The notes beneath the pieces are model-generated. The model did no database searches and was not told where the DNA came from. It saw only the letters and a program-made list of their open reading frames with translations. This document shows, piece after piece, positions 1-64,000 of a stretch of DNA of 64,000 bases (the stretch's first letter is position 1; each line of letters starts with the position of its first letter). The position numbers and the translations under genes were made by a program. The stretch spans positions 19,892,667 through 19,956,666 of the forward strand of contig NC_058043.1 of assembly GCF_020085105.1 (NCBI RefSeq), in the 5' to 3' direction. The DNA comes from Siniperca chuatsi. Lineage: Eukaryota > Chordata > Actinopteri > Centrarchiformes > Sinipercidae.

Positions 1-455
1 CTCCTTCTTCTTCCTTGGCCCCACCTCCTTTATCTGTGCCAGAGAACATGCAGATAGTTGGCTGAGTCTGTGGTGGAGTGTGAGAGGCCCAGAGAGCCGC
101 AAGAGGGGAGCTGAGATCACTTACAGCAGTCAAGGCAAAGCAGGCAGGCAAGCAAGTGATCTGGGAAAAAAGAGGGTAAAAGTAGTTTGGATTGTAGAGC
201 AGAAATAAGGCAAGAAAGAAGAGATTTTGTCCATCGAGAGGACTTAGTTTGGAAGAGACAAGACAGCGGTCAGAGGGCAGTGGCAGGGGCAACAAGAGAC
301 AGGCAGACAGAAAGACAGGGAACACCTGGACCAAGCAGGGAATTGAGTTACTTTCAGTCACAGGAAGCTTTTTCTCAGTTTTTCACTTTCTTTCCGCTTC
401 GCTGCAGAACAAAAGCAGAGGGCTGTAGTTGTGTTTTCTGTGATTTGAGAGGAGC
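1..455 (+). other. rarg: rarg 5' untranslated / promoter-proximal region
   Basis: This is the sequence immediately upstream of the gamma-2-type start codon. It is purine-rich, with GA/CAG-biased stretches, and leads without an obvious intron acceptor into the ATG at 456. I infer that it holds the 5'UTR and possibly the internal promoter that drives the gamma-2 isoform in other vertebrates. I could not find a convincing direct repeat of AGGTCA half-sites here. A gamma-1 first exon, if present, would lie to the left of the window. Confidence 0.5.
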
Positions 456-15206
<14,751 letters not shown>

Positions 15207-16419
15207 GAGAGACACAATGATAATGTTTCCTCCTTCAGATCACTGAGCCCTCGCCCAGCAATATCTCCTCCCAGAAACCTCCCAGAATTAGGCTCTTATA
15301 CAACTGTGTTGCATACAGCACATATTTACATATTCTGTACATGTTGACTGAAAGGAAAATGTGTTAAATTCCGTATAGGAAGCAATGAGCGGGAGAAGCA
15401 AAAGCACTAAATGTCAGTGGTTGAGGAGAGCACCATGAAAAATAAACTGTGCCAAAACGAGAGCGTTTCGTCCACCCAAAGAGGAACAATAGGTGGTGGA
15501 CATAAGAAAATGCACTCCTCCGCTATCTAAAGGGCTATGCTTTGTATAAAATTGATGGTAATAATACATTGCAACAACAGAACTCTATGTCGTGTCCATT
15601 TTCCGCAAATGTCTTCTCAGAATTCCTTTTATTACTATTCAGAGATATGCTACTTATTTTTTTATTGTATGGTTTTTCTAAGCACGTACACATTTCTGTT
15701 CTTTCTTTATGCCTGTTTGTGGGTCTCAGTCCTTTCACTCAGTCCTGCTCACATTTGACTGGACATATGTGTTGTTGTTTTTTCAGCTTGTCTTTAATTT
15801 TATGCATTTCTGCTTTATTGGACACAGTGAAAAGCAATAGCAAAGATAGTAAAGAGAGCAATAGCAAAGAGAGAGAGCAGGTCATGAGCAGGACTCAAAT
15901 TCACAATGTGACAAGCTCATGGTGTGAAAATCTCTGATGGGTTTCAAACATCTGGAAGAGAATAAGAGGAAGAGAACTTTAACTGTAATTTTAGCTCTGG
16001 TGCTTGTGATCCAAATGAGACTCTAACAAAGAATGCAAAACAAATGCAGCAACATATCTCCACCTCCACCTGTGTGACAAAAATACACACTTACAATCGT
16101 TTAAAAAAATACATAGACTAAAGAAACAGGGTGGATTTAATGTCAGCACACTATCTCAGGTTGATTCTATCATTGCCACGTCTCATCTGTCAATACAGTA
16201 TTTTGAGAAAACTGTTTTGAGAAAACTGTTACGCCCCCATCTTCAACAAAAATTCTTCTTACACTAAGGAGTAAGGATTATTAAACATTTAAGTTGTAAA
16301 TGCCCTTCAGACAGCAACCAGGTACAGGTAAGCCATAATATTTTCATTTTGTAAGCGTGAGCAAAGAATCATCCAAACAGACATGACCCTTAAAAGCAGT
16401 TTACTTTACAGAAAACCTC

Positions 16420-16421
<2 letters not shown>

Positions 16422-16467
<46 letters not shown>

Positions 16468-16468
16468 G
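16422..16468. repeat. (GT)n microsatellite
   Basis: GT dinucleotide run of about 46 bases with one GC interruption in the rarg 3' region. Confidence 0.95.
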
Positions 16469-17916
16469 GGTGCATGAGTGTCTAACTGAGAGCATTTACC
16501 AATACACAGAGTGATGTTGTCATTACTGCCATAATCCGCAGTAAGAATTTATGCAGAAGTCCAGTTATTAGTTCTCTTACAAAACGCACATGAAATAGGT
16601 TTTGTAGCAAAAACCTCAATGTTATTTTAAAATTTTCATCTAGAAGACATCACTCACCCAAAGACCTCTGGCAATCAGTGGGACATTGATGCCGATGCAA
16701 GCTGACCAAGAATCACATGATCAGTTGTAACTGAGGTTGGAACCGTCCAAGAGAATTGACAACAAAATATAAGCTTTACATCGGGTGACGTGTCTGCTGA
16801 AGCAGGGGACGATAGCTTCAAATGATGTGTGTTCATGTGTGCTGTACCTAATGAGTGATGCAAAACATGAATTTTGTAAAATAAATACTTAGTTTGTTTT
16901 TCATTGAGACTATATAGCTGTTTTTATGCAGGATGTATAAAATTGTCATTATTTGTGTAATTAAAGACAATGTGAGTCTTGTTGAACTCCTTAAAATAGT
17001 TGTAAGGGAAAAGATTCTCCATCAGCATGTTGTCCATCATGGCATGAAACACAATATAAGCAGAAAACAGATCCTACATGACCATTGTGGCGACACACCA
17101 GCAGCTTTGAAGCAGTGACCATATATACAAGTTAGGTAGGTCTTTAGCACCAGATGCAAAGCCATCGAGGACGCAGAAGTTGATTCAAGTATTAAATAAC
17201 CAACACTGACGTCATAATGACGAAGACTGTTAAATTGTGATTTGTGATATTATAGGCTGGAAACATCCCAACCATTTGACTGAGGTAAAAGACATCTTCA
17301 GTGTTTATCCTCATTCCTGTTTCACTTCCTCTGTCAAACATACAAACACACACCTATATACACACACAGACGCACACATCAATATTTTGCACATCATCAG
17401 CTAATACTACATACTATGTTGTTTAGTATATAAAGATGTTTCTACATCACATAACCACAATATTTCATAATACATTGTCTTCTGTTTCTTTTATCTATTT
17501 CTTCAACCTGTTTCTTTTCTTGAATTTGAGCTGGTGCAATAAGCTAAGCTAGGGAAGAGGTCACAAAGGCCTCAGCTCTATATGTAAGCATGTGAGTAAA
17601 AAAAAAGAGAAAAAAAACACCAAAGACAGATATTACGTCACATTTGGACAAAAACGACATTAATAAAAATTCTATTAAGCTCATCCTGGTGAGATATATT
17701 CACTTTGCATTGTGTGATAGGGGAGATTTCATGATCTCAAATTAATTTTGAAGCTGGAACCATCTTATCTCTCTGTTACATTTTGTTGTTGTTTTTTGTG
17801 ATGTCTTACTTTTTATAAACATAATCTTTGAAGTGTGCAGATAACTTGTCTTCATGTTCAGGGATTCAGACACCTCAAGAGTTTTATTTCAATTGGACTT
17901 ATACCCAAACATCTCT

Positions 17917-17919
<3 letters not shown>

Positions 17920-17959
<40 letters not shown>
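17920..17959. repeat. (CA)n microsatellite
   Basis: Pure CA dinucleotide run of 40 bases. Confidence 0.95.
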
Positions 17960-17961
<2 letters not shown>

Positions 17962-18379
17962 GGCTGATCTGTTCTTGTTTTCACATTTTTATTTTTGCTT
18001 ATTTGTTATTTGTTGTTCTCTTTCTTGTATTTTGATAAAGGCGCTTTTTGTTCTCAGACCTTTCAGCGTCCAGTTGTCATCTTCTTTGTCATCACTTTAC
18101 ACACAATCTAAGGATGGAAACACAACTGCTAGTCTTTTCAAGACTGTAGTCGTGTGCTTTGAATGTACAGTATTTCTGCACTGTAAGGCAATATAAAAAA
18201 ATACCTTACATATTTTCACCAAAATACAGACAGCCATCAACATGTATTTATTATCATATTTTATAAAAGAGCCCCATCTCTAAGATCAATAAACAAAAGT
18301 GTCATACATTAACTTTCATGTTCTTCCAACCTGACACTGTGCTCAACGTACTGTAGCAGAACATTTCACACTTGTCTGT

Positions 18380-18406
18380 AACACACACACACACACACAC
18401 ACACAC
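18380..18406. repeat. (CA)n microsatellite
   Basis: Short CA run of about 27 bases between the converging 3' ends of rarg and calcoco1. Confidence 0.9.
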
Positions 18407-18720
18407 TTTTGACATGGTTTCAGGATTCACACTCACATGCAGATGTTATGGGCTAAATGTCACCAAAACAAGATGTCATGTATTAATTTCAAGCTAATCG
18501 TGGCATCATTTGACACTTTTCTCAAAACAGTTGCAACATACCCAAATTTTAACCGGCTAAAAAGCTAGAAAATCTAGGAATTACAAATGGAGTCTGAAAT
18601 AAACTAAAAGACATTCTTGGACAATTAGTGTCTGCATATGAAAGTCTAAAGTAGAGCATGAAGATGAGAGGCATATGCAGACAAAAATTGTGTTATTAGC
18701 ACTTAATGTTCATCCTGAGT

Positions 18721-18726
18721 TTTATT
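18721..18726 (-). terminator. calcoco1: Candidate calcoco1 poly(A) signal
   Basis: AATAAA on the minus strand, about 260 bases beyond the modelled calcoco1 stop codon. It is the first canonical hexamer I see there. It lies about 430 bases beyond the most distal rarg signal at 18288, so the tail-to-tail transcripts are close and might overlap. Confidence 0.4.
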
Positions 18727-18988
18727 AATTATAAAGTAATGAAACCATTAGCCACACTAATAAAAACAAATTCTGACTTACAAATTTTGCAATGTTTTCT
18801 TTGAATACAGGTACTCATGAGGTAAAAGCTTTACACTATAAATATGACCTTTGTGAAGGCCATTTTCTACATGAACAGCTACAAAACAACAATAGAATAA
18901 TCACAAAATGCTACTAGGTTTTCTTAAGACCCACATGAACTTGCATTGCAGTGGTAAACAAGCAACTTGCCGTCCATCCTTCTTTGTG

Positions 18989-21900
18989 TTACCACATGGG
19001 GGAGTCAGCCAATTCACTGCAGAGAGACAGAGAATTGAAAGTTTTACAGAAGGTGCTGGGGATAAAAACAGACAACACTGTTAGTAAAAAAAGTTAATAA
19101 ACCACATGTTTCTACTCCTGCTGATCTACTGCTTACTTAACATCAACTTATTTTATTATTGCTGTTATTTTTACTCTTATTCCATTGTTAGTACGATATT
19201 TTTTACACTTTTATTTTCACCCTATATTGCCTTCTGTGACTCGTCCCACAAGAAAAGAAAGTGCCCAGTAAGTGGAACGGGATAGCCTTTATAAAACATA
19301 GTATTTTAGGAGAAGTGATTCCAGCCATGGAGGGGAAAATAGGGTTGTACTGTGTGACTGGTAGAAAGTCAGATTTGTCACCTCAGGACGGGGTCGACGA
19401 GTTCTGGTAGGATCAGTTGCTTCCCTGCACCAGCTCGGTTCTGACAATGCTGCCTCCTCACATCCTGATTGAACAGACAGAAGCTGAGATGGATGTGGTT
19501 TATTAATATGCCCATGCAAAATATTTGTGTGCGAGTGCCAGTAATGTGAATCAGTGTTTGTATTTAAAAAATAATAATCTAATGTCTAAGAGCTATCATT
19601 ACTGAAATACAAAGTATAGTGCTTGTATTCATTTAATTAGCATCTAAATATCTTAATATATATCTTAGACGTGTATCTTCACACATAATCTGCATCAGAT
19701 TTCAAAATAAAGTGCTGTTAATTTTAAGCATTTTACTGCTGTGTATTTGTAAAACAAGGCATGATTAACTGATCTCATTAGAGTGAAAGCATTTACATAT
19801 AAACCTTTTCATCTTGTAACAAGACTGTTGCTTACAATGTAGCAAAATGGGCCAGTCTATAACCCTAATCTATAATCTATAACTCTAATCTATAGTCTAT
19901 AACCCTACTCTTTGACCTACAGTACATTGGTTGTGGATATTGTGAAACAAAAGCACAAACTATGGTCAAAATAATCAAGTGAATAATAGATTGCTTAGTG
20001 ACTTTACAACATTGGTGTTCCTGTTTGCAAGTCTTTGTTCCATGTGTCCTCTTTTAAACCTGACCCAGTTAGAATAAATACATTGTCATGACTTCTTTCT
20101 ACCAGTCAGCATCAAACCTTGGTGTTCGACAATGGAGCTGGAGCAAAAACTCACAGGACAAGGGAGCTTCAGGACTCAATTGGGAAACTACTCAAATGTT
20201 TTCCCACTCAGGTCTGTTAGCTCTGAATGTAGGTGGTGTTTAACCTTGTTAAGTTTGCATGTGAATAGGTTGGCATACCTGTGTGTCAGAGGCTGGCGTG
20301 TCTTCTTTGCTCTGGATGTGTGTTTCAGCCGGGATCTCGGCTCTGCTGGGCCGTTCCAGGTGAGTGGACAGGAAGAGAGGCGAAGAGATTGATCTGGGGG
20401 GATCTGAGGAAGCATCCTCGTCATCCTCAGAGGAAGAGCCGGGAACTGTTTAAATCAGTACAGACTCTTCACTTGGGTACTCATTACAATGCAGTGAAAT
20501 TGCAGTGATGTGTACTAAGAGACTTCATTACTTACAGATACATGTGGGAATTTCTCCGTCCAATTTAGTTTCCGGCATAATCCCCAACCTCTGTTCTAAC
20601 TGACGGATGTAGTTGACCAGGTCCTGCGAGTGTCCAATTTCAGAAGAAGAAGACAAAGAATAAGAACTTAATTGATTTAGTAAATAAATTTGAGTGGTTT
20701 TTAATGTAAACAGTTCTAATGGTAATGTCCTCCAATTGGTTGTTTCTTACTTTTTGTAATTGAAGATGTCATTATCGATACTATTGTTTTTACTGTGCTA
20801 CACGTTGACTGCGCACAGTGGTGGAAGACGTACTCGGATCTTTTACTTAAGTGAAACAGCAATACCACTATGTAGAAATAATCCTTTACAAGTAAAAGTC
20901 AAGCATCAAAACGTTACTAAAGTACAATTAGCATCAAAATATACTTAAAGTAGCAAAAATAAAAGTATTCATTATGCAGAATAGCCCACTTGAGAATAAA
21001 GTCTTATCTGATCTCAACCTATAATAATACATCATAATTTATTTGTGTTACTTATCTGAATCGGCAAAGTAACTAGTAACTTAAGTTAAATCATCAATCA
21101 AATAAATGTAGTGGAGTGAAAAGTACAATATTTCCCTCTGAAATATAGCGGAGTAGAAGTATAAAGTAGCAGAAAATTTAAATAGTCAAGTACCTTAAAA
21201 TTGTACCTTAGTACAGTACTTGAATAAATGTACTTAGTTACTTTCCACCACTGGCTGTAAATATGAGCCTGAAATCTGGAAATATCTGACTCACAATGTT
21301 ATTTATTTGAAGAGGCCGTCCTGAGTCTCTCTTTTGGCTATGTTATGGGAATTTTCTGTTTCTCATGGAAAATACATGTTGACAGTGCAGATGTAACACA
21401 AGTCACCCACCAAACATGAGCAATTTGAAAGGGCAAAAGAGACAAGCATGAACAAAACTTTAGGTGAAATTAATACTCTTGACTAAAAGACCCATCTTCT
21501 TAAGATACATATTAAAATACATAGTATCAACAAATAAAAGCTGGATATGTGGTCTGGTGTGGAATCCTTGCCTGTTTGTCCACCTGCTGCTCCTCTCTCT
21601 CTGCCTGGGCTTTCCTCAGACTGGCTTTCAGCTCCTGCAGCTCTTGCTTAGTATCACTCAGCAGCACCTGTAGGGGGCAGGATTATACTCAGACCAACAA
21701 CACCCACACATCTGACCTGGCTTGTCCTCTGTCCTGCAGTTAATCACATGACAGTGAGAGGAAATGTTTACTCACTGTTCATGGAAGCCTTTCTATTTGT
21801 GCCTGTGTGTGAGTTATAAACGAACTACACTGAACTCTGGCACCGTTCTCCAGTTTCCAAAATGTAATCTGAGCAACTGATGATGCGGATTTGTGGTACA

Positions 21901-24609
21901 AGAGTGTTTATATTTAGAGCTGAGTGTGTTTGTGTATTAAATAATAGTGATCGCGATGTACTTTGATTTACTTACTCTGTTACGATCTCTCTCTCGCCCA
22001 AGCTCTACTTCTAGTTTCTCCCTCTCCATCCTCTCCTCCTGGAGCCACTCCTCCTTCCTCTGCACCTCACAGCTCAGTTCCTGATATTTCTTTTTTTCAG
22101 TCTGCATGAAAACAAAAAAACATAAAAGACAGTTTAACAACAAAGTCAGGTTAACATATAGGTCGTATATGTGCAGTGTCAGTCTCTGCCGCATCCTCAC
22201 TTCTGCTGCATGTTTGCATGCCTCTCTTTCCAGGGCCCAGTTGGCGCGCTCCTCCCTGAGGACCAGGTTCTCCTCGGACAGCTGCAGGGTGAGCTGGGCC
22301 ACCTGCAGCCGGGCTTGGTGCAGGTCGGTGTGGGCATGGCCCTGACGGGTGCCCAGGTCTCTCAGCTCCCTATGCAGGCTCTCAGCTACATGCTCACTAG
22401 CCTCCAGACGCTCCTGCAGCCCTCGTGCCTCCACCAGAGCAGCCTCATTCTCCACCTGCAGAGAGACGGGAGATGTACAGAAGTGGCAAACAACTGAAAT
22501 AAGGGAAAGGAATGTTTTAGCGGTCACAATTCTGGCCTAATATAGCTATTAAGGTGTTCTCCCACTGCTGGCAAGATGACACCTTACCACCTAAAATCTG
22601 TGCTGGTTCCAGTGAGTTGTTGGGTTGTAGGACTTTAAAGAGCTGCCTGTCCTCTGTCGCCCTTCTCTGACCAAGCTGTCTGTGTTTCACAACAGAAGAA
22701 GAAGCACCAATTACCTGCAGAGTCTTTCTCTTTTCCTCATCGTGTTTCATTTGACTGGACATTTTCTTCACTCTGTCCTTCAGCCTGTGGGCCAAAAAAA
22801 AGGTTAGTTTCAGGCCCAAGGAAATAAATATACAAAGACAAATGTGTAAGCTAGCATCTGTCTCAAACACTTGCCTTTCCAGTTCCATGTTTTCCTCTTT
22901 CTCCCGGTCATTCAGGACCTTGATGTCCTCCTCCAGTTCTTTGATTCGCTGCTGACTCTCAGCTTTTTCAGCCATAAGTTTACTCAGTTCAGAGGTCAGA
23001 TTTTCCTGACTATATTTCACATTCTTTGTGGAGAGAAGAAAAGTGGTTATAGAGTTTTTTTTCATGTGTGTATTTCTAACCAAAATCTATTATTAGTTAT
23101 CAATGACATTCGGGACATTTTGGAGGTAAAAAGGAGATGGCTACCCCGAGAAATCTGGTGGCATGACCTGTCTGTACCTTGTGTTTTCCATCCATCTTCT
23201 TCAACATCTCACAGTTGTGTCTCAAGTTGTCTCTAAGCTCTGAGATCTCCTCCTTCATAGCTTCTCTTTCACGCTCCCACTCCATCCTTGCTTTTTTGCT
23301 GTTTTTTTTCTCATTCTCTGTCTCCTTTTTTGTCATGTCCAGAGCCTGCTGTATATCCGCTTGTTTTTTTAAGCATTCCTCTAGCTGACTCTGTACCCAA
23401 CACGGAGAGACGTGTAGGTTTGCATTATTTATTGTTCACATTAAAGATTTCTTTTTTTTAACATTTTAACATGAAATGGATAAATTGTCATGCTAGTGGT
23501 TCTACTAATTTAATTACAGATATCAAATATCCTTTTTTATTCCCACCTGCAGCAGCTGAGCCCTGGGGATGACTAGGAGCATCTCCTCCTCTCCGTCCTC
23601 CTCATCTTGTTCCTCTCTCAGAGTCTCCAGCTCCTCCAGCGGCTTTGGAGCACGGAAAGTGAAGGGGCGACTACGGGCACACACCTCTCCCATCTTATCC
23701 ACATATATAAACTCATACTCCATGGGACTGGGGCGGGGCAGGTAGGATGCTGCATCAAGTAGACACATATTTTAGTTATACGTTTTTATACCTAAGAGTT
23801 ATTGTTTTACCAAATGTTACAGAATACAGTAAAATAAGACTTAAGTCCAAAAAAAGTTAAAAGTGGAGCTCTTAATTAGCCCTCATTGACCCACACAATT
23901 TAGCTTAAATTTGACCACAATGGCCACACTAAGTTAAACTCAGTGTTGACAGTGGTGTTTTTGATGTTGTTCCAAGAAACTGTACAGCAGCAACTTAACA
24001 GCAGCTTTTTTTAAGGTCTCACCATGAACACCAGAATGTTTAAGTACACTGTGACATCACTGTCGGGTGTGGTTACAGGTACAACAGACTCAAAACTTTG
24101 AACCAGGCAGGACAGTGAAACACTGCATTTCAGCCTGCTGTTAAGTTACTTTTTAAATTAGGAATACCAAGAAGATCTATTGAATTATTAACTGTGGCAT
24201 ATTCTTTCAAATGTCTGGCTAAATTCTTACCTTGGAAAAGTACACAGGAGTTGACACAGGTACCCTCAGTGTAGCCTTCAGGAACTAGAGCCCATGTATA
24301 TGTGTAATACTGTTTCAATGAAGACCAGCCTACCTGCAGCATGACAACAAACACATTTTTAAACCACAAAACATTCAAATGTGCATCCCCTTACTGACCC
24401 CGTAACACGCAACTTGCTAAAACAATGATGTTTTCTGTTTTCGTGGGGAGGTATTGTGCCGAAGTGGGCAAATCTACCTCAAAAATCCCTATCCAGTCAC
24501 TGCTGCTCCACTGATGGTCAGAGGTCAGACTGTAGTGGCACTCCACTCTGCTTTGGGGGAAGTACAGTTGCCCCACATTTCGAAACACCACCGTGGCCTG
24601 TTTATCCAT
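18989..24609 (-). CDS. calcoco1: CALCOCO1 (SKICH/coiled-coil protein), 13 coding exons
   Basis: Related to NDP52 and TAX1BP1. In mammals CALCOCO1 is a nuclear-receptor coactivator and a selective-autophagy receptor for ER and Golgi. Exons, 5' to 3': 24478-24609, 24231-24333, 23547-23749, 23178-23390, 22875-23023, 22715-22784, 22201-22455, 21976-22101, 21572-21667, 20536-20623, 20279-20445, 19382-19464, 18989-19016 (570 aa, all phases agree). Residues 1-110 form the SKICH domain (RVECHYSL, SSSDWIGIFEVG, SYLPRPSPMEYEF). EEMLLVIP near 140 resembles the NDP52-type non-canonical LIR. Residues about 147-460 are Lys/Glu/Gln-rich coiled coil. An acidic Ser-rich segment (SSSEDDEDASSD) and QLILPEL follow. 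The model stops at ELADSPMW, without the C-terminal zinc finger of mammalian CALCOCO1 (about 691 aa). The last two exons are the least certain. The introns after residues 267 and 449 use GC donors. Confidence 0.88.
20816..21253. mobile_element. 438-bp non-autonomous DNA transposon with inverted ends
   Basis: The element starts CAGTGGTGGAA and ends TTCCACCACTG, a perfect 11-base terminal inverted repeat. The interior is AT-rich (ACTTAAGT, GTACTT motifs) and non-coding. It sits in the calcoco1 intron between exons 9 and 10. This family is a familiar short element in fish genomes. The superfamily is not decided here. Confidence 0.8.
21570..21571 (-). other. calcoco1: GC splice donor, calcoco1 intron 9
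   Basis: The exon encoding residues 418-449 ends CAG and the intron begins GCAAGG on the minus strand. No GT lies nearby that keeps the frame. The next exon resumes in phase 0 with DLVNYIRQLEQR, which matches mammalian CALCOCO1 (ELLEYMRKLEAR). Confidence 0.75.
22873..22874 (-). other. calcoco1: GC splice donor, calcoco1 intron 5
   Basis: Minus-strand sequence AAAG|GCAAGTG matches the usual GC-donor consensus (AG|GCAAGT). Using it joins ...ELE-AG to G-CTG-AAG-GAC, giving ELERLKDRVKKM, which parallels mammalian QRLKDKVAQM. The nearby GTGTTT would shift the frame. Confidence 0.8.
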
Positions 24610-25330
24610 GGTAATAGGAAGCTGTGCTGTTTAAGAAGAAAACATACATGGATCCAGTGAAATGTGCTCCAGTTTCAGTCTGGAGGAGAACAGCTGATGA
24701 AAGGTGATAGCAAAGTCAGTTCGGGAATGCAGCTTGGTCATAACACCGGTCGCCTATGGCCCCGCAATATGTTTACAGACAACAAGCTTGTATACCTACT
24801 GAGAACTGAGGTTATACCATGTAATGTGTGAATAAATAGAGATATTGAGAGGACTGTTTGTAGCTCTGAACACTGTTTCATTGTATACTTACAATAAAAA
24901 TGATCAACTATCAACCTTCATCATAAATTATATCAAAATCTTATTGTAACAGTTTTTAGAATTAGTAATTGATCATAAAAGATAGTCCTTAGCTAACTAA
25001 TAGCTCTGCTTTATATTCTAATACTGAAACATTGATTTGTTTCACTTTGTCTTCTATTTCATTCCTAAAAACCACAAAACTGACATAATGACTGCATTCA
25101 TAAATATAAAGTTAAAATAAATAAAATATCTATAGTTAAAATAAATAAAATAAAAAACTAAACACATATTCATCCCTATCAGCTTATAAATGTATTGGAT
25201 TGGATTTAAAACATGAATTAACTTCGTGCTGTCAAAATTTTCTTACCTTATTCTGCTGAGAAACGAATGTGATGTCTTTTCTGCCACCTCATGAAGGATA
25301 GAGCTGTGCATCAATCTGTAGATAGTGATG
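24610..25330 (-). other. calcoco1: calcoco1 5' end: partial leader, intron and a likely non-coding first exon
   Basis: On the minus strand the ATG exon has an acceptor (AAACAG) ending at 24627, leaving 17 bases of leader before the start. A donor AAG|GTAAGA at 25246-25247 suggests a non-coding exon from 25247 up to about 25330. The rest is AT-rich intron with nothing else visible. The upstream edge of the first exon is a guess. Confidence 0.4.
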
Positions 25331-27977
25331 AGCAATTCTGTCAGGTGCAAGAGTTTCACAACATCTCCTGAACCATGTGGACCCCAAGTAAAATTAGGGT
25401 GACTCATGGAAGATGCAGTTCATGAGTACACAGCTCATCAAATGGCAAAGTGGTGCTGCAGACTTCAACTCCCATTACAGGATACAGGATCTGTTGCTGG
25501 TAGTTATTGCTCATTGCAATTCTCAGTAGTGGCAGTGGAGGGTGCTCCAGGTTAAACATTCCCATACCAACATCAGTGAACCCACTTTCCTGAAATCAGT
25601 GAAAGGCATAAAAACAGCAGACATCCATAATATGATCCAAACTAGTATCTTGATCGTATGAGATAAACTTTGTGGGTTTTCAATGGTGTTTTGTGTAAAA
25701 CCCATTAGCCTTCTCCATGCTTCAGTCATTTGGATACAGCCTACAAATATAATATTCTATAAATCTGACTTTTATTCTCAGACTGTCTGTGATTGCTTAA
25801 GAATTGTGGTCCCACTTGTGAACACTTGATGGCAGTGTAGTTTTAGCACAAAGCCACATTCAACAAGTGAGTGATAGTTTTCACATGGTCAAAAGTAAAT
25901 CCAAAATTAAATACAGAACCCTGAAGATTATCATGGGAGACAGTTTGACAACATTTACATTAGTGTAATACATTTGTAAAGTAGATGAATGCAGGTTTGT
26001 TGGGTGCTGAGTACTGTAATAGGCTGCTCTGATGCCAAGCGGTGAACATGACATCCCCATTAACACAGATCCAGCTCAGTGTGTTAGAAGTTTTAAACAA
26101 TTCATTTAAATGTTGTTATTTTAGAATGAATTACTTGCCCTCACATCTTCGGTCCCACTAACTTTACTGCATGACACCTCATCCCCTCTAGGACCTCTGC
26201 CTCTCTACATGCCAGGGAAAAGTCTGCTCTCCATGTGGCATTGGTGGAAAATGTGATTTAAGGTCCTGCTTGGACTTGTGGGCAGGCAATAGCTGCTGAG
26301 AGAAGCAACTTTTTCAAAAGGTCTCCACTCATTTCGCTCATATCTCAGTCACATTCAGTGCTATTTTCAGCTCCAACATGTAGACTGGGAAACTATTAAC
26401 TTGTTTACAAAATCTGTTGGTGTTCCTAAAAAATCAAACATTAACTGCCTTTGGCTTGTCATAGCAGGAAAAGCACAGGTGTTACTAAAGATGGCTTCCT
26501 TCTATTCAAGTGCCCCAGTAAGCCATGGCAGTTTGACAATGAGTCAGCATGCACAATACCAGGACCTTGAAACTGAAGCAGCTACATGGAATTCAGCCAT
26601 CAGTAATTTTAATGTTGTGCTGATTTCTACTGTGACATGTCAAAGTGTTTTCATCTGTCTCCACCGACAGGTGAAAACGTCCACTTGTCCAACACTGCAG
26701 CTCATGACAGGATATGCCCCTTTATGCCTTACTTAGTATATTAGCATGCTAACTTTTAGCATGTTTCGGTAACTAACATAGCTAGCTAGCTAACATAACA
26801 TGATAACATTCAGAGGCTAAATATTAGCCTTAGTTGTCAGTAAGCCTTCATCTTTAGAGTACCAGAGGAAGAAAATTATGTCATATATTTCATTATCCAA
26901 TCTTTATTTAAACAGGAAGCTCTTGATTTCAAGAGTACTGAGCCCAGAAATACACAGAATTGGTAAACATGTGGATAAAATCAGTGTGTAAACAAATAAA
27001 ATACATACAAGACAACTAAAAAGACACTTAAAAAAAGAAAACAAAAGAATAGTCCAGCATGAACAATACATAGAACTGTATTTTTACAAACTATTTTTTG
27101 TCATATCAGAATATTTCTGAACTGTAATGTCACCAGTCAAAAGTTACAGTAGGTCTGTAACGCATGTACATATAAGACCTTGTTTATACAATGTATGCAG
27201 AAAAGTTATAATGACAATTGTTCAATTTGGTAAATTAATACCTTTTGCAGGTAAATTAAAATGTCTAATATGTGCATTCACAGAACTGCATTTTGAAATG
27301 TATTTTTCGTAGTCATGTTTAGGCGTCATTGTGTGTCCCAATATGTATCATCATTAGCTAATACATAATGGGACAGGCTGCAATGCCTGTGATAAGGCTG
27401 AACTGAAAGTTTACACATACTCATTTTAAGTATAGAGCTCCCCCCCCCAAACTATAGTCTTAAGAAGTTTAATGAATGCAATTAACCGACAAGGACACTT
27501 AAACACTGAATTTTCACAAACACCTTGAGCTTACAAATATAAACTTACACATATATCCAAAGTACCTTATACTTACATTAGTGTATAGATATTTTACAAT
27601 GAATGGCGCACAACCTACAGTCATGCTCTGCATGCACCATAAAATAAACCCATCTCGAAATGAACAGACAGATCTTTACGGAAGAGAGAAACGTGCATGC
27701 ATTTGCAGTATTAGTGATGACAGAGGTGGAAGACATAAGTGTACTAACACTCTCCTTGGAGCTATTTGCTGCCATTGTCACTGAAGATCAGACACACAGA
27801 CTGCGCTGTGAAAAGAAATGTGAGTCAGTACTTTTTAGCAGGACATTGAACTATTGATCAAATCACACAGACACTGAGTCTCTTACTCGAACTCCTCACA
27901 TCCACTCCACACATTGTCAGAGTGAGCACACTCCATGCTGCTATTGATAAAGCAAGTATCAGAGAAGGTTGATTAGC
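25331..27977. other. Intergenic region between calcoco1 and smug1
   Basis: No gene is supported. At about 26735-26830 there are palindromic TTAGCATGCTAAC and GCTAGCTAGC motifs typical of fish repeats. At 26880-26960 the minus strand carries a sequence ending CCTGTTTAAATAAAG, a LINE 3'-tail signature. The smug1 3'UTR must lie in the right-hand part. Confidence 0.5.
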
Positions 27978-30644
27978 TCACATGTTGTTCAGCAGTGCCA
28001 TGACACCAAGTTCTGCCAGCTTGGCTTTGGCTACTTCCTCCCAGCCCTTATTGGCTAGTGGGTTCCTGGGCGACGGATGCATGATGCCCTCGACTCGCAC
28101 ATCGACACCTGCAGTGGACAGAGCTCGCCGCGCCCGCTGCTCTGCAACTCTTCCAACCCCGATCACCATGGAGACGCCCAGTACTTCCACCACCTGGCAC
28201 AGTGCAATGTCACAAAGGGCCAGGAGGGCATCCCGTTCACCTGGAATCAGCTCAGGGGGGGTTAAATTCTTTCCACTGGCACTCATGAAAATGAGTGGGC
28301 ATAGATTGTGCACAAAGCAGTGTTGGAAGAACAGTGCTGGTTCACCACACAACTTTCTGAAGAAGCCCCAAAAACGTGCGCCACTCACTTCACTCTGAGT
28401 GCAGGCAAGGCCTGTGATCCGTCGCTTTGGATGCTCATCAGGAGGATGACCGACCTCCCCTGTGATCTTCAGCCAATCAACAACTGACCTTATTTCACCA
28501 AAGGGGACCTGTGCAAAGAAAAATAGCATCATTTTATCTTTTTTGCACACATCAGAGCCACAACATTGAGAGTTACTGCAGTAAAGTCAGAAATTGAACT
28601 TTGTTATAAGTCACACCAACATCTGGTGAGGAAAACTGGAAAAAATATAGCTCAAACTGGGTGTGTATAGTGATATAGCATGCAGGAAAGCAGCATTAGC
28701 AAATACTAACTACGGTAGCAAGATAGGACATGATTACCTGGTGAATAAATGTAATTTTTGCTTCATTTTACACATGGTCAGATTAATCCATTATAGGGGT
28801 TCTGGGGCAAAAATTTGCTGTGGGCTCCATTTGATCCCTTTAAACCACGCTAAACAAAAATTCATATAGGAATATGACACTGCATTCAACCCGGTCGACC
28901 ACAACATATTACTAGACCGACTGGAAAACTGGGTGGGACATTCTGGCTCAGTATTAAACTGGTTTGAATCCTACTTAAAGGACAGGAACTACTTTGTGTC
29001 TATGAGTAATTACACATCTGAGCAGACATAAATTACATGTGAAGTTCCCCAAGGCTCCATTCTGGGGCCTCTTCTGTTTAACATCTACATGCTACCACTG
29101 ACTCACTGATTATTGAAAACAACAAAATATGTTACCATAGTTATGCAGATGACACACAAATTTATATAACAATGTCACCAGGGACTATCGTCCAATACAA
29201 TTGATCAGACAGCTGCAGCTGATTCAGAATGCTGCTGCTCTCGTCCTCACTAAGACCAAGAAAGTGGATCACATCAGGATCTCATCAGTGGATCACATCA
29301 GGTCTTTACACTGGCTTCCTGAATTGAATTTATTTCAAAATAATATTGTTGGTTTATAAAGCACTGAATGGTTTAGGGCCAAAGTACATTTCTGATCTTC
29401 TGTTACGTTATGAACCATCCAGACCTCTTAGGTCGTCTGGGACAGGTCTGCTTTCGGTCCCCAGAGTCAAAACTAAACATGGAGAAGCAGTTTTCAGTTT
29501 TTATGCACCATATATCTGGAACAAACTCCCTGAAAACTGCAGGTCTGCTGCAACTCTCAGTTCTTTTAAATCAAGGCTGAAGACTTCTCTGTTTGCCGCT
29601 GCCTTTTATTAAAACAAATAATGATTAATTTCTTACACAGCACTGTTTTTAAATGTCTTTTTACATTGCCTTATGTTGCTTTTATGTTTTATGTAAAGCA
29701 CTTTGAATTGCCTTGTTGTTGAAATGTGCTATACAAATAAACTTGCCTTGCATGTTTATTTTAACTCATGGTCCCTCAAAAGGACAGGTAGTCAAGACAG
29801 ATAATAATGCAGGATCCACCTGGCTTAAGTTCCTCATAGTAGTGCATATGTCCTAACAAAGTTGCAATCAATCACATCACAAACCAGCTGACACACAATC
29901 AATATGGGGTTTTCGGGGCCCCTGGTGGTCTGGGGACCCAGGGAAGCTGCCTGCTTTGCCCAGTTGGTAATTCAGCCTTGATTTTAAATGCATAATGCAT
30001 ATTCAGAGTAATATCACAGTCATTTGGCTTCGTGATGTTATGATAAAATACAAATAAAAAACGGAAAACGGTGGTGGCTACACATTAAAGTAAGGAAGGG
30101 AATGGAAATGAAAGATTGCTCATGTTTTCAGGTAAAGCAAGGCTGCCCCAGTTAACGAAAAGGCTTGTTATTGTTTGGGTTAGCTTCCGCATTCATAGCC
30201 AATGAGTAAAGAGCATTAGTGCGTAATCAATGCGTTAGTAAAATATCCATACTCCTGTACTGATCTACAAGTTAAACATGCTAAATGAAATCAAACGTAC
30301 ATGTATCTAAATGCTGTCCTCACCCCCGTCTGTGCCATGCCGAAAGGTCCTGGATTCATCCCCAAAAACAGGATCCTTTGTCCGCCCTGACAGTACTTCT
30401 CCACGTAGCAGCGGTGGGTGTCCCAGGCGTACTCCAGCGGGTTGTAAGTGTACCGGACAGGGTCACTGAAGGTGAGCCGACGGATGTGGGTGTTCAACTC
30501 CAGTTCAACCTGCAGAAATCTGGAGGAGCGGGTCACGTTGACCTCCGGTACTGGTTTAAAACCCTGCTCCTTTGAGTCACAAGAAGGCTTCTCTTCATCT
30601 CCACAAGCGCGCTTCACATCTGCAGATGTATTGTCATCCGACAT
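27978..30644 (-). CDS. smug1: Single-strand-selective monofunctional uracil-DNA glycosylase SMUG1
   Basis: Nuclear base-excision-repair enzyme that removes uracil and 5-hydroxymethyluracil from DNA. Two coding exons on the minus strand, 30324-30644 and 27978-28508, are joined by a GT-AG intron in phase 0, giving 283 aa (human protein about 270). Residues 1-45 are a poorly conserved leader. [18 protein letters not shown] follows, then glycosylase motif 1, [13 protein letters not shown], which spans into the exon 2 start VPFGE and holds the catalytic Asn. [17 protein letters not shown] and [11 protein letters not shown] are family signatures. Motif 2 is [13 protein letters not shown], with the catalytic-site His. 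The ATG at 30644 gives the expected length, and no in-frame upstream ATG is needed. The intron contains a LINE fragment on the opposite strand. Residues needed for activity appear intact. Confidence 0.97.
28870..29755 (+). mobile_element. Decayed L2-like LINE fragment in the smug1 intron
   Basis: On the plus strand, 28875-29180 reads as a broken reverse transcriptase ([13 protein letters not shown]-like, [16 protein letters not shown], then the catalytic motif YADDTQ at 29142), with an in-frame stop. After an internal deletion it continues with [14 protein letters not shown] and [17 protein letters not shown]. It ends in the 3' tail TGTAAAGCACTTTGAATTGC and ATACAAATAAA. It lies antisense to smug1. 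Not a functional gene. Confidence 0.88.
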
Positions 30645-30929
30645 GTTTTATAGAAAGCGTATTCAATAGCATTAACGTTGCGTTTTCACAGTGTCTCTAA
30701 AGTTAAGGCATTTACAACGTAAAGCTGGAGGCTTTCTGGAACACGGCTTTTTCATAAACACGAACTTTGTCCACCCTACTGTGTGGTTCTTCCTCTGCGC
30801 TTTCCTGCGTGTTTGTCTTCTGGCCGCATTAAAGGCGGCTGCTTCCCTCTACAGCAACACTGGTGTCATTACAGCGAAGAGCTGTAGTCACGGAGAGCAG
30901 TGAGGGTAGTCATAGATAATACACACGGA

Positions 30930-31385
30930 TATCAGCGGCCACTTTATTAGTTACACCTTGCTAGTACCGTGTTGGCTCCCCTTTTGCCTTCAGAACTGCC
31001 TTAATTCTTCGTGGCATAGATTCAACAAGGTGCTGGAAACATTCTTCAGAGATTTTGGTTCATATTGACATGATAGCATCAGACAGTTGCTGCAGTTTCC
31101 TGCACATCCACGATGCAAATCTCCCGTTACACCACATCCCAAAGGTCATCTATTGGATTGAGATCTGGTGACTGTGGAGGCCATTTGAGTACAGTGAAGT
31201 TATTGTCATGTTCAAGAAACCATTTTGGGATGATTTGAGCTTTGTGACATGGCGGTTATCCTGCTGGAAGTAGCCATTAGAAGATGGGTACACTGTGGTC
31301 ATAGAGGGATGGACATGGTCAGCAACAAGGCATCAAGGTTCGACATGTGCGTTCAGAGATGCTCTTCTGCATACCTCGGTTGTAC
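30930..31385 (-). mobile_element. Tc1/mariner transposon remnant, internally deleted
   Basis: Starts with the CACTTTATTAGTTACACC terminus. The minus strand then encodes the C-terminal part of a Tc1-type transposase, including PPQSPDLNPI and an altered QQDN motif. The expected catalytic Glu after DLNPI reads Asp. Near 31325 the sequence jumps to a more N-terminal part of the element, so the middle is missing. It is just upstream of smug1 and cannot be active. Confidence 0.8.
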
Positions 31386-31689
31386 CTAAAAAAGTAGCCG
31401 GTGAATGTATATCTATGCAGGATAGTAAGGTGTCGTGTGTCAGCAATGGTATGCACAGACTGTCAGGGACTACAAAGAAAAAGGGAGACCTCTCATATTC
31501 ATTTCTGCCCAGTCACACCTGAGGGGCATTAGAGCCAACAACGGGGCACTAAATTGCACTGACCAGAGCAGACTCAGACTCATGGACCCCTCTGGGGGAC
31601 ATTAGGGCAGAAAATGAAGCATAAACGTCCTGGTTTTATAAAGGAAAAAAGGGCGCTTGACTCTCACAGTAGAGCCAGGGTGTTTTCCC

Positions 31690-32200
31690 CCCTGTGCAAG
31701 CAAAGCAAGCAAGCAAAGTTTATTTATATATATCACCTTTCACAGACACCAGTCACAAAGTACTTCACAGTCAAAGAAATAAAATAAAATGAAATAAAAA
31801 AAACAAAGATAAAAAACCAGATAAAATATACAAGGGGAACAGACATAAGACACAAATTAAAACATAAAATGCCACATGCTACCTAAATGCCTGTCTGAAC
31901 AGATATGTTTTAGGTGCTCAGAGTACAAAGACCTCAAGCTTATTGGGAGACTACTCCAAAGCTTAGGGGCTGCCGACTGGAAAGCATGATCCCCCAGAGT
32001 ATTAAAACATGTCTGAGGTACACTTAGAAAACCCTGGTTAGACGGCCTAAGCACTTGGCTTGTTGTGTGAGGGAGCAGAAGGTCCATGATATACAAGTGG
32101 GTCCTGGGCATGTAGGGCTCTATAAGTGAGCACCAACATTTTAAAATTAACAGGAAGCCAATGCAGAGCGGTAAAAATAGGTGTAATATGTGATCCTGTT
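31690..32200 (-). mobile_element. LINE-like repeat fragment
   Basis: Minus-strand reading gives TTSQVLRPSNQGFLSVPQT and APKLWSSLPISLRS, which resemble the C-terminal region of L2-type LINE proteins. At the lower end is a tail with GTACTTTGTGACTGG and ATAAATAAACTTTGC. The extreme right reads like another common fish repeat ('aacaggaagccaatgcag'). The boundaries are approximate. Confidence 0.55.
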
Positions 32201-33244
32201 GGATCGTGTTAAGAGCCTAACACATTGGATCAGCAGGCAGAAGCTTTATAATCATACAAATAAAAGTTGCCTGACACATTTCAAAATGATCAGCTTGTCG
32301 TCACAGCCACCTGAAATACTATTTAAAGTCTTCACTGGAATTTACTATTTCAGAAACGCCTAATAACACAAAAATGTGTATTTCAATCAGATTCTTGTAT
32401 TTTATGTTCTGCGGAAAGTCTTCTAAAATAGTCAAATGGATATCACTGTTCGTGCACAGAGCGCTACATTGTTCCAACATGTATAAAGGGAACTCAGAAT
32501 GACTTTGTGAAATGTTCATTATTTGAAACAACAGTGTGTGTTATTATCAGGTGGAAAACATATATCACACAGTTTGTTAAGGAAAGAAAATAAATTTTCT
32601 TATACTGTATGTTACTTAAATGATTTGAAAAGATTGAAAAGATTTAAGGTGACTATAACATCCAACAAATGCCCTTTCCTCCCCAAACCAGCAGTTTTTG
32701 TTCTACGGTTTTAGGACATGTATTCTGTTGGTCAGCTGGACGATACGTGTGAGGCTTAAACCTATAACTACTAAGAGTCATTCTTAAAATATTTTTATTA
32801 TTATTGCAAGGACCTAACTTCATATGAATGAAATAACATTTAAATTAAACTATTCCTCATTTTGCCAGGTACCACCATGATGGACAAAATACTGTCCCCT
32901 TATGAGTTCCTCATAGGAAAGTTTGTCTTGTTAATGCCCTTATTTTATTTTCAAGGCCAAAAGACACTGAAACCAGTTTCTCTGCTGCCATGTTGATGGG
33001 ATCCATCTTGCTTGGATAATGAGACAAACCACTGATCATCGATCAGTGAGGTTTGCTGCATCACTGATAAATTGAAAATCCAAATTCTTTTCTACATGTC
33101 TCGAAAATTAAGAAGAGGAATATTTATTAAAATAGAGGTATCTTTGAAACGTGGTATCCTTAAACAATGAACTATAAACAATAAAGCAGGAGATGAAGTG
33201 CAAGTTGGAATATAGAAAAACGCATTAGTAAAGACCTAATCTAA
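32201..33244. other. Intergenic, nothing recognised
   Basis: AT-rich sequence without a supported exon, RNA gene or clear repeat. Confidence 0.5.
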
Positions 33245-33400
33245 CCTAAAGACATGCAGGTTAGGTTAATTGGTGCCTCAAAATTGCCCGTAGGTGTGAA
33301 TGTGAGCATGAATGGTTGTCTGTCTCTATGGTCTACCCGCGACCATCTAAGGATAAGCAGGTATAGCTAATGGATATCTGGATGGATGGCATGAGGAAAG
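33245..33400. repeat. Fragment of a common fish interspersed repeat
   Basis: Contains GACATGCAGGTTAGGTTAAT and GAATGGTTGTCTGTCTCTAT, a phrase found in many fish repeats. A related but different portion seems to lie at 63455-63665. Confidence 0.6.
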
Positions 33401-34740
33401 AGAATAACTGACAAAGTAAATTTAATTATGTACTTTATTATCATTTAAAGAAAGAATATTGAAAAAATATTATTAACTGGCACATTCATATTTATATATG
33501 CAAGACTACTCAAATCTCTATATGTTAAGAGTAGCACCGTAGTGATTTGTGTTTTCTTGTGATTACCTCACAACACAAGAAAAGTGTCTGTGTTGTAACA
33601 GCTCAGGTTAAATACAATTGAAAGTGCCCAGGGCAAGAAAAAACAAACATATACCAATGTCAAACCCTACTGATACAGACACCCTCCTCAAGTGTGAAAG
33701 GAAAAACTATACCAACAAAAGCTTTAATGGGGAAAAAAAGAAGAAACTTTGGGAAAGAGCCCACAAGAAAGAAGCCCCTCCCAAAGCTGAAAGGTACCAA
33801 AAGGGCTACATGACAAAAAAAGATCTGTGATAGAAATTTAACAGGTGCAGCCTTTTGCTCCCAATTTGTAACATGTTGACCTAAACGTGAACTAGACGGG
33901 CGAGGTTACCAGCACATCAACCCTCGTGGCGAGTCTTTATCACTCACTCCCCTAAATGTCTACCAACTACACAGATTATTAGCTAGCTTCAGCTCCAAAG
34001 GTTGGTGGTTAGGACAATGCTTAAACTAAGTCGTAGAACCAAAACATAACAAATCATGGTACATAAGGCCAACAACAAGCTCAGTATTTTGTCCCATATC
34101 GCCTCAGACACATTTACATACAAGAACAAAAATGGTCCACAAACTGTCCAAGGTGTTAAGGGTTAAACTTGTCCAATACTCTCCCTCAGTACTTCTTCAA
34201 AGCATCCCTCATGAAATAACTTGAGAGGACAGGTTATAAGGACATCACTCTAATTAGTGAGTCTTTCCCACTCACTACCCCACACATAATAACTTGAAAC
34301 TATAACTAGAAATCACTTTCCGTACATGGTCGGTGTCCTTAGGATAGGTTGCTGCACTGCAATATGCTCATAATCCTGACTGTTCCTCAAGCAGGGTAAA
34401 TGTTAGTTAAGCTCCATGTTTTGGCAGGTAGTAGCAGGAATAAACTCACTCTCACAACCAATTGTCTCAAAACATTTTCTTTTACAAAAAATTCATGACA
34501 AATTCTGTGACAAAATATTCTAAACTCAAGGTTCACCACTTTCCAGGGCTGTCGTATCTCACAGCCTCTTCAGCAAATGAAACTTGCACAGGTGTCATCA
34601 TGTGACCTAACAACAGAACTATGGTCAAAAATGAACCTCCATAACAAATCCTGTTTCCATCGTGCATAAGTCCATCAACAAGCTCTTTTGCCAAATTTCC
34701 CCATGTAAAAAAGTAAAAATAGCCCATAACGCCTTATTTC
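33401..34740. other. Intergenic, nothing recognised
   Basis: No supported gene. Short ORFs here show no domain. It may include old repeat sequence, but I cannot name it. Confidence 0.4.
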
Positions 34741-34744
34741 TAAC

Positions 34745-35300
34745 CCCTTCGCCTTCACCAAGCATCTGCTAGGGGACAAGCACAGTGGCAGCCTCATGTG
34801 CTCAGCTGAGGATGTGAACACTGTTCTGCACAACACTCTGAGCGACCCAGAGGGAGACCAGAAGCCCGAGCCACACAAGGCCCTTGTAAGCATACAACCC
34901 CCAATAGTTGAGTTTGCCATGAGGGAGCCCAGCTGGATAGAGGTTCAGGAAGTGGTCAAAGCAGCAAGATCAGCCTCTGCCCCAAGTCCCAACGGAGTGC
35001 CATACACTGTGTACAAGCGCTGCCTGCAACTCCTTCGGCAACTATGGAAAATCCTAAGAGTGATCTGGCGCAGAGGAAGAGTTGCCAACCAGTGGAGGCG
35101 TACTGAGGGTGTTTGGATCCCCAAGGAAGCGAACTCTAAGAACATCAGTCAGTTCAGAACCATCTCACTGCTAAGCCTAGAAGGCAAGATATTTTTCAGT
35201 ACCCTGTCATGACGACTGAGTTCCTTGTAAAGAACTGCTAGATCGACACCTCAGTTCAGAAGGGCGGGATTCCTGGAGTGCATGGCTGTTTGGAACACAC
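34745..35300 (+). mobile_element. Non-LTR retrotransposon reverse-transcriptase fragment
   Basis: The plus strand reads REPSWIEVQEVVKAARSASA, PNGVPYTVYKRC and EGVWIPKEANSKNISQFR-TISLLSLEGKIFF, the fingers region of a LINE reverse transcriptase. After a stop or frameshift near 35213 it continues with VQKGGIPGVHGCLEHTG, recognisable as the next part of the same enzyme. It is truncated at both ends and is dead. Confidence 0.82.
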
Positions 35301-35724
35301 TGGTGTGGTCACACAACTAATTAGAGAGGCACACGAACACCAACAACACCAACAAGCACCACCACCAGCCAAAGACGATAACGTTCCACAGAGCCCCAGT
35401 GAAGCCCCACGCCCAACCTAGAGCAAAGTCTGGTCTAGGTTGGTCAGCAGAGATCTTAAGGTGATGAATACATTTTTGGTAAGTGCTGACTCCTTGAAGT
35501 GCTGTGGCTTAAAGAACGGCTAGATATTCTGACAGCCTTGCCATGCAAGAGTCTTCAAAACATAAGAATATGTTATATAGGAATATGTACCCTTGTGAGC
35601 AAAATATAAATCTAAACACTAAAAACTAAACACAGGGCACCTCAACAAGACACAGCCACAAAATAACCTAATAATGCAGGACCCATCCTGAGAGTTAAGC
35701 AGCTCTTTGGGCTTGTCCTAACAT

Positions 35725-36290
35725 CCTTGACTATGGGTAATTATGATCCATCCATACCCCTCCCCGAATCTACAAACATCCTGATGCTAGAGGAAATTAT
35801 ACTTTTCATCAATCAAATGGGTAATCTTGTACATTCTGGTACAGCACTGATATTAATCACACAAAAAAGTGCCAGACAGTGCTCTTTGCATTCTCGGGAC
35901 TTCTTTACGCTTTCGGTCCCAAATGCCCATATGGAAATTGGAAAAAGGGCATTTGTGTATTCTGCACCCTCAGCATGGAACACATCGCAGAAGGACTCAG
36001 AAACTCAATGAATTAATCTCGTTAAATGCTTTTAAATCCATAATGAAAGAATTAAGAGACAGATTCCTTACGATGTCAATGTTTTTCATTTACCTGGTTA
36101 CACAACTGACTCCTAGAAATTTCTCTTTTTCAAATGTGAGTTCCCTTTGCTGTTTATTTTATTTTGTCTCATTTTCTGTTTTCTGTAACTGTTTTTTTAT
36201 TTATGCTGCTGACTATCTTGGCCAGGTCTCCCTTGAAAATTAAATTCTTAATCTCAATGGGACTTTCCTGGTTAAATACATTTTTTTTAA
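35725..36290 (+). mobile_element. 3' end of another LINE, decayed
   Basis: Plus-strand readings in shifted frames (SRDFFTLSVPNAHMEIGKRA, FVYSAPSAWNT, then a LNAFKSIMKELRD-like part) match the C-terminal domain of LINE ORF2 proteins. The copy ends with CTTTCCTGGTTAAATACATT, a tail seen on such elements. Confidence 0.75.
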
Positions 36291-38459
36291 ATGTGTAAAG
36301 TGAAAGGGATGCATTTGTGTTTAAATCAAAACATGAGCGTACCTGGATGCATGAGTAAGTAAAAACAGAATTTCACATGTGCATGTATTAGTGGCATGGT
36401 TTTTTTAATGTTGGAATGGCAGGAAGGCAAGATTCGAAAATGTAGTTCAGAATAACTTAAAACAGAAAATCTCATCTTTATCGGGCTGTCTCTACTGCGT
36501 GAAATGAAAAAAACATCAAAATGAAGTCAAGAGACAGTAAGCATACAAAAGTCCTTTACAAATTCTTTTATTTCAGCATAATAGTAAGAAGCCTCTCCTC
36601 TGATTTTCATATACTTGAAACTAATTGGATCACAAGGGTACATATTAGTTAGCCCATTTTACAATAATCATTGTAACATTTTTTTTAGGAAGTTATTCTT
36701 ATGCACTCATTTTCCTACACAAAATAATCAATATCAAGATCCTATCTTAACTGAGGACCATAACTCTGCATGCAAGACTAATAAAAAAACAACTAATCTG
36801 TGATAGCTACTGTTATGCTGTTGTTCATCTAATACCATTATCAATATAATTTACTACAAATACCAGGGACTTCGTATAAGAAAGAAAACATTTTCTTGTG
36901 GTACTACTGCCTCTAATGTCAAAATTACTTAACATAGTGGGCTCTCAACTGTACTGATCCAAATTGTTCTGTCCACCTTCTGTGTCAAGTTGAGGAGAAA
37001 TAGGCTTTGACCTAAACCTAAAATCTAGTACAGTCTGAAGGAAAAAATATCCATCTCTCTTTTTTGTTTTTTCTTTCTTCCTTTCACTCCAGTGTTTACA
37101 ATTTCATCAGAATAAAAAAAAGGTCCTTGAACAATCATCAAAATGTGATGAGAAATTCTCAGACAAATAAATCCTTGGATCTGTCTGAAAAATCAACCTC
37201 AATCTTATAAACAAATGATCCGAGACTCAAGGATTCTATTGCATTTTAACAATATCGATAATACTAAAAACAATAAATGACAAAAAGGTATTAACAAGTG
37301 ATGTCAACTATATACTGTATTGCCCTTTAGCCGTTTCAGTATGTGCTCATGCCAGCAGTATCCCTTCCACAGATTTGGAATGGTGTTTCCAGAGCAAAAT
37401 GAATGCATTTCTCAAACTTGGCCCCTTCACTGCCAATGGGGTTTTTACTTTATCTTATCAAGTCACTTAAAACTGAATCCCATCTATGTACACACTTTAA
37501 CCATAACACAACATTGCCTTGATATCAATGGACCATTTAAAGAAATCATCCCAATAATACTTTTGGTAAAATCCCACTTAACTCAGTAATCTGCCTCTTA
37601 TTTGTATCAAACACAAACATCATTTCATCCTACAAATCAGAGATCAGATAACGCACTCTGGGATTCCATCTCCACATTCAGACTAAAGCTTATCTGGACC
37701 TTTAAATTAAAAAAGAAGAAAAATCGTTGAAATAAGACTGTAGTCCCCTGAAATCACCCTCCATGGTTTCAGCTGCTCATCTGTTACTTGCTGTGGCATC
37801 AAAGAACAGTTGTAATGTCTTGATATGTACATGTATGTTCAGCCTAGCAGACTAATCATCTCACCGACATTTCTGGGTCAAACAGACCTGTTGGGACAAT
37901 GCAATCCATTAGCTCACCACAGAAAGGATCAAGTTTGAGAAATTGATTAACAGGCAGCAAAGCGGTCCTGATCAACCGGCTCTTTGCTGTCTGACCGTCA
38001 AAGACTTTCACACAGCACGATCACAGTTCATCATAGGTAAAAGAAATCGTTCCTTACAATATCATTTAGTACTACAATGATTATTTGTGTATTCGCACTT
38101 ACTTAAGGCTAAACCCAATGACATGACAGACATCCATTATTACACACCATCCACATAATATTTGGATAGAAAGGCAATTGTTAGTGTGTAGTCGAGTCAA
38201 GCAAGTGTTGATTCTGCTATGGCCTGCGACCGGCCAAAGCACCGCAGCGGGGAACAATTTAGCACCACCAACTTCTCAAAAGGACTGTCAAACTCCCAGG
38301 GGCTCCTTCAGGATTATATACTGTGTTACACTGTAATCAGTAACAAAGACCCAAAATATTCATTATCATAAAAAGACAAACTCTTTCGACACAAGAACAC
38401 ATTAGTCTGTTTTAGCGCCACTGAAGCCATCAACATTCTGTAACCATGACAGCTTTAGG

Positions 38460-38482
38460 AAAAAAAAAAAAAAAAAAAAAAA
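38460..38482. repeat. Poly(A)/poly(T) tract
   Basis: Uninterrupted run of 23 A on the plus strand. Confidence 0.95.
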
Positions 38483-39588
38483 TACTATGATGATGAAAGG
38501 CTGTCTTAGTAAATACATCTGATCCACAATAACAACAGCTGAGAAAAAGGCAAATAAAAAAAAAATAAAGAAACACACTAAGGCCACAAGATTTTGTATA
38601 CCCCCACTAATCTCACAATGTAAGAATCTATACAAACATTATGGGACATCAAGTGGCCAACCTGCACTATTTTAGACCAGGATGTATGGACAGAGCAAGG
38701 AGAGACTTCTAAGTACTGGAGATCTCTGTATATATACACTGTACATATACAGCTGAACGTACAATAGCATGACTCAGTAAGTGTGGGAGGATGACTTACT
38801 AAGGCTGCCATCCTGTGCCATTTCCTGAGTCATCAGCATGTCACACACGACACAGAACATAGTGACTCAACCCTTCATATCTGACAACTGCAGGTTGCCT
38901 TCTCATCATCCACTTCTTGGAAGTCCTGGTTTACAGTTAAGAAGCACTGTTTGATATTACTTCTTTAATAAACACACAAAGTTTTCAGGTTTCCTCAGGA
39001 TTTCACTGAAATAGTGGCAATTTGAACCGATTTCTAATTTTCAGTTTCTTTATGGCCCATTTTGTGCAGGAAAAGAAATTACCACTCAAGTCACATAGCA
39101 AAATAACAAACATTTTCATTTATTTACACAAAGTAATGATCGAAACTGTATCTCCTATGTTAATAAAGTCAGGGAAATCCTATTGCTTGAATGATATTTA
39201 GACCAGATACAGCTTTCAGTGAAATATCTTAACGCTTACCATTATGTTAGCTGCAATGGCAAACAAGACCTGGTCTACATGAGATGTCAACAGAGTGGTT
39301 TCCTTGCTTTACCTGGAAGGAAAGTTCAGTTTTACAAATTTTGGCCTAAGTGACAATCCCTTTAAGTCAAAATGGGCCACATACGGAAAAATTAGAAAGA
39401 AGCTCAACTGCGTTTCCTCACCACTTCATCCCATTTTGTCGCTAACATGTCAGGATAACAACATGCACTGCCCGTCCCGAGTACCACCAAATGTAGATAT
39501 ATTTGAACAATAAAAACTTTTTTTTTTTTGCAAAAATCAAATAGATTAAGTACAAAACAGGACCACTGTTCATCACAGAAAAGTCTCG

Positions 39589-39593
<5 letters not shown>

Positions 39594-39621
<28 letters not shown>
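39594..39621. repeat. Poly(A)/poly(T) tract in the znf740 3'UTR
   Basis: Uninterrupted run of about 28 A on the plus strand, 200 bases beyond the znf740 stop codon, so transcribed as poly(U) in a sense transcript. Confidence 0.95.
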
Positions 39622-39622
<1 letters not shown>

Positions 39623-39818
39623 AGGGGAGAAAAGGAAACACAGTAAAAAGTCAACAAAACAAAAACACAAATGTCCCTCTGTCATTAGTAATCCCCAGAC
39701 TGGAGCTGCAAGATCAGTCTGTGTAGAGTGTGGCGTCACCCAGCACAGAACTGAGAAGAAGAAACCCTGTGGCTTGTCCCGTCTCTGGCGGTGTTGTGGA
39801 TGTAGGGAAGGTGGAATG

Positions 39819-39992
39819 TCAGACTGCCAGCCGGCCTGGAGGGGGATGCAGGGGACTCCAGGTTGGGGGTGCAGGTGGAGGTTCTTGGGGGTATGGGCGT
39901 GGGTCGCAGCATGGCTGATTCTCTACTTTGGCTACGCTGCGACCCTGGCACAACCGCCGATGCCGCAACAGCCTGTCTGTCCGTGAAAAGTT
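39819..39992 (-). CDS. znf740: znf740 last coding exon: second half of finger 3 and tail
   Basis: The acceptor TTGAAG precedes AAC-TTT-TCA in phase 0. Encodes [18 protein letters not shown] and a Pro-rich tail ending GRLAV, then TGA. With the preceding CERCQQ this makes a C2HC-type finger identical in layout to mammalian ZNF740 ([14 protein letters not shown]). Mammals end soon after the finger, while here the tail adds about 40 residues. Confidence 0.92.
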   Translation of the reverse strand, partial: NFSRTDRLLRHRRLCQGRSVAKVENQPCCDPRPYPQEPPPAPPTWSPLHPPPGRLAV

Positions 39993-42900
39993 CTTCAAAA
40001 TACACAAATTGGACATGGTTAATAATTCGAGTAAATGTGGTGATAAATCAATTTAAATAGTTATCAATAAATCAATCTTCATATTGCACATTTTATATAT
40101 CCAAATGCAACATAAAGTGTCTCAAAGAATGACTTTAAACAATACATGGATATCATAATTATTACATTACAATGCTTACATTACATCACTTTTTGTACAT
40201 ACCTGCTGGCACCGTTCACACTGGTAAGGCTTCTCCCCACTGTGGACACGCTTGTGTCTCTCAAGGTGGTAGCGCTGGATAAACCTCATATCACACATGT
40301 CACAAGCAAATGGCTTCTCTCCTAAAAGATCACACAAATACACAGTCAATGCATCAATTTTAGCGTCTCGTACCAACAAACTGCGTGCAAAATTTCACTT
40401 ACTAAACTTTATTTGCAAACTATATTTCCAACACTTACAAAAAGTTGGGGGGAAAATGCCCTATCAGTAAATTTCAACAGTGTAGTTTCAGGATCTGTCA
40501 ATTAATATTCTAAAAAGGCCTCGTCATCAACTCATTATGTGTAGATCAGAGTGGACTTTCTTGTTTTCATGGCCCAGATCTACGCAACATAGTGGCCCAA
40601 AAGGTGGGGCAAGTAATTTGAGGCTGGTTCAACATCCCATCAAATGACTTGACAATCCAAACTCGAGTTTGTTGTGACCCCATAGTGTTGCAAGCGCCAG
40701 AGCCTCTCTCAGTGATAAGGGTATGGTGAAGGAACGCATACCCGTATGAGTGAGGCTGTGTCTCTCCAGGTGGTTACGCTGAATAAACCTCATGTCACAC
40801 ATGGAACAAGCATACGGCTTCACCCCTACACACACAGAGCAATATATTAGCCCTACCACCCACAGGTACAAGAAATACAACTTTCAAGCTCAAGCTAGCA
40901 CTAAAATACTGACAGATTATAGCTCATCATTTCTTAATATGTGCATTTCCTTATTTTAGAAAATATGTTGAAATGTACAGACATGCAACTAAGACCATAA
41001 GTTAAACTGTGAATAGAGTTAAGTCAGATTTTAACATATGGCGGAGCTAATCATGTCTGGCTTCAAAGCAAAAACACCCAGATCTGTCATATGCACTGTG
41101 TGAGATTAACATTTAATCACTGTCTTTTCTGAAACATAAATAACATCCTCACTTAACACTCAGCATCCTCTCACCTTCCATTAATTATGCTTATATTTAC
41201 ACCACAAAGATATTAATACATAATTAATGGTAATTTAGAAAAATGTTTCCCCTACAAGTCTTTGAGGTTGAATTTGAAACTGTTATTACTGAATATTAAA
41301 GTTTCCTAAAGCCATTATCTGCTTTTAAGGTTACAAAGATTTTTTTTTCCCAAAATGTTGTAGAAAGTTAAAGATACTGTAAGACTCATTAATATTTAAC
41401 AAATTGCCTCGATCCAATTGAATTCTACCGTAAATGCAAAATAATTTTAGTCATGGTAGAATTAGGTGTTTGGTTGTTCCATGTTGATTTGCCAAAAAAA
41501 AAAAGAAGAAAAGTCCTTTCAGATTGATTCATAAGTGACACAGCAGTACAAAGACTGTTTTTAGTAATGTTGGGTTTCAACAACCCATTCTGATTCAAAA
41601 TTTAGAAGAACTGTGGATCTGTTTAGTTTCGTGCTTTTCAGTTATGCTTATTGACTTTTGAGAGCAAAGTTTAAAGCTACTGCACTTCTGTGTGCGTGAC
41701 AAAAGAGATTATTGATTTTGTGATTCTTTTCTAGTTTAAAAAAGTAAAATGACTTATAAGAAATGACGATATCAGCCCAAAATGTGCTGCAAAGGTAGTT
41801 TTTGCTTTTAACATATTTTTGATTTACTTACTTTCTTACTAAAAATTGCAACTAGGACCTAATAAGAACCAGAATTCAATAGTGGAATTTCAGTCAGATT
41901 CTGCAGGCTTGCTCAACTGAATCTAACCAACAGATTGTGTATAAATCAAAACCTGAATATTGGCCTTTAGGATTCCCACCAACACCATCTGGATCAAGAT
42001 AGAATTTAAAGTTAAAGGGGAGGGAAGCAGACAGACGCACGCTACCTCTGTGACACATGGGCCCCATTTCCACCTGGCATTAACATGCGATCTCGTTGTC
42101 CTGACTGTTCCCGCATTGTGATCGGATCTCAAAGTTCAAATTACTTAGCTGGGATTGGCGGACTTGTCAGTAGACATGGCTTCCCAGGTCAAGGGAAGCA
42201 ATGCCATGGACACGCGTCATTTATTTCTAAAATCACTTTTTGTGAGGGAAGACTTGCTAGCTACTGCTACTACTTGTAGCTTTTGCTGGGCTTGCTTAAG
42301 ATAGCAGAAAGACTGCATTTACACCTGCGCATAACGCATTAACATGCGTTTTTCCTTGTCCAGATATCATATCTAGCTACAGATTGCATTTTAATACCAG
42401 GTGTAAATGATGTAATGGTGTCGCTTGCTTTTCGCTAGCCAGGTATTAGCTTAACCAGGAGTGTGTAACACACAAGAGGTTCACACTATCTGCCAACAAT
42501 TCTGGAGGGCAACTTTCATTTTTTGCTAAGTAGCTTCACCTAGTTTCAAGTAAAGGTTACAGAAATGTGAGATGAATAGTAAATACTTCTACTACGTCTT
42601 ACAAACAGCAACTAACCTGAGCACCTACAAAAAACGTGTTCTGACTATTATTGTAACCACAATAATAGTCAGTATATCTCATATTAGCACAATAAAGAGT
42701 AAATTGTGAGCTATATAATGTGAGAAGGGCAGGTGCACGGACCCATACCCGTATGAGTGAGGCTGTGTCTCGCCAGGTGGTAACGCTGAACAAACCTCAT
42801 GTCACACATGGTACAAGCAAAAGGTTTCACACCTAAACGCAGAGCATCAATACATTATTTTCAGGACTTTTAATTTCTGTGTCACAATCCATCAATCAGT

Positions 42901-43190
42901 AAAGTACTTTAAACATTTATTTACAATTGATGGGTTGTTAACCACTTTTCACTTGCTATTTGAAATTTTCCTAAAAAGGATGCATGTGGAGTTTAGATTT
43001 TTCCTCCAAATCCAATTAAGACTACATTAAACCGTGTTGATCAAATTTCAGATCCACAACTAAACACATCACATGAGCTGATGATGTCACAGTCCTGTAT
43101 TCATTTACATGTAAAGACTTGCTTTAATAATGCATTTACACACATAATGCAGGACAGCCTAGATCAAGAAAAATGTACAACTAGTTACTT

Positions 43191-43234
<44 letters not shown>

Positions 43235-46200
43235 TGCCTCAGACAGCTGACCCTGTATCTAATATAATATTAAATACAGTCTGATCTCAGTGACATGGGT
43301 AAGGTGGGCGGACGCATACCCATATGAGTGAGGCTGTGTCTCGCCAGGTGGTAGCGCTGAAAAAACCTCTTGTCACACATGGTGCAAGCATAAGGTTTCA
43401 CACCTAAATGCAAAGTAGCAATATTAAATGACTTTACCTCAATTTTCATTCTTTACAAATAAATACCTAAGCTATTGGTTATTAACCACATATTCGCCAA
43501 TTCATGCAAAAACAAAAAGATGTGTCACATGTTTCCTTCATGTAACAGCAAAGACAACTACACAACTGGTCGTTTTAGCTATATTGCCAATCAAAATGAT
43601 TAGCCATTATTATTCTAAAGAGTTACAATCACAGTCAGGGAGCACTGCAATCAATGCCTTTACTTTTGTGTATCTTGTTAATAGCCCATTGATTTAAATC
43701 ATTCTAAAGATTATCCAAATACGTTGCTTTATCAGCATTGTTAAAAGCACATTTCAATGTGAAAAGATAACACCAACATACATTTCAAGTAACTGAGCAT
43801 TTCACCACTAGTGATCCTGCCTATTAAAAAAGGGTTGATCAAGTAAGATAATTTCTGAAAAGCGATTTGTAAGAACTGTGGTGACCAAAAATGCAGGCAC
43901 AAGATGTGGCCAAATGTGTCAGTATTGCTGGTTTATACAGCCTTTTTAGTGAATTGTTATAAAAAAAAAAAAGGTGCTAAATGTTCTAGAGGGTATCATT
44001 TATTATTATTGTATGTAAATTGCCTTAACCTACTTAGAGTAAAGGTTACAGAAATGTAACACACACACATACTTTGCTGATATTAGCACAATAAAGACTA
44101 TGTAATAATGACCTACAAAATGTGAGGGGCAGGTGCACTGACGCATACCCGTATGAGTGAGGCTGTGTCTCGCCAGGTGGTAACGCTGAACAAACCTCAT
44201 GTCACACATGGTACAAGCAAAAGGTTTCACACCTAAACGCAGAGCATTAAGGTATTATTTTCAGACTTTGTAATTTTTGTGCGTGTTCACAATCCATCAA
44301 TAAGCAATATACTTTAAATACCTATTCAGAATTGATGGGTTGTTAACCACTTTTTTCAATTGTTTTGAAATTTCCTTTGCAAGAAATTAATTCTTGTTTT
44401 TAATGGTTGTTTTTCCTCAAAATCCAATAAAGAATACATAAAACTGTGTGAACCAATTCTCAAATCCACAACTTAACACATCACATGAGCTGATGATGTT
44501 GCAGTCCTATATTTCTTTACACATTAAGACTTGCTTTAATGTCTTTACACACATAATGTAGGGTAGGCTTGATCAAGAAATCTTTCTACTGATCAGTTTA
44601 AGAGTATACTAATGACTACCTTAGATGGCTGACTCTGTATCTAACATGATGTAATAACAGTCTGATCTCAGTGACATGGGTAAGGTGGGCGGACGCATAC
44701 CCATATGAGTGAGGCTGTGTCTCGCCAGGTGGTAGCGCTGAAAAAACCTCTTGTCACACATGGTACAAGCATAAGGTTTCACACCTAAATGCAAAGTGGC
44801 AATATTATATTACTTTGCCTCATTTTCCCTTTTTTTAAATTTAGGAATTAATATCTACACTATTGGTTATTAACCACAGAATTGCCAATTCATGCAAAAA
44901 CACAAAACTTTCTTTTTAAATATTTTCTTTATAATGCCTTTATCCATTTCATAGTGTTGTAGTTACAAACAAACAAACAAAAACTAAATTTATGGTTAAC
45001 CTGCTCAAATAATAATGGCTAACATCAAACAGACTAGGAAACCTTGTTTATTCATAATGACATTTCCCTTAAATGTAACACTGAAATTAAATGTGCACAC
45101 TGATTTCTAACACTGAATGTCATGGGCACGGTGCACGGACCCATACCCGTATGAGTGAGGCTGTGTCTCGCCAGGTGGTAACGCTGAAAAAACTTCATGT
45201 CACACATGGTGCAAGCATAAGGTTTCACACCTAAACGCAGAGCATCAAGAGAATTATTTTTGTGTCTCTGCCACCAAGAGAAAATAAATAAATCTGTACT
45301 CCCATTTTATAACTTAGGAGTACCAATCTGGACTAAATTGTTATCAGTGGTTAATAACCAATGTCATACCCTAAAATTACTTACAAGGGTACAATATGAT
45401 ATAATAAGATGCTTGTTTCAAATTACAAAATTCCCAGAGGGCATCTAAAATCCACTTACACAACACATGAGATGATGATGTCATGTATTTGATATTACTT
45501 TTGAATAATTTGTGTATAAATACATAGACTAGATCAAGAATACAGATGTTGCAGCATCCTAATCTTGTGACAGGGTTAAGATTGGCTGACGCATACCCAT
45601 ATGAGTGAGGCTGTGTCTCGCCAGGTGGTAGCGCTGAAAAAATCTCTTGTCACACATGGTGCAAGCGTACGGCTTCACCCCTATACACACAAAGTACCAA
45701 CTTTAGCATAAAACACTCAACTGCCAAAAATGATCGACATTAAACTTTACTAATTGCTTAGTAAAGTTTGGGTGCACTTATCAGCGCTGTTTACACTGGA
45801 AATTCCAGCACACTTCAAAAATCTGCTTTTCCAATTGGAAATGACATTTTCACATCTGACTTAAGTTTAAATGTAACTGCTTAAGGCCTAAGGCCAAAGT
45901 TTGAATTAGAAAAATTGAGGGATAATGAAAATATCCTGTGTAGAAAGCAAAATTAACTTAACTATTAATTAATTAACTTCAAACCTAAAAAACAACCAAA
46001 TGACCAGACAATTAATTGAGGCGAAACCAAAGTCCCTAGTGGACAAATTCCAACTAGCACAATAGCAAGTTTTTCACACGATGCCAATAGGTGCTTATGT
46101 TCATGTAATTTCAACATACCGCATCCAGATTTCTGGAATAGATGTGTTTAATGTAAATACTTGAATTTTTGTAACGCTGATCGCAGAGGTTAGACAATTT

Positions 46201-49200
46201 TAGGCAGTTGGTAAACAACTATGCACAACACATTAAGACTGGACATTTGTTTGTAGAGCAACTCTTGTGATTTAACTTAAACTCGTTTATAGTAATGGAA
46301 ACTGCTCCTAAAAAACCATAATACAGAACCTAGCTTTTGATTTTATGCAAAAAGAAGCCATTAACTCTGCTCTCTCTTCAAATTTAAAAATTGTACTGTA
46401 AAAGCCAACAGGCAAAATAAAGAACATCCTTATACAAAACCTGTTACCAAATATGATAGACAATGAAACTAAACTATTACTATATAAAACAGAGGATTAT
46501 GTTATTTCCTCACCATTACTTTGAATGTGAAATGACACAATGACTAAGCTGTGTGAGCAGTCAGCTCTAACTTTGCATGTTTTAATTTTTTACAAGAAAA
46601 AAAAAATTCTCTGTGTGAATTCTATTCTAAATATAAGCTAAATATGAAGTCCCATTCACATCAACTGAGACCCCACAATGTTTTCCCCCCATACAGGTCT
46701 AGCTCCCCACCAGGCCACATTACATAGCCTTAATTCAGAATGATAATTTCCACAACTGCTCCAAAATGAACAGGACTCTCTGTGTCATTACCTGGAAAAT
46801 CCTTGAGTCCTTTATAATGGGAGCTACAGCTAATCGGATTCCTGTTTATTTTTAATTGCACAAATCTAGAATTGATCAGCTGTTGGGAGTCACACGCCTG
46901 CAGCTCCTTCCCAGTAAACGCCTTCTTGACCCAGTTTTTCCATTCTTGCAGTTGTTAAAATTCTATGTGATAATTCAAGTTTGATTCATGCTTGTGCTTC
47001 AAACCACATTTTTAAAAATAAATCAATATTTCAAGCACTTTTGTGAGAAAGATTCTTCATTACATCCAGCTATTGGGGCTGACTATGTACTCCATGCTGT
47101 ATTATGTCAAATCAGAATTTCTACTTACAGCTGAGCTGATTCAAATAAATGCTACAAACCAAAGAGTGGTGTTGGCATTTTTGCGTCATGGTCATCATGT
47201 CATTTCATATAAAAAGTATGGGCGGAAGTATTGTTATGCAAGTGCTTATGAAGCTCCTTGCAGATGCTACATGAAATATTAACACTTGTTAATATAGAGA
47301 CAGAATGCAATACAAACTCGAGTTTGAAGCAGCCATGTAAACATTAATGCGCAAGCATGACTAAAATCAGGGAAAGAGAGGGTCAAGGTTGAAAAAAATT
47401 AGGACATACCTGTATGAGTAAGACTGTGTCTCTCCAGTTGGTAACGTTGTATAAACCTCATGTCACACATGGTACAAGCATACGGCTTCACCCCTAAACA
47501 GAGCACAAGAATGTCTGATGAAGTTCATGAAAACCAAGATTTAAAAAGACATCGTGAAATGCTTTCAGCTTGTTTATTATTGCATGCTTTATTACAGACA
47601 CAATTCTGTTAGAGACATTACACAAAAAAAAGACTTTAAAAACCTGCAGACATCAAGAGTAAGGTGCATCATCAATGAAGGAGAAATATGGCTTACATGC
47701 TACAGTTTGGACCAGCTTGATTAATATTCAGTCATCCTGCAAATAAACTGTTGATGGTGGTGAAAAACTTGTTGAAACTTGGTTTTTCAAGTTATCCCAT
47801 GCTCAAGATGCACCATTTCACTATTTAGTCAGGCTGAACATTCTTGTATTTGCCTGAAAAACTCTTGAGAAACATAGCCTCTTTTCCTGACATTTTAGAC
47901 TATTGATGCCTGCATTTAAAACTTTTTAGTGTAATGTGCTTTTTATTGGGTATGTGATATAGTATTCAACAATACACATGCAACAGTACCATTACAATGT
48001 TCACACAAAAGAAGGTAACTGACAAGGGAGAGAGTCACTTTTTCAGTGGACAGTTTTCCAACAAAGCCTAAAAATTCTAATAAACATTTTTTTAGAAGGG
48101 GAAATTTATTTACCAACAATGGCATAATTATGGTATTGTATATAGAGGGAATAAAAAAAATTCATGTGTAGGTTGTTTATATGAAAGGTTTCATAGTGAA
48201 AGGGGAACAATTAATTCAAGCATACCAGTATGAGTGAGGCTGTGTCTTGCCAAATGGTAACGCTGGAAGAACCTCATGTCACACATGGAGCAAGCGTATG
48301 GCTTCACCCCTAAACGCACACAGTACCAAACTTTAGAAAAGTGTTCTCATGAACTATGTACACAAAATATGTCATTTTACATACAGTAGTCAGTGTTATG
48401 TCATTACAAGGTCTCAAGTATTTTCATGGCCAACTAGTCTCTATACATACAAGAAATAAAATGTTATGTCAACCCTAAAAGCAGTTAGCAAATACAGTGA
48501 GTACACCAGAAAAGAAAAAAAAATTATAATAAAATCGACTAGAGCTTAAACAATCCACATTCAAACCTTTCATATTTAAGGTATTGAATGTGGATTGAGT
48601 AATAAAAATTACAATTTGCTTTGTGTCAAAGTACTCTCACAGGTAGGTGATGCCTACACACAAGGGCAAATATCTACAATCCCTGATGCTGTCAAGTGAG
48701 AGGGATAAATAAAAAACTTATACCCGTATGGGTGAGAGTGTGTCTTGCCAGGTGGTATCTTTGGAAAAATCTCATGTCACACATGGAGCAAGCATATGGC
48801 TTCACCCCTGCACACACAGAGCAAAATATTTTGTAAAAACAGCACAATGAACTGAACAGGACACACTCATTTACATCACGTATCCAGACATGCCAAAAGC
48901 AGTGGCACCAGTATGATGTAACAGTAAATGCATTTCGCTAACATTTTATAATCTGTCGACATGCATGATAAAGGGACCTCAATGAAAACGTCTTTCTACT
49001 GAACTCAGTGCAGCTTTTCAATGCCGACATGCATTGCAAAGGCTGAAAACGTCTTTAGACACAAGTCAAGGTGTAATTTACAGGCACTGCTGTGGAGGTA
49101 CTGTAGCTTGAGAAAATCTGTCCAAAATAGTGCCTGAAAGGGTTAAGCCATAAAACTGAAAGGCACTCCTCCCCAATAGTTAAAACTGCTTGATGCTTAT

Positions 49201-52200
49201 GAATATTTTAAAAACCAGACTACAAGTCATTATATAAACAAGGGAAAGATAAACTTCAGTAAACTGGGTATTTGGGCACTAATGTAGCAAAGAAGGGTGA
49301 ACCCATACCCGTGTGAGTGAGGCTGTGTCTTGCCAAGTGGTAGCGTTGGAAAAATCTCATGTCACACATGGAGCAAGCGTATGGCTTCACCCCTACACAC
49401 ATAAAAAAGTATGCAAATGTAAGCTAGAAACAGAAAAAATAAGTTTCAACACATAACCATCAACTCTTCCCTTAGAATAGCTCTTTTGCTTCTACACATT
49501 ATATCATTAGCCTGAGAAAATAGGCATTTGTGTTGTATTGTGACCACGTGGGTTATTTCAGTCAAACAACAACAAAAAAAACTATCTTAAAAAATTAGGA
49601 GTAATGAACAAATTAATTGCGCAGAACAAAGTAGAGCATTCAGCAGGGGAAAAGCTGCAGTTTTATACATTCAGGTGCCCCACGTATGCATGTATTTACA
49701 TCAAGAGCTAAAAATGGCATGTTTTATATTTTACCATCCTAATACATGTCTGGATACAGCTTTGTGTTTCTGAAAATGTGAATATTTGAAGCTGGTAGTC
49801 ATTTTAGACACTCTAAATCTCTGTTTATACTGCTATGAGTGATAAAGTTAAGGCACTTCTAAAACACCACTACCTAATGAGCTAGGGTAAGCAGACGCAT
49901 ACCAGTATGAGTGAGGCTGTGTCTTGCCAGATGGTAACGTTGGAAGAACCTCATGTCACACATGGAGCAAGCGTACGGCTTCACCCCTACATACACAAAG
50001 TATCAACATATTAGCTAAGACGTTCCTTAAGCATCAAAGGAAAGCATCATTCACAGGCATTAAATCACTAGGACCTGGCAGACATTACAGATTCCAATCA
50101 AGCTTCATGTGAAGGGGTCATTTTTTTAATTTATTTTTTTTTACTTCTAATTAGTAAATATCTTCTGTTATAGGGAGCGGTCATTTTCAAAGAATCTGGT
50201 GTACATTATAAAACTAAAGCAGCAACAGGATATAAGCCAAGCATGTTTAAAACAAGACATACAAGTCAGCAGCAAGATGGTAAAGAAACGTCTAAGACGG
50301 TGATCACACTGGCCAGCTGAAGCAGAAACTTAGCACACTAGCACACTTCTCCACTGTTCACAATTGCAAGTGTCAACAGCATTTTTCAGCACTGTGGTGA
50401 GCATATTTGTTGCCATTTACTGCAAATTGGTTTAACGTCTATATAGTGCATATTAATTAAATTTATGGTGGCATGAAAGTGTGTGTTGCTTTGAAGTGTT
50501 ACAAGTGTGCTTGTTTTCTAGCACTCCAAAGTGATGATCTGCCTTAACTTTCAAAAGCTTCCAATCTGATCTCCGCCATAAACTTACAGCAGAAGCATCT
50601 GTATAAGCAACAGTGCAACTATATAATAAAATCAATTTAAAAAGCCAGACAACGACAGCTAAGACACATGAGCTGTGCAGCCATTAATCTGCATATATAA
50701 TAAGTGTGGACATCAAAGGACTATTCCCATAATATACCATGGCCTAGGTTAATCGGCTACTTCAATATGGCTGGATCAGGCAGGAGGGCATTAACAAAAA
50801 CTGTTACCCAATGTAAAATATTAACTTCAAATTCTAACTTAAATAATTAATTAGCTAATTTAAACTTTCTAGTAAAACCATGCACAACCAGATTTTCTAA
50901 ACACTTGAGTAAGCTAGTCTCCTGAAAAATGTGTCTGCAAAATTATATTATTTTGTCCTTAATTCATTGTGACCAGTCAGCCCCATCTCTTATACTGTGG
51001 CTATGACGCAATGTCGATTTCTTCAAAAATCCTAACTATGATGGAGAAATCCATTGATAGTAAATATTGTATCTCAGTTAATGCGACCGGATATGCAAAA
51101 TGTGTAGAACTAACGTACACTACTACGCTACGTCCACAATGTATGATAGCTAACAGCTAGCTTTATATCTTCAGCTCTGCTAGCATGATAAAGCACCAGT
51201 AACAATATCCTTGGAGAATAAAAAATAGAAAAACATAAAGCCAGAGTAAATTTTGTTGAGCCGCAATGGTACAAGAGGGATAATACACTTTGAGGGGTCC
51301 ACGGGAGCTTTTAGTTCATGTCAGGTGTTTACTTACATCTATTCATACCATGCATTACAATAAATGGGCCACAATTGGACATGTTAAACATCAGCCATTG
51401 ACGATGGTGATGATGATTCAACCCTGTAGTAATTCTAGAGGCTATTGTCTCAACTGTTGTTGTGTTGGACTGCAAAAAGATGTTTCTATATTTTGTCCAC
51501 CCAATTCAACAAAAGGATTTATACGTTTCTTAACAGTAGGATGTACTCCAGGTCTTTTGTATTAGATTGTCTTATACTGTATACATATAACTTTTATATT
51601 TCAACGTACTACTGATATTTTTATAAGTCTACATTTTCTAATGATAAATGGTTGAGATCAGGTGCATCTGGGAAAAAGTCTATGTTGAGGAAAAACAATG
51701 GTTTAAAAAAAGGCATGAAATCCTTGAGCCAAACACTGATCCTAGGACTCCTTAATACGGGATAATGAATAATCCTTTTATGATATGCAAAATGCAATAC
51801 TACAGAACTGCTTAAATGTTCTCTTGACCAACAGTCCAACATATAAAAGGTTACTGTAGGATTTTTACAAGACTTTTCTGATCAACTCCTAAAAGGCTGT
51901 TTTGGTCCTGCATGTTTGCTTGTATGTTGTTTGTGTGGTTGTCCAGAGTGTATATGTTTTTGTTCTTAAGCCTCTCCTGAATAAGAACTATTGATCTCAA
52001 TCAGACTACCTGATTAAATAAAGTTTCTTAACTTGAACTGGGTACGGTAAATGGACGCATACCCGTATGAGTGAGTCTGTGTCTCTCCAGGTGGTAACGC
52101 TGGAAAAACCTCATGTCACACATGGAACAAGCGTACGGCTTCACCCCTACACACACAGAGCATAACATTATTAGCTATTCAGTCTATCAAAGAAGCGAAA

Positions 52201-55200
52201 ATGTGGAGAAACAAAATCAGAAAATGTATTATGTTGAAAATAGAAAGAACAGATGCAGTGTTGCCACAAAGAGCAAATGCTTACTCAAGCCACTGGGATA
52301 TTAGAATAAAATAAAATATTTGTATACATAAGTATATATAAACCATGCTAACTGAGATGGGTAGATTTGGCCAACAGTTTACTATTGGTGCATTGCTTTT
52401 GGTGAATACTGGGGCAGTAGTCACTGACTTGGAAAAACGATAAGGTTGGAAGTTGACTTACCCACAGCATACTTCTTAAACAAATGAAAAACAAAGAATT
52501 TTGTGTGAAAGGGTGCAACGCAAATATTGACACTATGCAAATGTTTTAACTCAAGTCCTCAATTTTCATTGTATAAAAACAAGAACATAGTCCTTTGATG
52601 TCCATGCAGTTGTTTTCATTGACAAAGTAATATTTACATATAAAAATTATAAAACAAATAAATCTAGCATGTTTTTTGTGGCCTGTGCTTGGAGGCTTTC
52701 ACATACATACACTGGGGTCCACTTTCAAGTCCACTATCAAAAAGTCTTGTTTACAGAACCGTTTATCATTTGCCAATATAATTGATATAATTTGTTTTTC
52801 CCAGTTGTTTCAATAATATCTTATTTAATACTGATACAAATCTATATTTTTATATCCAAGAAATGCACACAGAAAAGTGACAAAAATATTCTGAATATTC
52901 AAATAGTAGCACAAGTACCTTTTGTAATACATAGTGAGAATTATTTTTCTCTTTCAACAGACAATACCATACTTTGACAAAATTAATATGGTCGCCAATG
53001 TGTCACTACTGCTAGTGCTTTAATGAGTTTCAACTTAACATACTTTCAACTGGTTTGTTAACATTGTTTGAGGAAACCAATATTGTGAAGCCAAGTGGTT
53101 CTCTTGAATATTAAGAAAAGTTTTCCAGCACAGTCTCCTTGTAAACTCAAAAGTTCTACAGGGACTGCATGCTGCAAAGATTTTCTGAAGTCAAATCATC
53201 CAGACCAAGACATAGCAGACTAAGAATAAAGCATCCAGTATGCTTCAACAGAAGTGTTTGTCGGATGGTCAAACAGTGTGGGTGGTCAGATGTGGTCTGT
53301 TGTACTTGTGACCACAACCAGCTGTGATATAGCACTGCCAAATAGTGCACTGTGAAGTGTTGTACTGCACAAGGTGTTTACAGAGCATGCAGCAACTGCT
53401 GGACGGCAGAACACGCAGGATTATTAGCCTGGGTGTGGTTACTCTTTAGTGACCACACCATGTAAAGACCAGTTTATCAAGCTGACATTTGCAGGACCCA
53501 ACAGCATTTACACGAACAACACAATTTCAAGTGAACAAAGAACCTCCTATTTGCCTTGTTAAAACAATTTAACAACAAAACAAGTTAAAACGATGGGCCA
53601 AAAACGGCCATGGGCCAAACAATATCAAAGTATCACAGTTGAAGACAGAAAGAAAGTAGTTTTTACAGACAAATAAAATTTTTAATTTGCAAAAAAAATT
53701 TATCACAAGAGAGGCTAATTTCTCCATCCACAGGCACCAGAGCTCAACCCAACTTAATCTGGAGAAAAGGAGGAATGCGCCTCAAACATCTCTGGGATCC
53801 TCTAAAATAGTGCTAAAAAAATTGTGGATTCTCAAATCCTGCAAACATTTCTACATCTGATGCTAGTCACAATGTAAGCAATGATTAAGGCAAATAATGG
53901 ACATCCAAAAGGGGAATAAAATGTATCATAAATGTTGAAACAACAGTTTTTAATAGTGGACTCTGGACTATTGGACCGCACTGTATTACATCGCCTTCTG
54001 TAAATTTTTCCTGGTGTTGGGGGACCAATATTTATGAGGCAAATACTGTGCTTTACATTTTGGGGTGAACAGATTTTGGGGGGTGGCTTTGTTGGAAATT
54101 ACTGTCCACAGACAAAATGAACCCTGAGCATCTGTCCATTGATTCAAGTGACAGACTACAGATGTAGTCCGATTTATGTAATATGGGTACGGTTAAAGGA
54201 CGCATACCCGTGTGAATGAGGCTGTGTCTCTCCAGGTGGTAACGCTGAATAAACCTCATGTCACATACGGCACAAGCATACGGCTTCTCCCCTAAACCGA
54301 AGAGCACCAGTTTTAGTTCAAGTCCCCACAGATACCACCAATTAGCTGTGAGGAAAAAGCTATTACCAAACAAGGTTTTTAAGCAGGCCATTGCAAAACC
54401 TTACAGTTGCTGCACACTCCTAGATTCAGTCCAACTCAAGCTTTCAGGGCCTCTTTCAACAAATGATTAATGTAATCAAGCATTAAAAGCTGTTTTGCTT
54501 AACTGCAAACGCGACTTGTTCGAAGCATAACTCATACCTGTATGAATGAGGATATGTCTCTTCAGGTGGTATCCACTCCTAAATGCTCCGTAACAGTGAT
54601 CACAAATAAAGTTTTTCTGCACTTTGGATGATGGACCATTCTCATCCCCACCTGTGCCCTAATGAGGACAGTAAAGAATAACGGTTCAACATTTGTTTCA
54701 AATGCCATTTTAACAGTGCACTAATAATATAAACTAAGAACCAGTGCATTTTACCACAAACACAATCTTTCAAACATACCCACCCACAACTGCTCAGGAC
54801 CTGATGAAAATCTAAAACTCCTGTGAAATTTCAGTAAATGTAAGACATATTATGATTTCTACTACACTCTAAAGACTTTATATTTTTAATGGTTTATCTT
54901 TTCTAAAACCCAAGTTATCTTTAACATTTGAATTGAGAAATACCCCACAGTCCCTTCCGATGGCCTAATGCCCTCATGTTACTGCCCCCCGTTATGCACA
55001 CAACTGCAGTTATTGTGCTCCGCTTCACTCTGCTCCCCTCCCCCCTCTTTCCTCTCTAGAGATCCTCCACCCCCTCCACATCTTCCCTGAACTCCTCCCC
55101 CCACAAACAAAAAGTGCACACATGAAAGCTCCAAGTCAGGCGCACTTGAATAAAGTGAAATGCTTTTACAAAAACATGTGCAAGTAGCTAACGACACGTT

Positions 55201-56197
55201 TGAGGTAATAAGGAAAAATGTAAATGAAAAAATAATAGCAGAGACCATTCCCTATTTAGCAACCACAGCCACTGACCTTCCCACCCCTTCCCTCTTGTTC
55301 TCTCACTTTACAGGGCGTTACTGATTTCCTGTTCTTTTTTTTCTGCTGCATGTCCTCGTTGGCCCTCATCTCCTTCTCGTCCAGCAGGCGGGGAGCTTGG
55401 AATTCACCTTCCTTCCGGATAAGCTACAGAGCCAGAAAAAGTAAATTATTTCCTAATTTCAGATCTGTTAGCTTTAAAACAGATTATCTGAACATGACTA
55501 AAATTAAATGATAAATGTGGACCTCTATTATGTGCATTTTTTGCCACTGCCAGCTGAAGAAGCCAGTGTTAAATAGTGTGGGTTTGTACATTTTTACATT
55601 TTGATTTTAGTAAAAGCCAACAATGATTTGAAACTATTTTAATAATTTTCATCCATATACTGTGCTGGTTAGGGCAAGGTTTTGTCCATCTGAAACAAAT
55701 CTAAATTTGAATAAAAACAATAAAACTGTTGTTTCTGGAGGGATAAGGACAATGGGATATGTGGAGCTTCTAAAACTGTTTGCCCTTACCTATAACCTGG
55801 TAGTGATTATGTCAATATGTTTTTCTGTCCTTAAAAGCTTGTATGACATAAATTGGAATATGAGTTCATACGTGAAAACTAAACAAAAAACAATAAGTGG
55901 GGGTTGTTTTAAAGTAGAATAAATCATCATGACTACATTCAGTGGGAAAGTCCTCCCACACTGAAATGTTCAATTCCATAAAGGCGATGGGTTTACACCC
56001 TTCGCAATATTAAAAGCATATAACAGCCCCATTGCCCAGCGGGTCCTAACCAGGGGTGGACAGCTCATTCCAGATGGGAGGATCATATGGCTCTGGGGAC
56101 CACGGTCAGGGCCCTCCCTTTGTGGTGGTCCATGGCCAAGTGGAGCCATCATTTTTTTGGGCGGAGCGGCCATGGAGCTGGCCTGCATCAGGGCCAT
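39819..56197 (-). CDS. znf740: ZNF740 with an expanded array of one-finger cassette exons
   Basis: C2H2 zinc-finger DNA-binding protein; mammalian ZNF740 has three fingers and prefers C-rich sites. Constitutive exons (minus strand): 56051-56197 (start [17 protein letters not shown]), 55277-55423 (basic linker, KKKNRKS), 54538-54658 (finger 1, [20 protein letters not shown]), 40203-40321 (finger 2 [14 protein letters not shown] plus the CERC of finger 3), 39819-39992 (rest of finger 3, [14 protein letters not shown], then a Pro-rich tail). These alone give 235 aa. Between finger 1 and finger 2 lie 14 further 84-nt exons, each one finger and phase 1-1; including all gives 627 aa with 17 fingers. 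The first ATG is chosen because the putative non-coding exon at 59321 is closed by an in-frame TAA. Which cassettes are used, and whether together, cannot be told from DNA. Confidence 0.9.
40203..40321 (-). CDS. znf740: znf740 ancestral finger-2 exon (finger 2 plus half of finger 3)
   Basis: 119 nt, entering in phase 1 and leaving in phase 0. Encodes [20 protein letters not shown] through [20 protein letters not shown]. It has canonical TGEKP-type linkers on both sides. It matches mammalian finger 2 best and is probably the template from which the 14 cassettes derive. Confidence 0.95.
40742..40825 (-). CDS. znf740: znf740 cassette exon 14 (last in transcript order)
   Basis: 84 nt, phase 1-1, acceptor TAG, donor GTATGC. 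One finger: [28 protein letters not shown]. The helix position 2 residue is Asn where the other cassettes have Tyr, one of only two contact-residue changes in the array. Confidence 0.9.
40826..42748 (-). other. znf740: znf740 intron between cassettes 13 and 14
   Basis: AT-rich. 42060-42410 resembles a short fish DNA repeat (CACCTGGCATTAACATGCGA and later ACGCATTAACATGCG). A perfect 14-base hairpin lies at 42641-42672. No degenerate finger copy is visible. Confidence 0.5.
42641..42672 (-). other. Perfect hairpin downstream of cassette exon 13
   Basis: CTGACTATTATTGT followed after four bases by its exact reverse complement. It would form a 14-bp stem in the pre-mRNA, 76 bases after the donor of cassette 13. 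The matching place in duplicate copy B lacks it. Confidence 0.7.
42749..42832 (-). CDS. znf740: znf740 cassette exon 13
   Basis: 84 nt, phase 1-1, TAG acceptor and GTATGG donor. Finger [28 protein letters not shown]. Identical protein to cassette 11 (44149-44232), the partner from the duplicated two-exon unit. A perfect hairpin lies 76 bases after its donor. Confidence 0.9.
43192..43233. repeat. (TAA)n microsatellite
   Basis: AAT/TAA trinucleotide run of about 42 bases, present in copy A but absent at the matching place in copy B. Confidence 0.95.
43320..43403 (-). CDS. znf740: znf740 cassette exon 12
   Basis: 84 nt, phase 1-1. Finger [28 protein letters not shown]. Lys replaces Met before the Arg, and Met replaces the linker Thr. 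The protein is identical to cassettes 10 and 8 (44701-44784 and 45597-45680). Confidence 0.9.
44149..44232 (-). CDS. znf740: znf740 cassette exon 11
   Basis: 84 nt, phase 1-1. Finger [28 protein letters not shown], the same as cassette 13 including its flanking intron sequence. Confidence 0.9.
44701..44784 (-). CDS. znf740: znf740 cassette exon 10
   Basis: 84 nt, phase 1-1. Finger [28 protein letters not shown], the same as cassette 12 including flanking intron sequence. Confidence 0.9.
45147..45230 (-). CDS. znf740: znf740 cassette exon 9
   Basis: 84 nt, phase 1-1. Finger [28 protein letters not shown]. Lys replaces the otherwise invariant Arg before the core Phe. It is the first-position member of the older two-exon unit. 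Confidence 0.9.
45597..45680 (-). CDS. znf740: znf740 cassette exon 8
   Basis: 84 nt, phase 1-1. Finger [28 protein letters not shown], the second-position member of the older two-exon unit. Confidence 0.9.
45681..47409 (-). other. znf740: znf740 intron between cassettes 7 and 8
   Basis: AT-rich intron of 1.7 kb. I see no extra finger, degenerate cassette or clear mobile element. Confidence 0.5.
47410..47493 (-). CDS. znf740: znf740 cassette exon 7
   Basis: 84 nt, phase 1-1, donor GTATGT. Finger [28 protein letters not shown]. Helix position 3 is Gln rather than His, the second contact-residue change in the array. Both zinc-binding His residues remain. Confidence 0.9.
48226..48309 (-). CDS. 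znf740: znf740 cassette exon 6
   Basis: 84 nt, phase 1-1. Finger [28 protein letters not shown]. The protein is identical to cassettes 4 and 3, but they differ at synonymous sites. Confidence 0.9.
48551..48597 (-). other. Inverted repeat in the intron between cassettes 5 and 6
   Basis: CAATCCACATTCAA at 48551 and its exact reverse complement at 48584-48597, with a 19-base loop. Confidence 0.65.
48724..48807 (-). CDS. znf740: znf740 cassette exon 5
   Basis: 84 nt, phase 1-1. The only cassette with a CAG acceptor, and the donor is GTATAA. Finger [29 protein letters not shown] perfect 14-base inverted repeat lies in the intron between cassettes 5 and 6. Confidence 0.9.
49309..49392 (-). CDS. 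znf740: znf740 cassette exon 4
   Basis: 84 nt, phase 1-1. Finger [28 protein letters not shown]. Confidence 0.9.
49903..49986 (-). CDS. znf740: znf740 cassette exon 3
   Basis: 84 nt, phase 1-1. Finger [28 protein letters not shown], the same protein as cassettes 4 and 6 but with several synonymous changes. Confidence 0.9.
49987..52062 (-). other. znf740: znf740 intron between cassettes 2 and 3, with LINE tail
   Basis: 2.1-kb intron. At about 51930-52030 the plus strand ends a LINE-like tail (GATCTCAATCAGACTACC then GATTAAATAAAG) immediately before cassette 2. No extra finger copy is visible. Confidence 0.5.
52063..52146 (-). CDS. znf740: znf740 cassette exon 2
   Basis: 84 nt, phase 1-1. 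Finger [28 protein letters not shown]. It combines the Phe of the inner cassettes with the Glu at helix position 5 of the outer ones, so it is intermediate in type. Confidence 0.9.
52147..54207 (-). other. znf740: znf740 intron between cassettes 1 and 2
   Basis: 2.1-kb AT-rich intron. Part of 53640-53990 may be an old DNA-transposon fragment, but I could not confirm it. No extra finger copy is visible. Confidence 0.4.
54208..54291 (-). CDS. znf740: znf740 cassette exon 1 (founder-like)
   Basis: 84 nt, phase 1-1. Finger [28 protein letters not shown]. It is the only cassette with the canonical TGEKP linker at its start. Its 5' part matches the finger-2 exon, and its 3' end (SLIHTG plus donor GTATG) matches the finger-1 exon. 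Confidence 0.92.
54538..54658 (-). CDS. znf740: znf740 finger-1 exon
   Basis: 121 nt, entering in phase 0 and leaving in phase 1, so it can splice directly to any cassette or to the ancestral finger-2 exon. Encodes a short linker then [26 protein letters not shown]. This closely matches mammalian finger 1. Confidence 0.93.
55277..55423 (-). CDS. znf740: znf740 linker exon
   Basis: 147 nt, phase 0-0, 49 codons beginning [20 protein letters not shown] and containing the basic QQKKKNRKS segment, a plausible nuclear-localisation signal. Both splice sites are consensus (GTAG acceptor, GTCAGT donor). Confidence 0.8.
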
Positions 56198-56233
56198 ACT
56201 GGAGAGGACAGCTTCGCAGCCAAGCAGCCCCGC
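56051..56233 (-). CDS. znf740: znf740 first coding exon
   Basis: Acceptor at 56234 (TTTGCAG), donor GTTAGG. Translation in the frame of the next exon reads AGLLGCEAVLSS before [17 protein letters not shown], resembling the mammalian N-terminus (ASLLACEG... then KKMM). Start is most likely the ATG at 56197, since the putative leader exon carries an in-frame stop. If a different first exon supplies an ATG, all 61 codons would be coding. Confidence 0.75.
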
Positions 56234-59200
56234 CTGCAAAGACAAAGAATGAAGAGCAACACTTTAACAACTATATCAAACATTTAAAAAAAACACTGCA
56301 ATTTGAAATTATATTGCCAGTCACATGGCATTTGCCAAGCTAGTCATCAACGACAACATCCTGAGTGACACAAGACTGCAAATAAAGTTATTTGTCACCA
56401 CTTTGGTGTTCTCAAAACAAACCCATTTCATATGGTCGCGGACTGAGCTGCTGGGCAGATGTGACATTGCTGTGGTGTATGTGAGCGCAGGGACAGGGGT
56501 GGGGACAAGGTCATCCAGAGATCCGTCAGTCAGGATGGTCGGGCTGGTGGGAAGCCACACCCACCTCACTCATCTAGCATTAAAACTGAGGAAGAGGAGG
56601 ATGTGGATGAAACAGACAAACATTAAATTACAACAGCATCCCTCGCTGTCTTTATCGTTACATATTCCATTAACTCCAGTTAGGATGGCAATTTTTCACG
56701 ATGACATTTAAAGATCACAAAATATACCGCGCATAAATATTTTTTTTTTGTTGTTTTCATTTTTGTTTATAGAAATTAGTCAGTATACTCACCATTACAA
56801 AAACTGACAGAGTAATAAAATGATCTTGTTTATTTTAGGCAAAAACAGCCCAGTCTAATACGGTGCTACACCTAATGCTTCCTTGTATAAGACAAACCTC
56901 CGAGCTGTATGAAATTATGTGTGTTGTGTTTTGTGGAGTTCACCAATAGTTTTAAGCGGTAGCTCTGGACCGCTATTGTAAAAACTATACACTTCCAGTG
57001 CTGAATGCATAACAAATGAAGCAGATGAAAGTACAATCAAACTTTCAGGAATAGATAAGCACATTTCTTCGTATAACTCTGGAACCAGTTCAGATTCAGA
57101 ACCAGTTACCGATACCAAACACTAACCATTAAAAAGGTACCAATTTTCCCCCCAGCCCTACAATATATAATTACTACCACTAATCCAAGTTTCTCCACTA
57201 CGGTACACACATGGCAGTAAACTGCATGCTGACAATCCAACCACAAAGCACAACTGGATGTTATTGATATACATGAAGTAGTATAGTAGATTCATTTGTA
57301 CTCATATATACAGCTTTCATGTTTTGTAAGAACTGACATTTTATTTATGAGTGTTCGTATGGCACGAGGGAAACAAGTGGAACCGTGAAGACAAGAGGGC
57401 CCTGCACAGAAATTTAGGAAAGGGAAAGAATCTAGGGGGAAAATCTCTACAGCACAACCAGACAAACTACAGAATAATATAATTTTTTGAGTATGATTGA
57501 TGAGACTAGTATTTTTAAATGAGACCTTCCAGCACGTCAAAATATTCAATTTGTGCATACATTTTTTTTAAGAAACATGTGTTGATTATTTGTATAACAT
57601 TAGATAAAAGCTTCCTAAAATACAGAACAAAATTCAACATATATAAAAGCACAAAAATTTTACTGTTATACAGTAAAAGCCTGGAATTTTTTTTTTTAAT
57701 CTAAGTTTAACTGATTAGTGTCAATCAAAACAAAAACTCAAAATGGTTAAAGTTTTACATTGACATGCTTATACTACTTTGCATGTTGCTGTTGAAAAGA
57801 GGACTAATAAGTTCCTGTTCTCTGCCTTACTGTAACATACAACCAATCACACCACCAATGTGTAAAAAATTATTTGATTCAAATGTCTATATTGGTTTTC
57901 AGTGTATTGGATTTTGAGTGTAACATAATTAGGTTTTACGTAGGACAAAGACGTACTGTAATTAGATAACATTTAAGTCATAAGAATAAAAAACTGCTCT
58001 GAAAGTATACCGAATATGGCAAGAAATAGTGAACAAAGTGTGAACAGGTAAATAATGTGAGGGGAGCAGTTATAAATTTATTAACTGCTGTGAGTCTGTT
58101 TGTTGTTTTCATGGAAGTTAGAGACAAGCCCTCATTCTGATTTTAAAAATTATTACATAATTCACCTTGTACAGTACAACTCTGGAGCAAAACTTTTGAG
58201 AAAACGTTAAATCTCCTATATCTATATAATTCTATTTAGTTAAATGGGAAGAAATTTCGAAAGTATAAGCCTACCTGGAAAATGAGTAAGAGTGGTTGTA
58301 ATTCTGCACTTACTGTTTAAGGGGACTGCAAAAGCTAACATTTAACAACTGGGCTATAAATATTCAAGCAAGCAAAGCCCTGGGTCTGCACCCATGCTAA
58401 TCCGGTACATTAAATCATAGTTTTGCATTTTGAGAAGGGATTTTACAAGTATGTTACGAGGAGGCCACGACTTTACTGAAAGAAATATTGCTCTGTCTTG
58501 TGATGGCTGCTCCAGATTTAAAGCTACGTTTTGGCTTAGTTTGTTCTTTTCTCCAACTGTAGCACAAGTTAACTGTTACGCTTTTGTGCCATCATAAAAA
58601 GGTTAACGTTAGCCAGATGGAGGCAGAGATATACTTTAACGCTACAGTGCTTTCGCCATTGGCGTTGGTTAGCTAGCTAATGTTGCTAGGAAAATAGACA
58701 GCTAGCGTAACGCTAATTAAAACACTACGAGGCTACGCCGTATAGTTGGGTTTTTTGCTGTCGTTGTCGAAATGCCATAGCCTTAACATAATGTTGCTTT
58801 GAAAATAAATATGTCATTGTTTCTGCACTGACTGAGCTGGCCGTCGTATGCCAACCTAACGTTAGTTTTGCTGATGTTGAACAAGCTGGCTAATATCAGC
58901 TAGCCAGCAGCTAGCTGCTCGCTGGCGCCCTCGCTCACTGAAATGTTAGTAATATAATTGTTTTTTTTTTTGGCCAACCTGGTCATCGGTTTGATACAGT
59001 AGTTTTAGAAGAGTATGTATCTTGCAGACTGGACCAATGCATATTTTCACCATGATAATACTATAAGACACAAGCTCAACTGGTTCAAGACTGAGCGATA
59101 AAGACATTCGTGATGGCCGTCGTTGTGAGTGCCTCCCCCTCCCGATGATTAAGCTAACGTTTGTTAGCGACCTAGCAATGGCTAACATTGTCGCTGTAAT

Positions 59201-59320
59201 ATCGGGTAAATCACTTTGCTGCCATTTCCGAGCATGAATATTTACAAATGAAACAGCAGACCACCGCATGCAGTCAAAATTCACCGAGCATCGAAGAAAA
59301 ATGAAAAGATATGTATCTAC
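56234..59320 (-). other. znf740: znf740 intron 1
   Basis: Mostly AT-rich. 57050-57160 carries GAACCAGTTCAGATTCAGAA, a fish-repeat-like phrase. From about 58590 the sequence becomes richer in GTTAGC/CTAGC palindromes and CpG, as often seen near fish promoters. No coding exon is supported. Confidence 0.45.
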
Positions 59321-59440
59321 CTTTTAGCTTCACTCGCCCGACGTTTTCAAGACCGTCTAGTTTACAAACACAGGAAACGCCACAGGATGTAACCCACTCC
59401 CCCACACAGCAGCACAGCCTCTTCAAGCGAAGAGAAAGGG
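59321..59440 (-). other. znf740: Putative non-coding first exon of znf740
   Basis: The minus strand shows a good donor, AAAAG|GTAGAT, at 59320-59321, preceded by CpG-containing sequence. In the frame of the next exon it reads GAG-TGA-AGC-TAA-AAG, so it is closed and must be 5'UTR if used. The upstream limit is a guess. Confidence 0.5.
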
Positions 59441-61734
59441 GTCATCTTCTTCTCTCAGCTCCTCGTGAACAGACAGCGTTGCTTGAAAGTGCGAACAAAA
59501 TCTGTTGTAAAAAATGTTAATCCATTTTTCATATCGTTGTGGAGATTTCACGCCCACTTAACGTTGTATCGATATATGTTGTTGTGGTGGAGCTGGCCTG
59601 TCGCGGTTTGTAGCAGATTCAGACGACGATTGAAAAGACGCAGATGAAAAGGAAGGAGTAGACACTAAAATGACAGAAAACAGGGACGTGGTAGTTTTAG
59701 TGGCTTAGTTCCCTTTGCCCTGTTTTCCTGAAGTGCCCCAAGGTCCAAATTAATATATATTTTTTATTATTACAATATTATTGCTATTATTGCCGTCGTT
59801 GAATTTTTTTTATTGTATAGGCTAATTAATATTGTGAGATAGCTCCTCCCAAACTGCCATTTAACAGGCGATGGCGTCATCGTCAGTTGTGTCAGTATTG
59901 ATTTCTTTCAATGAGTTTACTCTGCATTTTGCTCCTTTTGTTGTTGTTTTTTTTGTGCTTTATGGTTGTTTTGCATGTTTACCTGAAACTAAAAACATGC
60001 CTTCCTTTTTTAATTGGTTCTCATTAATCACTTAATTAGCATATGGCATAATGTTTGTTTTTTGCCACTGTTGGCATTTTGTAAAATGTATTAGCCTACA
60101 TTTGGGGAAATCGTCATATGTGTGATTACTACTGATTGCTTATATAATGTCCTTAGTAGTCTGTTCTTCATACCCATATTATGGAAACTTTTCATATCCT
60201 TAACACTGTAATATACACCTTATAGACCGTGTAGCTACTTTTATGCGTCAAGTAACATTAAAATGTGGCCTTGAAAGTCGTTAGAACACTGTTGCTAGGC
60301 GACTGACAACAAAAATAAGAGTTCATTCTCATTTCAAAAATTGTAAATTATTTTGTTTGTTCTTTGCGTTTCAGCATCATTTTAGCAACAAGAAAATAAG
60401 AGAAAACTAAAACTGATCGATTATACATCCTATATTTTATTTAATATGCAAGGCAATTAAAATTAATACATCAGCTGATAAGTCTATATGTGGTGGAAAT
60501 ATATCAGTGTCAAGCCTTCACCCAGTGGACACATTATAATACTGTTATTATCAGTTAAAAATAATATGACATCAATGATAAAAGGAAATATGTTTCCTCA
60601 TATGTTGTTTTTAAATGAGCAACAGCTTTACATAAGGTGACTAAATGGACCAAAATGCCCTTTTCTCTGGGTTTAGGTAACTAAAGGTATTGTTTCATTA
60701 GCTTAAGTAGAAAATTGGACAGATGTGTGTTCCTTTGGTTGGTTGGGAAATCAGTGAACTCAAAAAACTCATTCTTAAACCACTCTTTCACTGACCTAAC
60801 ATCTTAGAGTGATCAGTGCGCTTCACTGCAACAGCCCTGGGGCTAAAGGATACAATGTCTTGCACAAGGACTCTTGAGCAGACTGGATGCTTGCTTACCA
60901 ACACTGGAGCATCAAGCAAGGTCTTCAAATTAAAGCCATGATCTTCCTTCTCACTACACCCTCCAGCTGGCCTTATTTACAAGGCAAATGTAATGCAAAC
61001 ATCCCATGCAACATGGGAGCAGCAACCTGTTTGTATTCCCTTTTTCAATTAATAATGCAAGATCTCACACAGGTATGATTGTTTGAATTTTTCTATTTTT
61101 CTGCAGGCACTTAGCTAATATGTAGCCTATTTTAATGTTGTAAATAGCACATTGTCACCTTTGCTTTAAGAGCATGGAAATGCCTGAATTAGGGCTCTCT
61201 TTTAAAATGTGTTTTTTGTAAATTGGATGTCTGCTCATTTCTTATCATTTTTTTGTAAAGCACATTGAGCTGCATTTTGTGTATGCAATGTGCTATATAA
61301 ATAAAGTTTATTATGATTATTGTTATTATTAGTAGTAGTAGTGGTAATAGCAATACTATTGTTATTATTATAAAATGTAATAAATCAACCAAACTCTGTC
61401 AGAGTCTCCATCACTGCATTGTCAGTCCCTGGGGAATCAATTACTGCTCTGTCACTGAACTGAAACCTGAGTTCAGTATGTCTGCTTGCTTTCTTTCGTC
61501 TCCTTCCCGTATTTTCTCTTCGCTTGAAAAATGGGCGGATAGCCTATCGCTTGTTCTCAGGAATTTATGTGTGTGGTATGTTAGCGCACCCATAGCCTGT
61601 AGTATGTGAGCGCACCACGCGCACCCCCGCGCGCTCACACAGACATAAATGTACCAGGTAGGGGTAATGCAATACCCAAGGTCATTGGTGCATAAAATCA
61701 CATGACCCAGCTCTTCCACTCCCATGACACCTTT
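59441..61734. other. Intergenic region between divergent genes
   Basis: AT-rich, with no supported gene. At 61190-61320 the plus strand carries the LINE-tail signature TGTAAAGCACATTGAGCTGC followed by ATATAAATAAAG and a TTATTA-rich tail. Confidence 0.55.
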
Positions 61735-61839
61735 CAGTTCACTCCACCTCTGTCAGTCTGTCCGCACCGGACGGTGACGCAGCGGCAGCAGCAAGTGTCA
61801 GGTGTCTCAAAAAGAGTGACTCGACGGAAGTTCGCACAG
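61735..61839 (+). other. Putative non-coding first exon of a further gene (perhaps csad)
   Basis: A GC- and CpG-rich island (CGCACCGGACGGTGACGCAG) in AT-rich surroundings ends in the consensus donor CACAG|GTAAGAC at 61839-61840. It has no long ORF, so it would be 5'UTR. Human ZNF740 is head-to-head with CSAD, which makes csad a reasonable guess, but nothing in the window encodes it. Confidence 0.4.
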
Positions 61840-64000
61840 GTAAGACAGAACTCAAAGCAAGGACGTGAAAACATCATTAAATCTAGGTAGGGCTATTGTG
61901 AAAATACTAAAAGTATGTATTTTGAAAATGAGCCTTTAAATGTGTAGATTTAGGCGTTGATTTTTTAATTATGCACGTGCACTACTCGGTCTTGCTCTCA
62001 AAGAACTCACTGTCTTCGAGATAACGTTAATCGATACCAAACCAGTTCAACTGCTGAGTCTGTATTGTAGGGTTAGGTTGCTGCTTTATGCTCCTCAGTC
62101 TAAAAATAACTTACATGTAACGAGTTTATAAATGAAAATATTAAATTTAACGTCACTGTATGTGACGTTAAATATATAGTTTGGCTTTTTACCAGAAGTC
62201 ATAGACGTTCTCTACCAAGTGCTTACAGAGTTACACACCTGAAATTAAAGTTGTTAAAATAACATGTTGGTCTTCAACATAAGTCATGTCTGTTTATTAC
62301 GAGGCCTCAGTACTGATTCTAAGGTTATTTCCATAAAAACAACAGCTTTTGTGCTGTGTTTTTAATGATAATTTCGTCGTAGGTCAATCATGTGTGGAGC
62401 AATGCGGGCTCCTCTTTACTCATGAGTCATACTGTATCTGACTGTGTTGTGGTAACTTGTTGTTAAGGAGAGCTTGGCTTAAAGTGAGGGATAGTGGTCA
62501 GTATCCACCTTTAACTGATAACAAGTGATGGAGATGCAGCTAAATGCTGGTGTTTAGATTATCACATTTCAAAAGCTCATATATCAGATAGCCTGCAATG
62601 CTTTCAAGGTTCCACTTGCAGTGCACCTCACCCCCTGCTGAAACAGGACCGCCACCTTTGTAAAGGCTTTGTTTGCATCCTGTTGCCTTTGTTACCTCTG
62701 ATTAATAACTATTTAGTTAATGTTCTCTCTCCCAAAGCTTGAATTCAAAGAGGTAATACATAAAATGAATGATATGACGGAGTCCACGAGGTGTGGAGCT
62801 GTCAAAAATGAAAGCAAAGGAGCCTTAGTGCAATGTGAAGCTGATAGAGTGGCAATTTATAAAAGATTACATTTACAGTTTGTCATACAAAACAATTTTG
62901 GCTATTACATGATAGTGAAGTGTAGAACACTTTTACAGTTTTCTTTTATTGCTAATTAATAATACTGACAACTGTATTTATAGTTTTTATGTTGTATGTC
63001 TGACCTATGATGCAGAAGTTCCAGTAACAATTAAACCCCCTTACAGGTAAATGCAAATCTATCTATAATTATCTGTTGGACTTGCACATGTGGTTTATGG
63101 GGACTTAAATGTGTTACTTACAAATAGTGGTTTGTACAATTTTTATTTTTGATTTGAATAGTGACCTGCATGTCATAATCAGTGAGGGTGGTCTGCAGAG
63201 TTACAATGGTAATATTAGCTTCTTGGTTTCTTTACTCTCAGGATTTCAAACCAGGTAACACAAAAGAAGGTCAGAATGTAAAACATTACAATTGTTTTCA
63301 CATACAGGAAAAGCACGCCTTGACTCCACCCTATTCTTTATTTAAATCACTAACATTTCCTGCTGTTTATTGATTTTCAGCCGACACCTCTGTTCAGCTC
63401 AGCTATTCTCTTTTGTGCACTTAACTTGAGTTTGATTCTCAACTCTCGTTGTTTTTGTGGGGAGTTCATATGTTCTCCCTGTATTCTTTAGTTGCTCTGG
63501 CTTTCTTCAACTATTTAAGGATATGCAAAAGAGGTGGATTGGCAACCTGTGTTATCCTTGTGACGGACTGCTGACCTGTCCAGGGTGTGTCCCTGCCTTT
63601 CATCCAGTGCAGGCTGGAATAGGCTCCAGCCCTCTGATATCCTGCAAAAGGACTAACACAGTAGAAATGAGAAATTAACTAATGAGGAGCATCTTTTCAG
63701 CATGGCCATCAAGTTAAAATGTTTTTGTGCTGAAACCCAGGTACCCATTCAATAGTAACTGTACACAGCACACAGGCCTCAAAACCTGTAGCAACAGTAA
63801 ACACCCCCAAGCTATTCAGATGCAAGAAACCTAATTCAAGTAGTGGACCGTCCTTCATATCATCGTGTTGGGTCTAACTTGTGGTTTTTTTGTTAATCTT
63901 TGCCTCTGCCCATCTAGAAACACAAACAATAGCCTGACAGTAAATTAAAAATAACATATTATTAATATGTAATATATAAAGTTACATATTGTATGTATCT
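61840..64000 (+). other. Right end of window, probably intron of the next gene
   Basis: No coding exon is supported. At 63455-63665 is a common fish interspersed repeat, recognised by GGGGAGTTCATATGTTCTCC, GGACTGCTGACCTGTCCAGG and TGCAGGCTGGAATAGGCTCC. The rest is AT-rich, with nothing recognised. Confidence 0.5.

What the first reader, a model, noticed from the sequence alone, without database searches (positions are those of the whole stretch)
40203..54658. Array of 14 one-finger cassette exons inside znf740
Seen: between the finger-1 exon and the ancestral finger-2 exon sit 14 extra exons, each exactly 84 nt, each phase 1-1, each coding one full C2H2 finger. All retain four zinc ligands, open frame, an AG acceptor and a GTATx donor. 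Known: mammalian ZNF740 has three fingers. Inference: finger number is set by splicing, from 3 to 17, with 2^14 in-frame combinations in principle, or one cassette chosen at a time. Either would be an unusual Dscam-like use of exon duplication in a transcription factor. Complete absence of broken copies among 14 argues for selection.
Basis: partly seen in the sequence, partly recalled or inferred. Interest (0 to 1): 0.92.

Follow-up and report, generated by a model that had tools for sequence, protein, structure and literature searches.

The report
Fourteen-exon finger array in fish znf740
In this fish genome one copy of the gene-control protein ZNF740 has gained fourteen extra exons, each coding one intact DNA-binding zinc finger and kept intact by natural selection, so that a three-finger protein could become one with up to seventeen fingers.

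Summary
On the minus strand, 14 extra exons lie between the finger-1 and finger-2 exons of a znf740 gene. Each is exactly 84 nt, phase 1-1, AG...GTAT bounded, and codes one intact C2H2 finger. They are not relics: omega 0.146, 2dlnL 44.4 against omega 1, and 0 of 400 neutral simulations kept all 14 intact. The gene's duplicate on C10, with a RARG-like gene 247 kb away, has no cassettes. The cassettes look like a chimera: F2's acceptor and first two thirds joined to F1's end and donor, as one unequal crossover inside finger-coding DNA would leave. The Dscam-like choose-one reading is not supported: 14 cassettes encode 9 proteins, base-contact residues barely vary, none is broken. Cumulative inclusion, giving up to 17 fingers, is likeliest; weak donors leave room for finger number to vary. 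No RNA and no other fish could be examined. Closest precedent: teleost piccolo b, where one ohnologue's zinc-finger exon was amplified 8-16 times (PMC3484663). No C2H2 transcription-factor version turned up in the six paper searches aimed at it.

The parts
56051..56233 (-). znf740 upstream coding exon E2 (reading begins here or in an earlier short exon)
   Evidence: start exon not settled
55277..55423 (-). znf740 coding exon E3
54538..54658 (-). F1 exon (finger 1, donor CAG|GTATGA)
54208..54291 (-). cassette c1 [28 protein letters not shown] (keeps GEKP linker)
52063..52146 (-). cassette c2
49903..49986 (-). cassette c3 (protein identical to c4 and c6)
49309..49392 (-). cassette c4
48724..48807 (-). 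cassette c5 (weakest donor, GTATAA)
48226..48309 (-). cassette c6
47410..47493 (-). cassette c7 (strongest donor CAG|GTATGT; helix 3 His to Gln)
45597..45680 (-). cassette c8 (type A, ends in Met; protein identical to c10, c12)
45147..45230 (-). cassette c9 (type B)
44701..44784 (-). cassette c10 (type A)
44149..44232 (-). cassette c11 (type B; DNA identical to c13)
43320..43403 (-). cassette c12 (type A)
42749..42832 (-). cassette c13 (type B)
40742..40825 (-). cassette c14 (helix 2 Tyr to Asn)
40203..40321 (-). F2 exon: ancestral finger 2 plus the start of finger 3
39819..39992 (-). last coding exon: rest of finger 3 and C-terminus to the stop codon

Best explanation
A functional, constrained array of tandemly duplicated one-finger exons in one of the two copies of znf740. 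SHOWN: 14 intact symmetric exons under purifying selection; no array in the C10 duplicate; chimeric make-up of the cassettes. INFERRED: (1) one unequal crossover between F2- and F1-coding DNA made an 84-nt exon with F2's acceptor and F1's donor, automatically in frame; (2) the exon and later two-exon units multiplied by further unequal crossing over, with some exon-sized conversion; (3) most or all cassettes are spliced cumulatively into the mRNA, giving a protein of up to 17 fingers, with some skipping at weak donors giving shorter forms; (4) because helix contacts are nearly constant (Q at -1, H at 3, R at 6), extra fingers lengthen or strengthen contact with the same G/C-rich kind of site (target recalled) rather than change specificity.
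For: Anatomy. Selection: omega 0.146, 2dlnL 44.4 vs omega 1; c3/c4 8 synonymous and 0 nonsynonymous differences, c8/c10 6 and 0; in the c10-c11/c12-c13 duplication the exons differ at 1 of 168 bases, the inner intron at 92 of 456; 0 of 400 neutral simulations left all intact in either setting, mean 13.4 of 14 broken without and 13.7 with indels. Duplicate at C10 without cassettes: in 50 kb the cassette profile finds only F1 and F2 below E 0.8, with a RARG-like gene on both chromosomes. Chimera: for c14 and the consensus, sites left of the breakpoint zone match F2 23 and F1 2, right of it F2 0 and F1 7, Fisher 1.1e-5; c1 3.1e-4 (zones set). The cassette profile hits F2 over positions 8-85 and F1 over 61-107. 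For cumulative use: redundant proteins and zero broken copies fit a design in which one bad cassette spoils the whole protein. Precedent: in zebrafish pclob RT-PCR and RNA-seq show each repeated exon spliced in, with few skips (PMC3484663 section 11).
Against: No transcript was seen. 13 of 14 cassette donors score below the donors of F1 and F2 (matrix recalled), which fits skipping as well; E2's donor is weak too. A few close pairs have omega near 1 on small counts (c1/c14 1.01, c10/c11 and c10/c13 1.14, c9 against c11, c12 and c13 0.83-0.85), so constraint may be uneven. Support values of the cassette tree are 25-90. Conversion among c9-c13 may explain part of their likeness. The right-hand end of the cassettes, where the chimera signal lies, also carries linker and donor, so some convergence on F1 is possible; the C10 copy of F1 matches the profile over 36-104, not only the end. 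G-rich stretches in the gene that pair with the cassette flanks leave RNA-structure control open.
Confidence: 0.68

Rival explanations
1. Regulated finger number: splicing deliberately varies how many cassettes enter, by tissue or stage, so that finger count (3 to 17) is a tuned variable, as in Ikaros but over a much wider range. (Overlaps in part with the best explanation, which allows some skipping.)
For: All subsets are in frame; weak donors and modest pyrimidine content before cassettes, 9-12 of 16; Ikaros clones able to make 4, 3 or 2 fingers clustered by finger number (PMC12896614 passages).
Against: No RNA evidence. Weak donors alone do not show regulation. In pclob, a similar array, skipping was rare in the samples described first, though some was seen in other tissue samples.
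Confidence: 0.25
2. Dscam-like mutually exclusive choice of one cassette per transcript.
For: Tandem homologous exons of equal length and phase. G-rich stretches of the gene pair well with the donor-side flanks: of 7997 stretches of the window, 56564 ranks 1, 55076 ranks 6 and 54788 ranks 7 by mean, and 40860 ranks 1, 56564 ranks 2 and 54788 fourth or fifth (tied) by third-weakest. 40860 beat its shuffles 200 of 200 by third-weakest, 56564 (24 nt) 200 of 200 dinucleotide shuffles by mean.
Against: Only 9 distinct proteins and three contact-residue types among 14; no frame penalty for co-inclusion; introns between cassettes are 362-2076 nt, too long for simple steric exclusion (recalled). The pairing sites were picked afterwards, the flanks share ancestry so that any complement scores with most of them, and other G-rich stretches far outside the gene rank as high (5244, 35756, 8268). 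The best sites in the F1-c1 and c14-F2 introns rank 341 and 532 (down mean), 117 and 463 (down third-weakest), 551 and 440 (up mean), 94 and 94 (up third-weakest) of 7997.
Confidence: 0.06
3. A relic array: duplicated exons that are skipped and drifting.
For: Weak donors; the duplicate has no cassettes.
Against: omega 0.146, no broken copies, 0 of 400 neutral simulations as intact.
Confidence: 0.02

Closest known systems
Teleost piccolo b (pclob) zinc-finger exon amplification (PMC3484663; abstract, passages and sections 11, 21, 26 read)
   Same: One of two teleost duplicates has one zinc-finger exon amplified (8-16 copies in different species), the other has not; symmetric exons; unequal crossover proposed.
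   Different: Zebrafish pclob exons are 702-1350 bp, frame 0, of diverse length, in a synaptic protein whose 4x CXXC fingers span exon borders. Here: fixed 84 nt, phase 1-1, one whole C2H2 finger per exon, in a transcription factor's DNA-binding domain, with an F2/F1 chimeric make-up.
Ikaros (IKZF1) splice isoforms (PMC12896614, passages read)
   Same: Number of C2H2 fingers in the DNA-binding domain can be set by exon skipping.
   Different: A few exons and at most four fingers in the core domain; no array of duplicated one-finger exons (recalled).
Dscam1 and other mutually exclusive exon clusters (PMC6071210 and PMC5740500, passages read)
   Same: Tandem arrays of homologous exons of like length.
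   Different: One exon per transcript; docking and selector pairing in several. In humans most such exons are in clusters of two and 71 clusters have 3-10 (PMC5740500).
ZNF148/ZNF281-type genes (names recalled) at C20 and C21 of this genome
   Same: Related fingers; their second finger reads as an 84-nt phase 1-1 exon (by eye).
   Different: One such exon, no array in the 20 kb looked at for each.
PRDM9 and KRAB polydactyl finger genes (recalled)
   Same: Expansion of C2H2 finger number by tandem duplication.
   Different: Fingers lie in one exon and contact residues diversify; here one finger per exon and contacts are conserved.

Membership tests
znf740 orthologue | F1-F2-F3 finger set with a linker intron between F1 and F2 and F3 split by an intron | tested here: met
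   Same layout in the C2 gene and, by eye, in the C10 duplicate; the human sequence was only recalled
znf740 orthologue | Synteny with RARG (recalled for human) | tested here: met
   Nuclear-receptor ligand-binding exon at window 13.3 kb (Pfam Hormone_recep; name RARG recalled); its best other match is on C10 at 16899129, 94% over 64 residues, 247 kb from the C10 gene
Mutually exclusive (Dscam-like) exon cluster | Tandem homologous exons of like length and phase | tested here: met
Mutually exclusive (Dscam-like) exon cluster | Only one cassette per transcript | not testable with these tools
   No RNA held
Mutually exclusive (Dscam-like) exon cluster | Docking and selector pairing | tested here: inconclusive
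Mutually exclusive (Dscam-like) exon cluster | Variants differ in protein | tested here: not met
   9 distinct proteins of 14; contact residues: -1 Q 14/14, 6 R 14/14, 3 H 13/14, 2 Y 13/14
Single-ohnologue exon amplification (pclob type) | One duplicate amplified, the other not | tested here: met
Single-ohnologue exon amplification (pclob type) | Copies intact and under constraint | tested here: met
Single-ohnologue exon amplification (pclob type) | Copies all spliced into the mRNA | not testable with these tools
   No RNA held
Single-ohnologue exon amplification (pclob type) | Present, with varying copy number, across teleosts | not testable with these tools
   No relatives of this genome are held
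Finger number set by splicing (Ikaros type) | Isoforms that differ in finger number | not testable with these tools
   Frame allows it
Relic or pseudo-exon array | omega near 1 and broken copies | tested here: not met

The most novel reading that the evidence does not exclude
A transcription factor whose DNA-binding domain is a splice-adjustable ruler: because every cassette should read nearly the same bases, the number of cassettes included (0-14) sets how long a G/C-rich tract the protein grips, so splicing tunes binding length and affinity rather than sequence.
Probability: 0.2. Interest if true: 0.88.

Novelty: new variant of a known kind. Interest (0 to 1): 0.7.

Why it matters
If used, this is a vertebrate transcription factor that went from 3 to as many as 17 near-identical fingers in one of two duplicates while its sister shows no such exons: a natural experiment on what finger number does. 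The chimeric make-up suggests a general route: wherever two neighbouring fingers are separated by an intron in the linker, a single crossover within finger-coding DNA yields a ready-made, in-frame, spliceable one-finger exon. It also adds a case to piccolo b, whose author was not aware of another extensive domain amplification confined to one of two teleost ohnologues, though his own survey of zebrafish genes found a smaller one, esyt1b with 9 C2 domains against 5 (PMC3484663 section 26).

Tried and rejected
Relic array: rejected. Assembly artefact: rejected, since the inner introns of the most alike units differ at 92 of 456 aligned bases. Copy of the ZNF148-type second finger: rejected in favour of the gene's own F2 and F1. 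The cassette profile hits F2 at E 1.2e-20 and F1's end at 3.3e-9, but the C20 second finger at 1.7e-4 and the C21 one at 0.015; their third fingers, counterparts of F2, score 2.3e-9 and 4e-9. Dispersed copies: a genome-wide DNA search with c10 gave 13 matches, all in this array (12 cassettes and F2; it missed c2 and c5, so it is not exhaustive). Docking-site scan: inconclusive. Other species: a scan of prokaryote contigs for host-DNA carry-over gave 38 pattern matches and no relative. Solved structures: 244 matches, none of the 60 shown is ZNF740. Papers: 'znf740' is in 113 held papers; of the 40 listed none has a title about an exon array; 'znf740b' in 1; combined searches on zinc-finger exon duplication gave 3, 0 and 0 papers and a last one the piccolo paper and a GATA paper. 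Searches for Ikaros, exclusive exons and titin PEVK (0 papers) were for comparison. The library lacks most subscription papers. PMC11350041 and PMC10119265 were looked at by passages only and say nothing on finger number or motif there.

Not run: structure prediction, RNA-family search, RNA model building, promoter scan.
Full report
WHAT IS THERE. The window is C2:19892667-19956666 of a 718.8-Mb genome in 65 contigs, by content a fish (inferred). A six-frame scan for C2H2 fingers found 16 on the minus strand between 40.2 and 54.6 kb, and one further pattern match at 3.8 kb taken as chance: F1, 14 cassettes, and F2. Each cassette is exactly 84 nt, starts after AG, ends before GTAT, splits its linker glycine codon in phase 1 on both sides, and keeps C-C-H-H. 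Introns between cassettes are 362-2076 nt. The coding sequence joins to 235 aa without cassettes and 627 aa with all 14; every junction codon that any subset could form is glycine. Pfam scores 16 stretches of the double-finger model in the 627-residue product. The first coding exon was not settled.

IDENTITY. The finger order and the split third finger fit ZNF740 (human sequence recalled, not fetched). An exon of a nuclear-receptor ligand-binding domain, which I name RARG from recall, lies 26 kb away (window 13.3 kb; Hormone_recep). Its best match elsewhere, 94% over 64 residues, and a second znf740 lie 247 kb apart on C10 (four weaker receptor matches of 83-90% lie on C9, C17, C20 and C21). 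So C10 carries the duplicate, most simply from the teleost genome duplication (inferred). In it F1 and F2 are separated by an intron of about 0.5 kb with no cassette; in 50 kb the finger scan gave F1, F2 and one unrelated pattern, and the cassette profile gave F1 and F2 and nothing else below E 0.8.

SELECTION. Several cassettes differ at many silent sites and at no amino acid: c3/c4 8 synonymous and 0 nonsynonymous, c3/c6 3 and 0, c8/c10 6 and 0, c8/c12 5 and 0. A codon model that I wrote, on the 14 cassettes, gives omega 0.146; 2dlnL is 3.93 at 0.08, 3.49 at 0.25, 6.31 at 0.30 and 44.4 at 1. Neutral simulation on a synonymous-distance tree broke 13.4 of 14 cassettes on average (13.7 with indels) and never left all intact in 400 runs of either setting. 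Against this, some close pairs have omega near 1 on small counts (c1/c14, c10/c11, c10/c13, c9 with c11-c13). A profile search found no other copy, broken or whole, in the window below E 0.8.

HISTORY. At sites where F1 and F2 differ, the first two thirds of the cassettes follow F2 and the last part F1: consensus left F2 23, F1 2; middle F2 2, F1 1; right F2 0, F1 7; Fisher 1.1e-5; c1 alone 3.1e-4 (sites where the cassette matches neither were left out, and the zones were set). The profile match to F2 runs over positions 8-85 and to F1 over 61-107. The switch lies in or just after a shared stretch TACCACCTNNAGAGACA. This is what an unequal crossover between F2- and F1-coding DNA would leave: F2's acceptor and F1's donor on one new one-finger exon. 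Later c10-c11 and c12-c13 arose as a two-exon unit: exons differ at 1 of 168 bases, the inner intron at 92 of 456. One synonymous change in two exons is fewer than the intron divergence would predict, so conversion or constraint on silent sites acts as well (inferred). Between older copies similarity stays clearly above background for about 10 nt before and 30 nt after each exon (the 15 pairs among c8-c13 left out of 91).

WHAT THE CASSETTES COULD DO. Helix contact residues hardly vary: -1 Q 14/14, 6 R 14/14, 3 H 13/14, 2 Y 13/14, although helix position 5 is E in 4 and A in 10 (the numbering of contacts is recalled). Three groups of cassettes are identical in protein, so 14 cassettes make 9 proteins. 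Choosing one would give little diversity, and with such redundancy broken cassettes should have accumulated; none has. Cumulative inclusion explains this: one bad cassette would spoil the whole protein (inference). That ZNF740 binds G/C-rich sites is recalled; no call tested it.

SPLICING SIGNALS. With a recalled human donor matrix, cassette donors score 0.4-2.4 except c7 (5.65) and c5 (-2.1); F1 scores 4.0, F2 5.65, E3 4.4 and E2 1.4. Cassette donors are thus mostly weak, which would permit skipping. A scan of 7997 24-nt stretches of the window for complements of the cassette flanks gave no lead in the F1-c1 or c14-F2 introns (best ranks on the four measures: 341 and 532, 117 and 463, 551 and 440, 94 and 94). 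It did put G-rich stretches in or near the gene high for the donor-side flanks: 4 of the top 8 by mean (56564, 59404, 55076, 54788) and 5 of the top 8 by third-weakest (40860, 56564, 59404, 54788, 55068) lie in the 39.8-59.5 kb stretch, about 31% of the window. The one at 40849-40872, just before c14, came first by third-weakest and beat all 200 shuffles on that measure (196 or more of 200 by mean); 56564 and 54788 also beat most of theirs, 55076 and 54332 mostly did not. These were picked afterwards and the flanks share ancestry, so the test is inconclusive, not negative.

COMPARISON. The nearest case is teleost piccolo b: one zinc-finger exon amplified 8-16 times in one duplicate, the other unchanged, with RT-PCR across exon pairs showing each repeat spliced in and skipping of only one detected, RNA-seq showing few skips in heads and some evidence of skipping in other samples (PMC3484663: abstract, passages, sections 11, 21, 26). 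Its author was not aware of another such expansion confined to one teleost ohnologue, though his survey lists esyt1b with four extra domains. Human exclusive exons are mostly in pairs, with 71 clusters of 3-10 (PMC5740500 passages). Ikaros clones grouped by number of available fingers (PMC12896614 passages). In ZNF148/281-like genes of this genome (names recalled) the second finger reads, by eye, as an 84-nt phase 1-1 exon, so the modular exon form is probably old in this group.

VERDICT. A real, selected array; cumulative use most likely (0.68 for the whole explanation, which overlaps with tuned number), exclusive choice unlikely. New variant of a known kind. How old it is and whether it occurs in other fish could not be tested.

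Noticed in passing
window 40849-40872 (minus strand): G-rich stretch CTTGTACCTGTGGGTGGTAGGGCT just upstream of c14 pairs at -18 kcal/mol or better with the donor-side flanks of 12 of 14 cassettes (32-nt form); possible RNA-structure element or chance. Similar stretches at 54788 and 56564.
   Followed up: partly
first 30 nt after each cassette donor: A loosely shared stretch (about ACC-TACCC--TCAC) follows many cassette donors and is not seen by eye after F1; in c10 and c12 the first 44 intron bases are identical. Possible splicing element or conversion tract.
   Followed up: partly
all cassettes: The linker is TGVKP (or MGVKP after c8, c10, c12) at the start of c2-c14 and TGEKP at the start of c1 and F2.
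   Followed up: no
window 13277-13552 +: Exon of a nuclear-receptor ligand-binding domain (Pfam Hormone_recep), RARG by recall, with its closest other match on C10.
   Followed up: yes
window 23526-23768 -: CALCOCO1-like exon (Pfam CALCOCO1 and SKICH, both just below cut-off).
   Followed up: no
window 27978-30644 -: Open frames that look by eye like SMUG1 (uracil-DNA glycosylase); Pfam gave no hit.
   Followed up: no
window 29346-29612 + and 34796-35212 +: Open frames that look by eye like fragments of LINE-type reverse-transcriptase proteins.
   Followed up: no
G000:C20:12953999-12954061 and C21:6033879-6033941: ZNF148/281-like genes whose second finger reads as a lone 84-nt phase 1-1 exon.
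   Followed up: partly
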